This document shows positions 1-64,000 of a DNA stretch of 64,000 nucleotides, piece by piece (positions within the stretch are counted from its first letter, which is position 1; each line of letters opens with the position of its first letter). Source of the stretch: Planococcus versutus (lineage in GTDB: Bacteria; Bacillota; Bacilli; Bacillales_A; Planococcaceae); the NCBI RefSeq assembly GCF_001186155.3, contig NZ_CP016540.2, positions 682,001-746,000 of the forward strand, read 5' to 3'. Position numbers and translations under genes: made by a program. The notes under the pieces are model-generated. The model was not told the origin of the DNA. It did not search any database and worked only from the letters and a program-made list of their open reading frames with translations.

Positions 1-1
1 G

Positions 2-466
2 CAGCAAATGACTTTTGAGTATAACCAAGAAGAAGCGGCTTACCGCCATTTTACGGAGAATATAGACTTTGCAGATGTTGCGATCAAAGTCCAGAAAATC
101 GTGTTGGATGCTCAGGACAAATATGAAGAGATTTACATCGTCGGTTTTAGCGTAGGCGCGACGATTGCTTGGCTATGCAGTGAGATAGACTGCATTAAAG
201 GGGTGGTTGGCTACTACGGATCGCGAATTAGAGACCATTTGGAAACAAATCCGCAATGTCCAACTCTCTTGTTTTTTTCGAAACAAGAACAATCTTCCGG
301 TGTGACTGAATCGCTACACCGTTTGAATAAGAAAAATGTGGAAGTGCATCAGTTTAACGCAGAACATGGTTTTAGTGATCCTTATTCGTCAAAACATCAT
401 GCACCGTCTCGAGACGACGCCTATAACAAGATGCTCGACTTTCTTCTAAAGCACGGCATTAGTTGA
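2..466 (+). CDS. Dienelactone hydrolase family protein, 5' end cut by window
   Basis: This is the C-terminal part of an alpha/beta hydrolase of the dienelactone hydrolase type. The nucleophile elbow GFSVG (Gly-x-Ser-x-Gly) is visible about 46 residues after the first in-window Met, and an EHGF segment near the end supplies the usual catalytic His. The reading frame is open back to the window edge and family members are about 200 residues or more, so the ATG at position 8 is probably internal and the true start lies outside the window. The substrate cannot be told from the sequence. A 170-bp gap without a recognisable gene follows. Confidence 0.75.
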   Translation, partial: QQMTFEYNQEEAAYRHFTENIDFADVAIKVQKIVLDAQDKYEEIYIVGFSVGATIAWLCSEIDCIKGVVGYYGSRIRDHLETNPQCPTLLFFSKQEQSSGVTESLHRLNKKNVEVHQFNAEHGFSDPYSSKHHAPSRDDAYNKMLDFLLKHGIS

Positions 467-638
467 TCGTTTTGCATTCATAAATACAGTGGAGTAATTA
501 GTATCGCGGCATAGTGGAAGGCATATGTATACTTGCAGTTGAACCGATAGCCTCTAGGTTTACAAAATCCAGTCCCATTGGTATATTGAGCGTTAATACG
601 ATGACTCACAAATCGCACGAAGAAAAGAGGTTGGAAAA

Positions 639-1148
639 ATGGATGTGAAATTCCCAATTGGAAAATTACAAGTTCCTGATCACGTAACAGCTGAGCATGT
701 CAAAGAATGGCTTGAAAAAACCGAGACGTATACCACGCGACTCAGAAAAGTGGTTGATTCACTAGACGACGAGCAATTAGCTAAAAAATACAGAGAAGGC
801 AGTTGGACCGTCCGCGAACTTGTGCATCATATTGCAGATTCGCAGTTGAATATGTATCAACGTTTGAAACTGGCTTTGACGGATGACAATCCAACAGTTC
901 CTGCTTTTGATCAAGAAAAGTGGATCGCGCTTCCCGACAATGAGTTACCAGTAGAAAGTTCGGTTCGCATACTAGAAGGACTAAACGAACGCATTGTGGC
1001 ACTTGGCAAGCAATTATCTGAAGAGCAATGGGCGCGCGTGTTTACACATGCGACAACTGGCGAAATCAGTGTCGCAACAAAACTCGCAAAATTGTCTTGG
1101 CACGAAGAACATCATTTGGCACATATCAAAATAGCTTTGGAAAATTGA
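639..1148 (+). CDS. bstA: DinB/YfiT-type putative metal-dependent hydrolase (BstA-like)
   Basis: A 169-residue protein that resembles the YfiT/BstA branch of the DinB superfamily, four-helix-bundle proteins that bind a divalent metal through three histidines. Histidines in the expected places are visible: the VRELVHHIADS segment at about residues 60-70 and the HEEHHLAHI segment near residue 155. BstA of bacilli is a bacillithiol S-transferase, and that role is carried over from the family. The start follows a GAGG-type ribosome site (aagaggttgg) about 7 bases upstream. It is a single-gene unit with its own terminator. Confidence 0.8.
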   Translation: MDVKFPIGKLQVPDHVTAEHVKEWLEKTETYTTRLRKVVDSLDDEQLAKKYREGSWTVRELVHHIADSQLNMYQRLKLALTDDNPTVPAFDQEKWIALPDNELPVESSVRILEGLNERIVALGKQLSEEQWARVFTHATTGEISVATKLAKLSWHEEHHLAHIKIALEN

Positions 1149-1179
1149 AATTACCATAAAAGAAATTGAAAAAAGTAAG

Positions 1180-1218
1180 AAACCGCTGATGGAAGTTATT
1201 CCGTTTAGCGGTTTTTGG
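1180..1218 (+). terminator. Intrinsic terminator after the DinB gene
   Basis: The arms AAACCGCT and AGCGGTTT are separated by about 20 bases and followed by a T-rich tract. It lies 30 bases after the stop of the preceding gene. Confidence 0.7.
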
Positions 1219-1436
1219 TTTGGAGAAAAGTCGTGAAATAGAGTTACTCTTTTCCTTTTAAAATTTTGTTCGCAATCCATCGCTATGAAACACACGATAT
1301 ATGGTAAAATAATCTTAATCGTAAATTTTCACAAAATTAAGTTAGTTGAACAAGAATATGGCAATTTAGTCAGTAAGCATAGTTGTTTTTTTGAATGAAA
1401 TAAAGCTTACATTATACGAAGGTAGGGGCTGTTTGC

Positions 1437-1895
1437 ATGTTAGGGGAAAAAGAAGAAAACACATTCACAAAGAAACCAGTAGAAAAACGCAGGCTCGGAG
1501 AACCAACAGGTGCGTTTAAAGGCGCAGCTTGGGGAGCATTGCTAATTGGCGTATCGACGTATTTGCTCGGCTTGTACAATGCGGCGATGGAATTGAACGA
1601 AAAAGGATACTACATTACCTTAATGATTCTTGGCTTGTATTCTGCGGTATCACTCCAAAAAGCAGTAAGAGATCGTGATGAAGGGATACGTGTCACTAAC
1701 TTGTATTACGGCATTAGCTGGTTTGCATTGATCTCAGCGATTGCACTTATGGCAATTGGCTTGTTCAACGCAGGCAGTATCACTTTGAGCGAGAAAGGCT
1801 TTTACGGCATCTCGTTTGTCTTGAGTTTGTTCGCTGTTGTCACGGTACAAAAGAACGTCCGGGATACAGAAGAAGCAAATAATATGGAAGAATAA
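1437..1895 (+). CDS. YiaA/YiaB-type inner membrane protein
   Basis: A 152-residue membrane protein built from two similar halves, each a pair of transmembrane helices. Residues about 29-70 and 94-140 both contain a glycine-rich helix, a GYY/GFY turn and a Leu-rich helix followed by LQKAVRDRDE in the first half and VQKNVRDTEE in the second. This internal duplication is the hallmark of the YiaA/YiaB two-helix domain family, whose function is unknown. The ATG is preceded by GGTAGGGG. It stands alone in its own transcription unit. Confidence 0.85.
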   Translation: MLGEKEENTFTKKPVEKRRLGEPTGAFKGAAWGALLIGVSTYLLGLYNAAMELNEKGYYITLMILGLYSAVSLQKAVRDRDEGIRVTNLYYGISWFALISAIALMAIGLFNAGSITLSEKGFYGISFVLSLFAVVTVQKNVRDTEEANNMEE

Positions 1896-2110
1896 TGAAT
1901 GAGTGTTGCTCATAATATGCTTATAGTAACTGGTCTATTTTGACTTAATGATTACGTTCTAACTAAGAATGATAAAAACAAGAGAGTACATGAGAAATTC
2001 CTTTATGAACAATGTGCAAAAAGTTCTAATGTAATTCAATAGTGAAAAGTAAGTAGCCCTAATTTTTGATACTTCATAAAAGAAATATAAAAGGTTAGTA
2101 ACGTTCTGTA

Positions 2111-2156
2111 AAAACCGCAATTCGGAGATACTTAAACCCGATTTGCGGTTTTTTTG
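2111..2156 (+). terminator. Intrinsic terminator after the yiaA-like gene
   Basis: A stem of AAACCGCAA with TTGCGGTTT encloses about 22 bases and runs into a T7 tract. It lies about 215 bases after the YiaA/B stop. Its outer stem resembles other terminators in this window. The rest of the 1896-2457 gap shows no gene; its right part is very AT-rich and presumably holds the promoter of the following operon. Confidence 0.8.
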
Positions 2157-2457
2157 CTTTTATGAGGAAAAAATTTGAAACCAATATCAATATGTTTTTA
2201 TTCAAATTAATTTAATGAGGTTTAATGTGTTGTATAGATTATTTAAAAAATCATAACGGATTGTTGAACTGTCTTATTTGTCTTGAAATAGTATATAAAG
2301 AGCAAGAAAAGTTGTTATTTTGTTAGTATTAATAGAAATAGAAGTTTCTAAGGTATCAAAAAAACCCGAATTATCTAAATATTTTTAAAAAACTGTTGTA
2401 ATGAGTTGGATTGTGATATATATTATTAGAAAATACAAACAAAGGGGAATGCTGACT

Positions 2458-3468
2458 ATGGATGCAGAACATCTAGTAGATGTTATTAGAGGAAGGATGG
2501 TGGAAAGTGAGCATTGGGGACACATTGCGGTAGTAAATAGCGCTGGCGAACTACTTTATTCTAACGGAAATCCAGATAAAGTAGTATTTGCAAGATCTTC
2601 GATGAAACCTTTACAGGCGATTCCTATAGTAGAAACGGGCGCTGCAGATTCTTTTCAGTTAGAACCAGCGGATTTATCGTTGGCATGTGCTTCCCATAAC
2701 GGAGAAAATCAGCATACAGACCGAGTAAAAGAAATTTTAAGTAAACTGGGTTTAACTACGGATAGTTTGAAATGTGGTACACATCCACCACGTTGGCAAG
2801 AAACCTACGAGAAACTGATGCGATCAGGTGCGGAAATCACAGCTGTGTACAATAATTGTTCGGGCAAACATAGTGGAATGCTGGCAACTACTATACATAT
2901 GGGAGAAAGTGTGGAAGATTATTACAAAACGGATCATCCAGTTCAGCAAAGGATACTCGAAGTCATTAGTGACATTACAGAAACCCCAGTGGAAAATATT
3001 GAAATTGGCATTGATGGGTGTGGTGTTCCAGTTCATGGAATTCCACTTAAAAATCTAGCGCTCGGCTTTGCAAAAATGGCCAATCCAACTTCGTTTCCAG
3101 CTAAACGAAAAGAAGCTATTGAACGAGTTACTTCTGCCATGATGGAAGTACCAGAAATGGTTGGTGGAACCAATCGTTTTTGTTCAGACTTCATGAGGAT
3201 TGAAGAAGGTCAAATGTTTGGGAAAGCTGGGGCAGAAGGTGTTTATTGTATTGGAGATCTTAAAAGTGGATTGGGAATAGCCCTTAAAATTGAGGATGGG
3301 GCAGGTCGTGCAACTTCTCCTGTCGCGGTTGAAGTTCTACATCAACTAAAACTAATTTCTAAAGAGCAAAATGAACTTCTAAACGAGTATCATTATCCCA
3401 ATTTAAAAAACGCTAGAGAAGAAATTATCGGGCATTTGCAGCCAGTATTTACACTGAAAAATGCATAA
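2458..3468 (+). CDS. L-asparaginase II family protein
   Basis: A 336-residue protein of the asparaginase II family, distinct from the classical L-asparaginases. Visible family-like blocks are the N-terminal VVNSAGEL region, the FARSSMKPLQAIP block, the SLACASHNGE block, the NNCSGKHSGML block, and the GIDGCGVP segment. The open frame extends 57 bases further upstream, but only the ATG at 2458 has a good ribosome site (AAAGGGG, 10 bases upstream). The gene leads the peptide-transport operon: the next gene starts 35 bases after its stop. It may deamidate imported asparagine or a related amide; the true substrate is open. Confidence 0.85.
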   Translation: MDAEHLVDVIRGRMVESEHWGHIAVVNSAGELLYSNGNPDKVVFARSSMKPLQAIPIVETGAADSFQLEPADLSLACASHNGENQHTDRVKEILSKLGLTTDSLKCGTHPPRWQETYEKLMRSGAEITAVYNNCSGKHSGMLATTIHMGESVEDYYKTDHPVQQRILEVISDITETPVENIEIGIDGCGVPVHGIPLKNLALGFAKMANPTSFPAKRKEAIERVTSAMMEVPEMVGGTNRFCSDFMRIEEGQMFGKAGAEGVYCIGDLKSGLGIALKIEDGAGRATSPVAVEVLHQLKLISKEQNELLNEYHYPNLKNAREEIIGHLQPVFTLKNA

Positions 3469-3503
3469 TGCATTTTATCATAAAAAATTTAGGGGGAAAA
3501 AAG

Positions 3504-5099
3504 ATGAAAAGAAGTTATGCTTTACTTTTGTCGCTAGTTCTACTACTTGTACTTGCTTTAGCAGCTTGTTCAAGTGATTCGAAAGATGAAGCCGATGGTG
3601 GAGGAAAAGAGCAAGAGCAAGCAACAAAAGAAGGATCAGACATTGTAGTAGCAGTAGCTAGTACACTTACAAGTATGGATCCGCATGACACGAACGATAC
3701 ATTGTCTGGTTCTGTTCAAAGAACCATTTTCGAAGGACTTCTTGGGTTTGATGAAGAGATGAACGTCGTTCCAATGTTAGCAAAAGAATATTCTGCAAAT
3801 GATGAAGCAACAGAATTTACGTTCATTTTAAATGAAGGCATTAAATTTCATGACGGAACGCCTTTTAATGCAGAAGCAGTAAAAGTGAACTTTGATCGGT
3901 TAGCAGATCCTGATAGTGGTCTGAAAAGACATAGTCTTTATAGTTTAATTGCAAATACAGAAGTTGTTAGCGAATATGAAGTGAAATTTACGTTATCAGA
4001 ACCATTTGGTGCCATGATCAATACATTTGCACATCCAGCTGGATTGATTCACAGCCCTAAAGCTTTAGAGGAATTTGGTAAAGATGTTGCTACAAATCCG
4101 GTAGGAACAGGTCAATTTAAGTTTGTTGAATGGAAACCGGGTGAAGGTTTAGAAGTTACTAAAAATGAAGATTATCGAATAGAAGATCAACCAAAAGTTG
4201 ATGGTATCACGTTTAAGCCAGTTACAGAGAACGGTTCGAGAATTGCTATGTTGCAAACAGGCGAAGCAGACTTTATTTACCCAGTGCCGACAGAACAAGC
4301 GGATAGCATAGACGGAGAAAATGGTATTGAAGTAGATAGTAAGCCTTCTATCGTTGTCCGTTATATGACAATGAATACATTAAAAGAACCGTACGACGAT
4401 CTTAAAGTACGACAAGCTTTAGACTTAGCTGTTGATAAAGAAGCATTTATCGAAGTTGTGACAAACGGACATGCCAGTGTATTAGATTCGATCATTGCAC
4501 CTGCTGTTCAATATTATTCGAAACAAGAAACTACAAAACCCGATATTGAAAAAGCGAAGAGCTTATTAAAAGAAGCGGGACTTGAAGATGGTTTTAAAGC
4601 TAAGATATGGGGCGCGAACAATTCTAGTGCTATGAAGGCTATGCAGTTTTTGCAACAACAATTTGCACAGATAAATGTTGAAGTCGAAGTGGTTCCAATG
4701 GAGGCAGGAACGCTTTCTGATAAAATTTGGTCTGTACAAGATCCAAAAGATGCTGAGATTGAGATGTACTACGGCGGTTGGTCTCCATCCACTGGAGATG
4801 CGGATTGGGGAATTCGACCACTTCTAGGAGGAGCAGAAAACTTCCCACCAAAATCTTATAACGTTTCTTACTATGATAATCCAGAAGTAAATGGATTGAT
4901 CGCAGAAGCATTAGAAACAGCAGATTCAGACAAGCGCGCAGAAGCATACGAAAAAGCTCAAAGTTTATTGTGGGATGACCTTCCATGGATTAGTTTATCA
5001 GCAGAAAATACAATTTCTGGTAAGAAAAACTATTTAACAGGCATCTATTTATTGCCTGATGGTTCACTAGATGTTAGGAATCTTGAAATCAAGAAATAA
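3504..5099 (+). CDS. Peptide ABC transporter substrate-binding lipoprotein (SBP family 5)
   Basis: A 531-residue extracellular solute-binding protein of the DppA/OppA/nickel type (bacterial SBP family 5). The N-terminus is a lipoprotein signal: Lys-Arg, a Leu-rich core of about 15 residues, and the lipobox LAAC, with acylation expected at the Cys. The AlaSerThrLeuThrSerMetAspPro opening and the FHDGTPFNAEAVKVNFDR block are typical. The start at 3504 follows AGGGGG; an in-frame ATG at 3468 has no ribosome site. It supplies substrate to the permeases and ATPases that follow. The sequence does not separate di-, oligopeptide or glutathione specificity. Confidence 0.9.
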   Translation: MKRSYALLLSLVLLLVLALAACSSDSKDEADGGGKEQEQATKEGSDIVVAVASTLTSMDPHDTNDTLSGSVQRTIFEGLLGFDEEMNVVPMLAKEYSANDEATEFTFILNEGIKFHDGTPFNAEAVKVNFDRLADPDSGLKRHSLYSLIANTEVVSEYEVKFTLSEPFGAMINTFAHPAGLIHSPKALEEFGKDVATNPVGTGQFKFVEWKPGEGLEVTKNEDYRIEDQPKVDGITFKPVTENGSRIAMLQTGEADFIYPVPTEQADSIDGENGIEVDSKPSIVVRYMTMNTLKEPYDDLKVRQALDLAVDKEAFIEVVTNGHASVLDSIIAPAVQYYSKQETTKPDIEKAKSLLKEAGLEDGFKAKIWGANNSSAMKAMQFLQQQFAQINVEVEVVPMEAGTLSDKIWSVQDPKDAEIEMYYGGWSPSTGDADWGIRPLLGGAENFPPKSYNVSYYDNPEVNGLIAEALETADSDKRAEAYEKAQSLLWDDLPWISLSAENTISGKKNYLTGIYLLPDGSLDVRNLEIKK

Positions 5100-5109
5100 G
5101 ATATGAATG

Positions 5110-5141
5110 AAGCGCTATATACATTATATAGCGCTTCTATT
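5110..5141 (+). promoter_or_regulatory. Intercistronic hairpin between binding protein and permease
   Basis: A perfect 12-bp inverted repeat (AAGCGCTATATA and its complement) around a 3-base loop, followed by TCTATTTTT. It lies 11 bases after the binding-protein stop and 24 bases before the permease start. Such a weak terminator or 3'-protecting hairpin would let the binding protein be made in excess over the membrane genes, a common arrangement in ABC operons. That effect is inferred. Confidence 0.6.
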
Positions 5142-5164
5142 TTTAACAAATAGGAGGGATGATT

Positions 5165-6085
5165 TTGTTTCGTTTTCTTATTAAAAGACTAGTAGAGATT
5201 ATTCCGATTTTAATAGTTGTCTCCATCCTTATCTTTCTATTCGTACATATGATTCCAGGAGATCCTGCACGTCTTGTTGCAGGTCCGGATGCAACAATAG
5301 AAGATGTAGAATTGGTTAGCAAAGAATTAGGTTTGGATAAGCCTTTAGTTGAACAATACATTACATATATGGGGAACCTTTTAAAGGGTGACTTAGGGAC
5401 GTCTTTAAAAACAAATCGTCCTGTCGCTGAAGAAATTGGAGCTCGGTTTATGCCAACTTTTTGGTTAACACTTTGGAGTATGGTGTGGGCGACAATTGCT
5501 GGACTTATAATTGGAGTTATATCAGCCACTAAAAGAAACAAATGGCCCGATTATTTAGGAATGTTTGGAGCTGTTTCAGGTTTGTCATTGCCAGCATTTT
5601 GGTTGGGACTCATGCTCATCCAACTTTTCGCAGTAACACTTGGCTGGTTTCCTACTGGAGGGCTCGAATCATGGAAAAGTTATGTCTTACCTGCCTTTAC
5701 GCTAGGAACTGGCGTTGCAGCAGTAATTGCTCGTTTCACAAGATCAGCATTAATGGATGTTCTGAAAGAGGATTATGTTCGAACTGCTAGATCAAAAGGA
5801 TTAAAAGAAAAAAATGTTATTTGGGGGCATAGTTTAAGAAACGCTATGATTCCAGTTGTGACCATGACAGGTTTACAATTTGGCTTTTTACTAGGTGGAT
5901 CTGTAGTTATTGAAACAGTATTCAGTTGGCCTGGTCTCGGAAAGCTATTGATAGACTCTGTTGCTTTTAGAGATTATCCAGTCATTCAAGCTGAAATGCT
6001 TATCTTTGCATTAGAATTCATTATTATTAACTTGATTGTGGACTTGCTTTACGGAATATTAAATCCACAAATTAGATATGAGTAA
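5165..6085 (+). CDS. Peptide ABC transporter permease, DppB/OppB type
   Basis: An integral membrane permease of about 306 residues with the DppB signature: an N-terminal helix beginning [13 protein letters not shown], the IPGDPAR block after it, and the EAA-loop-like stretch [13 protein letters not shown] at about residues 200-212 that contacts the ATPases. I favour the TTG at 5165, because the AGGAGGG ribosome site ends at 5158, which leaves no spacing for the ATG at 5159 but a normal gap for the TTG. It pairs with the DppC-type permease 12 bases downstream. Confidence 0.88.
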
Positions 6086-6097
6086 GGAGGGATCTCT

Positions 6098-7003
6098 GTG
6101 ACAGAAGTGAAACTATCTAAAAAAGAACAATATATACAAATGTCTTTAGAAAACATTGAAGCTCGCACGCCTTTCTCAGAGTTTTGGAGAAAGTTCAAAA
6201 AGCAAAAACTTGCGTTTATATCATTCTTTTTTGTTATTTTTTTAATTGTACTTTCGATCATTGGTCCTTCCATAGTGCCATATGACATTACTGAACCCGA
6301 TTATGTGAATGTGTTATCAGGACCGTCAGCAGAGCATTGGGCAGGTACAGACGCATTTGGTCGTGACATTTTTAGTCGAGTAATAGCAGGTACACAAATT
6401 TCTTTGATTGTTGGATTAAGCTCTGTCCTACTTGGTGCAGTTGGCGGGACATTACTGGGCTTGATTGCAGGATACTACGGAAAATGGGTTGATCGAATAA
6501 TTATGAGAATCTGTGATATCTTACTTGCTTTTCCAGGAATTCTATTAGCAATTGGAATCATTGCCATTTTGGGTCCAGGTCTTAGTAACGTAGTAATTGC
6601 CGTAGCCATATTTGGTGTTCCAGTTTTTGCTCGGATTGTTAGAAGTTCAACTCTGGCAGTAAAATCAACGTTGTATGTTGAAGCTACAACATCAATAGGT
6701 GCGAGACCTCTTAGAATTATTTGGAAACATATTTTTCCAGGAACAGTTTCAAGTATTATTGTTTATTTTACGATGCGAATTGGATCAGCTATTTTGACAG
6801 CTGCTGCCTTAAGTTTCTTGGGGTTAGGTGCACAACCTCCAACACCTGAATGGGGGGCGATGTTAAGTGGAGGTCGCGATTATTTGAATATTGCACCACA
6901 CGTCACACTTTTTCCGGGGTTAGCGATATTTATTACTGCACTTGCTTTTAACTTATTGGGTGATGGATTACGTGATGCACTCGATCCAAAGATTAAAGAA
7001 TAG
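6098..7003 (+). CDS. Peptide ABC transporter permease, DppC/OppC type
   Basis: A 301-residue permease with the DppC layout: a cytoplasmic N-terminus of about 40 residues, a first helix rich in Phe and Ile, the [17 protein letters not shown] block, five more helices, an EAA-type motif ([14 protein letters not shown]), and the ending [14 protein letters not shown], highly typical of this family. It starts at a GTG with AAGGAGGG 8 bases upstream. It forms the membrane channel together with the preceding permease. Confidence 0.9.
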
Positions 7004-7028
7004 GAATGCAAAGAAAGGAGGATTTCGC

Positions 7029-8045
7029 ATGGATAACGATTTATTGCTCGAAGTTAAAAACTTAAAAACTCATTTCATCAGCGATTCTGGTACAGTAAAA
7101 GCAGTTGATGATGTTTCTTTTAAAATTTCGAAAGGAGAAACCTTGGGGATAGTTGGAGAATCTGGAAGTGGCAAAAGTGTTACTTCTTTATCTATAATGG
7201 GGCTGCTAAAAGATACTCCGGGGAAAATTGTTGGTGGAGAAATTTTGTTTGAAGGAACAGATTTAGTTGGAATTAGTGAAAGTGAAATGAGAAAAATACG
7301 TGGTAATGACATTGCCATGATTTTTCAAGAACCTATGACTTCGTTAAATCCAGTGTTTAGAATCGGACGACAAATTGAAGAAGCAGTTATTCTTCATACG
7401 AAATTATCAAAAAGACACGCCAGAGGTCGTGCGATTGAAATCTTGACTGCAGTCGGTATTTCAAGACCCGCCGAAATTATTCATGATTATCCACATCAGC
7501 TTTCTGGAGGAATGCGTCAACGCGTTATGATCGCAATGGCGATGGCCTGTATTCCTAAAATACTAATTGCTGATGAGCCTACAACGGCTTTAGATGTTAC
7601 GATACAAGCACAAATACTAGATTTAATGAGAAATTTAACAGAGGTATCAGAAACCGCAATTTTATTGATTACCCATGATTTAGGTGTAGTTGCAGAAATG
7701 TGTGACCGTGTAGTTGTTATGTACGGGGGGCGAGCGGTAGAAGAAAGTGATGTACATTCTATATTTTCAAATCCCAAACATCCTTATACACAAGGGTTAC
7801 TTGCTTCAATACCAAAAATGGGGGAGAGAGTAGACCGTTTACCCTCAATTGCGGGCAATGTTCCGATTCCATCGAGAATGCCTGAGGGATGTAAATTCGC
7901 CCCGAGATGTCCTTTTGCAATGGATATCTGCTGGGAAGAAGAACCGCTGCTAAAAGAAGTTTCACCAAATCATTCGAGTAGATGTTGGTTACACGAGGAG
8001 GTGCCTGAAAATGACTCAGTATTTGTTGGAAGCCCAAAATATTAA
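7029..8045 (+). CDS. Peptide ABC transporter ATPase, DppD/OppD type
   Basis: A 338-residue ATP-binding subunit. Walker A is GESGSGKS, the Q-loop lies in [12 protein letters not shown], the ABC signature reads LSGGMRQR, Walker B is [12 protein letters not shown], and the switch His is in LLITHDLG. The C-terminal extension with a Cys-rich segment ([15 protein letters not shown] ending in CW) is the oligopeptide-ATPase domain that in relatives can hold an iron-sulfur cluster. The ATG at 7029 follows AAGGAGG; the open frame reaches further upstream into the previous gene. Its 3' end overlaps the next ATPase gene by 35 bases. Confidence 0.92.
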
Positions 8046-8988
8046 AATGCATTTTCCTTTGAAAAAAGGAATATTTAGTAGAAAAGAGAATTTTGTTAAA
8101 GCGGTAGATGGAGTTTCTTTTGCTGTCAAAGCTGGTGAAACATTAAGCATTGTAGGAGAAAGTGGTTGTGGGAAATCGACTACCGGTAGAGTGCTGATGA
8201 AGTTATTAGATCCAACAGAAGGAAGAATTATCTTTGAGGGAGAAGATATTACTGATTTCTCAGCTGATAAAATTAGACCGTATCGAAAAGAATTTCAAAT
8301 GATATTTCAAGATCCTTACGCTTCACTTAACCCGCGTTTGACGGTAAAAGAAATTATTGAAGAGCCTTTGATTGTTCATAATTTAGAAAAGTCAAAAAGA
8401 CAGGAACGCGTAATTGAGTTATTAGAAGTTGTTGGTTTGAATAAGTACCATGCAAATCGATATCCACATGAATTCAGTGGGGGGCAACGACAAAGAATTG
8501 GAATTGCGCGAGCGCTAGCGGTAAATCCAAAGCTTATTATCGCAGATGAGCCTGTGTCAGCACTAGATGTCTCGATTCAGTCGCAAATTCTTAATTTATT
8601 AAAAGATTTACAAGCAGAGTTTAATTTGACGTATCTATTTATCGCGCATGATTTAAGTGTGGTTGAACATATTTCTGACCGTGTTGCGGTTATGTACTTA
8701 GGAAGAATAGTAGAATTAACCGATAGGGATCGATTGTTTAAACATCCACTTCATCCTTATACAAAAGCATTACTGAGTGCAGTTCCAATTCCTGATCCTT
8801 CAGCAAAAAAAAATCGAATCGTTCTTACAGGTGATATACCAAGCGCTGCAAATCCACCATCAGGATGTACATTTCACACGCGATGTCCGTTTGCAAAAGA
8901 TGTGTGTGTAGAAACGACTCCTGAATATAGAGACTATGGGGATAATCACTTTGTTGCTTGTCATTTTGCAGAAGAACTAGAAGGGTAG
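8011..8988 (+). CDS. Peptide ABC transporter ATPase, DppF/OppF type
   Basis: A 325-residue second ATPase. It shows Walker A (GESGCGKST), the Q-loop ([13 protein letters not shown]), the signature [14 protein letters not shown], Walker B ([12 protein letters not shown]), the H-loop ([11 protein letters not shown]), and the C-terminal Cys-rich [16 protein letters not shown] segment. Its start lies inside the previous gene, with GAGGAGG about 10 bases upstream, so the two are probably translationally coupled and made in equal amount. Confidence 0.92.
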
Positions 8989-8992
8989 TTAG

Positions 8993-9985
8993 ATGAGAAA
9001 ACTCCACATTATCGCAAGTCAAAAAGCTTATTTAAATACGATTTCTTTCCAGTTGCTAGAAATATTTGGTGATAGCATTGCTTTATCTTCGACCACTGTG
9101 CAAGATATGACAAAGGATTTAGTGGTAGAAAACGATATCGTCGTTCTTTCTAAAGAAGTATTAATTGGAATCACACGTCCGTTTATACCAAAATCCTGCC
9201 CAGTTATACTTGCTAAAAGAGAAGTGAATATTGTTGCCACAAAAAAATTATTAAGTTTGCCTAAAAAACAGCAAATCCTAATTATTAATGACACATCCGA
9301 ACATGCGGAAGAAACAGTGAATTCTTTAAGGAATATATTCTTTGAACATGAATACAGTGCTTACAATTCTATTAGTTCAATAGAGCCGACTACCGATTGG
9401 TTAGTTACACCAGGGGAAATAGAATTGGTTCCTAAAGGGTTTACAAATGTGATTGATATTGGTCCGAGAATCGTAGATTTCAATACGATTTTAGAAATTT
9501 CAAGTTATTTAGATATGAATATTAGTCAAACGTCATTAATGAATCGGTTTTTCAAGTCACAATTAGTTGTAGCTGAAAAATACAAAAACAAACAGTATTT
9601 AACTACTAGTTTGGATCATAAAGAGCATTCTTATGAACGTGAGCATACAACGCATAACGATGGAGAAACTCAAGTAAAAGATCGTTTTTCGAAAGATATA
9701 AGTTTAATGGTAAAAAAAATCGAAGTACATGGATTTTTAGACGAGAGTTTAGCAATCTTAAGAATTTACCGATCAGGAAAGAAAGAACTAAAGTCTTTTG
9801 GGCGAACAAAAGTTAAGTCGCGCTTACTAGATATGGGAATTACTTTGACAGATCAACAACTTAGGTTGCGTTTAGAAGTTCTCAATGAACTAGGTTTAGT
9901 GAACGTGCATAAAGGTAGAGGCGGTACAAAGCTGTCGGATAAAGGAGAAGTCTTTTTTGATTTTCATCAGTCAACTCATGAGTAA
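8993..9985 (+). CDS. Putative transcriptional regulator with C-terminal winged-helix segment, family not recognised
   Basis: A 330-residue soluble protein that I cannot place with certainty. Residues about 1-180 read as alternating strands and helices (NDIVVLSKEVLIGI, VNIVATKKLLSLP, ILIINDTSEHAEETV, NVIDIGPRIVDFNTILEI). From memory they recall the N-terminal sensory region of some sigma-54 activators, but there is no AAA+ domain and no GAFTGA motif. Residues about 200-235 are polar and probably a linker. Residues about 245-325 look like a winged helix ending in VNVHKGRGGTKLSDKG. It begins 4 bases after the ATPase stop, so it is in the operon and probably controls it or responds to its substrate. 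Confidence 0.5.
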   Translation: MRKLHIIASQKAYLNTISFQLLEIFGDSIALSSTTVQDMTKDLVVENDIVVLSKEVLIGITRPFIPKSCPVILAKREVNIVATKKLLSLPKKQQILIINDTSEHAEETVNSLRNIFFEHEYSAYNSISSIEPTTDWLVTPGEIELVPKGFTNVIDIGPRIVDFNTILEISSYLDMNISQTSLMNRFFKSQLVVAEKYKNKQYLTTSLDHKEHSYEREHTTHNDGETQVKDRFSKDISLMVKKIEVHGFLDESLAILRIYRSGKKELKSFGRTKVKSRLLDMGITLTDQQLRLRLEVLNELGLVNVHKGRGGTKLSDKGEVFFDFHQSTHE

Positions 9986-10141
9986 GTAACCAATTAGTAT
10001 GAAAAATTACATGACTTTATCGAGAAGACTTTTTAATAAGGTGAATAGCAGAATTCTGAATCTGAAACACTTAGTTATAAGAAGCTTTTCGCATAAGTAT
10101 GCCATCCAGTTTAAAATGCTTTGTACTAGGAGGAACACATA

Positions 10142-10960
10142 TTGAAGGTTTTTATATCTGCAGATATTGAAGGGGTTTCTGGTGTTGTTCACGGAGAACA
10201 TACGATGCGGGAAGGAAGAGAACATGATTATGCACGAATGTTAATGACAAAAGAAGTGAATGCTTGTGTACTCGGAGCCGTGGAGGCAGGTGCAGATAGG
10301 ATTGTTGTAAATGACTCTCATGGAACAATGCGCAATATTTACCATGAACAATTACATAAAAAAGCGGAATTGATTTTAGGAACGCCCAAGAAGCTCGCAA
10401 TGATGGAGGGCATCAGTAGCGATTTCGACGCAGCCTTATTTGTTGGCTACCATACAAAAATGGGGTCAGAAGGAATCTTAAACCACACATTTAACGGAAA
10501 AGTGATTAGATCAATTGAATTGAATGGGATAGAGCTTGGAGAATTTGGATTGAATGCTTTGGTTGCCGGACATTTTAATGTGCCTGTTGTTTTTGTATCC
10601 GGATGTAATTTAGTGGCAGAAGAAGCAACGGCGTTAGTTCCCTCTATCCACCAAGCGATTGTAAAGCAAACAGTTAATCGAACGACTGCATTAAATACAC
10701 ATCCTGTTTTGGCAAGAGAGCTCATAAAAGAAAATACAAAAACTGCATTAGCAGCTCGTAGTGAAATTAGTCCTTACCGAATTAAACCACCTTACATAGT
10801 GAAAATGACTTTTTTAAACACGGGACAAGCAGACGCAGTTGACATATTGCCCTACGTAAAAAAGGGGGGTCCGCTAGAAATATCATTTATTTGTACAGAT
10901 ATATTAGAGTGCTATCAATTAATTCGAAGTTCAATTATGATTGCGGGTTCTATCTCTTGA
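10142..10960 (+). CDS. dppA: D-aminopeptidase DppA (peptidase family M55)
   Basis: A 272-residue zinc aminopeptidase that removes N-terminal D-amino acids, typically D-Ala from D-Ala-D-Ala or D-Ala-Gly-Gly. The family metal ligands are in the expected places: Asp8 and Glu10 in SADIEGVSG, His60 in VNDSHG, His104 in GYHTKMG, plus a Glu near residue 134. His115 in NHTF matches the proposed catalytic residue of the B. subtilis enzyme. The start is TTG at 10142 with AGGAGGA upstream. As in the B. subtilis dpp operon it sits with a peptide transporter, which points to use of D-residue peptides such as cell-wall fragments. A 156-bp gap separates it from the regulator. Confidence 0.93.
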   Translation: MKVFISADIEGVSGVVHGEHTMREGREHDYARMLMTKEVNACVLGAVEAGADRIVVNDSHGTMRNIYHEQLHKKAELILGTPKKLAMMEGISSDFDAALFVGYHTKMGSEGILNHTFNGKVIRSIELNGIELGEFGLNALVAGHFNVPVVFVSGCNLVAEEATALVPSIHQAIVKQTVNRTTALNTHPVLARELIKENTKTALAARSEISPYRIKPPYIVKMTFLNTGQADAVDILPYVKKGGPLEISFICTDILECYQLIRSSIMIAGSIS

Positions 10961-11012
10961 TCGTTTTGTGCTCTTATAGAAGAAATACGAGACATTAACT
11001 ATCATTCAAAAG

Positions 11013-11054
11013 AAAACCGCGATGTGGATTTTAAATCCATATCGCGGTTTTTCT
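11013..11054. terminator. Terminator shared by dppA and the converging rsbR-like gene
   Basis: A long stem, AAAACCGCGATGTGGATTT pairing with AAATCCATATCGCGGTTTT, with only one or two mismatches and T/A tracts on both sides. It lies between two convergent genes and can work in both directions. Confidence 0.85.
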
Positions 11055-11060
11055 ATAAGA

Positions 11061-11885
11061 TCAAACGACCAAATGCTCGTTAAGCGCTTGCTGTAAAGTT
11101 CCAAATGTTTTCGTCTTTGGATCAAATAACAAACCAAAAGCGACCATTTTACGCACAACGTCTGCACGTAATCCCGTAATGATGGATTTGCAGCCCATCA
11201 TCGTCGAACTGTCGATAATTTTCATAATGTGAAAAATCACTTCAGGTTCCATGTCGACGATTCCGGACAAGTCCAAAATCAATGTTTGAATGCGAGATAC
11301 ACTGACTTCGGTTAAAACTTTTTCTTCGATAATAGATGCGCGGAAAGCATCGATTGAACCGATCAATGGCAAGATGGACACTGAGGAATTGATTGGAATG
11401 ATGGGGACAGACAAGTTTTCAACGAGTTCTCTGTTTGCCAAAATCAATGAATCTTTATAAGTTGAATAGCTAATGAAAAACGTATTCAAAAATGTATCGA
11501 CACGTGTATTGATCCATTTTTCCATAGCAAAAAAGTCGACTGCGTTTTCGTCGTCGGCCAACTGATTGTATCGCTCGAGAAACGTCCAAAGTGTGCGGCG
11601 AATCGCTTGGATCCATTCGAGTTTAAATGACAACTCAATCGAATGTGTAGCCCAAGCAATGGCTTCTTGTTCAGCAAATAGTTTCAGTTTTTCTTCATGA
11701 CCTTCAATGATATACCCCACAACTGTATGGGCATTGGTTACAAGGTCGATGTTGCCAATGGTTAAAATCTCAGTGATTTTATCTTTTACGGTGACAGCTT
11801 CGTCCAGTAATTTATCTTGGAACGCTTCTCGGTGTTGTTGAAAAAACGCATTAATTTCTTCTGAATGTTGAACAGCTTCAGTCAT
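11061..11885 (-). CDS. RsbR-type stressosome protein (STAS domain)
   Basis: A 274-residue protein with the RsbR-paralogue layout: a helical N-terminal half (about 1-150) of the kind that forms the sensory turret of the stressosome, then a C-terminal STAS domain. The junction reads LSVPIIPINSSVSILPLIGSIDAFRA, very typical of RsbR proteins; the STAS part contains LILDLSGIVDMEPEV and CKSIITGLRADV. By family it would join the RsbS/RsbT complex that feeds the sigma-B stress response. No rsbS, rsbT or sigB neighbours are visible, as is usual for stand-alone paralogues. The ATG follows AAAGGAGA. Confidence 0.85.
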   Translation of the reverse strand: MTEAVQHSEEINAFFQQHREAFQDKLLDEAVTVKDKITEILTIGNIDLVTNAHTVVGYIIEGHEEKLKLFAEQEAIAWATHSIELSFKLEWIQAIRRTLWTFLERYNQLADDENAVDFFAMEKWINTRVDTFLNTFFISYSTYKDSLILANRELVENLSVPIIPINSSVSILPLIGSIDAFRASIIEEKVLTEVSVSRIQTLILDLSGIVDMEPEVIFHIMKIIDSSTMMGCKSIITGLRADVVRKMVAFGLLFDPKTKTFGTLQQALNEHLVV

Positions 11886-12533
11886 GAGATTTTCTCCTTT
11901 ATCTTTGAATCTATTAAGATCAAACTAGTTTTTTAAGTTAAGTATAGCATCAACAGAATGCCTTTTGTATAGCGGTTTAGAGAGGATAGAGAATTTACTT
12001 CTGTATACAAAAATAAAGCAAGAATTTCCATGTTACTGATATGATTAACAATATAATTGGTAAGTTAATAACCTATTGAAAGAAATCACACACCCTATAA
12101 TAAGTCATCGATAGCAGAAGAAAAGAAGTCAAACAAGCCAAGTGGAAATCACATATGAAGTAACTGAAGACGCGTATATTGAGTTTAATTTATTTATAAA
12201 ATAGCGGATTCTCTGCTTTTATTGTGCCGAAAAACAGTTTGAGTAAAGTGGATAAAGTTCCCCAGTTTTTATTAGATTAAATCAATAATCAGCATCAAGT
12301 AGATTAACTAACCATCTTTGAAAGTATTTCAAACGTGAAGATTATTTTTACTTAAAAACTATTTCGTAGGCCGAATTAAATGGGTACTCATATCTATAAA
12401 AAAATGAATAAAACAGTATAAAGTATTTCTATTCAGTACTTAAGAACTGAATATTCAGAATACATTTACTATTAGTGTTCCCTCTGGTATGCTCTTTTTG
12501 GAATAGGTTTTATACATAAAAGGGAGTGGATGT

Positions 12534-13733
12534 GTGTTGACGAAAAAGTGGATGAGTACAGTCGGAGCGTTGAGTTTATGTGCAGCATTGGCAATGCCAG
12601 CTTATGCGGTAGAAACCGAATCAAAACCAGCAGAACATCATCATGATAATAGCATTTCTGGATTTATTGACCATCAAGAACTACAAAAGAGTTTGAAAAA
12701 AATTGAAGCAACAAGTAAAGGTGTTGTCCAAGTAGATGTGGTTGGACAATCTCATAAAGGATTAGATATTTATACGGCAAGAGTTGGAACAGGAGACAAA
12801 GTGCTTCTTGTTCAAAGTGAAATCCATGGAAATGAAAAAACAGGAACGGTTGCCATTCTTAGTTTGTTGAAATCTTTATCAAATAACTCAAAACAAGCAA
12901 AAAAAATCAGAGAAGAAGTGACAATTGTCTTTATGCCAATGATGAATCCGGATGCTTCTGAAGGAGATAAACGTCGAAACAGCTTAACATGGAGTGAAGT
13001 TGTGGAAGATTATCCTCAATTAAATGACGTAGCTCCATCATGGAACTATTTAGATCGAGGCATTAGTCAAAGTTACGATTATGGTGCAAATCCTGGATTT
13101 GATGTGAATCGTGATTTTAATCCAGATTTAAATTATGTACCTGAAGAACAAGACTTCCCGGGAGCTTCAAATAAACCAGGATGGTTCATTACACCAGAAG
13201 CTCAAACTTCTCGTGATGTATACAAATCTTTGCAAGATGAGTTCGGCAATGTTGATGTTTTTGTTGATTTGCATCATCAAGGTCTTTATTATGTTGGCGG
13301 CACAGCGGATCCTGTCACTTTGTCATTGTCAGCTCAATTTGTTCCAAGTCCTTCTTCTCCAGAAGGGTCTAAGTATGCAGAATACGCGGATAAGTACAAT
13401 TACGATTTCTCAAGACAGTTGAACTTAGCTGCATACAATGAGCTTCAATCATATGGGAATTCGAAATTTACAAATATCTCACTTTATTCACAAGGGCTTG
13501 ATCTTCCGGGAACAGCGCTTGGTAGTTATGCATTAAATGGTAGTGGAACAGTATTGTTTGAAGTAAGAGGACAAACGCAAATGATGGGGCAGAAAGAAAA
13601 AGGACAATTGGTTAAATCAGTTGAACGCGGACTTTCTGGAATTATTGAAGGTGTCGCTGATGGATCAGTCGAGCAATTAGATCCAGAAGCCTACGAAGAC
13701 ATTCCATTAACTTCTTATAGTCCATCGTTTTAA
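12534..13733 (+). CDS. Secreted M14 zinc carboxypeptidase
   Basis: A 399-residue extracellular metallopeptidase. A signal peptide (MLTKKW, hydrophobic core, MPAYAVE cleavage region) is followed by a His-rich linker (EHHHD). Zinc ligands are seen in SEIHGNEKTG (HxxE) and in VDLHHQG, and the catalytic Glu is in VLFEVRGQ near residue 350. It starts at GTG 12534 after AGGGAGTGG; the adjacent TTG codon is a possible alternative. It probably releases C-terminal residues from peptides outside the cell, giving food for the peptide importers in this window. The 648-bp gap before it (11886-12533) is AT-rich and shows no gene. Confidence 0.85.
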   Translation: MLTKKWMSTVGALSLCAALAMPAYAVETESKPAEHHHDNSISGFIDHQELQKSLKKIEATSKGVVQVDVVGQSHKGLDIYTARVGTGDKVLLVQSEIHGNEKTGTVAILSLLKSLSNNSKQAKKIREEVTIVFMPMMNPDASEGDKRRNSLTWSEVVEDYPQLNDVAPSWNYLDRGISQSYDYGANPGFDVNRDFNPDLNYVPEEQDFPGASNKPGWFITPEAQTSRDVYKSLQDEFGNVDVFVDLHHQGLYYVGGTADPVTLSLSAQFVPSPSSPEGSKYAEYADKYNYDFSRQLNLAAYNELQSYGNSKFTNISLYSQGLDLPGTALGSYALNGSGTVLFEVRGQTQMMGQKEKGQLVKSVERGLSGIIEGVADGSVEQLDPEAYEDIPLTSYSPSF

Positions 13734-13764
13734 TCGAGCAACGCTTATGTGAATACAACATCAG

Positions 13765-13806
13765 AAACCGCAACTTGGAATTCTAAATCCAAGTTGCGGT
13801 TTTTCT
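13765..13806 (+). terminator. Intrinsic terminator after the M14 peptidase gene
   Basis: The stem AAACCGCAACTTGGA with TCCAAGTTGCGGTTT encloses a short AT loop and is followed by T5. The sequence is strikingly like the terminators at 11013 and 23011. Confidence 0.85.
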
Positions 13807-13885
13807 ATATGATGAAAACGTGTTTAACAGTACTAATTGACAGGAATAGTAAGAGTAGATCATTTGAAAAGGATGGAGAGTCAAG

Positions 13886-14449
13886 ATGGACATTTATACA
13901 ATTGGTCATTCGAGCCACTCGAAAGAATTTTTTGAAAAGATGTTAAAAGACAATTCGGTTGAAGTGTTAGCAGACGTGCGAGCATTTCCAGGCAGTCGCA
14001 AATGGCCGCAATTTTCGAAAGATATTTTCCCGGAATGGTTAGAGGCAGATAATATCCACTACCAGCATTTTCCGAAACTTGGAGGGCGTCGACGCAAATC
14101 GAAAGAAATTGAAGTAGAAGTAAACGCAGGATGGAACAATCAGTCGTTTCATAACTACGCCGACTATACCTTGACTGCTGAATTCAAAGAAGGCATAGAA
14201 GAGCTACTAGCGATTGCTAGCGAAAAGCGCGTGGCTTATTGCTGTTCGGAGCGGCATCCTTCACGTTGTCATCGTTTTTTAATCAGTAATTGGCTTGTTG
14301 CAAATGGTCATAAAGTTTTTCACATTATTGATGGAAAAGACGAAAGTATTGATATAATTGAGCATGAAATTGCCATGTGGGGAGCTCCAGCTGAACTGAA
14401 AAAAGAAGATAACGTAGAAGTTGTTTATCCAGAAGAACAAGAACGTTAA
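13886..14449 (+). CDS. DUF488 domain protein
   Basis: A 187-residue protein of the DUF488 family, whose function is unknown. The family marks are the opening YTIGHSSHS, the VLADVRAFPGSRKWPQFS segment, the YQHFPKLGGRR segment, and the CCSERHPSRCHR segment at about residues 118-130 that resembles a Cys/His metal or redox site. The ATG is preceded by GGATGGAGAG. It is a single-gene unit with a terminator on each side. Confidence 0.88.
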   Translation: MDIYTIGHSSHSKEFFEKMLKDNSVEVLADVRAFPGSRKWPQFSKDIFPEWLEADNIHYQHFPKLGGRRRKSKEIEVEVNAGWNNQSFHNYADYTLTAEFKEGIEELLAIASEKRVAYCCSERHPSRCHRFLISNWLVANGHKVFHIIDGKDESIDIIEHEIAMWGAPAELKKEDNVEVVYPEEQER

Positions 14450-14466
14450 TGGTATGGAATTACGCA

Positions 14467-14506
14467 AAAAGCAACACAAACCAGTTGGTTTGTGTTGCTT
14501 TTTTAT
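14467..14506. terminator. Bidirectional terminator between convergent genes
   Basis: The stem AAAGCAACACAAACCA with TGGTTTGTGTTGCTTT has a 4-base loop and is flanked by A and T tracts. It serves both the DUF488 gene on the plus strand and the GltB-like gene on the minus strand. Confidence 0.85.
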
Positions 14507-14512
14507 CGTAAG

Positions 14513-16138
14513 TTATTTTTTAACTGTTAAATTTTCAACGTCTTTTTCTTTCTTTTCTTCTTGCTCAATTTTATGAATCATACTGCCAACAGAAGAAATA
14601 CGACCTTGAATGTCTTTATGAGTTAAGTGTTTTCTCTCGAGCATTGTCGGAGACTCAACACCTGCAGCTGCGGCAATGTTGAACAATCCGGCACGCAAAG
14701 ACATGACATAATTGGCAACACGGTACATTTTCTCACCAACTACTAAGCCGTCTTGTAAGTCAGGATCGGTTGTAGCAACACCGACTGGACAAGTATTCGT
14801 ATGGCACACTTCTGCCATGATGCAGCCGACACTAATCATAAATCCTCGAGCGATATTAACGAGATCTGCACCCATTGAAAGCGCAATGGCGATTTTATCC
14901 GGTGTAATTAGTTTCCCGGAAGCAATTAGCTTCACACGATCGCGGACTTCGTATTGACGAAGCAATTCATCGACAATCGGCAATGCTGTCATAATAGGTA
15001 AACCGACTGAATCTGACAATTCTTGATAAGTTGCACCGGTTCCGCCTTCACCTCCATCGATTGTGATGAAATCAGGGCCTTTGCCGCTTTCTTTCATAAT
15101 TTGAACCATTTCTTCGAGACCTTCGACATCACCGACGACAATTTTCATGCCAACTGGCTTGCCGCCAACTTCACGCAGCTCTTCAATAAAGTCAAACAGT
15201 TTATCAAATGAATCGTATTCCGTAAAACGGTTAGGACTATTAACGGTTTTTCCCGGTTCAATCAAACGAATCCGTGCAATTTCTTCGGTTACTTTATTGC
15301 CTTCTAAATGGCCGCCGCGTGTTTTAGCACCTTGAGCCAATTTGATTTCGAAAGCTTTGACTTGTTCCATTTCGGATTTTTCTTTGAACGCTTCCCAAGA
15401 AAATTCGCCACCGGCAGTCCGTACGCCAAACAAGCCAGGTCCGATTTGCATGATTAAATCTGCGCCACCCGCTAAGTGATGATCAGAAATGCCACCTTCA
15501 CCAGTATTCATCCATGTGCCACCTGCAACGCCAAGTCCTTTTGATAAAGCGGTGATGGCATTTTCTCCTAAAGCGCCATAGCTCATCGCGGACATGCCCA
15601 CTTGTCCTTTTATTCGGAATGGCTCACGACAATAGCCCTCACCTAGAACAACTGCATCTTCGTCGCGAAGATAGTATGGATCAGTAAGAACTTCTTCTCG
15701 GTGTTCTTTTCGCGACATCAAGCCTTCGTTGTCAACGACATATTTGACTGTTTTTACTTTTTCACTGTTATCCACTTTTAGTTCAGTTCGTAATTTAGGA
15801 AATAACGAATTGCGGATGTAAAAACCGTCTTCTGCAAAATTACGATTAGATCCAAACCCAATCAGGCGTTCATTGTATTTTCCAGCTTTGACGATATTTT
15901 GGTATTGGATACGTGAAAAAGGTAATCCTTCGTTGTCTCCAGAAAATAAATACTGGCGAAGCTCAGGTCCGATGTGTTCAGTCATGTAACGAACTCTTCC
16001 TAGTAACGGAAAATTGCGGAGTATCGCATGCTGTTTTTGGTGATTGTCTTTTTGGTAAATGTATGCAATATACGCAAGTGGAGCTGCTACAGTAGATCCT
16101 AGAATTGCGGATGGTAAGTATTTTGTTATTTTTCCCAT
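14513..16138 (-). CDS. Membrane-anchored FMN-binding glutamate-synthase-like protein (GltB central domain family)
   Basis: A 541-residue protein carrying the glutamate synthase FMN/Fe-S domain without the amidotransferase domain, as in B. subtilis YerD. An N-terminal hydrophobic helix (about residues 8-27) suggests a membrane anchor. Family blocks are MSAMSYGALGENAI, NTGEGGISDHH, KLAQGAKTRGGHL, FITIDGGEGGTGATY, LIASGKLITPDKIA, and the cysteine cluster CIMAEVCHTNTCPVGVAT that would ligate an Fe-S centre. The ATG at 16138 is spaced correctly from AAAGGTGG; an in-frame GTG at 16147 lies inside that site. The reaction is unknown; a stand-alone glutamate synthase role is doubtful. Confidence 0.85.
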   Translation of the reverse strand: MGKITKYLPSAILGSTVAAPLAYIAYIYQKDNHQKQHAILRNFPLLGRVRYMTEHIGPELRQYLFSGDNEGLPFSRIQYQNIVKAGKYNERLIGFGSNRNFAEDGFYIRNSLFPKLRTELKVDNSEKVKTVKYVVDNEGLMSRKEHREEVLTDPYYLRDEDAVVLGEGYCREPFRIKGQVGMSAMSYGALGENAITALSKGLGVAGGTWMNTGEGGISDHHLAGGADLIMQIGPGLFGVRTAGGEFSWEAFKEKSEMEQVKAFEIKLAQGAKTRGGHLEGNKVTEEIARIRLIEPGKTVNSPNRFTEYDSFDKLFDFIEELREVGGKPVGMKIVVGDVEGLEEMVQIMKESGKGPDFITIDGGEGGTGATYQELSDSVGLPIMTALPIVDELLRQYEVRDRVKLIASGKLITPDKIAIALSMGADLVNIARGFMISVGCIMAEVCHTNTCPVGVATTDPDLQDGLVVGEKMYRVANYVMSLRAGLFNIAAAAGVESPTMLERKHLTHKDIQGRISSVGSMIHKIEQEEKKEKDVENLTVKK

Positions 16139-16166
16139 AAAATCCACCTTTTTAATTTTATTATTT

Positions 16167-16790
16167 TTATATGTTTTTCAATGCTTTTTTAATTGGAGTC
16201 GTTCCAGATACAACTTTAAAGGTCTTATTGTATGTGGCTTTGTTGGCAAGTGATTCCACTAAAACAGCCGCCACGTCTTCAAACGCAATTTCTTTGCCTT
16301 TTTCACCATTGGAAGAAACGATATTAATCGTATTTTGACCTGGTTTGTGAACACCGCGACTCGAGTGGATAACCGTATACGTGAAACCATCTAGCTTGAT
16401 CAGTTGTTCTGGAATTTTTTTGCCGCCGGTTTCTTGTGATTCTGCTGATTCGTCCACGCGAGCTGGGCTCAAGTAAATCACACGTTCAATTTGTTGTTCG
16501 CGTGCTTTTGCCATAGCATGTGCGACTGCGTCTTTATCCACCAACACGTTTTTGTTTTCGCCTGCTGTCGGATTCGCACCAGCTATGTAAATTATCGCTT
16601 CGCATCCTTCCATGACTTCGACAAAGCGATTGTCTTTGGCTACGCTTACATGAATAGCACCAATCATTCGCAGTTCTTCTGCTCGATTTTCCGTTTCTGC
16701 AATCGTGAATGCTTCGTGGTTTTCAGCAGCTAATCTCTTTAAGACATATTCACCAACATCGCCGCCTCCGCCAAATACAAATACTTTCAT
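16167..16790 (-). CDS. NAD(P)-binding atypical SDR protein
   Basis: A 207-residue Rossmann-fold protein of the NAD(P)H-binding/atypical SDR type. The dinucleotide site is FVFGGGGDVGEYVLKRL at the N-terminus, followed by TRAEELR-like contact residues (ENRAEELRMIGA), the IIYIAGANP segment, and VIYLSPARVD where classical SDRs carry the catalytic Ser. The Tyr-x-x-x-Lys pair is not in its usual form, so it may be a sensor or isomerase-like protein. It lies upstream of the GltB-like gene on the same strand with a 29-bp gap, so they are probably co-transcribed. Confidence 0.75.
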   Translation of the reverse strand: MKVFVFGGGGDVGEYVLKRLAAENHEAFTIAETENRAEELRMIGAIHVSVAKDNRFVEVMEGCEAIIYIAGANPTAGENKNVLVDKDAVAHAMAKAREQQIERVIYLSPARVDESAESQETGGKKIPEQLIKLDGFTYTVIHSSRGVHKPGQNTINIVSSNGEKGKEIAFEDVAAVLVESLANKATYNKTFKVVSGTTPIKKALKNI

Positions 16791-16904
16791 CCAATCCCTC
16801 CTTTAAAAGTTTCTTTACTAGGCTTTTCCCTAGCTTTCTACTAGTAAAACAATTTAATAGGAAAGAACAGATTTTATTCGAATCATGCTTTTGGCTACAC
16901 CACG

Positions 16905-16943
16905 ATCAATGGCAGGAACCTTTGTTTGGTCCCTGCCATTGAT
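16905..16943. repeat. Inverted repeat between the anti-sigma-like gene and the NAD(P)-binding gene
   Basis: A perfect 12-bp inverted repeat, ATCAATGGCAGG and its complement, around 15 bases. It sits just after the stop of the minus-strand DUF4179 gene, but no U-tract follows in that direction; a T7 run follows about 7 bases after it on the plus strand. It may be a non-canonical terminator or an RNA end-protecting hairpin. Confidence 0.6.
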
Positions 16944-16949
16944 GTCGTA

Positions 16950-18287
16950 CTATTTTTTTGGCAACTCAATTTTAAGGTTGCTATTGATATAATTGGGATA
17001 AGAAAACAATTCAACTTTCACAGGATTGAGATAGCCAGTGTCTTCTATACCGATATCAATGATTTGCCTATCTTCATATCCACTAGATATTCCAGAATAT
17101 CGCATTTCTATAGGAGCACCGGTGGTATCTGTTATATTTCGATCAATTCCATACGTATGTTCATTTTCTGAATCTAGTTTCAAAGTCATTTCAAATCCAG
17201 TACGGCTCGACTTAGTTAACGCTAATTTGCCATCTTTCGGGCTATGGACTAACAAGTTCTGATCGGTATCGACTAAGAAATAAGCGTCTTCTTTGTCGAC
17301 TGCCTGTATTTTGTTTATTCGCAAATACAGCTGTTTCGGCTTTTCAAAATAGTTACTTTGAATATAGTAAAGCATCTCGCCGTCTTCAATATCGCCAGTA
17401 GCCGAAATTCCGTTAGATATTGAACTCCAGATTTCACCGTTATCATCTTCTAAGCGCATATCTTCAAACTGAAGTATTTTTTTAGTGTTAGCTGGATCAA
17501 ATGAAATCTTAATACCCACGCGAAGGGGATGAATTGTTACGTCTTCGATTGTGAATTTTTGTCCTTCGACTTCAACTTCTTTATTCATGTCATAAACGAC
17601 ACTCGGTTTTACATTTTCAGGAACGACAAACGGTATAGAAAAATCAAACAAATCACCGTTTAAAATAGTTTCTAGCTCGAGTGTAAATGATAAATCTTCA
17701 AAATTCATCGAGTCTTCAAACGTATATTTTAGAATATCTGTATAGATTTTTGGAGACTCTTCTTCAGGTACTGGAGAACTGTAAGAAATGCTTGCAGAAT
17801 CAAGTTCTTGTTGCTGATTTTTTAAAACGGGTGTGTTTATAATAATATCATCCATTTCTGCAGGTGATTCAATTGTATAAAAGATATCCATTCCTGATTC
17901 ATCTAAAACGACACCGTCAATCGTCATCGTCGTATGCCCAATTGTTTGAGACTCACCGATCGGTTGGTAGTAGTCATTTTCAAATATAGCAGTAAGCCCT
18001 TTGTCATCTTGTATCAATTCAACAAACGTCTCCATTCCTGGAATCGATGCTACCGCATTAGCGAAAGTAGGAGATACTCGAATTGTGGTGACTACTGTAA
18101 GCATCAACAGAGCAGCTACAGCCAGACTCCAAAAAGTTCGCTTCCGTTTGGCACGAGTTTGCATTTTGTCTCGTTTGGCTCGTTCGAGTCCCTGCATAAT
18201 TGCCGCATCAGCTTTTTCGATAGGAAGTGGGACTTGTTCCAAACGTTCTCTGAAATCATTTAATTTTGTTTCTTCTTTTTCATACAT
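16950..18287 (-). CDS. DUF4179 membrane protein, candidate anti-sigma factor
   Basis: A 445-residue single-pass membrane protein. Residues about 1-50 are cytoplasmic and charged, one transmembrane helix spans about 54-74 (FWSLAVAALLMLTVVTTI), and the remainder is extracellular. The VSPTFANAVASIPGMETFVELI segment after the helix is the DUF4179 hallmark, and the C-terminal half looks like the beta-rich domain that usually follows it. Its ATG at 18287 (RBS AAAGGAGGG) overlaps the last 8 bases of the sigma factor gene, so the pair is coupled. By analogy it restrains that sigma factor and senses envelope conditions. Confidence 0.85.
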   Translation of the reverse strand: MYEKEETKLNDFRERLEQVPLPIEKADAAIMQGLERAKRDKMQTRAKRKRTFWSLAVAALLMLTVVTTIRVSPTFANAVASIPGMETFVELIQDDKGLTAIFENDYYQPIGESQTIGHTTMTIDGVVLDESGMDIFYTIESPAEMDDIIINTPVLKNQQQELDSASISYSSPVPEEESPKIYTDILKYTFEDSMNFEDLSFTLELETILNGDLFDFSIPFVVPENVKPSVVYDMNKEVEVEGQKFTIEDVTIHPLRVGIKISFDPANTKKILQFEDMRLEDDNGEIWSSISNGISATGDIEDGEMLYYIQSNYFEKPKQLYLRINKIQAVDKEDAYFLVDTDQNLLVHSPKDGKLALTKSSRTGFEMTLKLDSENEHTYGIDRNITDTTGAPIEMRYSGISSGYEDRQIIDIGIEDTGYLNPVKVELFSYPNYINSNLKIELPKK

Positions 18288-18798
18288 GATCAATCCCTCC
18301 TTTATCTTCAAAATGCCTACGCAGCGTTCGCAGTGTTTTGTGCAAGCGTGATTTTACAGTGCCTTCAGGAATTTTCTCAATAGTCGCGATGTCTTTGATT
18401 TTGACGTCTTGAAAATATTTCATGTAAATTAATTGTTGATCAGCAGGAGACAGCATACTCAGAGCTTCTTGCAATTCAATTTGTGTCAAATCATCTGAAA
18501 CGGAAGAATCTACATATTCGCCATTCCTGACGAAACGTTTGTCTTTTTTCAATTGGTCTTGACAATAATTAATCACAATGCGAATCAGCCAAGTTTTTGC
18601 ATAGCTCGGTTCTTTTAACGTATGAATGTTCTTAAAGGCTCTGTAAGTTGTTTCTTGTAAAGCTTCGAGCGCATCATGTTCATTTTTGAGAAAAGCTAAA
18701 GCAGTCCGCAGCAAGGCTTCTTTATGCATGTGCATTAAAGCGATAAATGCGTCTTCATCGCCTTGTATCGCTTTTCGGGCGACGTTAATTTCATCCAC
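18280..18798 (-). CDS. ECF-type RNA polymerase sigma factor
   Basis: A 172-residue sigma-70 family factor of the ECF group. Region 2 contains EALQETTYRAFKNIHTLKEPSYAKTWLIRIVINYCQD, and region 4 contains LSPADQQLIYMKYFQDVKIKDIATIEKIPEGTVKSRLHKTLRTLRR, a clear helix-turn-helix. I prefer the GTG at 18798, which is 8 bases from GAGGTG; the frame is open to GTG 18807 and TTG 18804, but those overlap or crowd the ribosome site. A candidate ECF promoter lies just upstream, which suggests autoregulation. The partner is the overlapping DUF4179 gene. Confidence 0.9.
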   Translation of the reverse strand: MDEINVARKAIQGDEDAFIALMHMHKEALLRTALAFLKNEHDALEALQETTYRAFKNIHTLKEPSYAKTWLIRIVINYCQDQLKKDKRFVRNGEYVDSSVSDDLTQIELQEALSMLSPADQQLIYMKYFQDVKIKDIATIEKIPEGTVKSRLHKTLRTLRRHFEDKGGIDHV

Positions 18799-18825
18799 AG
18801 CCAACACCTCACTTTCTTGTTATGT

Positions 18826-18854
18826 ATTAGACATAGCAGTACCGAAAAAGTTCA
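18826..18854 (-). promoter_or_regulatory. Candidate ECF autoregulatory promoter of the sigma factor operon
   Basis: On the minus strand the sequence reads TGAACTTTTTC, then about 8 bases, then TATGTCTAAT. A TGAAC -35 and a GTC-containing -10 at this spacing resemble ECF sigma promoters of bacilli. It ends about 28 bases upstream of the favoured start codon. The assignment is from pattern only. Confidence 0.5.
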
Positions 18855-18989
18855 TGGAAAATAAAATTATTTATTAGTTTAAAATTTTGGTTTAGATTGG
18901 TGCAAATAAGCGATAAGTAAACGTGAAAACATCATAATTCAGGCTCTTTTACCCAAACTACGATGTTGATAGATAGCAATAGACTTGAG

Positions 18990-19835
18990 TTACTCCACAA
19001 CAATGCGACCATTATCCGAATCAAGTTTAATAAGCGTGTCACCTTTGCCGAAAGTGACTTGTTCGGAAGTTTGACCAAAGATATCGATGCGTCCGTTGTC
19101 GACGTGTGTCTCAATACGTGCGTTAGTTGGCTCGGTTTGTGTCTGTATTTCAATGCGACCATTGTCCGTTTCAAAATCGATAGGGAAGTCGAGTGTGTCA
19201 GTAGTTAACTGAATGCGTCCGTTATTTGTTGTTGCTTCTAGTTTACCTGATGTATCTGTGAAAACGATACGTCCATTGGAGGTGTGGACTGTCATGTTAG
19301 CTTCCATGTTTGTCAGTTCGATCCGGCCGTTATCTGTTTCGGCATCGATGGTTTCACTTTCGACAGATTCCAAAGAGATGCGTCCATTATCTGTTTGAAG
19401 TGATAATTCTGCAGCTTTGATATCTTTTGCTCCAATCCGTCCGTTCTCGCTGTCTGCGGAAAGCGAGGTTAGACCGGTTGTTGGAACAAAAACTTGCAAC
19501 GAGTAGGAGCGGTTAAAGTTTAATAGAGAAAACCAATTCTTGTTTTCTAATTCAATAAACAAACGATCGTCTGATACGTTTGTTTGCAACGTAAAGTTAT
19601 CGTTATTGCCAACAACGATGATGCGAGTAGTAGCATCACCGCTCGGTAGAAAATCTACACGAGAATTTTCTAACGTTAATTCTATGTCATCGATTTGTAC
19701 TTTGATCACTTTTTCTTCCAGTACGTTCTGTGGCTCCGGTTCCCAATTGTAAATAACATAAAAAACAGCCATGACACCAATCAGCAGTATGGCAGCCAAA
19801 ATAATTAAAATTCTCACAAATTGATTTGTTTTCAT
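18990..19835 (-). CDS. DUF4097 family membrane-anchored beta-repeat protein (LiaG-like)
   Basis: A 281-residue protein with one N-terminal transmembrane helix (about residues 8-28) and an outward-facing domain of short beta repeats. From about residue 125 on, the motif [TS]xNGRI occurs eight times at roughly 18-25 residue spacing, the pattern of the DUF4097 beta-helix fold found in LiaG. The ATG at 19835 follows AAAGGAGA; the open frame continues about 380 bases upstream, but that part is low-quality sequence and is rejected. It is monocistronic, with no liaFSR genes beside it. The role is unknown; envelope stress is a guess from relatives. Confidence 0.85.
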   Translation of the reverse strand: MKTNQFVRILIILAAILLIGVMAVFYVIYNWEPEPQNVLEEKVIKVQIDDIELTLENSRVDFLPSGDATTRIIVVGNNDNFTLQTNVSDDRLFIELENKNWFSLLNFNRSYSLQVFVPTTGLTSLSADSENGRIGAKDIKAAELSLQTDNGRISLESVESETIDAETDNGRIELTNMEANMTVHTSNGRIVFTDTSGKLEATTNNGRIQLTTDTLDFPIDFETDNGRIEIQTQTEPTNARIETHVDNGRIDIFGQTSEQVTFGKGDTLIKLDSDNGRIVVE

Positions 19836-20132
19836 AGCAAAATCTCCTTTCTTTACTAAAATGTTCTTAGTCATATAGACAAAAAGACGATTTTTAAAAG
19901 TGTGCCTAATGTGTATAGAATGAAGCAAGTACGTGACTGGAAGTAGCGAGCAATACAAATCACTAACCATATTGCCCATCTCGTAAACTTTATCATAAAA
20001 GTATATATTTATCAGAAAAATCAGTTTTAATAGTACTTTACATGTTATATTATGGAGTAAGAAAGTAGTCTTTTGTGTTCTTCGTAACTGCTTGAGAGGG
20101 TGCAGTGAGTGTAAGAAGAGAGGAGAATAGTG

Positions 20133-20579
20133 ATGTGGGATGTGAAGAAAAGCATTTTCATCGACCGCAGTGTGGATGAAGTCCATCGATTCGCTACAAA
20201 TCCAAAATTTTGGTATCAATGGTACGCCAATTTATCAGAAGCTGAAAACATACTTGGAACAGGTAAAAAAGGAACGAGTATGGATATGAAGTATTTTCTT
20301 TTAGGAAGAGAGCGATCTGTACATGTGCTGGTAGAAGAAAACGCACGCGTAGGGAATGGATACGTTTGGCGATGCTTCGTTACTGGTTCTTTTGATGCTA
20401 CTCAAACGTGGAGGTATCTTACAAAAGATGAAGGAACTGAACTCAATTTTGAAATGAGTTATGAACTATCCGGCAGCATTATTGGGAAAGTAGCCAATAC
20501 GTTTTATATTAAAAAATTAATGTCCAATTCAGTAGAGCAAACCCTGCAGAACTTAAAAGACATTTGTGAAAACGACTAA
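20133..20579 (+). CDS. SRPBCC/polyketide cyclase-like protein
   Basis: A 148-residue protein with the START/SRPBCC helix-grip layout: VKKSIFIDRSVDEVHRFATNPKFWYQWY at the start, a set of strands in the middle, and a C-terminal helix (NSVEQTLQNLKDICE). Such proteins bind hydrophobic ligands in a central cavity; no ligand can be named here. The ATG at 20133 follows AGGAGA; a GTG directly before it is possible. It is a single-gene unit ending in a strong terminator. Confidence 0.75.
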   Translation: MWDVKKSIFIDRSVDEVHRFATNPKFWYQWYANLSEAENILGTGKKGTSMDMKYFLLGRERSVHVLVEENARVGNGYVWRCFVTGSFDATQTWRYLTKDEGTELNFEMSYELSGSIIGKVANTFYIKKLMSNSVEQTLQNLKDICEND

Positions 20580-20587
20580 TACACAAA

Positions 20588-20631
20588 ACAACCTCCAAAG
20601 TCATGTGCATGATTTTGGAGGTTGCTTTTGC
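20588..20631. terminator. Terminator after the SRPBCC gene
   Basis: The arms AACAACCTCCAAA(G)TCATG and CATGATTTTGGAGGTTG form a long stem followed by CTTTT. It lies between convergent genes, 64 bases from the end of the MFS gene. Confidence 0.8.
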
Positions 20632-20694
20632 ATCAAGCTTATATTCAATTCTCACAAAAGAGTGCTAGCTTTTGGAGCTCAAAGTTAGCGGGAT

Positions 20695-22209
20695 TTACAC
20701 AGTTGCTTCTTTTTCTGCAAGAGTAGCTGCGGCTGTTTTTGTTTCCGGAACAGCAGGTTTATCACGACGTAAAAACAAGCCCAGAACCGCTCCGACGATT
20801 GCTACGATGACCATGATGCCGAATGTATCCCCGAAAGAATTGGCGGCAACTTCAGCCATCGATTGTTGCATCGCTTCTGGCGTTAAGGCGGTTGTTCCTG
20901 TAGCGGCAGCGGCTGTTAACTCATCGGTTCTGAACGTAATTCGAGCTGATAAAATTGTTACCAATGTAGCGACAGAAAGTGAGTTGATCACTTGCTGCAT
21001 CGAATTTGTTAGTGATGTGACTCGACTAACTAAGTCGCGCGGTGCTTTGTTGAACAAATGCGTGTTCATCGGCATGGTCATCATACCCATGCCGGCTCCT
21101 GCCATGATCAACGGCACCATTAAATCTTTGCCGACAGTTGTGATGTCAACTTGAGCATATTGATAAGTGGCAGCTGATACGAGTCCGAGCCCAATAACAA
21201 CTAACCAACGGACACCGAATTTATCGAACAAATAACCTGCAATGGGCATAACAATCATCGAGGCAATTGCTTGTGGCAATAAAATCATTCCTGTATCGAA
21301 TGCACCAAAACCACGTGCTTGCTGAAGAAACTGCGGCAATAGGAAAATTGCACCGAACAAAGCGAATTGTCCAATCCATTGTACGACGATTCCAATAGAA
21401 AAATCGATAGACCGGAATACGCGAAGATCAAGTAACGGTGTTTTAGTCGATAACTCACGGATGATAAAAGCAAGTAACGCGATGCCACCGATGATAATCC
21501 CAGCAAGGGTTTGGAAAGAAGTCCAACTGTTTGCACCTTCAATGACACCGTATGACAATCCCGCAAAAGCAATAGGTGCTAAAATCATACCCGGTAAATC
21601 GATGCCAGTTACGGTTTGACGTTCTACTTTTGGAAGTGTTTTTAATCCGAGTAAGATTGCAATAATACCAACCGGAATATTAATGATGAATAGCCATCTC
21701 CACGAATAAAATTCAACGAGCCAGCCTGAAAGAACCGGGCCAATTGCGGGTGCAAACAAAATCGGAATCCCCATCATAGCCATGACTGTTCCAACTTTGT
21801 GTTGGGGGCTCAAACGATACACATAAGCCATTGCAACAGGAATCACACAGCCTCCGCCCAGTCCTTGAATAATACGGAAAGCGATTAGCCAGCCGGCACT
21901 GTTTGGTAACGCGCATAAAACAGATGCCATCGTAAACAAGGCAATAGAACTTAAAAAAACTGTTTTTGCTCCGAACCGGTCGGATAACCAGCCGGCAAGC
22001 GGAATGACCGATGCTTGGGCAAGCATATAACCTGTCACTGTCCATTGGATTGTTGGGAAATCTGTATTTAAATCTTTCAGTAAAGTAGACAATGCTACGT
22101 TCATCGAGGTAGTGTTCAAAACAACCATGAATACGCCTGAAATGATTGCTAGCAAAGGTACAATAATACTTGTAATTCGAAATTCTTCTGGTGCCGCATT
22201 TTGTTCCAT
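20695..22209 (-). CDS. MFS multidrug exporter, DHA2 family with 14 helices (LmrB/EmrB type)
   Basis: A 504-residue drug:proton antiporter. The N-terminal helix region (IIVPLLAIISGVFMVVLNTTSMNVALSTLLKDL) with VLNTT, the WLSDRFGAKTVFL motif A, and GWRWLF-like YSWRWLFIINIPVGI motif C region are typical of DHA2 proteins such as LmrB. The ATG at 22209 follows ATTGGAGG; the longer open frame has no ribosome site. It diverges from a tetR gene, and a palindrome lies inside its promoter, so it is probably repressed by that regulator and induced by a toxic compound. Confidence 0.9.
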   Translation of the reverse strand: MEQNAAPEEFRITSIIVPLLAIISGVFMVVLNTTSMNVALSTLLKDLNTDFPTIQWTVTGYMLAQASVIPLAGWLSDRFGAKTVFLSSIALFTMASVLCALPNSAGWLIAFRIIQGLGGGCVIPVAMAYVYRLSPQHKVGTVMAMMGIPILFAPAIGPVLSGWLVEFYSWRWLFIINIPVGIIAILLGLKTLPKVERQTVTGIDLPGMILAPIAFAGLSYGVIEGANSWTSFQTLAGIIIGGIALLAFIIRELSTKTPLLDLRVFRSIDFSIGIVVQWIGQFALFGAIFLLPQFLQQARGFGAFDTGMILLPQAIASMIVMPIAGYLFDKFGVRWLVVIGLGLVSAATYQYAQVDITTVGKDLMVPLIMAGAGMGMMTMPMNTHLFNKAPRDLVSRVTSLTNSMQQVINSLSVATLVTILSARITFRTDELTAAAATGTTALTPEAMQQSMAEVAANSFGDTFGIMVIVAIVGAVLGLFLRRDKPAVPETKTAAATLAEKEATV

Positions 22210-22239
22210 TTTGTGCCTCCAATTGTTTGTCAAATCTAT

Positions 22240-22269
22240 TTGACTGCTGTTTAGTTTGCTTGTTATAAT
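22240..22269 (+). promoter_or_regulatory. Candidate sigma-A promoter of the tetR gene
   Basis: TTGACT and TATAAT are separated by 18 bases on the plus strand. The predicted start is at about 22277, right in the palindrome at 22275. The tetR leader would be about 105 bases and run through the opposing mfs promoter. Confidence 0.6.
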
Positions 22270-22274
22270 CAAAT

Positions 22275-22288
22275 CGGACAATTGTCCG
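22275..22288. promoter_or_regulatory. TetR operator palindrome 1
   Basis: The perfect 14-bp palindrome CGGACAATTGTCCG overlaps the predicted transcription start of tetR and lies in the leader of the MFS gene. It shares the CGGAC...GTCCG arms with the second palindrome 27 bases away. Confidence 0.75.
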
Positions 22289-22296
22289 CTAAAAGA

Positions 22297-22325
22297 ATAA
22301 TACGGACAACTGTCCGTAATGTCAA
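22297..22325 (-). promoter_or_regulatory. Sigma-A promoter of the MFS gene with operator 2 in its spacer
   Basis: On the minus strand a consensus TTGACA is separated by exactly 17 bases from TATTAT. The 16-bp palindrome ACGGACAACTGTCCGT (22302-22317, one mismatch at its centre) fills the spacer, so a bound TetR dimer would block polymerase directly. Confidence 0.8.
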
Positions 22326-22381
22326 TCGCTATTATTTACTATTGAACATATTTTTTCTGAAAACAGCGGGGAGGCTTTAAC

Positions 22382-23005
22382 ATGACTGAAATTCAAGACA
22401 ACTCCAAGACCTTGAAGTCTGGAAAAAAGCCAGTAGACTATCAAAATCGAATAATAAATGTGTCTGTCCAGTTGTTTAAAGAACAAGGTGTTGAACATGT
22501 GACCATGCACCAAATCGCTAAAGTCGCAGAAATTGGACAAGCAACTCTTTACCGTCGCTATTCCAATATAGGTGAAATTTGCATGGCGATTTTGAGCAAT
22601 AACACACAAGACTTCTTAAAAGAATTAGATGAATTTCTCCTCTCTAGCAACCAAGACCAAAGCCCTTTAGCACAGTTAAGTAGCATCATCGAAAAAATTG
22701 CTGATTACATCGATGGCAAAGCAACAATGCTTGTCGTCATTAAAAATGAATACAGTCGCGAGCTTCAACTGTTGCAATTCAATCATCCCGTTTTTCTTTA
22801 TTTACATGAAATTATTTCTGGCTTGTATTCAAAGTCTATCCAGCAACAAGAAATAGGAAAATTGAATGTCACGTTGACTACTCATTCGTTAGTCGCGGCA
22901 CTAAGCCCTGATCTTTTTCTATATCAACAGCAAACACTGGGATTTTGTAAAGAAGAGATTATTGCCAGTGTGAGACAGATTTATATTGAAAGCTTGAAAA
23001 AATAA
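22382..23005 (+). CDS. TetR/AcrR family regulator of the MFS exporter
   Basis: A 207-residue repressor. Residues about 19-65 form the TetR helix-turn-helix (RIINVSVQLFKEQGVEHVTMHQIAKVAEIGQATLYRRYSNI); the rest is the helical ligand-binding domain. The ATG follows GGGGAGG. It is transcribed away from the exporter gene, and two matching palindromes lie in the shared control region, so it very likely represses both genes. The inducer is unknown. Confidence 0.9.
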   Translation: MTEIQDNSKTLKSGKKPVDYQNRIINVSVQLFKEQGVEHVTMHQIAKVAEIGQATLYRRYSNIGEICMAILSNNTQDFLKELDEFLLSSNQDQSPLAQLSSIIEKIADYIDGKATMLVVIKNEYSRELQLLQFNHPVFLYLHEIISGLYSKSIQQQEIGKLNVTLTTHSLVAALSPDLFLYQQQTLGFCKEEIIASVRQIYIESLKK

Positions 23006-23010
23006 AACGA

Positions 23011-23054
23011 AACCCGCAATGTGGATGTATACATCCACATTGCGGGTTTTTTAT
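23011..23054 (+). terminator. Intrinsic terminator after tetR
   Basis: A near-perfect long stem (AACCCGCAATGTGGATGT with ACATCCACATTGCGGGTT) and a T6 tract. It closely resembles the terminators at 11013 and 13765. Confidence 0.85.
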
Positions 23055-23208
23055 AAACATAGAGTTACTTTAAAGGTTCTTTTCTTTGTGAAATATAACC
23101 TAATTTTTGTTGTTTAAAAAAAGTAGATGGCGCAACAAGTGTTAAAAGGTTTTGGCTGAACGTAATTTTAAAATCTACTTTTCCCTAAAAAAGAAATGTT
23201 AAGCAGCT

Positions 23209-23329
23209 TCTGCACGCTTATTTTGAAATACGCACGCTCCGGAGCAATTCTGCACGGTTAGAAAAATATACGCACGGTCGCGAACAACTTACGCACGTTC
23301 AGTGAAAAATACGCACGCTTCGAGCCACA
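23209..23329. repeat. Six GCACG repeats at 20-bp period (three degenerate 40-bp units)
   Basis: The core GCACG[CGT]T occurs at 23212, 23232, 23252, 23272, 23293 and 23313, that is spacings of 20, 20, 20, 21 and 20. Linkers alternate between an AT-rich type (TTTTGAAATAC, AGAAAAATATAC, AGTGAAAAATAC) and a GC-rich type with a palindromic centre (CTCCGGAG, TCGCGAA, TTCGAG). This gives three 40-bp units. The surrounding 23055-23556 gap holds no gene. The spacing equals two helical turns, so a protein-binding array or a mobile intergenic repeat is possible. Confidence 0.8.
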
Positions 23330-23556
23330 ATATTACTTATTTGATGGAATGACTAGCGATGGATCTTGTTATTGGAGTGATTCAATATGGACATTCAGAC
23401 AATTCAGCTTCTATAATAAAGTATGTATTAAAATTATACAAAAACTATATAATGCAAGTTTTTAACACCAATAGATAGGGAATCAAAAGAGCTATAGCGA
23501 TGTGTTGATCTGTTGATAGAAAACATAACGGTGAATAAGAAAGGCGGAATATAAAT

Positions 23557-25062
23557 ATGGGTAGTCTACAAAAATCCGTAATTGTAATTGGAGGGGGACT
23601 TGGCGGCTTATCAGCAGCTATTTCTCTTGCTCAAAAAGGATATGCGGTTTCTTTATATGAGAAAAATGACCATATTGGCGGAAAAGTAAATCGCCTCGAA
23701 CAAGACGGATTTGGTTTTGACTTAGGTCCATCTATTTTAACAATGCCCCATATTTTTGATAAATTGTTCCAAGGCAGCGGCAAGCGGATGGAAGATTATG
23801 TGCAAATTCAAAGACTAAACCGGGAATGGCGTTCGTTTTTCCCAGATGGCACCAGATTGGATTTGTATCATGATCTTGACTTGATGGAACGAGAAAATCC
23901 TTCACTTTCTCGCAAAGACATGAAAGAGTATTATGCGTTATTAAAATACGCGCAGAAGATTTACAAAACAACAGAGCGCAGTTATTTAAAAGAGGGCTTT
24001 GAGTCACCGCAAGAAGCAGTGGCGCAAAACGGCATCATAGCGACGTTGACTGGATTCGATTTGACCTCAACGATGTATAGCGCGATTTCGAAACGCATAA
24101 GCCATCCACACTTGCGTGACATGCTGTCGTATTACGTTAAATACGTGGGCTCTTCTCCTTACAGTGCACCTGCTGTTCTCAATATGATGATTTACATGCA
24201 ACACGCGCAAGGGTGCTGGTACGTGAAAGGCGGTACGCATAAATTGGCGGAAGGATTAACAAAACTTGCAGAAGAAATAGGTGTCAAACTGCATACGAGT
24301 ATGGGTGTGATTCGTGCGTTGACCAGTGAAGAAGACAAAATCGTTGGTATTGAACTAGAAGATGGTTCATTCGAAACCGCAGATTATTATGTATCCAATA
24401 TGGAAGTTATTCCGTTTTATAAAAAAATGGTCGCTACAGACGAAGCGTTTGTTGCTGACTTGAAGAAAAAGTATGAACCTGCAAGTTCAGGTCTTGTGCT
24501 GCATCTGGGCGTAAAAAAAACCTATCCATTCTTAAATCATCATAACTTTTTCTTCTCAGAAAACTTGCATGAACAAATGGAGAAAGTATTTGAAAAACAC
24601 GAGTTGCCTGATGATCCAACTATCTATTTAGTAAATGTGAATAAAACCGATCCATCTCAAGCACCAGAAGGACATGAGAACATTAAAATTTTGCCACATA
24701 TTCCGTATATTCAAGATAATCCATTTACACCTGAGCAATATGCGGATTTTGAAGAACTGGTGCTTGATAAATTAGAACGTATGGGCTTAGACGGGCTGCG
24801 GGAAAATATTGTGACACGTGACGTCTGGACACCACACGACATTGAACGTGTTTACGGATCAGATAGAGGCGCTATTTATGGAACAGTTTCTGATAAAAAG
24901 AAAAATGGGGGATTCAAACATAAAAAGCAAAGCGAATTGTACGATAATCTGTACTTTGTCGGGGGCACAGTAAACCCAGGTGGTGGTATGCCAATGGTGA
25001 CACTGAGTGGCCAACAAGTTAGTGATAAAATTGTGAAACGTGATCAAGCTGAGAACACATAA
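23557..25062 (+). CDS. crtP: Diapophytoene-type carotenoid oxygenase CrtP (CrtI/phytoene desaturase family)
   Basis: A 501-residue FAD enzyme that looks very much like staphylococcal CrtP, which oxidises the terminal methyl of 4,4'-diaponeurosporene in the staphyloxanthin-type C30 pathway. The dinucleotide site is VIVIGGGLGGLSAAI, followed by LYEKNDHIGGKVNR, FDLGPSILTMP, RSFFPDG, YVKYVGSSPYSAPAVL, and the C-terminal FAD block NLYFVGGTVNPGGGMPMVTLSGQQV. The ATG follows GAAAGGCGG. Other crt genes are not beside it, so the cluster is dispersed. Yellow-orange pigment is expected if the rest of the pathway exists. Confidence 0.85.
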   Translation: MGSLQKSVIVIGGGLGGLSAAISLAQKGYAVSLYEKNDHIGGKVNRLEQDGFGFDLGPSILTMPHIFDKLFQGSGKRMEDYVQIQRLNREWRSFFPDGTRLDLYHDLDLMERENPSLSRKDMKEYYALLKYAQKIYKTTERSYLKEGFESPQEAVAQNGIIATLTGFDLTSTMYSAISKRISHPHLRDMLSYYVKYVGSSPYSAPAVLNMMIYMQHAQGCWYVKGGTHKLAEGLTKLAEEIGVKLHTSMGVIRALTSEEDKIVGIELEDGSFETADYYVSNMEVIPFYKKMVATDEAFVADLKKKYEPASSGLVLHLGVKKTYPFLNHHNFFFSENLHEQMEKVFEKHELPDDPTIYLVNVNKTDPSQAPEGHENIKILPHIPYIQDNPFTPEQYADFEELVLDKLERMGLDGLRENIVTRDVWTPHDIERVYGSDRGAIYGTVSDKKKNGGFKHKKQSELYDNLYFVGGTVNPGGGMPMVTLSGQQVSDKIVKRDQAENT

Positions 25063-25104
25063 AGACGCTATAGTTAGGGACGAAATCTGAGAAGAGGTGA
25101 CTAG

Positions 25105-25257
25105 GTGAAGGTGATACGATTCATGGATGATGTAGTTGGCACGATTTTTGACGGATTCAAACTCGTCGTTTATTTTGTCGTTGGGGCATTTAGTGTATCA
25201 ATGATCATGTACGGGATTACCGGGTTGTTTAATGTGATTACGGATCTGTTTTATTGA
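25105..25257 (+). CDS. Small single-helix membrane protein downstream of crtP
   Basis: A 50-residue open frame that starts at GTG 25105 after GAAGAGGTGA and reads MKVIRFMDDVVGTIFDGF, then a hydrophobic stretch of about 22 residues, then ITDLFY. It would be a one-pass membrane protein. It begins 42 bases after the crtP stop and is followed 14 bases later by a strong terminator, so it is the last gene of the crtP unit. I do not recognise a family. Its place suggests a membrane partner of CrtP, which is an inference. Confidence 0.6.
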   Translation: MKVIRFMDDVVGTIFDGFKLVVYFVVGAFSVSMIMYGITGLFNVITDLFY

Positions 25258-25271
25258 AATATGACTAGTGG

Positions 25272-25308
25272 AAAAAGCCATCTTTGAAAAAATCAAAGAT
25301 GGCTTTTA
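25272..25308. terminator. Terminator between crtP unit and gntR gene
   Basis: The perfect stem AAAAGCCATCTTTGA / TCAAAGATGGCTTTT with a 5-base loop. It lies between two convergent units and can serve both. Confidence 0.9.
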
Positions 25309-25312
25309 GTAG

Positions 25313-26008
25313 TTAAAAAGAGCTGTGTAATTCAGAGCGAACGCGCGAAATGTGCTGTCCCATCAGTCGTTTAGCTAAGTCACTGTTTTGAGATGCGATG
25401 GCGTTGTAAATTTCTTCGTGTTCGTTGAGCGTTTCTTGATGACGATTAGACTCTGTAAAGCGATGCCTACGTGTTTCGCGGATGTTTTCTTCTATTCGTG
25501 TTGCTAACGTTCCCATTAAATCAATCAGTAATTGGTTTTTTGTGGCATAGGCGATTTGTAAATGGAAATCAACGTCTGCTTGAACACCTTTTTCAGGATC
25601 GCTTTTAGCTCTAGCCATTTGAATAAGTACCTTTTTTATGGCTTCCAGGTTTTTGGGAGTGGCTCGTTGGGCAGCTAGAAAAGCAGCTTCTACTTCAAAA
25701 GCACGTCGCAATTCGAGCATTTCATCGATCAAAATGGCCTTTGCTTTATCGATATGCGTCCGAAGTTCATCGCCGAGAAGGTCGCGTTTAGACGACGCAC
25801 GAAAGCTCCCACCCCCTTGTCGGATTTCGATAAATTCTTTGCTTTCCAAGTCTTTTAAAGCTTCTCTTATGGAGTTGCGGCTGACACCAAACAAACTGGC
25901 AAGATCGCGTTCAGAAGGAAGACGATCTCCCGGTTGCAAGTTTTGTTCCAGGCAGAGAAGATGAATTTGTTCCACAATCAATTCATAAGTCTTTTTCTTC
26001 GGATTCAA
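25313..26008 (-). CDS. GntR/FadR family regulator
   Basis: A 231-residue repressor. The N-terminal winged helix reads RLPSERDLASLFGVSRNSIREALKDLESKEFIEIRQGGGSF, and the C-terminal half is a helical FCD domain with likely metal-binding residues (the DVDFHLQIA segment and HEEIYNAI). The start is TTG at 26008 with AGGAGG upstream. It diverges from a GlcD-type oxidase, and a perfect FadR-type palindrome (TTGGT-N3-ACCAA) lies in between. By analogy with LldR and LutR regulators it would respond to a 2-hydroxy acid such as lactate or glycolate. Confidence 0.88.
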   Translation of the reverse strand: MNPKKKTYELIVEQIHLLCLEQNLQPGDRLPSERDLASLFGVSRNSIREALKDLESKEFIEIRQGGGSFRASSKRDLLGDELRTHIDKAKAILIDEMLELRRAFEVEAAFLAAQRATPKNLEAIKKVLIQMARAKSDPEKGVQADVDFHLQIAYATKNQLLIDLMGTLATRIEENIRETRRHRFTESNRHQETLNEHEEIYNAIASQNSDLAKRLMGQHISRVRSELHSSF

Positions 26009-26086
26009 AATAAACGCTCCTCCTGCTAGTTTTTTAGATTTACTTTATCATACAGCATAAAATCTGCAATGACTTTTAAAAAAACG

Positions 26087-26114
26087 TTGTACTTTTCAGA
26101 TTATTATGTATAAT
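26087..26114 (+). promoter_or_regulatory. Sigma-A promoter of the glcD-type gene
   Basis: TTGTAC and TATAAT are separated by 16 bases. The operator palindrome begins 8 bases after the -10 element, over the predicted transcription start. Confidence 0.65.
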
Positions 26115-26121
26115 TGGTTTT

Positions 26122-26138
26122 AATTGGTTGGACCAATT
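26122..26138. promoter_or_regulatory. GntR/FadR-type operator
   Basis: The perfect palindrome AATTGGTTGGACCAATT fits the TGGT-N3-ACCA consensus of FadR-subfamily repressors. It lies just downstream of the -10 of the oxidase gene, so binding of the divergent GntR protein would block transcription. Confidence 0.75.
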
Positions 26139-26199
26139 TCGCGGAAAACAAAATAAAACCAGTATTAACTATAGAAAAGTAAAAAAGGAGCGAACATCT

Positions 26200-27600
26200 A
26201 TGACAATGACAAATCAAGAAACTGTCCTCGATCACTTAAAAGAACATTTAACAGCTGAGCAAATCAGCATGAATGAAACCATTAAAGAACTCCATGGTCA
26301 AGATGAGTCGTATCATCAAATGAAACTCCCTGATATTGTAGTTTTCCCAGAAACCACAGAACAAGTTTCTGAAATTATGAAAATTTCCACACAACACGAA
26401 ATTCCTGTTATCCCATTTGGTCTCGGATCCAGTTTAGAAGGGCATGTCATCCCCGAAAATGGTGGAATCACTATTGATTTTTCATTGATGAATCGAGTAT
26501 TGGAAGTATATGAAGAAGACTTTTTGGTAAGAGTGCAACCAGGAGTAACACGGACACAGCTCAATAAAGAATTAAAAAAATACGGCTTGTTTTTCACAGT
26601 AGACCCAGGAGCAGATGCAACACTTGGGGGAATGGCTGCAACAAATGCAAGTGGCACAACTTCTGTGAAGTATGGCGTCATGCGCGATCAAGTGCGTGAT
26701 TTAGAAGTGGTTTTAGCAGACGGAAAAGTCATTCACACAGGTAACAAAGCCGCGAAATCTTCATCAGGTCTCCATTTAAACGGTTTATTTGTTGGATCTG
26801 AAGGAACGCTCGGGTGCTTTACGGAAATGACGCTGCGTGTTTATGGAATTCCTGAGTTCGTCACCGCAGCTCGTGCATCGTTCCCTACAGTAAAAGACGC
26901 TGTTGAAGCTGTCGTCTCCATTTTGCAGGCCGGCATTCCAATTGCCCGCGTTGAATTAGTTGATGAACAATCGATGAAGCAAGTGAACAAGTACAATGAT
27001 ACCGTTTATTTAGAAAAACCAACTTTATTTTTAGAATTTCACGGCAACGAAGCGGGTTTAAAACAAGATGTCGAATTTATGGAGGCAATTGTTCAAGAAC
27101 ATGCGTGTGAAGAAATTGCGTTTGAAACAGATACCGCAGCGCGTAACCGTCTATGGGAAGCGCGTCATACATTGGCTTATGCCTATATTCATAGCCATCC
27201 TGGAAAAAAGATGATGGTAACCGATGTATGTCTGCCAATTTCAGAATTAGCAGGAGCTGTCGGACATGCGCGTGAAAACTTGGTGGCATTAGATTTACCT
27301 GGAGGAGTCGTTGGGCATGTCGGAGATGGCAACTTCCATGCACTGATCATGATGGATATGAATAATGCAGAAGAAGTAGCAAAAGCACAAGAGTTTAACG
27401 AACGCATTGTGTTGTATGCACTTGAAAGAGGCGGTACATCTACAGGAGAACACGGTGTTGGAATTGGTAAGCAGAAATACCAACAACAAGAACACGGACA
27501 TGCACTTGATGTTATGGAGAAAATAAAAGCTGCACTAGATCCAGCAAATTTACTGAATCCTGGTAAGAACGTCCAATCAGCAACCAAAAGAATCGAATAA
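26200..27600 (+). CDS. FAD-binding 2-hydroxyacid oxidase (GlcD / D-lactate dehydrogenase type)
   Basis: A 466-residue flavoprotein of the vanillyl-alcohol-oxidase fold. The FAD-binding part includes PFGLGSSLEGHVIP, VRVQPGVTRTQLN, DPGADATLGGMAATNASGTTSVKYGVMRDQV and LFVGSEGTLGC. The C-terminal cap carries GGVVGHVGDGNFH and GGTSTGEHGVGIGKQKY, which hold the conserved His residues. It probably oxidises D-lactate or glycolate and passes electrons to the respiratory chain. The ATG at 26200 follows AAAAAGGAG; the frame is open 72 bases further. It is monocistronic and controlled by the operator upstream. Confidence 0.88.
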   Translation: MTMTNQETVLDHLKEHLTAEQISMNETIKELHGQDESYHQMKLPDIVVFPETTEQVSEIMKISTQHEIPVIPFGLGSSLEGHVIPENGGITIDFSLMNRVLEVYEEDFLVRVQPGVTRTQLNKELKKYGLFFTVDPGADATLGGMAATNASGTTSVKYGVMRDQVRDLEVVLADGKVIHTGNKAAKSSSGLHLNGLFVGSEGTLGCFTEMTLRVYGIPEFVTAARASFPTVKDAVEAVVSILQAGIPIARVELVDEQSMKQVNKYNDTVYLEKPTLFLEFHGNEAGLKQDVEFMEAIVQEHACEEIAFETDTAARNRLWEARHTLAYAYIHSHPGKKMMVTDVCLPISELAGAVGHARENLVALDLPGGVVGHVGDGNFHALIMMDMNNAEEVAKAQEFNERIVLYALERGGTSTGEHGVGIGKQKYQQQEHGHALDVMEKIKAALDPANLLNPGKNVQSATKRIE

Positions 27601-27747
27601 TATAGAAGCATTGCCTACACTGAGTCATATTACTAGAAACTGTTTTGCAGTCTGGTAATTTTAATGGCGCTTGTTGTTTTGTTATTCCCATGCGTCTAGA
27701 ACTTACCGAAAAAAGTAGATCGTGTTTAATGCTTTCTGTATTGTAGT

Positions 27748-27787
27748 AACCCGTAATCAGGACAGTTCTGACTGCGGGTTTTGTTTA
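27748..27787 (+). terminator. Intrinsic terminator after the glcD-type gene
   Basis: The arms AACCCGTAATCAG(GA) and TCTGACTGCGGGTT form an imperfect stem followed by TTGTTT. It lies about 150 bases after the stop codon. Confidence 0.65.
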
Positions 27788-27876
27788 GATGGAAGGAAAG
27801 TTGTGAAAGTAACCGATAAATAGCTTACACTTTAGGAAGAACCGTAGAATTCGAGCATTACGTGAGGAGGACAATC

Positions 27877-28656
27877 ATGAAGATCGGAATTATTGGAACC
27901 GGTAACATTGCAGCCTATTTACTAGAACAAGTAAACAGTAATCAGATGGTCGAAGGGAAAGTCATAGCCGTTTTTGGCCGCAATCAAAAAGTAGGATCAC
28001 ACTTGAGCGAGCAATTTGGTGTGGACTTTCATACCGACATTCACGAATTTTTAGAAACACCACTTGATATCGTCGTAGAAGCAGCGACGATAGAAGTGGC
28101 GGGTTTATATGCTAAAGAAGTAGTTGCTTACAAGAAAGACCTGGTTGTTAGTAGCATTGGCGTGTTTAAAGATAGCGATTTTTTAAAGGAAGTGGAACGG
28201 GTAGCGGGGTCTGTAGGTGCGCAAGTTTTCTTGCCATCTGGCGCAATTGGCGGATTAGACGTATTGCAATCGGCTAAAGCAACTGGGGGCTTAAAACAAG
28301 TTCGAATCACGACACGAAAGTCACCTGCATCTCTTGGTATCGAAGCAGACGAAGAGGAAGTGATATTCGAAGGTTCTGCTTATCAAGCTGTCGAGAAGTT
28401 TCCAAAAAACGTTAATGTGGCAATGACGCTCGCACTTGCTGGAATTGGTTTTGAAAAAACCATCGTACGGATTATTGTCGATCCGGACGTTGTGCGAAAT
28501 ACGCATACCATCGAAGCGATAGGGGATTTTGGACGGATTGAATTAACCGTCGAAAACAATCCGATGCCAAACAATCCGAAGACTAGTCTTCTTGCGGCAT
28601 TAAGTGTTTTGGCAGTGTTGCAGAACAAAGACAAGGCGTTACGCATTGGGAATTGA
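27877..28656 (+). CDS. L-aspartate dehydrogenase family protein (NadX type)
   Basis: A 259-residue NAD(P)-dependent enzyme. The Rossmann site is MKIGIIGTGNIAAYLLEQ, followed by VEAATIEV, VVSSIGVFKD, VFLPSGAIGGLDVLQSA and, in the catalytic domain, FPKNVNVAMTLALAGIGFEKTIVRIIVDP and the NPKTSLLAALSVL end. These are the blocks of aspartate dehydrogenases, which form oxaloacetate/iminoaspartate from aspartate and can feed NAD synthesis. The ATG at 27877 follows GTGAGGAGG. No nad genes are adjacent, so a catabolic role is also possible. Confidence 0.85.
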   Translation: MKIGIIGTGNIAAYLLEQVNSNQMVEGKVIAVFGRNQKVGSHLSEQFGVDFHTDIHEFLETPLDIVVEAATIEVAGLYAKEVVAYKKDLVVSSIGVFKDSDFLKEVERVAGSVGAQVFLPSGAIGGLDVLQSAKATGGLKQVRITTRKSPASLGIEADEEEVIFEGSAYQAVEKFPKNVNVAMTLALAGIGFEKTIVRIIVDPDVVRNTHTIEAIGDFGRIELTVENNPMPNNPKTSLLAALSVLAVLQNKDKALRIGN

Positions 28657-28743
28657 ATGCAAGCAACTATCAGTGCAACGGCTAAAATAAAAACGATTAT
28701 ACCTTTTTTTCCAGTAGTAGCTAGTTTAAGTGGAGACTTTTAA

Positions 28744-28851
28744 TATATTGGGATTTACTTTTGAGTTGATGGAATTTGTTTTCAGTTTGACAGCTGTGAC
28801 TAAACTAAAAAACTTGAAAAGAAAGTTTTTGAGATAGAGAAAAAATCTTGA
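28744..28851 (+). pseudogene. Decayed copy of the downstream 47-residue mini-gene
   Basis: The stretch from ATATTGGGATTTACTTTT to AAAAAATCTTGA aligns with the intact small gene at 29379-29522. Both share the GGGATTTACTTTT opening, the ACTAAACTAA(A/C)(C/A)AA-like middle and the GAGAAAAAA.CTTGA end. About 15-20 bases are missing in the middle, the start is lost and stop codons occur in frame. It lies between the aspartate dehydrogenase gene and the DUF3021-like gene. Confidence 0.65.
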
Positions 28852-28938
28852 ATAATGTCTCATTGAGTATTTTTCTTATTGAATACATAGTCACCGCTTG
28901 AAGTGGAATTTAAAATTCTTCGAAAGAAGGTCATAGCC

Positions 28939-29304
28939 ATGGTGATTTTTCAAGTTCTTTTAAGAGGAGGAATTCCATTAGTCATTATGGGTGGAATTGC
29001 TTTGTTGCTTTATCTTCAAGGACAGTATAGGGATGCTGAAAGTACTTTTTGGGTTAGTTTGATCTCGTTTTTCGTTGGTGCCACATCTGTAATTTACAGT
29101 ATTGATAGATGGAGTCTAACTAAACAAAGCATTATTCACTTTTGCATAATGCTAGTTACTGTTTTACCTATTCTTTTGTTCAGTGGCTGGTTTGAAATTT
29201 CGACAGGTTTTGATGTTTTAAAGGTATTCTGTGTGTTTCTATTGTCTGGAATCGGTTTATGGTCATTCTTCATAATGAGTATCAAGCTTTTCTCTCGCCA
29301 TTGA
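28939..29304 (+). CDS. Four-helix membrane protein, DUF3021-like
   Basis: A 121-residue very hydrophobic protein with about four transmembrane helices and the layout of DUF3021 proteins (two helices, a short charged turn IDRWSLTKQSIIHF, two more helices). I prefer the ATG at 28939 (AAGAAGG upstream); the frame is open to GTG 28903. In bacilli DUF3021 genes often follow a LytTR regulator, but none is present here. Function is unknown. It is flanked by the two mini-gene copies. Confidence 0.55.
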   Translation: MVIFQVLLRGGIPLVIMGGIALLLYLQGQYRDAESTFWVSLISFFVGATSVIYSIDRWSLTKQSIIHFCIMLVTVLPILLFSGWFEISTGFDVLKVFCVFLLSGIGLWSFFIMSIKLFSRH

Positions 29305-29378
29305 CTACAATAGCAATACTGCAAAATAACAACCAGGTATTAAGAATTAACATAATCAAATACTAAGGAGTGGATTAG

Positions 29379-29522
29379 GTGGAGACGTTTGCAATTTTGG
29401 GATTTACTTTTGGAATGACAGGATTCTCTTTCGGCCTGATTGGATTTATTTTAAGTACTACAGCAACGAGTAAACTAACCAAACTGGAAAAGAGATTGGA
29501 GGATTTGGAGAAAAAAACTTGA
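29379..29522 (+). CDS. 47-residue membrane/coiled-coil mini-protein
   Basis: The frame starts at GTG 29379, 8 bases after AAGGAG, and reads METFAILGFTFGMTGFSFGL with IGFILSTT next, one Gly/Phe-rich transmembrane segment, then a short heptad-like tail (SKLTKLEKRLEDLEKK). The coding nature is supported by the good ribosome site, the clean two-part design, and a second, degenerate copy 640 bases upstream. The family is not recognised. The coiled-coil tail suggests self-assembly or binding to a partner at the membrane. Confidence 0.6.
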   Translation: METFAILGFTFGMTGFSFGLIGFILSTTATSKLTKLEKRLEDLEKKT

Positions 29523-29563
29523 GGCTTTCTTAAAGAGCAAACTTACTAGTAAGCAAGCCCAAA

Positions 29564-29587
29564 CAGGTATAAATGGATTTATACCTG
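29564..29587. repeat. Small inverted repeat
   Basis: The perfect 10-bp inverted repeat CAGGTATAAA / TTTATACCTG has a 4-base loop and lies 42 bases after the mini-gene. There is no T-tract. It may protect the 3' end of the transcript. Confidence 0.5.
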
Positions 29588-29617
29588 TCTATTGATAGAA
29601 AACTGAAAGTGATAATA

Positions 29618-29661
29618 AAAAACTCCAGTCGCCTAGTTAAAGCAGGGGACTGGAGTTTTTC
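29618..29661. terminator. Terminator after the mini-gene
   Basis: The stem AAAAACTCCAGTC / GACTGGAGTTTTT with a 17-base loop. It is flanked by A and T tracts and lies about 100 bases from the end of the converging yfcC-type gene. Confidence 0.85.
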
Positions 29662-29761
29662 TACCTATAGATAAAAGAGTACTTACATTAAAAAGATGTT
29701 TCAAAATGAGTTAATCTCGCATTGATTTATCATGCCTCTTATCTGAGTCTTTTTCGTCTTG

Positions 29762-31189
29762 TTAATACTGAATGATATCAGCGAATACAACGAAGATGCC
29801 GCCAATGACAAACCAAATGAGGATTAACGGCCAAATAAATTTAACCCATTTTTCATAGGGTACACCTGATGCCGCCAAATAAGCCATCAGCGTCGAACCG
29901 GTCGGGAAAATTAAATTTGTGAAACCGTCACCGAGTTGAAACGCCAAAACGCCTGTCTGTCGAGACATACCAATCAAATCACCTAATGGTACCATAAGCG
30001 GCATTGTAGCAGCTGCTTGTCCAGATCCTGAATTAATGAAGAAGTTAGTTATAGTTTGTGCTACATAAATACCGAGTACTTGGACTGCATCCGGCAAAAA
30101 GACGATAACGCTTGCTAATCCGTTAATGACTGAGTCGATGATCATTCCTTCTTCAAGTGCAACTGGAATCGCCATGGCAATCCCAACTATCAATGCACCC
30201 AGTGTAAAGGCTTTTGCCCCGAGGATAAATTCTTCTGCAATCCGACTTGGCCCCATTTTTGCACAAAGACCGGCAATAATACCAATGGCAAGGAACAAAG
30301 CGGCAATATCGTTGATATACCATGCTTTCGTTGAAACTCCCCAAACGAGGACACCAAGACCTAAAATGACTGTCAGTAGGACAAAATATTGTCTTGTTTG
30401 GAACCGACCTGATTCAAGAGGTAGTTCTTCTACCGATCGGTTTTGCTCCATTTCTAGAACGATGCTTTTGCTCGGATCTTTTTTGATCTTTTGCGCGTAG
30501 CGGATTAAGAACAAGCTTGAGGATACAAGCAGCACTACAAGTACGATTATTCTGAGCCACATGCCCGAATAGAGCGGAAGTTCAGCTATTCCTTGGGCGA
30601 CACCCACATTAAAGGGGTTCATGAGTCCAGCAATAAATCCACAGTAGACACCAATCAAAACCATCGATACACCTGTAATTGCGTCATAACCGAGTGACCG
30701 AGCAAGCGCAATCGCCAGTGGTACGAGGGCCATTCCTTCTACCGTCATACCAATCGTAAAGCCGCCAACAGAAAATAGTAGTAGAAACAAGGGGATAATA
30801 AGGATTTCCTTATTGCCGAGTGCACCTGTCACTTTTCGTACTACTGCGTCAAAGACACCTGTAGCTGTAATAATCTGGAACGCGCCTCCCACCACAAAGA
30901 TGAAAAGAATGATGTCGCTGGCTTCGTTTAACCCTGTGATGAAGAGACCTGGAACTTCAAAAATTCCCACTGGGTTTTGTTCAGCCGTTTGATACGTACC
31001 CGCTTCTACCAGTGTTCTTCCGGTTTCTGGATCTTCCACTCGATCAAATTCTCCAGCTGGAATCACATAAGTTGAAAGTGCTGCAATAATAACTATGATA
31101 AATAATAGAACAAACACATGTGGAACTTTAAAAAAGCGACGAATACCAATATTGTTAGGACCTTTGTCTGTAGAAGTGCTTCTTGCCAT
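29762..31189 (-). CDS. YfcC-family transporter (DcuC/arginine-carboxylate carrier superfamily)
   Basis: A 475-residue transporter with about 12 hydrophobic helices. Typical blocks are the N-terminal FKVPHVFVLLFIIVIIAALSTYVIPAGEFDR, the long loop with QNPVGIFEVP, the FVVGGAFQIITATGVFDAVV segment, and near the end FFINSGSGQAAATMPLMVPLGDLIGMSRQTGVLAFQLGDGF, the re-entrant signature of this family. The family exports or exchanges amino acids or carboxylates; the substrate here is open. The ATG at 31189 follows GGAGGAAAA. It diverges from glycerate kinase across a 370-bp gap that shows no gene. Confidence 0.85.
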   Translation of the reverse strand: MARSTSTDKGPNNIGIRRFFKVPHVFVLLFIIVIIAALSTYVIPAGEFDRVEDPETGRTLVEAGTYQTAEQNPVGIFEVPGLFITGLNEASDIILFIFVVGGAFQIITATGVFDAVVRKVTGALGNKEILIIPLFLLLFSVGGFTIGMTVEGMALVPLAIALARSLGYDAITGVSMVLIGVYCGFIAGLMNPFNVGVAQGIAELPLYSGMWLRIIVLVVLLVSSSLFLIRYAQKIKKDPSKSIVLEMEQNRSVEELPLESGRFQTRQYFVLLTVILGLGVLVWGVSTKAWYINDIAALFLAIGIIAGLCAKMGPSRIAEEFILGAKAFTLGALIVGIAMAIPVALEEGMIIDSVINGLASVIVFLPDAVQVLGIYVAQTITNFFINSGSGQAAATMPLMVPLGDLIGMSRQTGVLAFQLGDGFTNLIFPTGSTLMAYLAASGVPYEKWVKFIWPLILIWFVIGGIFVVFADIIQY

Positions 31190-31559
31190 TGGTTTTCCTC
31201 CTTAATCCGTGATACTAGTGTGAATTTTACGAAAATACTTCTTTCAAGTAAAGTTAATTATACTCAACGAAATGATAAGTATAACTTAATATAAGGTTGA
31301 ATAAAGAAATACAGGTACACAGAACTAAACGCAATTAATGAATAATCAAAATTATCTAAACGTTTTTTCGCGTAAAAATTATAAACTACAAGCGATAAAT
31401 AACAGTTAACCTGATAGTCTATTTAATCATTTAGAGCTAATACCACATATACAATGACAGTGTCTGTAAAGCTAAGCAGATCTAATCTAGTAAAACCATC
31501 GATTTTGTTATTATAATTTCATATAGCGATTTATTTAAATGACAAGGAGGTTTTATGGG

Positions 31560-32696
31560 GTGAAAATTATTGTAGCACCTGATTCATTTAAAGGCAGTTT
31601 ATCTGCAATTGAAGCAGCGCAAGCAATGGCTGAAGGGATACAAGAACTGGATAGCTCAGTAGAAGTTCACTTGTTGCCTGCGGCAGATGGCGGTGAAGGA
31701 ACTATGGTTGCTATGGTCGAAGCGACAGATGGTGCATTAGTAGCTCACGAAGTTGAAGATCCATTTGGAAGGAAAATTTCAGCTTGTTACGGAATTTTAG
31801 GAGATGGCAAAACCTGTGTCATTGAAATCGCAGAAGCATCCGGATTGACGCTGTTGAAAGATCATGAACAAAATCCACTGACTGCTTCGTCGTTCGGTAC
31901 TGGAGAATTGATTCGTTGTGCGTTGGATGCAGGATTTCGCACTTTTATCATTGGACTTGGGGGAAGTGCCACCAATGACGGTGGAACAGGAATGCTCGAA
32001 GCTCTTGGTATGTTATTCCTAGACCAAAAAGGACAACAGTTAGCACGCGGTGGTGGAGCACTCGATAGACTTGCTGAGATAGATGTCTCAAAATTTGATC
32101 ATCGTATTTCAACGAGTAGATTTCTAATTGCTTGTGACGTAGAAAATACTTTGATTGGTGAACAAGGAGCTTCAGCAGTATTTGGACCGCAAAAAGGAGC
32201 ATCGTCTGAAATGATTTTGCAACTCGATGACAATTTGCGGAATTTTGCAGACGTAGTCGAACGACTAACAGGCACAGTTCTACATAATAAGAAAGGGGCA
32301 GGTGCTGCGGGTGGCGCGGGTGGTGCGATGCAAGCATTTTTCGAAGGAAGCATGCGACGTGGAGTTGATGTGGTTTTAGAAGCTGCCTCGTTTCAAACTC
32401 ATTTAGAGAATGTCGATTTGATTGTGACAGGAGAAGGCAAAACCGATAGCCAAACGCTATCTGGCAAAACACCTTTTGGCATCGCAGAGGCTGGAAAAAG
32501 AGCCGATATACCAGTTATCTTGATTTCTGGTATGGTTGATCCGATGAGTTATAGCTTGTTAAATCCTTATTTTGTCGAAATCCATTCGATTGTGAATGAG
32601 ACGGTAGCGATAGATTATGCGATGGCTAATGCTTATAACCAGTTGAAAATAAAAACAAAAACAGTTATGAAAAATTATATGGAAAAACAAAAATAA
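31560..32696 (+). CDS. glxK: Glycerate kinase (GlxK/GarK family)
   Basis: A 378-residue glycerate kinase. Typical blocks are KIIVAPDSFKGSLSAIEAA, LPAADGGEGTM, VIEIAEASGL, FIIGLGGSATNDGGTGML, LIACDVENTLIGEQGASAVFGPQKGAS, GAGAAGGAGGA and DLIVTGEGKTDSQTLSGKTP. It phosphorylates glycerate, linking glyoxylate and glycerate use to glycolysis. The GTG at 31560 is 9 bases from AAGGAGG; the frame extends to an ATG at 31539 that overlaps this site. It is monocistronic. Confidence 0.93.
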   Translation: MKIIVAPDSFKGSLSAIEAAQAMAEGIQELDSSVEVHLLPAADGGEGTMVAMVEATDGALVAHEVEDPFGRKISACYGILGDGKTCVIEIAEASGLTLLKDHEQNPLTASSFGTGELIRCALDAGFRTFIIGLGGSATNDGGTGMLEALGMLFLDQKGQQLARGGGALDRLAEIDVSKFDHRISTSRFLIACDVENTLIGEQGASAVFGPQKGASSEMILQLDDNLRNFADVVERLTGTVLHNKKGAGAAGGAGGAMQAFFEGSMRRGVDVVLEAASFQTHLENVDLIVTGEGKTDSQTLSGKTPFGIAEAGKRADIPVILISGMVDPMSYSLLNPYFVEIHSIVNETVAIDYAMANAYNQLKIKTKTVMKNYMEKQK

Positions 32697-32860
32697 TATG
32701 GATATAATTTTTTTATAGCTTTGGGTATACTATTGTACTCAGTGTTAGTAATGGCTTCGACAGAAATAGAATCTGAACAAACGCTACATGATTTCAAGGC
32801 GTTATAACAATTGGGTTACTATAATTATCTAGACAGTTCTCGTCTGTGATTGAATTATAT

Positions 32861-32909
32861 AAAAAAACGTCGCTCTCTGGATTTGGACTCCAGAAAGTGA
32901 CGTTTTTTT
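32861..32909. terminator. Terminator downstream of glycerate kinase
   Basis: The arms AAAAACGTCGCTCTCTGG and CCAGAAAGTGACGTTTTTTT form a long stem with two mismatches. It lies between convergent genes; the 165 bases before it show no gene. Confidence 0.8.
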
Positions 32910-33025
32910 AGCTGGTAGTGATTAAAAAGGAACTTGTGACAAAGGGAAAGATGTTCTGCTTGTTAACGAAGATATTCTTTTTTATTGATAAATTCACTCT
33001 CAGCATAAAGAGAAGATACACCATA

Positions 33026-33952
33026 CTAATTTTTAATTTTTTTCTTCGTATGGGTCGAAAAACTTTCTCTTATCACATAGGAGTCTAAAAAATCCTTGAA
33101 AGTTTGTACAGCTTGGGAATGAAATTTCGATTGATGAGTAATGTAATGGAAGCGGCTTTCATTGGGATAATTGCTTACACTAAAACCTTTCAGTGTACCA
33201 GCTTGCATATCGCTTTTGATAATCGATTCGGATAGATATGAGATGCCAAGACCAAGTGCTACAGACTCTTTAATAGTCTGGGAGCTGCCAAAACTCATAA
33301 TTCGTTTAGGTGAGATACCAAGTTGATTGAACAATTTATCTGTAACGTCTCTTGTGCCAGAACCTTCTTCTCGAATGATCCAAGTCTCCGTTTCTAACAT
33401 TTTTTTGTCTATAGAAGAGTTTTTATTGAGAGGATGATCAGGCCGCGATACGATGAGCATCAGTTCTTCTGAGAACAAATCGACGTCTACATGATACTCT
33501 GCAACGTCTGCTTCTACGATAAAACCAATGTCTAGTTCTTGCTTATGAATTTGTTCTGCAATAACTTTTGAGTTTTGGATGGTAATATTCGGTAAGATAT
33601 TCGGATGCTTTTTATAAAAAGCATAGAGAATTTCCGGAAGGAAATATTCACCAAACGTATATGCCGCACCGATAGAGATTGGCATATTCTTTGCTGGCTC
33701 TAAATCAATAAGTGACTGGTTCATATCGTTGTATTTTATCAAGATTTCTTTAGCATGTGTATAAGCGATTGAACCTGCTTCTGTTAATTGTACATATTTA
33801 TTCGTTCGGTCGAATAGCTTAGTATCTAACTTTTTTTCCAGTGATTTAATACTCAAACTAATGGCTGAAGGGGTCAGATGAAGCAAATTAGCAGCGCGTG
33901 TAAAGCTTTTTTGTTCTGCTGTTGTAACGAATATTTCGAGTCTGTGATCCAT
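33026..33952 (-). CDS. LysR family regulator
   Basis: A 308-residue LysR protein. The N-terminal helix-turn-helix is LEIFVTTAEQKSFTRAANLLHLTPSAISLSIKSLEKKLDTKLFDR; the rest is the two-lobed effector domain (PISIGAAYTFGEYFLPEIL, IGFIVEADV, WIIREEGSGTRD). It is divergent from the gamma-glutamyltransferase operon with 161 bases in between, the usual arrangement for a LysR protein and its target, so it probably activates that operon in response to a transported compound. Confidence 0.9.
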   Translation of the reverse strand: MDHRLEIFVTTAEQKSFTRAANLLHLTPSAISLSIKSLEKKLDTKLFDRTNKYVQLTEAGSIAYTHAKEILIKYNDMNQSLIDLEPAKNMPISIGAAYTFGEYFLPEILYAFYKKHPNILPNITIQNSKVIAEQIHKQELDIGFIVEADVAEYHVDVDLFSEELMLIVSRPDHPLNKNSSIDKKMLETETWIIREEGSGTRDVTDKLFNQLGISPKRIMSFGSSQTIKESVALGLGISYLSESIIKSDMQAGTLKGFSVSNYPNESRFHYITHQSKFHSQAVQTFKDFLDSYVIRESFSTHTKKKIKN

Positions 33953-33988
33953 TTCATCTCTCCTATCATGAGTTTTTTTAATTATAAC

Positions 33989-34004
33989 ATTAAATATATT
34001 TAAT
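33989..34004. promoter_or_regulatory. Candidate LysR-type operator
   Basis: The perfect 16-bp palindrome ATTAAATATATTTAAT lies midway between the divergent lysR and gamma-glutamyltransferase genes. LysR proteins bind T-N11-A palindromes, which this contains. The sequence is AT-only, so chance is not excluded. Confidence 0.4.
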
Positions 34005-34113
34005 TTTACTAATGGTTAAAATTTTTGTAAGATTTCAATAAGTTAATTCATTAAAGTATTAACCAATAAATATTTTGTAAATTAGAATCAATAGAAAAGG
34101 TAGGGGGATAACT

Positions 34114-35718
34114 TTGGATTATTTAAATCATCCTTTTTCATCAAAAAGGCATACAATATTTGCGAAGAAAGGAATGGTGGCTACTTCACAGCCTCTAGCG
34201 GCACAAGCTGGAATTGACATACTGAAAAAAGGTGGAAATGCAATCGATGCAGCTATTGCGACTGCAGCAGCATTGACTGTGCTAGAACCAACGTCGAATG
34301 GTATCGGAGGTGACGCTTTTGCACTGGTATGGGTAAACGATAAACTGCATGGCTTGAATTCATCAGGGCCGTCACCAGATGCTTTAACAATCGAAGCTGT
34401 TAAAGCTCTTGGTCACGAAAAAATACCGATACATGGACTCGTACCGGTAACTGTACCAGGAGTTCCTGGTGCTTGGGCTGAGCTTTCTCAAAAATTCGGA
34501 AAACTTTCTCTACTTGAAGCACTTCAACCTGCTATTGACTATGCAGAAGAAGGTTACCCACTGACACCGGTTTTGAGCAAATATTGGGAGAAAGCTTACA
34601 CTAGTTTTAAAAAATCACATAAAACAAAAGAATTTGAAGCTTGGTTTGATACATTCGCACCTGAAGGCAAAGCTCCGGCAGTAGGAGAAGTTTGGAAATC
34701 TCCTGATCATGCAGAAACGCTTCGCAAAATTGGTGAAACTAATGCTAAAGACTTTTATGAAGGAACTTTTGCCGATAAAATAGATGTATTTATGCGAAAG
34801 CACGGTGGATTTTTACGGAAAGAAGATCTTTCTCGTTTCAAGCCAGAATGGGTAGATCCAATTGCAACTACATACAAAGATCATCAAGTATGGGAAATCC
34901 CACCGAATGGTCAAGGAATGGTTACACAGATGGCATTGAATATCTTTAGCCAGTTAGATACGCCAGAGTGGCATTCTGCAAAAACATTTCATCAACAAAT
35001 CGAATCGATGAAGTTGGCTTATACGGATGGTCAAGCCTATATAACCGAACAGAAAGATATGCCTGTATCAGTAGAACACCTACTGTCTGACGAGTATGCT
35101 AAAAAGCGAGCTGCTGTTATTAGTGATACTGCGATCGATCCAGTTCCTTATGAACTTCCAGCAGGGGGTACCGTTTATTTGGCAACAGCTGATGAAGAAG
35201 GCAATATGGTTTCCTTTATCCAGAGTAACTATATGGGCTTCGGCTCTGGAATCGTTATTCCAGGAACGGGAATCGGTCTTCAAAATCGTGGAGCAGATTT
35301 TTCTCTCGATGAAAATCATCCAAACGTACTAAGACCAGGTAAAAAAACCTTCCATACAATTATTCCTGGATTCTTAACGAAAGACGGAAAAGCAATAGGT
35401 CCATTTGGAGTGATGGGAGGCTATATGCAGCCACAAGGTCATTTTCAAGTTGTGACGAATACCTTGGATTTTTTACTCAATCCTCAAGCGGCACTAGATG
35501 CACCGAGATGGCAATGGATAGGAGGCAAGAAAATTCATGTAGAATCTGAATTTCCAAATTACTTGGTTCAAGCATTGCAGCGAAAAGGACATGATCTTGA
35601 AGTGATGCCAGATGGCGGGACCTTTGGAAGAGGCCAGATTATTTGGAGAAACCCTGAGACAGGAGTGCTTGCTGGCGGGACAGAATCTCGGACAGATGGA
35701 GCGGTTGCAGCTTGGTAA
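34114..35718 (+). CDS. ggt: Gamma-glutamyltransferase, cytoplasmic type (YwrD-like)
   Basis: A 534-residue Ntn-hydrolase of the gamma-glutamyltranspeptidase family. Early blocks are GMVATSQPLAAQAGIDILKKGGNAIDAAIATAAAL and EPTSNGIGGDAFALVW. The expected self-cleavage nucleophile is Thr353 in GGTVYLATADEEGNMVSF, giving a large and a small subunit. There is no signal peptide, unlike secreted Ggt, so it acts in the cytosol as YwrD would. It starts at TTG 34114 after GGTAGGGGG. It leads an operon with a ChrA pair and a tripartite transporter, which suggests hydrolysis of an imported gamma-glutamyl compound. Confidence 0.9.
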   Translation: MDYLNHPFSSKRHTIFAKKGMVATSQPLAAQAGIDILKKGGNAIDAAIATAAALTVLEPTSNGIGGDAFALVWVNDKLHGLNSSGPSPDALTIEAVKALGHEKIPIHGLVPVTVPGVPGAWAELSQKFGKLSLLEALQPAIDYAEEGYPLTPVLSKYWEKAYTSFKKSHKTKEFEAWFDTFAPEGKAPAVGEVWKSPDHAETLRKIGETNAKDFYEGTFADKIDVFMRKHGGFLRKEDLSRFKPEWVDPIATTYKDHQVWEIPPNGQGMVTQMALNIFSQLDTPEWHSAKTFHQQIESMKLAYTDGQAYITEQKDMPVSVEHLLSDEYAKKRAAVISDTAIDPVPYELPAGGTVYLATADEEGNMVSFIQSNYMGFGSGIVIPGTGIGLQNRGADFSLDENHPNVLRPGKKTFHTIIPGFLTKDGKAIGPFGVMGGYMQPQGHFQVVTNTLDFLLNPQAALDAPRWQWIGGKKIHVESEFPNYLVQALQRKGHDLEVMPDGGTFGRGQIIWRNPETGVLAGGTESRTDGAVAAW

Positions 35719-36278
35719 AAGAAGAAAAAGTTCGATTCAGCCACGTATTTATGGCGTTTTTCCGGACGGGCATGTTGGGGTTCGGAGGAGGACCGGCAGT
35801 GATACCTTTATTACAAAAAGAAGTGGTTGAACGGTATCAGTGGATGAATGACGATGAGTTTGGTGATACTATTGCGTTATCAAATACCATGCCAGGACCG
35901 ATTGCGACAAAACTTGCAGGTTATATTGGTTATAAAGTTGGAGGCGTGTGGGGGTTGCTAACAGCACTCGCAGCCTCAGTCATCCCAACAGTTCTCTTGA
36001 TGGTCTTATTGCTCGGAGTTCTCCAGCGTTATAAGGATGTGCCATGGGTACAAAATATGTCCCAGACGGTCGTACCGGTGGTTGCAGTGATGCTTGGAGT
36101 TCTTGCGTGGAATTTTGTCCAGCAATCGCAAAAAGCATTGGGGTGGAAAATAGCTATTTTTTTAATAGTGATTTCCGTTCTCTTATTAGAAGTAATCGGA
36201 CTTCATCCAGCAATTTTAATTGCAATTCTTATCGCAGTAGTTTTAATTCCTTTTATTAAAAGAGTGGTGAGCAAATGA
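35712..36278 (+). CDS. Chromate-transporter-family protein, half 1 (short-chain ChrA)
   Basis: A 188-residue single-domain CHR protein. It contains FRTGMLGFGGGPAVIPLLQKEVVERYQWM, ALSNTMPGPIATKLAGYIGYKVGG and several hydrophobic helices. Short-chain CHR proteins come as pairs that together replace the long two-domain chromate exporter. The start is TTG 35712, inside the last codons of the ggt gene. The next gene is the second half. A chromate role is the family label only; the context points to export or exchange of another anion. Confidence 0.85.
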   Translation: MVKEEKVRFSHVFMAFFRTGMLGFGGGPAVIPLLQKEVVERYQWMNDDEFGDTIALSNTMPGPIATKLAGYIGYKVGGVWGLLTALAASVIPTVLLMVLLLGVLQRYKDVPWVQNMSQTVVPVVAVMLGVLAWNFVQQSQKALGWKIAIFLIVISVLLLEVIGLHPAILIAILIAVVLIPFIKRVVSK

Positions 36279-36805
36279 TTTACTGGCAAATTTTTCTCGC
36301 GTTTTTTATTCCCGGTATTCTCGGATATGGAGGTGGCCCAGCATCCATTCCTCTTGTAGAAAAAGAAGTGGTTGATCGATATGGATGGATGTCAACACAA
36401 GAATTCGGTGAAGTCTTAGCTCTTGGAAATGCATTGCCAGGTCCAATTGCAACAAAGATGGCCGGGTACGTTGGTTATATAGAAGGTGGGATTTTGGGTT
36501 CGTTTGTCGGATTATTTGCTACCATTGCTCCTTCCTTGATTTTGATGTTAGGTTTGATGGCCATCTTATTCAAGTATAAAGATTCACCTGAAGTAAAGAA
36601 CATATCAAAAGTTGTGAAGCCAGTTATTGCCGTACTTATTGGTTTTATGACAGTGCAATTTATTTCTGAATCACAATCATCACTTGGCAGTATCCAAACG
36701 ATTGCAATAATGGCAATAAGCTATTTATTGCTGGAGCAGTTGAAAGTACATTCAGCATTTGTTATTGCACTGGCACTGGTATACGGAGCTGTAACAGGTA
36801 TATAA
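36275..36805 (+). CDS. Chromate-transporter-family protein, half 2 (short-chain ChrA)
   Basis: A 176-residue CHR-domain protein similar to its upstream neighbour: FFIPGILGYGGGPASIPLVEKEVVDRYGWM and ALGNALPGPIATKMAGYVGYIEGG. The ATG at 36275 overlaps the stop of the first half (ATGA), so both are translated together and probably form a heteromer in the membrane. The tripartite binding-protein gene begins 18 bases downstream. Confidence 0.85.
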   Translation: MIYWQIFLAFFIPGILGYGGGPASIPLVEKEVVDRYGWMSTQEFGEVLALGNALPGPIATKMAGYVGYIEGGILGSFVGLFATIAPSLILMLGLMAILFKYKDSPEVKNISKVVKPVIAVLIGFMTVQFISESQSSLGSIQTIAIMAISYLLLEQLKVHSAFVIALALVYGAVTGI

Positions 36806-36822
36806 AAAGGGGAGAATTGAAA

Positions 36823-37799
36823 ATGACAAACAAGACATTCAAAAATACGATGATGACCGTTGCTCTTTCATTTACTGCATTCGGACTTGTAGCATGTTCA
36901 CAAGGGGAGAGCAGCGACGATTCTGCTAAAAGCTATCCTGAGCGTGAAGTTGAACTGATTATTCCATGGTCTCCTGGCGGGGAAGTGATATCGAAGGAAG
37001 ACTAGTAGCAGAGCATACGGAAAAAAACTTTGATTCGTCATTTGTGGTTATTAACTCTCCAGGAGTCGGGGGAACCGTTGGACTTGAAGAACTGTCTGAG
37101 AAAGAAGCAGATGGCTATAGTATTGGTCAAATACATGAAGGACTTTTAGTAGCAAATCAAACAGATATCACAACCATCAATTATGATACGTTTATACCGA
37201 TTGCTGCGATGTCTTCATCAGATCAAATTTTAGCCGTACCTAGCGATTTTGAGGCAGACACACTCGAAGAGTTTGTGGCATATGGCCAGCAAAATGAAAT
37301 ACGCTTTGGCGGAACAGTAGCAGGAATTCCAAGGGTCTGGGTTGAGCAACTAGGAAATGAACTTGATATTAAATATAATCTTGTAGGTTACGAAGGTTTA
37401 AGTGAGGCGATTCAAGCGTTATCCGGCGGTCATATCGACGCAGCAATTGTTGACTATTCATCTGCGAATGAATTTGTCGAAGCAGGCCTAATGAAATTTA
37501 TTGCGATTGGAACCAACGAACGTGCAGAAAATTTACCAGATGTTCCGACTTTTCAAGAAGAAGGCTTTGACATTAACATGAGTATCAACAGAGGTTACGT
37601 AGCTCCTGAAGGAACAGATCCAGCGATTATCGAAACACTCGCTGATGCTTTTGAAGCAACTTCACAGGACCAAGAATACATTGATGCTATCAATAATGTC
37701 GGTTCTTCTGTCAATTACATGGGACCGGATGAGTACCGTGAATACCTTGATAAACAAAATGAATTGATCAGTGAAATTGTATCTACTATTTCCGAGTAA
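36823..37799 (+). pseudogene. tctC: TctC-type substrate-binding protein gene with a -1 frameshift
   Basis: A tripartite tricarboxylate transporter binding protein split over two frames. Frame one (from ATG 36823, RBS AAAGGGGAG) codes a lipoprotein signal with AFGLVACS and then YPEREVELIIPWSPGG, and hits a stop at about 37005. The second frame resumes exactly with SDIEGRLVAEH and continues to 37799. Adding one G to the GGGG run at 36979-36982 restores PWSPGGGSDIEGR, the normal family motif. All else is intact (about 325 residues). It is a recent mutation, a base-calling or assembly error, or slippage at the run. Confidence 0.85.
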
Positions 37800-37833
37800 G
37801 CTAGAAAATCTTCAAAAATTACGAAATGAATGG

Positions 37834-37862
37834 AAGGAGGGTGCGTGTGCCCTCCTTTTTTT
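37834..37862 (+). terminator. Intercistronic terminator between tctC and tctB
   Basis: The stem AAGGAGGG / CCCTCCTT with an 8-base loop and a long T tract. It lies 35 bases after the tctC stop and 45 before the tctB start, and would lower the membrane genes relative to the binding protein. Confidence 0.75.
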
Positions 37863-37907
37863 GCTAATGAGATTGTGGTAATTAAAGACCAGAAAGTAGG
37901 ATGGCAA

Positions 37908-38390
37908 ATGGGAGAAATATTAATCGGATTAGCCTTGATCGTTCTATGTATCATTATTTACGTACAAGGCGGCAATTTACCGTCTTTGAATGAAGCGTAT
38001 TTCAGTGCAGGTTCTTTTCCAAGACTGATAGCAGCTTTGTTGATTTTACTATCAGCTATTTTGATCATTTCAAAAATGAACGAATTGAGAAAGAAAAAAC
38101 CTACTGAAGATAAAATCAGTACCCAAAAGCAACTAGCAGCTTTCTATATGGAATACCGACTGGTTGTTTTAACCACTGTGGTGTTTTTCGTGTACATCTT
38201 CTTGCTACAGTTTATCGGCTTTGTAGTTTCCACTATCCTCTTTATCATTGGAGCAGCTATTTTGATTGGCTATCGAAAAGGAAAAGAAGTGCTGACAGTT
38301 TCGGCCGTGGCGGTCATCCTTACGCTCAGCATGTATTTCTTCTTTGAAAATGTGCTTCATGTCCGGTTTCCATCGGGGATATTCATCTGA
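37908..38390 (+). CDS. tctB: TctB-type small permease of a tripartite tricarboxylate transporter
   Basis: A 160-residue protein with four hydrophobic helices (about residues 2-22, 40-60, 85-110 and 115-150), the TctB layout with GSFPRLIAALLILLSAILI after the first helix. I choose the ATG at 37908, which has AGTAGG upstream and places the first helix at the N-terminus; the frame is open back to 37830 but that part overlaps the terminator hairpin. It works with TctA and TctC. Confidence 0.82.
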   Translation: MGEILIGLALIVLCIIIYVQGGNLPSLNEAYFSAGSFPRLIAALLILLSAILIISKMNELRKKKPTEDKISTQKQLAAFYMEYRLVVLTTVVFFVYIFLLQFIGFVVSTILFIIGAAILIGYRKGKEVLTVSAVAVILTLSMYFFFENVLHVRFPSGIFI

Positions 38391-38413
38391 GAAAAATGAG
38401 AGGAGCTTAAAAA

Positions 38414-39940
38414 ATGATAGATTTATTTATATTAGGGATTTCTGAAGTATTTCAACTGCGAATTTTGATTATTATTTTAATCGGTGTTGTTGTCGGTATT
38501 TTAGCAGGGCTGATTCCGGGATTTACTGTGGCAATGGCAATTGTTTTGACCTTGCCACTTACATTCGGCATGGACCCTGTAGCCGGTGTATCAGCAATGA
38601 TTGGTGTTTTTGTAGGTGGTATGTCAGGAGGGCTTATCACTGCAGCGCTATTAGGCATCCCAGGTACACCTTCTTCAATCGCCACCACTTTCGATGCCTA
38701 CCCTATGTCTCAAAAAGGAGAGCCAGGCAAAGCTTTATCGATTGGAATTTGGGCATCTTTCTTGAGCTCTATTATTAGCTTCGTACTACTAATCACTATC
38801 GCTCCACAAATTTCACGTTTTGCTTTGATGATGGGACCTTGGGAGATGTTTTCTTTAATTGTTGTTTCTTTAACTATAATTGCTAGTGTGACAGGGGATT
38901 CTATTATCAAAGGCCTAATTGCGGGGTTGTTCGGACTGTTAATTGCCACCGTTGGAGCAGATCCAATCACAGGAATTTCACGTTTCTCTTTTGATCTGAC
39001 AACCTTACGCGCGGGAATTCCTTTTTTAGTTGTCTTGATTGGTATGTTTGCAATTTCTCGATTGTTAATCTCTCTTGAAACTAAAGAAATTAATAAAGAC
39101 GATATGAAACGTCAAGAAGACAAAATCAAAAACTTGAAATTTGTTATGAGACCTATTCAAACAATGAAGTTAGTCCTGAAAAAACCAGGAACGTTATTCG
39201 GAGCTTCTACCATTGGCTCAATCATCGGGGCGATTCCGGGAGCTGGCGGAAGTATTGCCAATATTGTCGCGTATGATCAGGCGAAAAAATGGTCGAAAAA
39301 CCCAGAGAAATTCGGCACGGGCTGTGAAGAGGGCATCATTGCCTCCGAAGCTGGTAATAACTCGACTGTCGGAGGTGATTTAATTCCAACAGTGGCACTG
39401 GGAATACCAGGTTCTGCTGTTACAGCGGTGTTGTTGTCTGCTTTGATGGTTCATGGCATTACGCCAGGTCCATTATTGATTGTCAACGAACCTAACGTAG
39501 TTGGCGGAATTTTTGTCGCTTTTCTTGTAGCGTCTTTCTGGATGCTCATTACTCAATTTTTGGGAATGAAGTACTTTATGAAAGTTACACAAATACCTGT
39601 GCAGGTACTTGTGCCGGTTATTTTGGTGTTATGTGTCGTTGGAACATTCGTGCTCAATAACCGCTTTACGGATTTATATATCCTTTTAGCCATGGGACTT
39701 ATTGGATATATTTTCACCAAATACGACTTTTCTCTTGCACCGGCAATTATCGGTGTTATCCTTGGACCAATTGCCGAGGTAAATTTACGGAGAGCTGCTA
39801 TGGCAGATCCGGATTGGACTTTGTTTCTAACACGTCCAATTTCCCTTGTTTTCTTAATTTTGGCTGTGCTATCGATTATCTATACCATCTGGCAGACATA
39901 TCGCACAAATCATCGACTAAAAAAATCGATAGGTGAATAA
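38414..39940 (+). CDS. tctA: TctA-type large permease of a tripartite tricarboxylate transporter
   Basis: A 508-residue membrane protein with about 12 helices. Family blocks are LAGLIPGFTVAMAIVLTLPLTFGMDPV, GGLITAALLGIPGTPSSIATTFDAYPM, the second-half repeat IIGAIPGAGGSIANIVAYDQAKKWSKNPEKFGTGCEEGIIASEAGNNSTVGGDLIPTVALGIPGS, and GPIAEVNLRRA. The family imports citrate-like carboxylates. The ATG follows GAGGAG. It ends the operon; no clear terminator follows. Confidence 0.92.
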   Translation: MIDLFILGISEVFQLRILIIILIGVVVGILAGLIPGFTVAMAIVLTLPLTFGMDPVAGVSAMIGVFVGGMSGGLITAALLGIPGTPSSIATTFDAYPMSQKGEPGKALSIGIWASFLSSIISFVLLITIAPQISRFALMMGPWEMFSLIVVSLTIIASVTGDSIIKGLIAGLFGLLIATVGADPITGISRFSFDLTTLRAGIPFLVVLIGMFAISRLLISLETKEINKDDMKRQEDKIKNLKFVMRPIQTMKLVLKKPGTLFGASTIGSIIGAIPGAGGSIANIVAYDQAKKWSKNPEKFGTGCEEGIIASEAGNNSTVGGDLIPTVALGIPGSAVTAVLLSALMVHGITPGPLLIVNEPNVVGGIFVAFLVASFWMLITQFLGMKYFMKVTQIPVQVLVPVILVLCVVGTFVLNNRFTDLYILLAMGLIGYIFTKYDFSLAPAIIGVILGPIAEVNLRRAAMADPDWTLFLTRPISLVFLILAVLSIIYTIWQTYRTNHRLKKSIGE

Positions 39941-40315
39941 AGAACTCGTTATTGATGTCTTAATTGTTGATTTATCAAAAAAGATGTTGTAAATTCGTTA
40001 AATCATGTCATAGCTTTTGAGTTTATAATTTAGTTGAAAGATTTGTAATACCATTACAGAGACTTAGAGAGTAACCGTCTCTTACAACTTTATTTTTACG
40101 CTCTCATTTTATAGCTAGAATTTATAATTAAAGAACGAAAGAAATCATCTATTGAATAATAGCTAAACTTACATCAATACTTATTAGCACTAGTAAAAGT
40201 AGTTCCACTTTCATCTGATTGTGTCACTATTTGAGGATAGTTGGGTTTTGGGATTCTTTATTCAAAATATACTTCCCTATATTTTTTATTCCTTAAATGA
40301 CTAAGTGCTGAATGA

Positions 40316-40519
40316 GTGTCAGTGGACATTAAGTTGAGTATGTCTTTGTTGGAAAGCCACACGTGTCGTGACTTTCTTAAAATGTTGAATAATAAGATGT
40401 CTGACAAAACAGTAGCACCGAGAAACCAATCTGTCGCAAGTCCTCAGAAGACCTGCAAAGAATGTAGGCTGAAACAAGAAATGATTTACTCAACATGCTT
40501 GCGCTACGTAAATAATTGA
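40316..40519 (+). CDS. Possible 67-residue protein with a CxxC-x9-C segment
   Basis: A short frame from GTG 40316 that ends 20 bases before a good terminator. It reads MSVDIKLSMSLLESHTCRDF at the start and has CKECRLKQEMIYSTC near the end, which could bind a metal. There is no clear ribosome site and I recognise no family. It lies in the 750-bp gap between the tct and amide-hydrolase operons; the remaining part of that gap (39941-40315) shows nothing I can name. Confidence 0.25.
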   Translation: MSVDIKLSMSLLESHTCRDFLKMLNNKMSDKTVAPRNQSVASPQKTCKECRLKQEMIYSTCLRYVNN

Positions 40520-40540
40520 AATCCTATCTGCAAATTTCTA

Positions 40541-40573
40541 AACGGATGACGTGTACACGTTATCTGTTTTTTT
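40541..40573 (+). terminator. Intrinsic terminator in the tct/SDR intergenic gap
   Basis: The stem AACGGATGACGTGT / ACACGTTATCTGTT with two G-T pairs, followed by T7. It shows that the stretch upstream of it is transcribed, or once was. Confidence 0.75.
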
Positions 40574-40695
40574 ATGCGTAAAAGTATAGTTGTTTTAAAT
40601 TAGAAAATAAAAATTAAACTAAGTATTCCGAACATTGTTGCAATTTGACAGGATTAATCATATACTAAAAAAAATAAGAAAGAGGAGTGGGATTA

Positions 40696-41508
40696 GTGCA
40701 AAGTGTTAACAGTTTACAGTTAACTTTTAAAAATCGAGTTGTAGTTGTTGTAGGAGCTGCACACGGTATCGGCCGTGCCATTTGCAAAGAATTTGCCGTT
40801 CGAGATGCACAGGTGATAGCGGTCGATATCCTTAAAGAAGTACTAGAAGAAACTAATAAAGAAGTAGAACAAGCAATTAAAGAGAGTGGTTCTGCAGGAA
40901 GTATCCATCTTTATGCTTGTGATGCGACTGACTCAGGTGCAGTAAAAAACCTCGAAGAACAAGTAATCAGCAACTTTGGGAAAACGGATATTCTCGTTAA
41001 CGTAGCGGGAGGAGTTGCAGGACAAGTCCATCAAGTAATCGAGAATATTTCAGATGATGATTGGCAAAAGGTGCTTGATATTAACTTGACGACAACTTTT
41101 TATATGATTCGGGCGTTTGCCCCGCATATGAAAAAAGCAGCATACGGACGGATTATCAATATTTCAAGTGGCGCTGGAAGAAGTAGCAGTCTCACTGGCA
41201 TACAAGCTTATACGAGCGCCAAAGCGGGACAAATTGGATTGACCCGGCAGATGGCGCGCGAACTTGGGCGCTTTGGCATCACTGTAAACAATGTGGCGCC
41301 TGGTTTTGTCTTATCGAATCCATCAACGGAGCGGCAATGGAAAGCGATGTCCAAAGACCAGCAAAATCAGTTGATAAATTCGATTTCGGTAAAGCGATTG
41401 GGTCTTCCCGAAGATATAGCACATCCTGTACTTTTTTTCGCTTCAGATTTCTCCCGTTATGTGAGCGGTCAGGTTATTTCAGTCGACGGCGGGTTACAAC
41501 TTTTCTAG
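40696..41508 (+). CDS. Short-chain dehydrogenase/reductase
   Basis: A 270-residue classical SDR. The cofactor site is VVVGAAHGIGRAI, with AVD at the end of the second strand favouring NAD(H), followed by NVAGG, the catalytic Ser in INISSGAG and the YTSAK pair (Tyr-x-x-x-Lys), then the NNVAPGFV block and the GQVISVDGG end. The GTG at 40696 is 8 bases from AGAGGAG; another GTG at 40687 lies too near it. It is the first gene of the large operon: the next start is 12 bases after its stop. Confidence 0.88.
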   Translation: MQSVNSLQLTFKNRVVVVVGAAHGIGRAICKEFAVRDAQVIAVDILKEVLEETNKEVEQAIKESGSAGSIHLYACDATDSGAVKNLEEQVISNFGKTDILVNVAGGVAGQVHQVIENISDDDWQKVLDINLTTTFYMIRAFAPHMKKAAYGRIINISSGAGRSSSLTGIQAYTSAKAGQIGLTRQMARELGRFGITVNNVAPGFVLSNPSTERQWKAMSKDQQNQLINSISVKRLGLPEDIAHPVLFFASDFSRYVSGQVISVDGGLQLF

Positions 41509-41520
41509 GAGGAACATGTG

Positions 41521-42573
41521 ATGACTATTACGATAATCGGTGCAGGTGCGATAGGAGGAGTTCTTGGAGCTTATCTTGCTCGTGCGGGAGATGAAGTAGT
41601 ATTCTGCGATACAGCAGAAGATCATGTCAACAAGATTAATTTGAATGGACTCACGATTGAAGGACCCGATGAAACTTTCAATGTGAAATGTGCTGCTTAT
41701 ACCCCACCTCAACTCATTAAAAAAAATCAATCATTAGAACTTATTTTTCTTTGTGTGAAAGCGCAACATACAGAAAAAGCGCTTTCTCCTTTCTTGCCTC
41801 TTTTAACTTCGACTTCACAAGTAGTGTCATTTCAAAATGGATTATGCGAAAGAGAAATTTTAAAACTAATTGGTGCAGAACGTACGATAGGCTGCTTTGT
41901 TAACTTTTCTGCAGATTATCTTGAACCCGGAAAAATTCTTTACGGAGGAGTCGCATCACTTTATCTAGGAGAACTAGATGGCCAAGTATCAGAACGCATA
42001 ATGTCATTGAAAGATAAATTACAAGTTTGGGGACCGGCACAAGTAACCGATAACATTTGGGGATTTCTTTGGGGAAAAATGTCTTATGCTGGGTTGCTTT
42101 ATGCAACAGCTTTAGTAGATGAAACAATGGCAACTGTTGTTGAGAAGTATGAACTTCGCGATATGTTAATGGAATTATGTTCCGAAATTCTTGAAATAGC
42201 AGATAAAGAAGGGGTTGTGCCACTAGGATTTGATGATTGGGAACCTAATTTAATATATCCAAGAAAAGAACGTAATAATAAAAAGTTAGATGCCGGTCTA
42301 AAAAAATTAGCAGAAAGAATGGCTAACAATAAAAAAACGAAAAGTGGGATTTGGCGAGATTTGGCCATTAGAAAACGTCAAACAGAAGTAGATGCACAAC
42401 TTGTACCCATTCTTGAAATCGGCAAGATTCATAAAGTGGAAATGAAGCTTTTAGCAGCTTTAGTAGAAGCAATTAAAGAAATTGAAAACGGCAACCGAAA
42501 AATGAGTTGGCAAAATCTTTATGACTTGCAGAAAATATATAAATCTTTACCTCATGAGATAAGAAGAATATAG
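41521..42573 (+). CDS. Ketopantoate reductase family protein (ApbA/PanE)
   Basis: A 350-residue oxidoreductase with the PanE fold: N-terminal MTITIIGAGAIGGVLGAYLARAGDEV (Rossmann site), LIFLCVKAQHTEKAL, VVSFQNGLCE, and the WGFLWGKMSYAG segment that in PanE contains the catalytic Lys. It is longer than vitamin-pathway PanE (about 300) and lies in a catabolic operon, so it more likely reduces or oxidises another 2-keto/2-hydroxy acid together with the SDR. The ATG follows TAGGAGG; a GTG directly before it is possible. Confidence 0.82.
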   Translation: MTITIIGAGAIGGVLGAYLARAGDEVVFCDTAEDHVNKINLNGLTIEGPDETFNVKCAAYTPPQLIKKNQSLELIFLCVKAQHTEKALSPFLPLLTSTSQVVSFQNGLCEREILKLIGAERTIGCFVNFSADYLEPGKILYGGVASLYLGELDGQVSERIMSLKDKLQVWGPAQVTDNIWGFLWGKMSYAGLLYATALVDETMATVVEKYELRDMLMELCSEILEIADKEGVVPLGFDDWEPNLIYPRKERNNKKLDAGLKKLAERMANNKKTKSGIWRDLAIRKRQTEVDAQLVPILEIGKIHKVEMKLLAALVEAIKEIENGNRKMSWQNLYDLQKIYKSLPHEIRRI

Positions 42574-42584
42574 GAGTGAAAGAG

Positions 42585-43244
42585 ATGATTATCTTAGATC
42601 AGAGAACATTATCAGACGACGTATCAAAAATTATACGAAAAATGATTTTAAATGGCGAGTTGAAAGCTGGAGACTGGATAAATCAAGCGCAGTTGGCCGA
42701 AAAATTTAATATATCGAGAGGACCAATTCGAGAAGCATTGAAATTATTACAAAATGAAGGTCTTATCAAGCATGAAACAAACAAAGGTACGTTCGTTGCC
42801 ACGCTTTCTGATCAAGATGCATTTGAAATATACACTTTGCGGGCATTGATTGAAGGAGAAGCAGCACAATTAGCATTACTGCATTTAACCAGTCACGATT
42901 TTTTGGAACTTGAAAGGTACATCGAAGAGTTTACTGAAGCTATGGAAAACCAAGATATTGAACGTCAAGTGCAATGTGATATTTTATTCCATGGAAAAAT
43001 CGTTGCCGCTTCGAAGCATAAACGCTTAATCAGTATTCATAAAAATTTGGATACACAGGTGGGTGTCATGTATTTAACGATTGCCAACCAAGTTCCGATG
43101 CGTGTAGAACAAGTAGTCTACAATCACAGACTCTTGCTCAATGCACTCCGAACACGAGATAAGAAAAAAATAAAAAAAGCATTCTCAAACCATTACACGA
43201 CAGCACTAAAAGACTTAGCAACAGAGATCTCAAGAAAAGACTGA
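42585..43244 (+). CDS. GntR family regulator (FCD domain)
   Basis: A 219-residue regulator. The winged helix reads GELKAGDWINQAQLAEKFNISRGPIREALKLLQNEGLIKHETNKGTFV; the FCD effector domain follows with ALIEGEAAQLA, DILFHGKIVAASKHKRL and VVYNHRLLLNAL, where Asp and His residues can bind metal and a carboxylate. The ATG at 42585 follows TAGGAG. It lies inside the operon between the dehydrogenases and the transporter, so it is the likely local regulator, and its ligand is probably a breakdown product. Confidence 0.88.
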   Translation: MIILDQRTLSDDVSKIIRKMILNGELKAGDWINQAQLAEKFNISRGPIREALKLLQNEGLIKHETNKGTFVATLSDQDAFEIYTLRALIEGEAAQLALLHLTSHDFLELERYIEEFTEAMENQDIERQVQCDILFHGKIVAASKHKRLISIHKNLDTQVGVMYLTIANQVPMRVEQVVYNHRLLLNALRTRDKKKIKKAFSNHYTTALKDLATEISRKD

Positions 43245-43258
43245 GGGGCGGTGGAAGA

Positions 43259-44275
43259 ATGTTATTGGATGTTAAACACATGTCCTTATCCTTGAAACGA
43301 GCAGGTAAATATTCGAAAATCTTGGACGACATCTCTTTCTATTTAGAACAAGGAGAGACGCTTGGAATCGTTGGTGAATCAGGTTGTGGAAAAAGCATGA
43401 CCGCGTTGTCGCTGATGCAATTACTACCCGATAAAGCACGACTTGAAGGAGAAGTGGATTTACAAGGACAGATGATTTCAGGATCTTCGAAACGTAAATT
43501 AGAGAAAATTAGAGGCAACCAAATGTCGATGATCTTCCAAGATCCGCTAACGTCACTTAATCCGCTCCAAACAGTAGGCGTCCAGGTTGAAGAATCCCTT
43601 ATTCTGCATACGAAAAAAAATAAAAAAGAGCGCAGAAAACGTGTCTTAGAACTGCTGAATGCTGTAGGACTGCCAAGAGCTGAAGAACTAATTGATGAAT
43701 ATCCACATCAATTATCCGGTGGAATGCGGCAACGTATTATGATTGCCATCGCAATGGCTTGTGAACCTCAACTTTTAATTTGTGATGAACCAACAACGGC
43801 ATTAGATGTTACGGTTCAAGCTCAAATTTTGGAATTAATGAATGAAATTAAACGCGAAACCCGCATGGGAATCATCATGATTACTCATGACATGGGTGTC
43901 GTAGCAGAAGTTTGTGACCGTGTACTTGTAATGTATGCTGGAAAAATTGTAGAAGAAGCACACGCCACTGAATTGTTCGGGAATCCAAAGCACCCATACA
44001 CTCAAGGACTTTTAGCATCTATACCGAAACTCGGAAGAAGGAAAGAAAAACTTGGGTCGATTCCAGGTACGGTTCCAACGCCGGGAAGTATGCCAAATGG
44101 CTGCAGGTTTGCCGATCGTTGCCCGTACGTTATGGATATTTGTCGTACTGTAACACCTCAAATGATTCAAGTTAAAGAAAATCATCAGACGGCTTGCTGG
44201 CTTTATGATGAAAAAGGAGGGAATGAGAATGCCACTACTCGAAGTCACGAACTTGAAACAACACTTTACAACTAA
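43259..44275 (+). CDS. Peptide ABC transporter ATPase, OppD/DppD type (second system)
   Basis: A 338-residue ATPase. It has Walker [10 protein letters not shown]-loop MIFQDPLTSLNP, signature LSGGMRQR, Walker [14 protein letters not shown]-loop MITHDMG, and the C-terminal Cys-rich GCRFADRCPYVMDIC segment ending in CW. It starts at ATG 43259, 14 bases after the gntR stop, and overlaps the next ATPase gene by 47 bases. In contrast to the first system the ATPases precede the permeases. Confidence 0.92.
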   Translation: MLLDVKHMSLSLKRAGKYSKILDDISFYLEQGETLGIVGESGCGKSMTALSLMQLLPDKARLEGEVDLQGQMISGSSKRKLEKIRGNQMSMIFQDPLTSLNPLQTVGVQVEESLILHTKKNKKERRKRVLELLNAVGLPRAEELIDEYPHQLSGGMRQRIMIAIAMACEPQLLICDEPTTALDVTVQAQILELMNEIKRETRMGIIMITHDMGVVAEVCDRVLVMYAGKIVEEAHATELFGNPKHPYTQGLLASIPKLGRRKEKLGSIPGTVPTPGSMPNGCRFADRCPYVMDICRTVTPQMIQVKENHQTACWLYDEKGGNENATTRSHELETTLYN

Positions 44276-45185
44276 AAAGGGCTTTGTAGGTAATAAAACG
44301 ATTGTTAAAGCAGTTGATGGGGTTTCAATAACTATTGAAGAAGGAAAGACACTTGGCATAGTTGGTGAATCAGGTTGTGGAAAATCCAGTCTTGGTCGCT
44401 CCATTTTAAGGCTCGTGGAACCAACCGAAGGAAGTATCAAGTTCGAAGGCCAAGAAATTACCAATATGTCTGCAAAAGAGATGAAAGAGTTGCGTAAAGA
44501 AATGCAGATCGTTTTTCAAGATCCTTATGCTTCGTTAAATCCAAGACGTACGGTACGCCAAATTCTTGAAGCGCCACTTATTATTCATAACATAGGAAAT
44601 AAGACAGACCGCAAAGAGTTAATTGAAAGTCTATCTGAAAAAATAGGGCTTCGGAAAGAACAATTAAGCAACTATCCCCATGAATTTTCAGGAGGGCAAC
44701 GTCAACGTATTGGTATCGCCCGGGCGATGGCATTAAATCCGAAATTGATCATCGCTGATGAACCGGTTTCTGCACTTGATGTCTCGGTGCAGTCACAAGT
44801 ACTAAACTTAATGCTTGAACTTCAGCAAGAGCGAAATTTAAGTTATATGTTCATCTCGCATGATTTATCGGTAGTTCAGCATATTTCAGATAAAGTGGCT
44901 GTGATGTATTTAGGGAAAGTAGTTGAAATTGCTGATGTTGCAAAAGTCTATGATACGCCGATTCATCCATATACGCGTGCACTTTTGTCAGCATTGCCAA
45001 TTCCAGATCCGACTCATATTAAAAGTCGAATAATTCTTCAAGGTGATTTGCCAAGTCCATCCAATCCACCAACGGGTTGCACGTTCCACACGCGTTGTCC
45101 AATGGCTACAAAAGAATGTAAGGAAATCGTACCTCCATTAGAAGAAAAAGAACCAGGTCATTTTGCGGCTTGCATTCATGTTTGA
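44229..45185 (+). CDS. Peptide ABC transporter ATPase, OppF/DppF type (second system)
   Basis: A 318-residue ATPase with Walker [11 protein letters not shown]-loop [13 protein letters not shown], signature [14 protein letters not shown], Walker [14 protein letters not shown]-loop FISHDLSVVQH and a Cys-rich end ([15 protein letters not shown]). I choose ATG 44229, 8 bases from AAGGAGG; ATG 44223 is only 2 bases away from it. It pairs with the overlapping OppD-type subunit. Confidence 0.92.
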   Translation: MPLLEVTNLKQHFTTKKGFVGNKTIVKAVDGVSITIEEGKTLGIVGESGCGKSSLGRSILRLVEPTEGSIKFEGQEITNMSAKEMKELRKEMQIVFQDPYASLNPRRTVRQILEAPLIIHNIGNKTDRKELIESLSEKIGLRKEQLSNYPHEFSGGQRQRIGIARAMALNPKLIIADEPVSALDVSVQSQVLNLMLELQQERNLSYMFISHDLSVVQHISDKVAVMYLGKVVEIADVAKVYDTPIHPYTRALLSALPIPDPTHIKSRIILQGDLPSPSNPPTGCTFHTRCPMATKECKEIVPPLEEKEPGHFAACIHV

Positions 45186-45226
45186 CAAGAAAAGGACCTA
45201 AAAAGCTATTAAAGGGGGACAGCCCA

Positions 45227-46240
45227 ATGGACGCGTTACGATTTATCGGTAAACGATTGCTGTTGATGATACCAATTATAATCGGTATCAGCATCCTGAC
45301 TTTCTCTATTTCTAATACAATTCCGGGAGACCCTGCTCGACTCATACTTGGACCAAAAGCTACTCCAGATGGGCTCGAAGCACTGCGTGAAGATATGGGA
45401 TTAAACGATCCTCTTTATGTGCAATATGGAAGATATATGGGCGGAATTGTCCAAGGTGATCTTGGACAGAGTACGTATTCTCAACGACCGGTTATGGACG
45501 ATTTGTTGAGGTACTCACCAGCCACATTTGAACTGACAATGTTTGCAATGTTTATCACATTAATCATCGGAATTCCTTTCGGAGTCATCAGTGCCAGCAG
45601 GAAAGACCGGATTGCTGACCAATTCACCAGGATTTTCGCACTGATAGGTGTAGCTATGCCAGCGTTTTGGCTTGGGTTGTTATTGCTCCTATTCTTCTAC
45701 TTGAAGCTCGGTGTATTGCCAGGTTCTGGACGTTTGGATGGAGGTATGTCTCCACCAGAGTATATTACAGGCATGTACACAATTGATGCTTTGTTAACAG
45801 GAAACTGGTCTGTGTTTTATGCAGCTTTTATGCATTTAATTTTGCCAGGAATTACGTTGGCTGCGGTGACAGTTGGGATGATTACTCGAATGACTAGGTC
45901 GAGTATGCTGACTGTGTTACAAAGCGATTATATCCGCACGGCTTTTGCAAAAGGAGCGCCTGAAAATCGAGTACTTTACGGACATGCACTTCGTAACGGT
46001 ATTATGCCAGTCATCACGCTTCTCGGTATGGCATTTGGACATGCGCTTGGAGGCAGTATTCTGGTAGAAGCTGTGTTTTCGTGGCCAGGACTAGGTCAGT
46101 ATGCTGTGAATGCCATCAACTACTTAGATTTCCCGGCGGTTATGGGTGTGACAATGTTGATTGCAGTCATGTTTATTATTGTTAACTTGATTGTCGATAC
46201 ATTATATTTCTTCATTGATCCAAGATTGAAACATAGCTAG
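45227..46240 (+). CDS. Peptide ABC transporter permease, DppB type (second system)
   Basis: A 337-residue permease beginning MDALRFIGKRLLLMIPIIIGISILTF and containing [41 protein letters not shown], the EAA-like DYIRTAFAKGAPENRVLYGHALRN and the [15 protein letters not shown] block. It is a little longer than usual because of the GGMSPPEYITGMYTIDALL loop. The ATG at 45227 follows AAAGGGGG; the open frame begins 57 bases earlier. Confidence 0.9.
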   Translation: MDALRFIGKRLLLMIPIIIGISILTFSISNTIPGDPARLILGPKATPDGLEALREDMGLNDPLYVQYGRYMGGIVQGDLGQSTYSQRPVMDDLLRYSPATFELTMFAMFITLIIGIPFGVISASRKDRIADQFTRIFALIGVAMPAFWLGLLLLLFFYLKLGVLPGSGRLDGGMSPPEYITGMYTIDALLTGNWSVFYAAFMHLILPGITLAAVTVGMITRMTRSSMLTVLQSDYIRTAFAKGAPENRVLYGHALRNGIMPVITLLGMAFGHALGGSILVEAVFSWPGLGQYAVNAINYLDFPAVMGVTMLIAVMFIIVNLIVDTLYFFIDPRLKHS

Positions 46241-46255
46241 GGAGGGGTGGTTGAG

Positions 46256-47074
46256 TTGGCACGAAGAATTTTCAGAAGCCCGTTGACAGTGCTCGGTCTC
46301 TTCATTGTTTTAGGAATATTAATCGCTGCGTTATTTGCTCCAGTAATTGCTACTCACAGCCCAACCGAGGTGGATTTGGTGAGTAAACTCGAAGCGCCAA
46401 GTGTTGAACATTTTTTTGGTACGGATGAAGTTGGAAGGGATATTTTCAGCCGAGTTGTGTACGGCACGAGGATTTCATTGCGTATCGGTCTCTTAGTAGT
46501 ATTGATAGCATTCCCATTGGGTACAATACTCGGCGCAATTGCCGGGTATATGGGCGGCCGAATCGACCAAGTGATTATGCGAATTACAGATATTTTTCTC
46601 TCTTTTCCAGGCATCATTTTGGCAATGTCAATAGCAGCTGCACTTGGACCATCCATTGAAAATGTCATGTTGGCGCTTGCCGCTACTTGGTGGCCTTGGT
46701 ATACGAGAATTGTTCGTTCATCGGTACTGTCAATCAAACATTCGGAATTTATTGAAGCATCGCGAGCACTCGGAGCAAATCCATTTCGGATTTTGTTCAA
46801 GGAAATCATTCCGAATTCTATTGCACCAGCTACCATCCAAGCATCTTTGGATCTTGGATTCGTTATTTTAGCTGCTGCGGGACTCAGTTTTATTGGTCTC
46901 GGTGCACAGCCACCTTCACCAGAATGGGGCGCGATGCTTTCGAATAGTCGTGAAATACTGCGTGAAGCTTGGTGGGCTGCAACGTTCCCAGGCATTGCCA
47001 TTCTATTGACTGTACTAGGATTTAACTTACTTGGAGATGGACTGAATGATTTGCTAGATCCAAAACAGCGCTGA
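46256..47074 (+). CDS. Peptide ABC transporter permease, DppC type (second system)
   Basis: A 272-residue permease with [23 protein letters not shown], five further helices, the EAA-like EFIEASRALGANPFRILFKEI and the typical LLGDGLNDLLDPKQ end. I choose TTG 46256, 8 bases from GGAGGGG; GTG 46247 overlaps that site. Compared with the first system it lacks the longer N-terminal cytoplasmic tail. Confidence 0.9.
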   Translation: MARRIFRSPLTVLGLFIVLGILIAALFAPVIATHSPTEVDLVSKLEAPSVEHFFGTDEVGRDIFSRVVYGTRISLRIGLLVVLIAFPLGTILGAIAGYMGGRIDQVIMRITDIFLSFPGIILAMSIAAALGPSIENVMLALAATWWPWYTRIVRSSVLSIKHSEFIEASRALGANPFRILFKEIIPNSIAPATIQASLDLGFVILAAAGLSFIGLGAQPPSPEWGAMLSNSREILREAWWAATFPGIAILLTVLGFNLLGDGLNDLLDPKQR

Positions 47075-47161
47075 ATCTGTGTACAAATCACTGAAAGGGG
47101 GATAGAGGTTGTCTGCCAATATACTTTCACAATCAACATCAAAATTAAAGGGGGAAATACA

Positions 47162-48781
47162 GTGAAGTTCAAAAATCAGTGGTCAAAGTTATTTTTATTC
47201 CTCGTTATCGCTGTTTTAGTACTTGCAGGCTGCCAAAATTATAGTGAAGAAGAAACGAGTTCGTCAGAAGGAACAACTACAAGTTCAAATGAAAACTTCA
47301 ATGCTGAAGTCTTTAATTTTGCCACTAACCAAGATATTCCAGGACTTGATCCCCATGGAGCAGCGGCAAATACAACATTTCGTGTTATTTATCTTATGTA
47401 TGATCGTCTTGTGACATATGAAGGCTCATCAACTGAACCTACACCGATGCTTGCAAAGAGCTGGGATATCTCTGAAGATGGGCTTGAATATACATTTCAT
47501 CTTGTCGAAGATGCAAAATTTCATGATGGTTCTCCAGTGACGGCTGAAGCCGTACAGTATTCATTTACACGAGCCATTGATGTCGGGAAATCTGCTGCAG
47601 GAATTTTCAATAAAGTTATTGATAAAGATAGTTTCGAAGTTGTTGATGATTATACGATAAAAATCACATTGAAAGAACCATTTGCACCATTTATCAGTAC
47701 ATTAGGAACAGCTTTCGGTAATATCATCAACCCGGTACTAGAAGAAAAGCACGGAGATGATCTTGGAGAAAGTGTTCTTGCTGAAACTGAAATGGGCTCA
47801 GGGCCGTATGTCTTAGAAAGCTGGAATCGTGGTGAAACCATGGTGATGAAAGCAAATCCAGATTACTGGGGAGAAGCCCCAACTATGGAAACTGTTAATA
47901 TTCGATTTATTTCAGAAGCTTCTACTGCGCGTCTTATGCTAGAAAAAGGAGAAATCGATTTGATTGATAATACGGTCATTTCACCTGAAGTACTTGGACA
48001 GATGCGAGATACAGAAGGTGTAGAAGTTGTTGAAGCAGACGGCTATCAAATTGACTATATGCCAATGAATACAGAAAAAGGTGCACTTGCTGATGTGAAA
48101 GTACGCCAAGCAATTGCTCACAGTATCAATTACGATGCTCTTCTTGAAAGTGTCTATTTGGATCAGGCAGAACGTATTGGTGGGGCAGTTCCGAAAGGAA
48201 TGTTTGGATTTAGCGAGGAAGCTAAGCTTTACGAATATGATCTTGATAAAGCGAAAAAACTATTAAAAGAAGCAGGTCATGAAACTGGTTTAACACTTGA
48301 AATAGCGATTTCAGACGACAGTGAAGTACGAAGCAATACCGCTTTGTTATTGCAATCTGATTTAGAGAAAGTTGGCGTAACATTAGATATCAAAACATAT
48401 GCATGGCCAACATTCCTGGATTTGGTAACAAGCGGCAAACATGATTTCGGCCTTGTTTCTTGGACGCCAGACTATCCAGATCCTGACTATAACCTTTGGT
48501 ACTTTGCTCATTCATCAAGCAAAGGCCCTGGATTCAACTTGGCATTCTATGAAAACAGTGAAGTCGATAGCTTGCTAGAAGAAGCTCGAACTTCAACAGA
48601 TGAAGCACTACGAGAACAAAATTACATGGAAATTCAAAATACAATGGCTGAAGAAGTTCCTTATATCTTTGTTGCACAACCGAAACTTGAAGCACCTATG
48701 CGTACATGGGTCAAAGGGTATGAACTAAACCCGATGAATTCTTGGTACGTACCGTTCCATAAAATTACAAAAGAAGAGTAA
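47162..48781 (+). CDS. Peptide ABC transporter substrate-binding lipoprotein (second system)
   Basis: A 539-residue family-5 solute-binding protein. The signal peptide ends in the lipobox VLAGC, followed by a Ser/Glu/Thr-rich linker (about residues 22-45). The mature part has the GLDPHGAAANTTF opening, AKFHDGSPVTAEAVQYSF and DVKVRQAIAHSINYDALL. It starts at GTG 47162 after AAAGGGGG. It is the receptor for the compound that the following hydrolases probably break down; specificity cannot be read from the sequence. Confidence 0.9.
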   Translation: MKFKNQWSKLFLFLVIAVLVLAGCQNYSEEETSSSEGTTTSSNENFNAEVFNFATNQDIPGLDPHGAAANTTFRVIYLMYDRLVTYEGSSTEPTPMLAKSWDISEDGLEYTFHLVEDAKFHDGSPVTAEAVQYSFTRAIDVGKSAAGIFNKVIDKDSFEVVDDYTIKITLKEPFAPFISTLGTAFGNIINPVLEEKHGDDLGESVLAETEMGSGPYVLESWNRGETMVMKANPDYWGEAPTMETVNIRFISEASTARLMLEKGEIDLIDNTVISPEVLGQMRDTEGVEVVEADGYQIDYMPMNTEKGALADVKVRQAIAHSINYDALLESVYLDQAERIGGAVPKGMFGFSEEAKLYEYDLDKAKKLLKEAGHETGLTLEIAISDDSEVRSNTALLLQSDLEKVGVTLDIKTYAWPTFLDLVTSGKHDFGLVSWTPDYPDPDYNLWYFAHSSSKGPGFNLAFYENSEVDSLLEEARTSTDEALREQNYMEIQNTMAEEVPYIFVAQPKLEAPMRTWVKGYELNPMNSWYVPFHKITKEE

Positions 48782-48884
48782 AGGTCATGGGAGCAGTTGT
48801 GGAAACACGATTGCTTCCCTCTTTTTTAGAAGTCTATAGTTTATCAATCTGTATAGTAAACCAATGAAATGGAGGAAAGAATGG

Positions 48885-49835
48885 ATGAGCACTAAATGGG
48901 GAATTGGTAATTTGTTTGCTGCTAAAGGAGAAAAAACAAAAGGACATTTGGAACTGCCAACGCTCAACGAAAAGTTACCTGCATTTTTAGCCAATGGATT
49001 ACATGAAGGTCCAACCGTCCTTGTTATGGGTGGGATTCATGGGTGTGAGTACACCTCTATTGACGCCGCATTAAAAATTGGGATCTCATTGGATCCTAAG
49101 TATATACAAGGCAAGATAATCATACTCCCAATTGTGAATATCTCTTCATTTTATGCGCGTAGTATCTATGTTCATCCTGATGATCAGAAAAATCTGAACC
49201 GGATGTTTCCAGGAATTCAACATGGAACAAGCGCAGAACGCTTAGCTTATTGGCTGAATGAGATAGTTTTTAAGAAAGTAGACTATATTATCGATCTTCA
49301 TGGAGGCGATATGATTGAAGCACTGGTCCCATTTACTATTTATCATGTGACAGAGGATAAAAAAGTTCTTCAAATCTCTAAAGAAATGGCTTCTCTTTTT
49401 GACATCAAATATGTAATTGGAAGTGATGGACAAGTACCGGGTTCAACATATGGTTGCGCTGCAGAACAAGGGATCCCTGCAATTATCGCTGAAGCAGGTC
49501 AACAAGGAATTCTCAGTAAAGAACAATCTTTAATGTTGCAAGAAGGCGTAAAGAATATTCTTATATCAATCCATGTACTGAAAGGAAAAGTTATCAATAG
49601 AAATTCGATATACCTATCTGTCTTTGAATGGTATCGTTCTGATGTCCAATGTCTTTGGTATCCTGAGATAGCAATTGGAGATCAAGTAGAAAAAGGACAG
49701 TTGCTTGGTCGATTGTCTGATGAATTTGGTGAAACTATTCGGGAAGTATATTCGAATTCAACGGGTATTGTTCTTTTTCTTGTCAGTTCACTGGCAATCA
49801 ATCAAAATGATCCATTACTTGCAGTGGGGGCGTAA
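48885..49835 (+). CDS. Succinylglutamate desuccinylase/aspartoacylase family deacylase
   Basis: A 316-residue zinc-dependent hydrolase of the AstE/AspA family. It has the zinc site GGIHGCEY (His-x-x-Glu) at about residue 50, the R-N-x-N-R-like NLNRMFPG block, VDYIIDLHGGD with the third zinc ligand, and IIAEAGQQG carrying the catalytic Glu region. Such enzymes remove N-acyl groups from amino acids or amides. The ATG at 48885 is 9 bases from GGAGG; an upstream in-frame ATG overlaps it. In context it may uncap an acylated peptide or amino acid. Confidence 0.83.
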   Translation: MSTKWGIGNLFAAKGEKTKGHLELPTLNEKLPAFLANGLHEGPTVLVMGGIHGCEYTSIDAALKIGISLDPKYIQGKIIILPIVNISSFYARSIYVHPDDQKNLNRMFPGIQHGTSAERLAYWLNEIVFKKVDYIIDLHGGDMIEALVPFTIYHVTEDKKVLQISKEMASLFDIKYVIGSDGQVPGSTYGCAAEQGIPAIIAEAGQQGILSKEQSLMLQEGVKNILISIHVLKGKVINRNSIYLSVFEWYRSDVQCLWYPEIAIGDQVEKGQLLGRLSDEFGETIREVYSNSTGIVLFLVSSLAINQNDPLLAVGA

Positions 49836-49837
49836 CG

Positions 49838-51223
49838 ATGGAACATTTATTGGATATCTCACTCACAGAACTCGCCAAGCTTTACCGAAATACTGAAGTA
49901 TCACCAGTCGAAATTGTAAAAGCTACTTTTGAGCGACAACTAAAAGTTGAACCTCAGCTAAACGCATTTATTTCACTTACTGAAAAAGAAGCGCTGCAAC
50001 AAGCAAAAGAAGCAGAAAAACACTTTTTAAGGCGTGAATCTGTTCATATATTAACTGGAATTCCTTTTTCTGCAAAAGATTTGTTTTATACGAAAGACAT
50101 TCGGACTACGTGCGCTTCAAATATTCTCAGAAATTTCAAACCAGATTTTACTGCTACTGCTATTAAAAAGCTTTTAGAAAATGGTGCTGTAATGATTGGC
50201 AAGAATAATATGTTGGAGTTTGCTTATGGTGTAGTTCACCCTGATTTTGGAAAAACAAATAATCCGTGGGATCTTTCCAAAACTTCTGGAGGTTCTTCAA
50301 GTGGATCGGTAGCAGCAGTTGCAAGTGGTATCGGGTTTTTCTCGTTAGGCACTGATACGGGTGGATCGATCCGAATTCCAGCTTCTTACTGCGGCGTAGT
50401 TGGATTAAAGCCAACACGTGGACTTGTTAGTACACACGGTGTCTTTCCGCTGTCACAGTCGCTCGATCATGCTGGGCCTATAGCTCGAAATGCGCTTGAC
50501 GCTGCGCTTGTAATCGAAACAATTTCAGGATGTGACTCGGAAGATCCTTACTCGCTTGCAGGAAAAATTACAGCAGTCGACATTGAAAATTTTTATGCAT
50601 CGATTAATAAACGTATTGGTATTTTACCTGAGCGACAGCTCGGAGGGCTTACACCAGATGTTCGTAGCGTTTATAAAAATACACTTAAACACGTACAATC
50701 ACTCGGTTGGGAAATAGAAGAAATCACAATTCCAGGTTGGTCGCAGACTGAAGATATCATTATGAACGTCTTGCTTCCGGAAGCAGCCCAAATTCATAAG
50801 CAATGGCTTGATCGAAAAAAAGAGTACGCAACCATGACATATCATCAAATTGAAATGGGCATGGAAAAGAAAGCGGTCGATTATTTAGACGGCTTGCTTA
50901 GTTTAAAAAAATATACTGAAGATGTCACAAGGCTATTTAAGAGTATAGACTTTTTATTATTGCCAACGGTAGCTTTTGCGGCGCCTGCTGAAGACCCAGT
51001 TATTGGCAGTTCAGAAGAAGATGAAATGGTTTTTACAGGACCATTTAATATTTCGGGACATCCAGCGGTTACGATCAATATGGGATTCACTGAAAATGGA
51101 TTGCCAGTTGGAATGCAGCTCGTTGCTCCACATTTCCGAGATATTGAGCTTTTGCAAGCTGCAGCACAACTTGAACACTTAAGAGCTGTGAAGTTGCCGC
51201 CACTGATTGGAAAAGGAGTTTAG
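49838..51223 (+). CDS. Amidase signature family enzyme
   Basis: A 461-residue amidase. The Ser-cisSer-Lys triad is visible as Lys80 in FSAKDLF, cis-Ser153 in TSGGSSSGSVAA, and nucleophile Ser177 in GTDTGGSIRIP. It hydrolyses amides to acids and ammonia or amine. It is not a GatA of the tRNA amidotransferase, since no gatB/gatC is near. It starts 2 bases after the deacylase stop and ends directly before the M20 gene, so the three are tightly coupled. Confidence 0.9.
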   Translation: MEHLLDISLTELAKLYRNTEVSPVEIVKATFERQLKVEPQLNAFISLTEKEALQQAKEAEKHFLRRESVHILTGIPFSAKDLFYTKDIRTTCASNILRNFKPDFTATAIKKLLENGAVMIGKNNMLEFAYGVVHPDFGKTNNPWDLSKTSGGSSSGSVAAVASGIGFFSLGTDTGGSIRIPASYCGVVGLKPTRGLVSTHGVFPLSQSLDHAGPIARNALDAALVIETISGCDSEDPYSLAGKITAVDIENFYASINKRIGILPERQLGGLTPDVRSVYKNTLKHVQSLGWEIEEITIPGWSQTEDIIMNVLLPEAAQIHKQWLDRKKEYATMTYHQIEMGMEKKAVDYLDGLLSLKKYTEDVTRLFKSIDFLLLPTVAFAAPAEDPVIGSSEEDEMVFTGPFNISGHPAVTINMGFTENGLPVGMQLVAPHFRDIELLQAAAQLEHLRAVKLPPLIGKGV

Positions 51224-52372
51224 ATGATGCAAACTATTCTGGAATACTCGGAACAACATAAAAATGACATGAAAGAAACATTAATTCGTCTTGTTCAAGC
51301 AGAATCACCTTCACGCAATAAGCTACTATCCGATCGTTGTGGCCAAGTATTGGCAGATTTGTTTGAGGAGTTGGTTGAAGGGCAAGTAAAAGTAATTGAA
51401 AAAGAAACTGTTGGCAATCAGTATCGCTTTACGGTCGGTTCTGGCTCTGCACAAATACTGATTATTGGTCACTACGATACAGTGTGGGATCAAGCAACTA
51501 TCCCGTTGCGTGAAGAAAATGGAGTGCTTTATGGACCTGGTGTATTCGATATGAAAGGCGGATTGATTGTCACGTTATGGGCATTAAAAGCATTAAAGAG
51601 TACAGGTATTGACTTAACTAAAAAAATCGTCTTTCTTGTAACGTCAGATGAAGAAATTGGCAGCTCGCATTCGCGTGCGCTAATCGAAGAAGAAGCAAAA
51701 AAAAGCGAGCTTGTGCTGGTGCCTGAATCGAGTATTTCTAATTCTGGATCTGTCAAAACGTTCCGTAAAGGCATTGGGATTTTTAAGATCGAAGTTAACG
51801 GCATCGCGGTACACGCAGGCATCAATCCGTGGCAAGGAGTCAGTGCCATTGATGAACTTGTTCTCCAGTTACAGAAAATTAAAAAGTTAGACGATCGCGA
51901 AGCAGGAATTTCGGTGAACATAGGAACGATTTCCGGTGGAACCCGAACAAATGTAGTAGCAGATTATGCAGAAGCGATGATTGATGTGCGCTTTACGACG
52001 AAAGTACAAGGTCAAGAACTTGAGGCTGCTTTGCGTAGCAGTTTACCTTTTTCACAAAGAGCGGTCGTCACTATTACAGGTGATATTAACCGATATCCGA
52101 TGGAAGAGACCAAAGAAGTCCTCACTTTGTTTAATGAACTTAAAGAAATTGCTGAGGGGCACGGTTATGTCCTTCAAAAGGGCGGTTCTGGAGGAGCTAG
52201 TGACGGCAATTTTACTGCAACACTTGGCATTCCAACGATTGATGGACTTGGACCAATGGGCGATGGTGCCCATGCTGTACATGAACATATCTTGCTTGGA
52301 AATTTACCTTATCGCGCAGCGTTAATTGCTGAATTGCTTGAACGTCATTTGACTTATAAGGAGGGCATATGA
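51224..52372 (+). CDS. M20 family metallopeptidase (carboxypeptidase G2-like)
   Basis: A 382-residue dizinc hydrolase. The pattern HYDTVWD gives the first zinc His and Asp, GPGVFDMKGGL the bridging Asp, TSDEEIGS the catalytic Glu and zinc Glu, and PESS the following Glu ligand; the last His is in AVHEH near the end. Such enzymes cut C-terminal Glu or other residues from peptides or N-acyl amino acids. The start is ATG 51224 or the adjacent ATG 51227, after AAAGGAG. Confidence 0.9.
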   Translation: MMQTILEYSEQHKNDMKETLIRLVQAESPSRNKLLSDRCGQVLADLFEELVEGQVKVIEKETVGNQYRFTVGSGSAQILIIGHYDTVWDQATIPLREENGVLYGPGVFDMKGGLIVTLWALKALKSTGIDLTKKIVFLVTSDEEIGSSHSRALIEEEAKKSELVLVPESSISNSGSVKTFRKGIGIFKIEVNGIAVHAGINPWQGVSAIDELVLQLQKIKKLDDREAGISVNIGTISGGTRTNVVADYAEAMIDVRFTTKVQGQELEAALRSSLPFSQRAVVTITGDINRYPMEETKEVLTLFNELKEIAEGHGYVLQKGGSGGASDGNFTATLGIPTIDGLGPMGDGAHAVHEHILLGNLPYRAALIAELLERHLTYKEGI

Positions 52373-52375
52373 TTA

Positions 52376-53104
52376 ATGGACATGATGACAATAAACTTAA
52401 AAGAATTTAAAGAAATGCAAAAAACGGTAAACACAGTGCTGTTGCCAATCGGCATGATTGAAGCGCACGGGCCACATTGCGCACTTGGAACGGATGTTTT
52501 GATTCCACGTGAGTTTGTTCGTCGATTAGAAAAAGAAAGAGGTAATCAGATTTTGATGGCACCTGAAGTAACATACGGCCATTCTTGGGGACTCGCATCA
52601 TTCCCAGGTACCATTGATATTTCAGCAAAAGCGTTTAGCAATTACGTGTTCGAAATTTGCAAAGGATTTTATGAAAATGGGTTTAATAATATCATTTTGT
52701 TTAACGGCCATGGAGGCAATATTTCAAGTCTTGATATTGTAACTGAAAAACTTGCAGATATCGGTGTTCGAACATTGACAATTAATTGGTATGTTGATTA
52801 CCGAGAAGACATTAAAAAAATCGCAGCAAATCCAGGTCATGCCGGTGAAGACGAGACTTCACTGGTATTAGCAATTAACGAAAAATATGCTTTTACTGAA
52901 GGAGTAGGAAGCCACGAAATTCCTTTAGCAAAACGTTTTCGTTTTAAGGATGGAGGCGCCACATTATATCCAGAAGCTTTCTCTGGTGATGCAGAAAATG
53001 CGACAGCTGAAAAAGGTGAAAAATTATACCGCATGATGATGAACTTGATACTCAAAGATATTGATACATTATGGAAAATTGAACAGCAACAAGAGAGGAG
53101 ATAA
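52376..53104 (+). CDS. Creatininase family amidohydrolase
   Basis: A 242-residue enzyme with the creatininase fold: PIGMIEAHGPHCALGTD (metal-binding Glu, His and Asp), YGHSWGLASFPGTI, ILFNGHGGN and NPGHAGEDETS. Relatives open cyclic amides (creatinine), deformylate FAPy compounds or cleave the mycofactocin precursor peptide. It lies 3 bases after the M20 gene with AAGGAGGG upstream. Its presence suggests that the imported compound has a cyclic or unusual amide bond; this is inference. Confidence 0.88.
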   Translation: MDMMTINLKEFKEMQKTVNTVLLPIGMIEAHGPHCALGTDVLIPREFVRRLEKERGNQILMAPEVTYGHSWGLASFPGTIDISAKAFSNYVFEICKGFYENGFNNIILFNGHGGNISSLDIVTEKLADIGVRTLTINWYVDYREDIKKIAANPGHAGEDETSLVLAINEKYAFTEGVGSHEIPLAKRFRFKDGGATLYPEAFSGDAENATAEKGEKLYRMMMNLILKDIDTLWKIEQQQERR

Positions 53105-53108
53105 AAAT

Positions 53109-54377
53109 ATGACTTTACGTTGGACACCACAACCAGTGGGCGATGCGATTGTTGATATCGTTTTAAGCCTAAATGAACAAGCCCAATCGATGCACGGAAC
53201 AGAAGTGGCAACAGCAAGTTATAGTAAAATCAAACCTTCAATTAATAACTTAGACGCCATAGGGCGAAAAATTGAAGAAGTAGAAAAAGAAATCCAAGAG
53301 CTTGAAGGGCATCCGGGAAGATATCTCCGTTCAATGCTCAATGCCTATGGATACTTTGTGCGTAGCTTGCAAGGAGATGATTTGCCATATGCTGAGTATA
53401 TCGCAAATATTCAAGAACTGCCTGCCACGCTCATTTCAGAAGAAGCGATGAAAGGGCATAGAGAACTTGTAGAACAAGGGCTAACTAATTTGAACTATAA
53501 AGGAAGCTTAAAAGACAAAGCGGAGAATTGGCTTAAAGATACACTGATCTCACCTGAGAAAGTAGTAGAAGTGGCAGAATCAATGAAGGAGAAAAGTAAA
53601 ATAGGTACATTAAAGCGCGTCATTGAACTACCGAAAGAAGATGGTATCGATTATATCAAATCTATTCGTGATGTGTTTTGGAGTGGTTACTCTAAATACA
53701 CTGGTGATTTCAGAGGGAATCTGACGTTCAATATTGATAGACCTTGGACGGAACCGGTACTTGCACAAATTATGACACATGAGAGTTACCCAGGTCATCA
53801 AGCATTTTATTGCCGGTGGGACTATCTTTTCCAACAAGATAAACTACCACTAGAAGCGTCTTATTATCTCATCAATTCACCAACCAATGCGCTATTTGAA
53901 GGTGGGCCGGAAAGCGCACTTCACTTTTTAGGGTGGGACCGAGATGAAGAAGAGACAGAAGAAATTTCTCTTGAGCAAAAAGAACAGTATAAACTGGCAC
54001 GTGACTGGATTGATATGCAACGCATGGCTATGACAAATGCGTGTTATATGTTTAACACAAGGGAGATGAACAAAGAAGAGTCTGTTGCCTACATGATGGA
54101 AAAAGGATTGCTTGGAGAAATTGAAGCAAATAATTGTTATCGTTTCTTTTCGCATCCTATACAGAAGACGTATTATCCCTCTTACTATTATGGACGTTGG
54201 ATGGTTGGCAAAGCGTATGATTCCGTTCCAAAAGAGCAACGACCAGCATTTTTTGAAACCCTTTACGATACACCTCATACAACCAATACATTTATCGACG
54301 CAGTAAGTAAGTTAGTGGGTAGAAAATTTCAACCCTTTGAGCAAGTAAAAAATTCCAAAGAAGATTTTTTAATCTAA
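53109..54377 (+). CDS. DUF885 family metallohydrolase
   Basis: A 422-residue protein of the DUF885 family, thought to be zinc peptidases. The metal motif is T-H224-E225-S-Y-P-G-H230, with a likely third ligand at Glu264 in NALFEGGPE, and the C-terminal segment YYPSYYYGRWM is typical. It is shorter than most DUF885 proteins (about 550-600), lacking part of the N-terminal helical region. The ATG at 53109 follows GAGAGGAGA, 4 bases after the creatininase-family stop. No signal peptide, so cytosolic. Confidence 0.83.
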   Translation: MTLRWTPQPVGDAIVDIVLSLNEQAQSMHGTEVATASYSKIKPSINNLDAIGRKIEEVEKEIQELEGHPGRYLRSMLNAYGYFVRSLQGDDLPYAEYIANIQELPATLISEEAMKGHRELVEQGLTNLNYKGSLKDKAENWLKDTLISPEKVVEVAESMKEKSKIGTLKRVIELPKEDGIDYIKSIRDVFWSGYSKYTGDFRGNLTFNIDRPWTEPVLAQIMTHESYPGHQAFYCRWDYLFQQDKLPLEASYYLINSPTNALFEGGPESALHFLGWDRDEEETEEISLEQKEQYKLARDWIDMQRMAMTNACYMFNTREMNKEESVAYMMEKGLLGEIEANNCYRFFSHPIQKTYYPSYYYGRWMVGKAYDSVPKEQRPAFFETLYDTPHTTNTFIDAVSKLVGRKFQPFEQVKNSKEDFLI

Positions 54378-54411
54378 TTATAGATGAGTGCTCAAAGAAA
54401 GGAGCGTTTAC

Positions 54412-56142
54412 ATGACCACTAATTTGACTGCCATTCAAAAGAGCCTGGTTGGAGCTGTTTCTGCGGATGGTCTGATGGCATACACAGCAGAAATTTCAAA
54501 AGAAATACGGCTCTCGGGCTCATTAGAAGAGTTGCGAGCATTTAAATATGCCAAAAGCGTACTCGATGAGCTAGGAGCAGAAACCCGCTTGACGTTTCAT
54601 GACGGATTTATTAGCTTACCCGTATCCGCTGAACTAAAAGTAGGGGAAATCAACATGCCATGTATCACTCATTCGATGTCTGCCACAACGGGTACTGAAG
54701 GTTTATATGGAGATTTGGTTTATATAAGATCTCTTAGTTCCAATGTGAATACAATAGGGAAGATTGTGTTGATAAAAGGAATTGCTACACCAGGTACTGT
54801 AGAAATGTTGGAAACAGCCGGAAGTCTAGCAGTCATTTTTATTAATGGTACAATCACCCACGAAATGACCGTATCACGGGTGTGGGGCAATCCGACTCCA
54901 GAAACCAAAAAAGAGTTCCCAAAAATTCCTGTGCTATCCATTACAGAAGTCGAAGCAAATTTGTTACTTAAGCAATTAGACCATTCTAGTAACCACATCG
55001 AAGTTTGGTTGAAAACAATTGTTGATACCGGATGGCGTAAAATCCCTACACTAGTTGCTGAATTGAAGGGGGAAGTGGAGCCGGAGAAGTTCGTTTTGTT
55101 TAGTGGACATATCGACTCTTGGCATTATGGAGCTATGGATAATGGAAGTGCCAATGCAGCAATGCTAGAAACTGCAAGAGTGCTAACCGAATGCCAAGTG
55201 CCTCTTCGACGGACGCTAAGGCTGGCTTTTTGGTCGGGGCATTCACATGGGCGATATTCTGGGTCTACTCATTACAACGACATGCATTGGGAAGACTTAC
55301 ACGAAAATTGTTTCCTACATGTATATGCTGATTCATTAGGTGGAAAAGGCGCTACGATTCTGAGTGAAAGTAATTGCATGGCTGAAACGAGAGATTATGG
55401 AGGTGGATTTGTTAAAGCATTAACTCAAGAAAATTTTATCGGCAAAAGATTTGGTAGAGGGGGAGACCAATCTTTCTGGGGAACGGGCATTCCTGCACTA
55501 TTTATGGGAATGTCGGAACAACCACTAAGTGATAATTTGGCTTCGCAAACGCTTGCCAGTTTGTTTGGTGGCATCAAATCTGGTGGATTTGGATGGTGGT
55601 GGCATACAACTGAAGATACACTGGACAAATTAGATCCTGCTAACTTGCGCCGTGACTGTCAAATTTATGTGTCCGTCATTCATGACGCTTGTACGAGAAA
55701 AGTTCTTCCCTTTAATCATGAAGCAGGTGCGCACGAAATTCGAAAAGCGTTAGAGCATTATCAAAAATTGGCGGACAGTCGCCTAGACCTGACACGAGCG
55801 CTTGAGCGAGCAACATTACTTGAAAGTTTAGGTATGCAACTCAACAAAGTTATGCACAACAGAAACTGGAGTGACGATGCCGCAAAAGCATTCAACGATG
55901 CCATGCTCTCGATTTCACATGAACTTATTCCACTCAATTATGTGAGTGGAGACAGATTCGATCAAGATTTAGCGATGAACCAGCCTGTTCTTCCCCTTTT
56001 GAAGGATATCAGTTTGCTGGCTTTGACAGAACAAGGAAGCGCTGAAGATTTGGAATGGCAAACACTTTTAAAAAGAAGATTAAACAAAGTGGAGTATAGT
56101 TTACTGAAAGCTTGTCGAATTGCACAAGCTCTCATTCCGTAA
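54412..56142 (+). CDS. M28-family peptidase-like protein with altered active-site motif
   Basis: A 576-residue protein with a PA-like insert (about residues 80-200) and an M28 aminopeptidase domain. Zinc ligands His233 and Asp235 in SGHIDSWHYG and Asp243 in AMDNGS are present, but the position of the usual catalytic Glu-Glu pair (WSGEExGLxGS) reads WSGH277S278HGRYSGS. A last His is in WWWHTTEDTLDKLD. There is no signal peptide. The ATG at 54412 follows AAAGGAG. It closes the operon. The changed motif may define a subfamily with another metal geometry or a non-hydrolytic role. Confidence 0.82.
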   Translation: MTTNLTAIQKSLVGAVSADGLMAYTAEISKEIRLSGSLEELRAFKYAKSVLDELGAETRLTFHDGFISLPVSAELKVGEINMPCITHSMSATTGTEGLYGDLVYIRSLSSNVNTIGKIVLIKGIATPGTVEMLETAGSLAVIFINGTITHEMTVSRVWGNPTPETKKEFPKIPVLSITEVEANLLLKQLDHSSNHIEVWLKTIVDTGWRKIPTLVAELKGEVEPEKFVLFSGHIDSWHYGAMDNGSANAAMLETARVLTECQVPLRRTLRLAFWSGHSHGRYSGSTHYNDMHWEDLHENCFLHVYADSLGGKGATILSESNCMAETRDYGGGFVKALTQENFIGKRFGRGGDQSFWGTGIPALFMGMSEQPLSDNLASQTLASLFGGIKSGGFGWWWHTTEDTLDKLDPANLRRDCQIYVSVIHDACTRKVLPFNHEAGAHEIRKALEHYQKLADSRLDLTRALERATLLESLGMQLNKVMHNRNWSDDAAKAFNDAMLSISHELIPLNYVSGDRFDQDLAMNQPVLPLLKDISLLALTEQGSAEDLEWQTLLKRRLNKVEYSLLKACRIAQALIP

Positions 56143-56342
56143 AAAAGAAGACATTTTCTTGTTGGCTGTCGTAAGTAACTTTTTATAGAAGCGAATTGAA
56201 AAATACTTAAAGAAATATGAAATCCATCAGCATTTTTTTTATAAAATACGAATAATTCTCATCAAATTCTAATGTTCTTCTCAGTCTTGTCTCATTCTTG
56301 AAAGTTATGATTGGTTTGTAGACAGATAGAGGAGGAATAATT

Positions 56343-56921
56343 TTGAAAAACACAGTTATAATTGGAACAGTAGTAGGTACAGTCGTTTTAGGTGGTCTTG
56401 GAGGAGTAGCAGCTTTTGCAGCAACCAGTGACCACAACTCAGCAGGGCAATCTGGAATTACGGCAGAAAAAGCGCTTGAAATCGCATTTTCTCATACAGA
56501 AGGAACAGTTCAAGAAGTAGAACTTTCTTTTGAAGAAAATGGAGATTATTATGAAATTGACATCGACAGCAATACGAGCGAATATGAATTTAATATTGAT
56601 GCAGTAAAAGGTGAAATCCTAGATCAGAATGCAGAAAATGTAGAGCAAGAAGAAAAGGAAGACAATGCAACTGACAACGGCAACCATTCAAATGAACTAG
56701 CGGATGTCGCTTCTTTTGATGAATACAACATGATTGTTGACCAAGTAAACACAGATGAGCTAACGTTCCAGCTAGCTACTGATAACCAAGGAAACCGCAT
56801 CATGTTGCTACTAGACGAAAACGGTAAAAAACAATATAAAACGATTTTCGTTAAATACGATAAACACTTGAAAATTATTGATGTGAATAATGGTGGATTG
56901 GTATACAACGGTCGTATTTAA
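56343..56921 (+). CDS. Secreted PepSY domain protein
   Basis: A 192-residue protein starting at TTG 56343 after GAGGAGG. A signal or anchor helix (residues about 4-27, VIIGTVVGTVVLGGLGGVAAFA) is followed by a PepSY domain (ITAEKALEIAFSHTEGTVQEVELSFEENGDYYEIDI) and an acidic linker (EQEEKEDNATDNGN). PepSY domains often act as propeptide-like inhibitors at the cell surface. The C-terminal part (about 120-192) is not recognised. Monocistronic, with a terminator. Confidence 0.82.
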   Translation: MKNTVIIGTVVGTVVLGGLGGVAAFAATSDHNSAGQSGITAEKALEIAFSHTEGTVQEVELSFEENGDYYEIDIDSNTSEYEFNIDAVKGEILDQNAENVEQEEKEDNATDNGNHSNELADVASFDEYNMIVDQVNTDELTFQLATDNQGNRIMLLLDENGKKQYKTIFVKYDKHLKIIDVNNGGLVYNGRI

Positions 56922-56956
56922 TTGATCTAGTTATAAACTAATTGAATCGAGTAAAG

Positions 56957-56998
56957 GCCCTTTCGAAATCAAGTGATTTTGAAAGGGTATTTTTTTTG
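56957..56998 (+). terminator. Intrinsic terminator after the PepSY gene
   Basis: The stem CCCTTTCGAAATCA / GATTTTGAAAGGG, one mismatch, followed by a T8 tract. The following 190 bases up to the helicase gene show no gene. Confidence 0.85.
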
Positions 56999-57186
56999 AT
57001 TTTGCAGAGCGCTAACAAGTCTTAATAAATGCTCGTAAATCATGTTAAGCATCTATAACAATTTAACTTCAAAATTCACAAGATAAAAACCGCATTTCTT
57101 CGAATAGATGATATGATTAGATGAAAACAGATCAGACACAATGCGTCGATTTGAAATTTATTTAGCTTCAGAGAACAGGTGATTAC

Positions 57187-60100
57187 ATGAAGAAAGCACA
57201 TACAGTTATTTATAAAACATCAGTACGGCTAACCAAGACGGCAACGGAAAAAATGGGCGTGTTCGGCATCAGCGAACGCTCTTTTTTTGTTGCAGACAAA
57301 GCTTTTAAGGTGTTTATCGAGCGTTATCCTTCAAATGCGGATGGCGAGCTTTCGGTTGCGTTTATTTTTGACAAGTCAGAGAATATTCGGTTGATGGAAA
57401 AAGAGACAAGTGCACCAATTGTTTTGCACGGGATTTTTACCAATCACCATTTGTTGATTACCAACGTGACACAACGAAAGTCTTATCAAGCACTTGGTAC
57501 CAACTGGCAACGTGAGGAATACGTACTATTTGAACGTTCGCGTGAGACGGCTTCTAGTCTATTGATAGACTTGGTCAATCGAATGACACCTGCTAAAGAA
57601 AGCTCCGAGTACGTTAAAAAGCGGATTAGCAGTTGGGAAGGGTATTTAAAGATTCAAGAACGCGGCATGGATATTCCAGACATCAAGACCACTTATTCAA
57701 AGTTGTCGTATAGCCATGATTTTAGTCGAATTACTTTAACAGGCTGTCAGCTCAAAGATTCTGAATGGAAATCCTTAAAAAACTTAACGGTGCGATTAAC
57801 TGGGATTTCCGGAGATGTCGGGACTGTCATTAAAGTAGCAAATCAAACTGTTGAAATAGAGCTTCAAAACTATATAGTCAAACAGGTGCGTGAAAATGGC
57901 TCATCACTCGATAAAAAAGAAGTGATTTTTAGTAATTTTGCGGCTTTAAGTCAAATTCGTCGGCTACGACAAGGGTTTGCCAACTTGGAAAAAGGGATGG
58001 CAGTCAACCCCAATTTGGACCGACTGTTATTTGAAGAAAAGCCACCCGTTAAACCACTACGATCTTTAGAAAAGTTGTCTTTTCATAACCGGTTAAATGA
58101 ATTTCAACAAAAAGCCGTTTCCGGTGCCTTAGCAGCAGAAGATTTATACGTCATACAAGGACCACCAGGAACAGGGAAAACAACGGTTATTTCAGAAATT
58201 TGCCTACAAAATGCAAAAAAAGGATTGCGTACGCTTGTTGCTTCGCAGTCAAACTTAGCAGTTGATAATGCACTGGGGCGATTACTCGCAAATAAAGACA
58301 TTCGGATTTTACGTGTGGGCCGTACCGAAAGCATCGAAGAAGAAGGCAAAAAGTTTATTGAAGAAAACGTCGGCCAATATTGGAAAGACCACACGCTAGC
58401 AGAAGTGTCGGCACAATACACGATGCGTGAAAAACGCGAACCAGAATTAAAAAAAGAACTTACACATAACAAACAAGCTACAGAGAGATTAGAGCCAGTG
58501 TATAAAAACTTACTACTGGCCGTAGAAGAGAAAAAACAAGCACAGCAACAGCAACAAGAAATTCAACCACAACTCGAAAAAGAACAAATCCTGCTGTCCA
58601 CACACAAAAAAGAACAAGAAAAAGTCGCACGTGACAAAAGAGCTACTGAAGAGGCGATACATGCCTTTGAAATAATACTTGGGCAAGATCAGTTGTTTAT
58701 TGAAGACAAAAAAGGTATTGACTGGCTTGCACAAGAACAAAAAATCCAAGCAACCATTAAACAACTTCAACGAGCTCTTGGGCGAGAACGACTCGAGCAA
58801 GAGTTAGAAACAACAAGACAAGAACTTACTGTCATCACAGATAGACGTGATCAAATGGCAGACATTATTAAACAAAAGCAATTAGCAGTCAACAATATGG
58901 ACAGTATCAAAAAAATGGACGGCTTGTTTGAAGTATTAACAGAAGAACGCATCGAAGAAACAGCGTCAATTACCTATTTGACTAACCGCTTAGAAGCCAA
59001 TCGTGAAAATATGGCTGATTGGATCAAGCTCAATGAATACAACGAACTTGTTTCTACTGCGATTACCTATATCGAAAAATTATTAATATCAGTTGATATT
59101 GCTGTTGAAAAATTGAAACAACAAGCCTCTTTAAAAACACAAGCGTATAGCTCTACAGAAATTGATCAGTACTTGGAAAAGCTGAGAGCAGTATTAAAGA
59201 GCTCTCAGCGAACCGATCCGATGCTTCTGCAAAAAGCGCTCATTGGCTTATATAGAAGACAAAGTAATTTATGGCATAGAGGTGCGAAGTTTAAAGAAAT
59301 CGATATTTATAAAGCAGAGTCAAAACGTGCGTTTAATGATTTGAAAAAAGCGTTATGCGAAGAACTCGTTAAACAACAAGAACAATACCGCATCTGGGAC
59401 CAAAAATGGTTGGAAAAACAAGAAAAGCAACAAGAAGAAATAACACCACTTGAATTGCGTTATAAGCAATTGCCAAATACAGCAGAACTTCCGTTAGACA
59501 TTAACGGGGCGATTCGTGATCAAAAAGAACAATTAAAAAAACTTCAAAAAGACAAAACTTTGGTTGAACAAATAAAACAGCGTATAGCAGATCAGCAAGC
59601 TGAACATGCACAAAAAACAGGAGGGCTCAAAACTCATCATGCTCAGCTAATTAAAATAGAAGCTGATATTGAACAAATCGAAATAGCCATAGCGAGTTAC
59701 GAAAATCAACTTGCTGCTTTAACAGGGATTTTATCTTCAGCTCCTGAACGTCAGTTAGAAGAAACCGCAAAAGCACTCGCCAGTTTATCGTTTACGAAAG
59801 AATCACTAAACCAAGAAATGAAAAGTTTGCCTTTATTGCAATCGGTTCAAAAAAAATGGCTGGATTTATTGGCTGGTGCGAATGAACACGATTTGGACGA
59901 AATCCGAAAACTGTATATTAAACACGCCAACGTTATCGGAACTACGTGCGTGGCTTCGGCGCGCAAAGACTTTATCGATAACTATCCGGAGTTTGATGTG
60001 GTTATTATCGATGAAGTTTCAAAAGCTACACCACCTGAGTTATTATTGCCAATGTTAAAAGGACAAAAAATCATTTTAGTGGGCGATCATCATCAATTGC

Positions 60101-60957
60101 CACCACTTCTGGGCAATGACACATTAGAAGAAATGCTTCAAGAAATGATTGCAGAAGATAACGGCTTTGAAGAAAAAAAAGAGCTGGAAAAGCTATTAGA
60201 AGAATCGTTATTTGAGCGTTTGTATAAAAACTTACCCACTGCCAACAAAACGATGTTGGCCATTCAATACCGCATGCATGAAGATATTATGGAGACCATC
60301 TCACCGTTTTACCGGTTAGAAAGTGAACAATTAAAGTGTGGGATTGCAGATTCTAATAGCGAACGCGACCATTTGTTGGAATCGAATAGTGTAAAGCGTA
60401 CTAATCACTTGATGTGGCTGGATTTGCCAAATGAACCGACCTATTTTGAAGAGCGCATGAGTGGCGGAAAAAGTTTATACAATGCAGCAGAGCTTCAAGA
60501 AATTCGTGGTCTATTAATAGAGTTAAACGATGCAGCAGCTGAAGCGAAACGAGCAGGACGAATGGCTCTAGATCAACAAAAAAGTATTGGCGTTATTAGT
60601 TTTTACGGCGAACAAGTGAAACGACTTCAACGCATGCTCGACCAAGAATTGTGCTTACCGCATTTAACGGTTCGAACAGGAACGGTCGACCGTTTTCAAG
60701 GAAGCGAACGAGATATTATTGTCCTGAGTATGGTGCGCAATAATCAAAACAAGCACGGCGATATTGGTTTTGCTAAAGACTATCGCCGCTTGAACGTGGC
60801 ATTATCTCGTGCTAAAGAGTTGCTAGTACTTGTTGGCAGTTCCGAGATGTTTACCAAACGCGCAAAGCAACCAGAAACACGGAAAATGTATCAACATGTA
60901 TTAGACATCGTTAAAAAGAAGAACGGCTTGAGAGTATTAGAAAAAAGTAAGGGGTAA
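57187..60957 (+). CDS. Large Upf1-like SF1 helicase with long coiled-coil insertion
   Basis: A 1256-residue protein. Residues 1-300 form an N-terminal region of unknown fold. The helicase core is split: motif I (GPPGTGKTT, Lys331) and Ia (ASQSNLAVDNAL, about 355) come first, then about 500 residues rich in Gln, Glu and Lys that read as coiled coil, then motif II (DE at 942-943, IIDEVSKA), III (VGDHHQLPPL, 965), IV (QYRMHED, 1027), V (VDRFQGSERDIIVLSMVRN, 1167) and VI (VALSRAKE, 1204). This is the SF1B Upf1/DNA2 type, acting on RNA or DNA. The ATG follows AGGTGAT. The next gene starts 5 bases after its stop. Confidence 0.88.
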   Translation: MKKAHTVIYKTSVRLTKTATEKMGVFGISERSFFVADKAFKVFIERYPSNADGELSVAFIFDKSENIRLMEKETSAPIVLHGIFTNHHLLITNVTQRKSYQALGTNWQREEYVLFERSRETASSLLIDLVNRMTPAKESSEYVKKRISSWEGYLKIQERGMDIPDIKTTYSKLSYSHDFSRITLTGCQLKDSEWKSLKNLTVRLTGISGDVGTVIKVANQTVEIELQNYIVKQVRENGSSLDKKEVIFSNFAALSQIRRLRQGFANLEKGMAVNPNLDRLLFEEKPPVKPLRSLEKLSFHNRLNEFQQKAVSGALAAEDLYVIQGPPGTGKTTVISEICLQNAKKGLRTLVASQSNLAVDNALGRLLANKDIRILRVGRTESIEEEGKKFIEENVGQYWKDHTLAEVSAQYTMREKREPELKKELTHNKQATERLEPVYKNLLLAVEEKKQAQQQQQEIQPQLEKEQILLSTHKKEQEKVARDKRATEEAIHAFEIILGQDQLFIEDKKGIDWLAQEQKIQATIKQLQRALGRERLEQELETTRQELTVITDRRDQMADIIKQKQLAVNNMDSIKKMDGLFEVLTEERIEETASITYLTNRLEANRENMADWIKLNEYNELVSTAITYIEKLLISVDIAVEKLKQQASLKTQAYSSTEIDQYLEKLRAVLKSSQRTDPMLLQKALIGLYRRQSNLWHRGAKFKEIDIYKAESKRAFNDLKKALCEELVKQQEQYRIWDQKWLEKQEKQQEEITPLELRYKQLPNTAELPLDINGAIRDQKEQLKKLQKDKTLVEQIKQRIADQQAEHAQKTGGLKTHHAQLIKIEADIEQIEIAIASYENQLAALTGILSSAPERQLEETAKALASLSFTKESLNQEMKSLPLLQSVQKKWLDLLAGANEHDLDEIRKLYIKHANVIGTTCVASARKDFIDNYPEFDVVIIDEVSKATPPELLLPMLKGQKIILVGDHHQLPPLLGNDTLEEMLQEMIAEDNGFEEKKELEKLLEESLFERLYKNLPTANKTMLAIQYRMHEDIMETISPFYRLESEQLKCGIADSNSERDHLLESNSVKRTNHLMWLDLPNEPTYFEERMSGGKSLYNAAELQEIRGLLIELNDAAAEAKRAGRMALDQQKSIGVISFYGEQVKRLQRMLDQELCLPHLTVRTGTVDRFQGSERDIIVLSMVRNNQNKHGDIGFAKDYRRLNVALSRAKELLVLVGSSEMFTKRAKQPETRKMYQHVLDIVKKKNGLRVLEKSKG

Positions 60958-60961
60958 TAAT

Positions 60962-61729
60962 GTGGACACTTTACGAAAGGACTTACGTGCAACGATAACA
61001 AGCAATCGGGATGTCTCTGTCGTTAACGAACTGCTATGGAAACTGCCGATTGCTTTGTACGATGTTGGGTTTGATCAAGTCAAACGCATGAAAATGGATA
61101 TTTTGATGAAGATGCTCTTGTTGGCTTTTCAACAAGCCGACATTCGTCGAGCGGCTAACTTGTCGGAGATGTTGTTTGTAGAAGAATTGTTTATAAGCGA
61201 CTTGATTTACAAAATGCAACGCATCGGATTAATCCATTTGGAAAAAGTGGGGTATAAGTTAACGCCGAAAGGACATAGCTATTTAGAAAAAGGAATTTTC
61301 GACGAAGAACTGGAAGGTGGTCAAACGGTCATTTCGTATAGCGCGATTCATGATGACTATTGTTTGGCAGTAGAAGACTCTTCGGAAGAAGCAGACGAAG
61401 CACTCGCACTTTATCGCTATCCCGCTCATGGCAGCTTAAACAAAGACCGAATCGAACAGCTCTTGTTTAAAGAAGGTGTTAGCAGTGGGGAAGAAAGCTT
61501 GCAAACCATTATTACCGGCATGACAAGCTGTATAGAGCAAAAAACAAAATACATTTCTTGCGTGGAATTTCAAATGTACGATGAAAAACAAGATCTTTTT
61601 TTTGCGCGTGTTTGGAATACGATGACGAGCAGCTGGGATGAAACAATAGAAAAGCAAATCGAAGCGCGTGAACTCGTGAAATGGCGCAAAACAATAGAAG
61701 AGCAGAACGTAAAAAAACAAGTGCAATAA
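60962..61729 (+). CDS. Helicase-linked protein with predicted winged-helix segment
   Basis: A 255-residue soluble protein without a family I recognise. Residues about 55-110 (LLLAFQQADIRRAANLSEMLFVEELFISDLIYKMQRIGLIHLEKVGYKLTPKGHSYL) look like a MarR/PadR-like winged helix. The C-terminal half is mixed alpha/beta with strands around YCLAVEDS and YISCVEFQMYDEKQDLFFARVWN. It starts at GTG 60962 right after the helicase gene, with AAGGGG in the helicase end, so it is co-translated. It probably assists or recruits the helicase; the function is unknown. Confidence 0.6.
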   Translation: MDTLRKDLRATITSNRDVSVVNELLWKLPIALYDVGFDQVKRMKMDILMKMLLLAFQQADIRRAANLSEMLFVEELFISDLIYKMQRIGLIHLEKVGYKLTPKGHSYLEKGIFDEELEGGQTVISYSAIHDDYCLAVEDSSEEADEALALYRYPAHGSLNKDRIEQLLFKEGVSSGEESLQTIITGMTSCIEQKTKYISCVEFQMYDEKQDLFFARVWNTMTSSWDETIEKQIEARELVKWRKTIEEQNVKKQVQ

Positions 61730-61830
61730 AATCGTTGCACTTTTTTTATGTTTAAATCTATTGTAAAAAAATAGGCGGTCTGCTACGCTTATCTACAGAA
61801 GAACGATTACGAACCAAAGGAGACCAACTC

Positions 61831-62346
61831 ATGTCGAATCTGTCATTAGCAGAAGCTGTAAAGTTAAAATCAGTCCTAGCAAAACGTATTCATGAATTGG
61901 AAGAAGAAATGGATCGCGTTGCTTTTGTGGAAATGGAAAAAGGCAAAAAAACACCAAAACAAGTGCGTTCGCTTTTCCAAGTAGAACAAGAAATAGACGA
62001 CATTCGAAGAGATTTTCGACTGCTGGATAAATTGATGTACCAAGCGAATTTCGAAAACAAAGTAAGTTTTAATGGAGAAGAGCTTGCCATTGTCGAAGCA
62101 ATTGAATTGGCAACACAGTTGCGTGCCAAAGCACGTAAGTTTAAAGAGTTTGGAACGTCTCTACAAGAAGAGCTTCAATTTGGTTATGGAGAAAGCGTTC
62201 CGGTTATTCGAAAAGCGATGTTCGACCCAGAAGAATACCGCATAAAAGCAGTTGAACAAGAACGATTGGCAAATCGGTTGTCAAACGCCATCAACACGAA
62301 AAACTATTCAATTGTTTTGGATTTTGATAGCGACAAGTATTTCTAA
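61831..62346 (+). CDS. Small coiled-coil protein (possibly DIP1984-like)
   Basis: A 171-residue largely helical protein. Residues 1-70 form a long heptad-rich helix (VLAKRIHELEEEMDRVAFVEMEKG) and a second pair; the middle FNGEELAIVEAIELATQLRAKARKFKEF recalls the DIP1984 family, though I am unsure. The C-terminal IVLDFDSDKYF is distinct. The ATG follows AAAGGAG. It starts about 100 bases after the previous gene on the same strand with no strong terminator between (a short T7 run at 61740), so it may be a third member of the helicase cluster. Confidence 0.55.
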   Translation: MSNLSLAEAVKLKSVLAKRIHELEEEMDRVAFVEMEKGKKTPKQVRSLFQVEQEIDDIRRDFRLLDKLMYQANFENKVSFNGEELAIVEAIELATQLRAKARKFKEFGTSLQEELQFGYGESVPVIRKAMFDPEEYRIKAVEQERLANRLSNAINTKNYSIVLDFDSDKYF

Positions 62347-62536
62347 ACCTTGGAGAGGTGAGACTCCGCTCCAAGGCATGGAAGGAAACCTCTTTTGTAC
62401 TTCGGTGCAATCAACTCTAATGGCTACTGGCAAACCAATAACCCATACCCCATTACGATATTACCTGTTACCGATCACCAACTATAAGCAAGTGACGGTC
62501 GATGACCACTATCCTGTTTTAAAACTCCTTCCATGA
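62347..62536 (+). ncRNA. Candidate structured RNA with coaxial stems and UUCG hairpin
   Basis: Directly after the coiled-coil gene. Stem A is CCTTGGAG (62348-62355) with CTCCAAGG (62369-62376), 8 perfect pairs. Directly next to it, CATGGAAGGA (62377-62386) pairs over 140 bases with TCCTTCCATG (62526-62535), 10 perfect pairs, so the two stems can stack. Inside, TTGTAC-TTCG-GTGCAA (62395-62410) is a 6-bp hairpin with a UUCG tetraloop. Loop bases AGGT of stem A can pair with ACCT at 62388. A terminator follows at once. It matches no riboswitch class that I can recall in full. Confidence 0.45.
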
Positions 62537-62567
62537 ATCCTCTTGCTTTCGAGCGAGAGGATTTTTC
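62534..62567 (+). terminator. Intrinsic terminator ending the helicase/RNA region
   Basis: The stem AATCCTCTTGC / GCGAGAGGATT with one G-T pair, a 6-base loop and a T5 tract. It overlaps by two bases with the long-range stem of the candidate RNA, so formation of one may affect the other. A second, weaker hairpin with T7 lies at about 62603-62654. Confidence 0.85.
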
Positions 62568-62828
62568 TTTTGTTCGAAACTTTTCGCGTGCATCAGACGT
62601 TCTACTACATAGACTTACTCGTTATTGTTACCACTACTGATGTAGTGTTTTTTAAGAAAAATAGATTTTTGAGGTAATGATAAAATAATTGAAGATTTAG
62701 AAAAAACGCCAAACTGTCATTTCTTAGTGTATTAGCGTAAAATAGAAGATGTTGTTGAAATATTGGGTATTGAGATGTTGAAAAAGTACCTAAATCCTTA
62801 TAAAGATTAACTATAGAGAAGGTGTATT

Positions 62829-64000
62829 ATGGAAAAAAGTAAAACGAACAATAAAAAAACAATAAACAAATACATACCACTGTTTGTATTAGCAGTGGTG
62901 ATGTTGTGGATTAAAACTTATATATCCCAAAAAACACAGTTTAAGTTGGATGTTGAAGGAGCACTTCAAGAAATGTTGCTGTTTATCAATCCACTTGGGT
63001 CGGCCTTATTGCTTCTTAGCGTGTCATTCTTTTTCAAAGGTGCACGAAAATATTGGTCACTGTTGTTGATTTATACATTAATGTCTGTATTGTTGTATGC
63101 AAACGTTGTGTACTACCGATTTTTTAGTGACTTTATCACATTGCCAACCCTGTTTCAAACACAAAACTTCGGTGATTTGGGCGGCAGTGTGCTGACACTG
63201 ATTCAACCAACTGATGCCTTCTTTTTTGTTGATGTATTGCTATTAATGTATCTCATCCTGTCGAAAAAAGTGAAAAAAGACAAAGGAAGTTTTAAAACAA
63301 AAGCAGTCCTACCCGTTATCACGATTGCGTTGGCGATTTCGTTTTTTAACTTAGCAATAGCAGAAACAGACCGCCCGCAATTATTGACGCGCGGATTTGA
63401 CAGAAACTATATTGTGAAATATCTAGGGATGTACAATTACGCGCTTTATGACACAGTCGAAACAGTAAAGTCGTCATCTCAACGCGTACTTGCGGATAGT
63501 GATGATAATACAGAAATCTTAAACTACACTAAATCTAATTTTGCAGAACCCAACGAAGATTTTTTTGGTGCTGCTGAAGGAATGAACGTGGTCTATCTTC
63601 ATTTGGAATCGTTCCAAACCTTTTTGATAGATTATGAATTAAATGGGGAAGAAGTAACGCCGTTTTTGAATTCGTTAACTGGAGATCAAAATACCTTGTA
63701 TTTCGATAATTTCTTCCATCAAACCGCTCAAGGAAAAACGTCAGATGCAGAGTTTATGCTCGAAAACTCCTTGTTCGGCTTACCCAAAGGATCGGCTTTT
63801 ATTACGAAAAGTCAAAATACGTATCAAGCAGCACCTGCAATTTTAAAAGACAAGGGCTACACGTCAGCGGTATTCCACGGTAACAATGGCACATTTTGGA
63901 ACCGTTCTGAAATCTACAAGTCGTTCGGTTACGATTATTTCTTTGATATCGAGTCTTACGAAAACCTAACACCTGAAGACATGGCAGAGTATGGAGTCAT
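62829..64000 (+). CDS. ltaS: LtaS-type lipoteichoic acid synthase, 3' end cut by window
   Basis: The first 390 codons of a sulfatase-fold polyglycerolphosphate synthase. Five transmembrane helices occupy about residues 15-205 (IPLFVLAVVMLWIK first). The extracellular domain has the metal Glu260 in YLHLESFQ and the catalytic Thr304 in AQGKTSDAEF, which match Glu255 and Thr300 of S. aureus LtaS, followed by VFHGNNGTFWNRSEIYKSFGYDYFFD. It makes the glycerol-phosphate chain of lipoteichoic acid at the outer membrane face. The ATG follows AGAGAAGGTG. Bacilli often have several paralogues (LtaS, YfnI, YqgS), so which one is open. Confidence 0.9.
   Translation, partial: MEKSKTNNKKTINKYIPLFVLAVVMLWIKTYISQKTQFKLDVEGALQEMLLFINPLGSALLLLSVSFFFKGARKYWSLLLIYTLMSVLLYANVVYYRFFSDFITLPTLFQTQNFGDLGGSVLTLIQPTDAFFFVDVLLLMYLILSKKVKKDKGSFKTKAVLPVITIALAISFFNLAIAETDRPQLLTRGFDRNYIVKYLGMYNYALYDTVETVKSSSQRVLADSDDNTEILNYTKSNFAEPNEDFFGAAEGMNVVYLHLESFQTFLIDYELNGEEVTPFLNSLTGDQNTLYFDNFFHQTAQGKTSDAEFMLENSLFGLPKGSAFITKSQNTYQAAPAILKDKGYTSAVFHGNNGTFWNRSEIYKSFGYDYFFDIESYENLTPEDMAEYGV

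Follow-up and report, generated by a model that had tools for sequence, protein, structure and literature searches.

Which compound would a bacterium take up and dismantle with an importer and a row of dissimilar amide hydrolases, and do the genes of such a row belong to one pathway? The window, i.e. the whole stretch of 64,000 nucleotides of Planococcus versutus that was analysed, raises this question with fourteen genes on one strand, which run from an SDR oxidoreductase, an ApbA-like enzyme and a GntR/FCD regulator through OppDFBCA to AstE-like, amidase, M20, creatininase-family, DUF885-like and M28 proteins (Table 1). The initial annotation had described an operon of thirteen genes; its families, their order and their strand all stand as named, and the count becomes fourteen. 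Ten of the 13 gene junctions lie within 35 bases (range -16 to +14), the others being OppD/OppF (-71 by the listed ORFs, about -47 from the ATG at 44229), OppC/OppA (+87) and OppA/AstE (+82). In our reading, the genes probably form one locally regulated catabolic operon, with the mechanism proposed below.

Table 1. Features of the operon and of its upstream region, numbered from the first letter of the window.
Feature	Position	Strand	Remarks
Promoter-like TTGCAA-17-TATACT, ahead of SDR gene	40638..40666	+	9/12 match
SDR oxidoreductase	40696..41508	+	PF13561/PF00106; 26/26 testable loci; listed ORF begins 40687, GTG 40696 better matched to ribosome-binding site (by eye)
15-bp pseudo-palindrome TGTTAACAGTTTACA, candidate GntR/FCD operator	40704..40718	+	overlaps first SDR codons
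ApbA/PanE-like dehydrogenase or reductase	41518..42573	+	PF02558+PF08546; TIGR00745; 26/26 testable loci
GntR/FCD regulator	42576..43244	+	PF00392+PF07729
OppD-type ATPase	43259..44275	+	PF00005+PF08352
OppF-type ATPase	44205..45185	+	PF00005+PF08352; NF008453 443 vs 408; start probably ATG 44229
OppB-type permease	45170..46240	+	PF00528+PF19300; start probably ATG 45227
OppC-type permease	46247..47074	+	PF00528+PF12911; NF045474 307.5 vs 300
OppA-type lipoprotein binding protein	47162..48781	+	PF00496
Terminator- or attenuator-like hairpin, then T run	48789..48818	+	13 pairs
AstE/AspA-family deacylase	48864..49835	+	PF24827; start probably ATG 48885
Amidase-signature hydrolase	49838..51223	+	PF01425
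M20 metallopeptidase	51224..52372	+	PF01546+PF07687
Creatininase-family amidohydrolase	52376..53104	+	PF02633
Compact DUF885-like HExxH zinc protein	53109..54377	+	
PA/M28-type protein	54412..56142	+	PF04389; listed ORF begins 54388

The gene order recurs in nine genera designated by handles and two named genera. Our sample comprises 28 genomes, including the window, that carry a close relative of the DUF885-like protein; G844, whose layout differs at about 45% identity, was left out together with every match at about 20-25% identity, and loci L040-L044, which duplicate the contigs G069, G176, G183, G173 and G091, were counted once. The creatininase-family and DUF885-like genes are found in all 28 loci, and the SDR and ApbA-like genes in all 26 loci testable for the head of the operon, as the L045 and L046 stretches stop short of these genes and of the GntR/FCD gene. 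The latter is in place in 25 of the 26 and further downstream in the last. The accessory hydrolases vary, with AstE in 22, the amidase in 25 and M20 in 21 of the 28 loci, and at least two of these three are kept in every locus. As for the M28 gene, a first count of 19/28, low since some stretches end early, rose to 21 after further reading, including L031, whose gene falls into two tblastn pieces with a probable frameshift; of the 25 loci scored, the other four have none in the stretch read (L019, L116, L119, L122), L112, L115 and L117 being left out of the score. The importer is swapped in a single genome, G1126, which carries another Opp set in its place, and the hydrolases thus sit behind this importer in 27 of the 28 loci. 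Judged from these neighbourhoods, the gene group is nearly intact across several Bacillales genera, more so than by chance. The neighbourhood comparison thereby bears out that the hydrolases are conserved together behind an Opp-type importer. The claim that all six serve one complex substrate is too strong, because AstE, the amidase and M20 are each absent in some genomes; these absences, together with the importer swap, indicate that the substrate may differ between strains.

Five of the six hydrolases have retained their catalytic motifs in sequence. Among solved structures, the AstE-like protein is nearest to DoeB (6twm) and the M20 protein to carboxypeptidase G2. The amidase has kept its Lys and two Ser motifs, with one Ser of GGSSSGS replaced by Cys in one of 25 sequences. 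The creatininase-family protein belongs to that broad family (PF02633, 177.8 vs 31.3 bits), and its metal-site motifs are present in 28/28 loci (the Glu and both His residues of EAHGPH, the Asp of LGTD, NGHGGN and GHxGEDET). No match between the DUF885-like protein and Pfam DUF885 (PF05960) was detected up to an E value of 10, and a PDB sequence search with it returned chance-level matches only. It was assigned from its HESYPGH motif together with a fold prediction rather than from Pfam; the model displays the fold of the group, the HExxH zinc motif and the downstream Glu. With 422 residues, it is shorter than 3iuk (DUF885) and the putative lipoproteins 3o0y and 3u24 (546-585 residues).

The exception is the M28 protein. 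It scores as a Pfam family member (PF04389, 72.0 vs 21.3 bits) and its nearest solved relatives are GCPII-type chains, but it lacks the Glu-Glu pair of M28 peptidases, presumably the general base and a metal ligand, to which a His-Ser pair is aligned. His-Ser is found in 18/18 orthologs and in 119 of the 120 top-ranking relatives out of 3344, one not being parsed. Hence, while all six hydrolase families are present as announced, it is unsafe to speak of six active hydrolases. None of them exceeds the equivalog cut-off of a known pathway. Creatinine degradation (TIGR04448, 84.3 vs 235 bits), mycofactocin MftE (TIGR03964, 110.7 vs 172 bits) and the ectoine (Doe) pathway (TIGR02994 for DoeB, 108.6 vs 402.7 bits, with no M24 DoeA among the 14 genes) were rejected.

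As for the importer, D437 of OppA aligns with D408 of DppA, which we take to anchor the free amino group of the peptide. An Asp occupies this position in 27/27 orthologs and is missing in six more distant binding proteins among the ten rows compared; DppA-like amine anchoring is predicted for OppA. Its score against the DppA equivalog NF043070 (227.9 vs 1005 bits) lies below the cut-off. The conserved Asp makes it less likely that the compound enters the cell with an N-acyl cap, and the acyl-capped substrate envisaged in the initial annotation is disfavoured accordingly, as are N-capped compounds in general. N-acetylglutaminylglutamine amide, N-acetylaspartylglutamate and pantothenate-type substrates were set aside for lack of specific support. 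The genome encodes eight SBP_bac_5 proteins.

The ApbA-like protein reaches the PanE subfamily score (TIGR00745, 144.6 vs 141.35). In the alignment with its solved relative 3hwr, the Lys and Glu motifs are kept; the two Asn residues that follow the active-site Lys in PanE, presumably pantoate contacts, are replaced by Ala and Tyr, the Ala being found in 26/26 loci.

The start of the SDR gene carries a pseudo-palindrome, TGTTAACAGTTTACA, which occurs in a single exact copy in its own genome. First noticed in 14 loci, it was then met unchanged about 2.55 kb ahead of OppD in both Pseudalkalibacillus and Aquibacillus, and it is exact in 8 of 12 further loci. It is exact in 24 of the 28 genomes, the remaining four having 1, 1, 2 and 3 mismatches; we rely on these mismatch counts, since the search pattern, which itself requires TGT-N9-ACA, was modelled on sequences already seen and its 28/28 matches are uninformative. 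In G1126, a copy with two mismatches, its final ACA not kept, is located at the start of the substitute Opp set. The codons across the site are nearly devoid of synonymous change: of the S-V-N-S-L codons, four are identical in every row having the residue and the fifth reaches 0.89, against 4 of 122 other conserved columns reaching 0.9. In looser searches, matches to the shorter 15-mer with at most one mismatch are also obtained with the reversed control (6 in 4/7 genomes), and at most two mismatches in the own genome gave 13 matches vs 11 for the control. Further sites at that level turn up sporadically in the loci compared, three of them at a similar position inside OppA, and none recurs regularly ahead of AstE. 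From its place and conservation, the 15-mer is taken as a candidate GntR operator. In relatives, promoter-like pairs lie near the position of the TTGCAA-17-TATACT pair (Table 1); a scan across the loci ranked another pair first in the window, and region-wide such matches are not above the level of shuffles (42 vs a mean of 46.2).

A hairpin follows OppA in 27/27 loci, at -18.7 to -29.9 kcal/mol and z -1.7 to -5.8 (first 75 bases of each gap after OppA, 100 mononucleotide shuffles), the weakest z values being those of L031 (-1.7) and L017 (-2.0). Region-wide, terminator-like matches are not clearly above shuffles (17 vs 13.8, sd 3.7), and neither Rfam at its gathering thresholds nor a tRNA scan returned a match in the window. 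From the recurrence of this hairpin, the import and hydrolysis genes are probably unequally expressed. An internal terminator had been named beforehand as a finding that would split the unit, and the hairpin counts in that direction; gene order still favours one regulated group.

We found no described pathway with this gene set among the papers listed for the gene families, in agreement with the initial annotation. Opp/Dpp-type import operons with attached peptidases, such as the murein-peptide operon dpp-ykf of B. subtilis, similarly combine a five-part Opp importer and cytoplasmic peptidases. They differ in their hydrolases, the operon described here having SDR and ApbA-like genes at its head, a local GntR/FCD gene and no hydrolase equivalog match. 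Ectoine degradation relies on DoeA, DoeB and DoeD; the AstE-like protein is closest to DoeB among solved structures, but the 14 genes of our operon include neither M24 nor an aminotransferase. A sister operon in other Bacillales, M24-OppABC-AstE-DUF885-like-aminotransferase III-OppDF, likewise joins an Opp importer, AstE and a DUF885-like gene. Its DUF885-like proteins are about 20-24% identical to ours, the stretches read hold no creatininase, SDR or ApbA-like matches, and its binding proteins lack the amine-anchoring Asp in 4/4 cases compared.

Might the locus simply serve general peptide scavenging, with a broad-specificity importer and mixed peptidases acting on ordinary peptides and no single unusual substrate? 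The variable accessory hydrolases, an M42 protein in the G844 group and, by eye, in G1126, the DppA-type resemblance of OppA and the number of SBP_bac_5 proteins agree with this idea. We nevertheless deem it unlikely, if worth keeping in view, since ordinary peptides should not require the SDR, ApbA-like, creatininase-family and DUF885-like proteins that form the steadiest core, nor does it fit a dedicated regulator with a DNA site found in one exact genomic copy. A pathway for an amide other than a peptide, be it a compatible solute, a vitamin-like compound or a ring amide, in which the creatininase-family enzyme would open the ring and AstE act as deacylase, appears rather improbable. It draws on the proximity of AstE to DoeB of ectoine breakdown, on the action of creatininase-family members on rings and on the L039 sister operon, whose M24, AstE, class III aminotransferase and AspDH presumably resemble ectoine breakdown. 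Yet the DoeB and creatininase equivalog scores are far under cut-off, our operon has no M24, and the sister binding proteins, without the anchoring Asp and 28-33% identical, probably have a different substrate.

A division into two units, in which the hairpin would end transcription completely and a separate promoter would drive the hydrolases, is improbable. The hairpin of the window does end in a T run and recurs as described, but the hydrolases remain behind the importer in 27/28 loci, and neither a regular second operator-like site before AstE nor promoter-like matches above shuffles accompany it. We consider it very improbable that the operon confers resistance by degrading a toxic, peptide-like antibiotic once it has been imported. 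Amide hydrolases encoded next to an importer favour this view, as does the antibiotic-like molecule among the substrates suggested in the initial annotation; yet a cell would hardly be expected to keep an importer for a toxin, Pfam identifies no exporter-type gene among the 14, and GntR/FCD regulators usually sense metabolites.

Under the preferred reading of one locally regulated catabolic operon, a GntR/FCD dimer would bind the 15-mer and keep transcription or translation of the first gene from starting; an inducer, presumably some organic acid or amino-acid product, would free it from the site. OppA and OppBCDF would take up a short peptide-like compound with a free amino end, on which the creatininase-family and DUF885-like zinc enzymes would perform the core cuts in the cytoplasm. 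The AstE-like, amidase and carboxypeptidase G2-like M20 enzymes might free acyl, amide or acidic C-terminal parts in a strain-variable manner, and the M28-like protein might assist or have altered chemistry. Redox steps on a hydroxy- or keto-acid fragment would fall to the SDR and ApbA-like enzymes. The hairpin may lower hydrolase relative to importer expression, or stabilise the importer message. As a substrate, a short Glu/Asp-rich peptide with unusual amide links is a doubtful guess. It is tempting to speculate, tentatively, that the operon represents a catabolic pathway not described so far and dedicated to a single modified peptide or peptide-like natural product. Its creatininase-family and DUF885-like enzymes would then perform cleavages of a new kind, a hydroxy-acid building block would be processed by the SDR and ApbA-like enzymes, and the His-Ser M28 protein would use altered metal chemistry.

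Several enzyme groups about which little is understood (DUF885-like, creatininase-family, His-Ser M28 and ApbA-like) are thus tied to one importer and one regulator. The initial annotation contained neither the hairpin, nor the His-Ser pair of the M28 protein, nor the conserved site at the SDR start, a shared switch-like DNA element; this site and the binding protein offer two direct experimental handles on the substrate, whose discovery could give a function to families known at present by hardly more than a number.

Among the low-identity matches left out of the 28, G281 and G658 show no Opp/AstE neighbourhood in the stretch read, while in G975 an amidase gene accompanies genes of the OppA/OppB type. 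A plasmid search gave 15 records at about 19-25% identity, of which one from Ensifer carries no annotation at that place. On a Neorhizobium plasmid, M24-type genes, an ABC importer, AstE and a DUF885-like gene are found together.

The operon consists of 14 co-directional genes, in the order SDR, ApbA-like, GntR/FCD, OppD, OppF, OppB, OppC, OppA, AstE-like, amidase, M20, creatininase-family, DUF885-like and M28, as assigned with both Pfam and NCBIfam; the thirteen genes of the initial annotation were a miscount. At ten of the 13 junctions the gap or overlap does not exceed 35 bases, and the remaining three measure -71, +87 and +82. The operon is real and conserved and belongs to a general kind that is known; its likely functions are import, local regulation and hydrolysis. 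Searches of open-licence papers on the gene families and on operators gave no description of its gene set. The window (G000:C1:682001-746000) belongs to a genome of 3.33 Mb, and the nearest named relative found, judged by the DUF885-like protein, is Planococcus halocryophilus (90%).

Features in and around the operon (window coordinates)
Feature	Position	Remark
Second Opp-type group, with L-asparaginase II, M55 D-aminopeptidase and a 330-aa protein without Pfam match	2401-10960	
Gamma-glutamyltranspeptidase, two chromate-transporter halves, tripartite tricarboxylate transporter TctC-TctB-TctA	34114-39940	immediately upstream of operon
Terminator-like hairpin	40540-40569	upstream of operon
Operon	40687-56142	
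Pseudo-palindromic DNA site	40704-40718	overlaps first SDR codons
Post-OppA hairpin	48789-48818	between OppA and AstE-like genes
M28 gene	54412-56142	last gene of operon
PepSY protein		downstream of operon, after 200 bases
Hairpin	56957-56988	downstream of operon

The DUF885-like gene is patchy, within the genus too, as follows from its matches in 7 of 151 genomes of the family draw, 16 of 261 of the order draw, 9 of 398 and 5 of 398 of the class and phylum draws (both alignment A1) and 19 of 193 drawn from the family of genome G350; these draws overlap, and the own genome is counted wherever drawn. We compared gene content in 28 genomes, namely the window, all relatives from the draws with at least 63% identity in the DUF885-like protein, Pseudalkalibacillus caeni and Aquibacillus koreensis. 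The creatininase-family and DUF885-like genes occur in all 28, SDR and ApbA-like genes in 26 of 26 testable loci and GntR in 25 of these; the steady core is thus made up of the SDR, ApbA-like, creatininase-family and DUF885-like genes. OppF, OppB, OppC and OppA are each present in 27 of the 28 genomes. The proposal that six hydrolases form a fixed set was not borne out, as amidase is found in 25 genomes, AstE in 22, M20 in 21 and M28 in 19 (21 once further stretches were read). No locus has fewer than two of AstE, amidase and M20.

Genome G1126 is an exception, in which SDR, ApbA-like, AstE, M20, creatininase-family, DUF885-like and M28 genes are followed by a distinct Opp set sharing 28-56% identity with that of the window, then by an M42-like protein (identified by eye) and the GntR gene. 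Some G350-type loci carry an extra ApbA-like gene and an extra OppA; at L059 (16521-19191) and similar loci, these second copies (53-54% and 57-59% identity to those of the window, respectively) lie after the DUF885-like gene. In several relatives a further SDR directly follows M28 (Pfam-checked in locus L046 only). The more distant genome G844 has OppBCDFA, AstE, DUF885-like, creatininase-family and M42 genes. A separate group in genome G493 (L068, 5545-14260) comprises S66, SBP, OppBCDF, M20 and creatininase-family genes; creatininase-family enzymes thus recur alongside peptide importers.

In a second layout, a DUF885-like protein of approximately 20-24% identity is again accompanied by AstE and Opp genes, and also by M24 and class III aminotransferase genes. 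We read four such loci ORF by ORF (L020, L039, L061 and L062) and two by tblastn (L021 and L038), with a Pfam check on L039. The order in the four is M24-OppABC-AstE-DUF885-like-class III aminotransferase-OppDF; L039 additionally has aspartate dehydrogenase (AspDH), and a DUF3870 gene adjoins the operon in L061. This sister operon resembles an ectoine-type breakdown set, from which it differs by its Opp importer. On a Neorhizobium plasmid, a DUF885-like protein is accompanied by M24-type genes, an ABC importer, AstE and an amidohydrolase. Both recurrences indicate that the trio of AstE, DUF885-like protein and importer is a wider module. Two further low-identity matches, in genomes G281 and G658, have no AstE- or Opp-type neighbours in the stretch read.

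Comparison of the upstream regions shows one identical stretch, located where the SDR reading frame begins. This sequence, TGTTAACAGTTTACA, consists of two imperfect 7-base half sites flanking a central A, and is exact in 24 of the 28 genomes; the remaining four differ from it at 1, 1, 2 and 3 positions. For its codons, S-V-N-S-L, whose constancy was first noticed in 14 loci, the share of the commonest codon is 1.0, 0.89, 1.0, 1.0 and 1.0, versus a median of 0.54 in 122 other columns where 90% of rows or more carry the residue; 4 of these columns reach 0.9. Selection thus acts on the DNA and not on the protein alone. After those 14 loci, the shorter 15-mer AGTGTTAACAGTTTA was searched in seven named genomes, five already seen and two new, and is exact in all seven; in the new ones, Pseudalkalibacillus and Aquibacillus, its distance from OppD is the expected one of about 2.55 kb. 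The reversed control, allowing up to 1 mismatch, gave 6 matches in 4 of the seven, so only an exact match at the expected place counts. In 12 further loci the site is exact in 8. The own genome has a single exact copy, that of the operon; allowing up to 2 mismatches gives 13 matches versus 11 for the reversed control, and weaker copies alone are therefore meaningless. At its start, the swapped Opp set of G1126 carries a copy that has 2 mismatches and lacks the final ACA. We infer that the site is a putative operator of the GntR/FCD protein encoded by the third gene. A -35/-10-like pair lies just ahead of it in many loci; such pairs are not above shuffles in the region (42 found, shuffle mean 46.2).

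The gap behind OppA folds into a hairpin in all 27 loci with OppA in the operon layout (-18.7 to -29.9 kcal/mol; z -1.7 to -5.8 against mononucleotide shuffles), followed in many by T-rich sequence. Stem sequences vary between genera, and the hairpin itself persists. The window's own post-OppA hairpin, with 13 pairs, tops the region's list of terminator-like hits, which as a whole are not clearly above shuffles (17 vs 13.8, sd 3.7). Partial terminators and message-stabilising elements typically take this form behind a binding-protein gene; the hairpin qualifies the reading of the operon as a single unit but does not break it.

As for the importer, Asp 437 of OppA aligns, as counted on the printed alignment, with Asp 408 of DppA, the anchor of the peptide amino group. 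All 27 orthologs have Asp at this position, as does the swapped G1126 protein, versus Asn or Ser in the four sister-operon proteins, G844 and the window's other Opp system, a pattern that favours a substrate whose amino end is free.

In the M28 protein, His-Ser replaces the Glu-Glu of related M28 enzymes, as in 119 of the best 120 homologs (own protein included; one was not parsed). On a P. koreensis contig (L031, 1267-3008), M28 appears as two overlapping tblastn pieces and is probably frameshifted.
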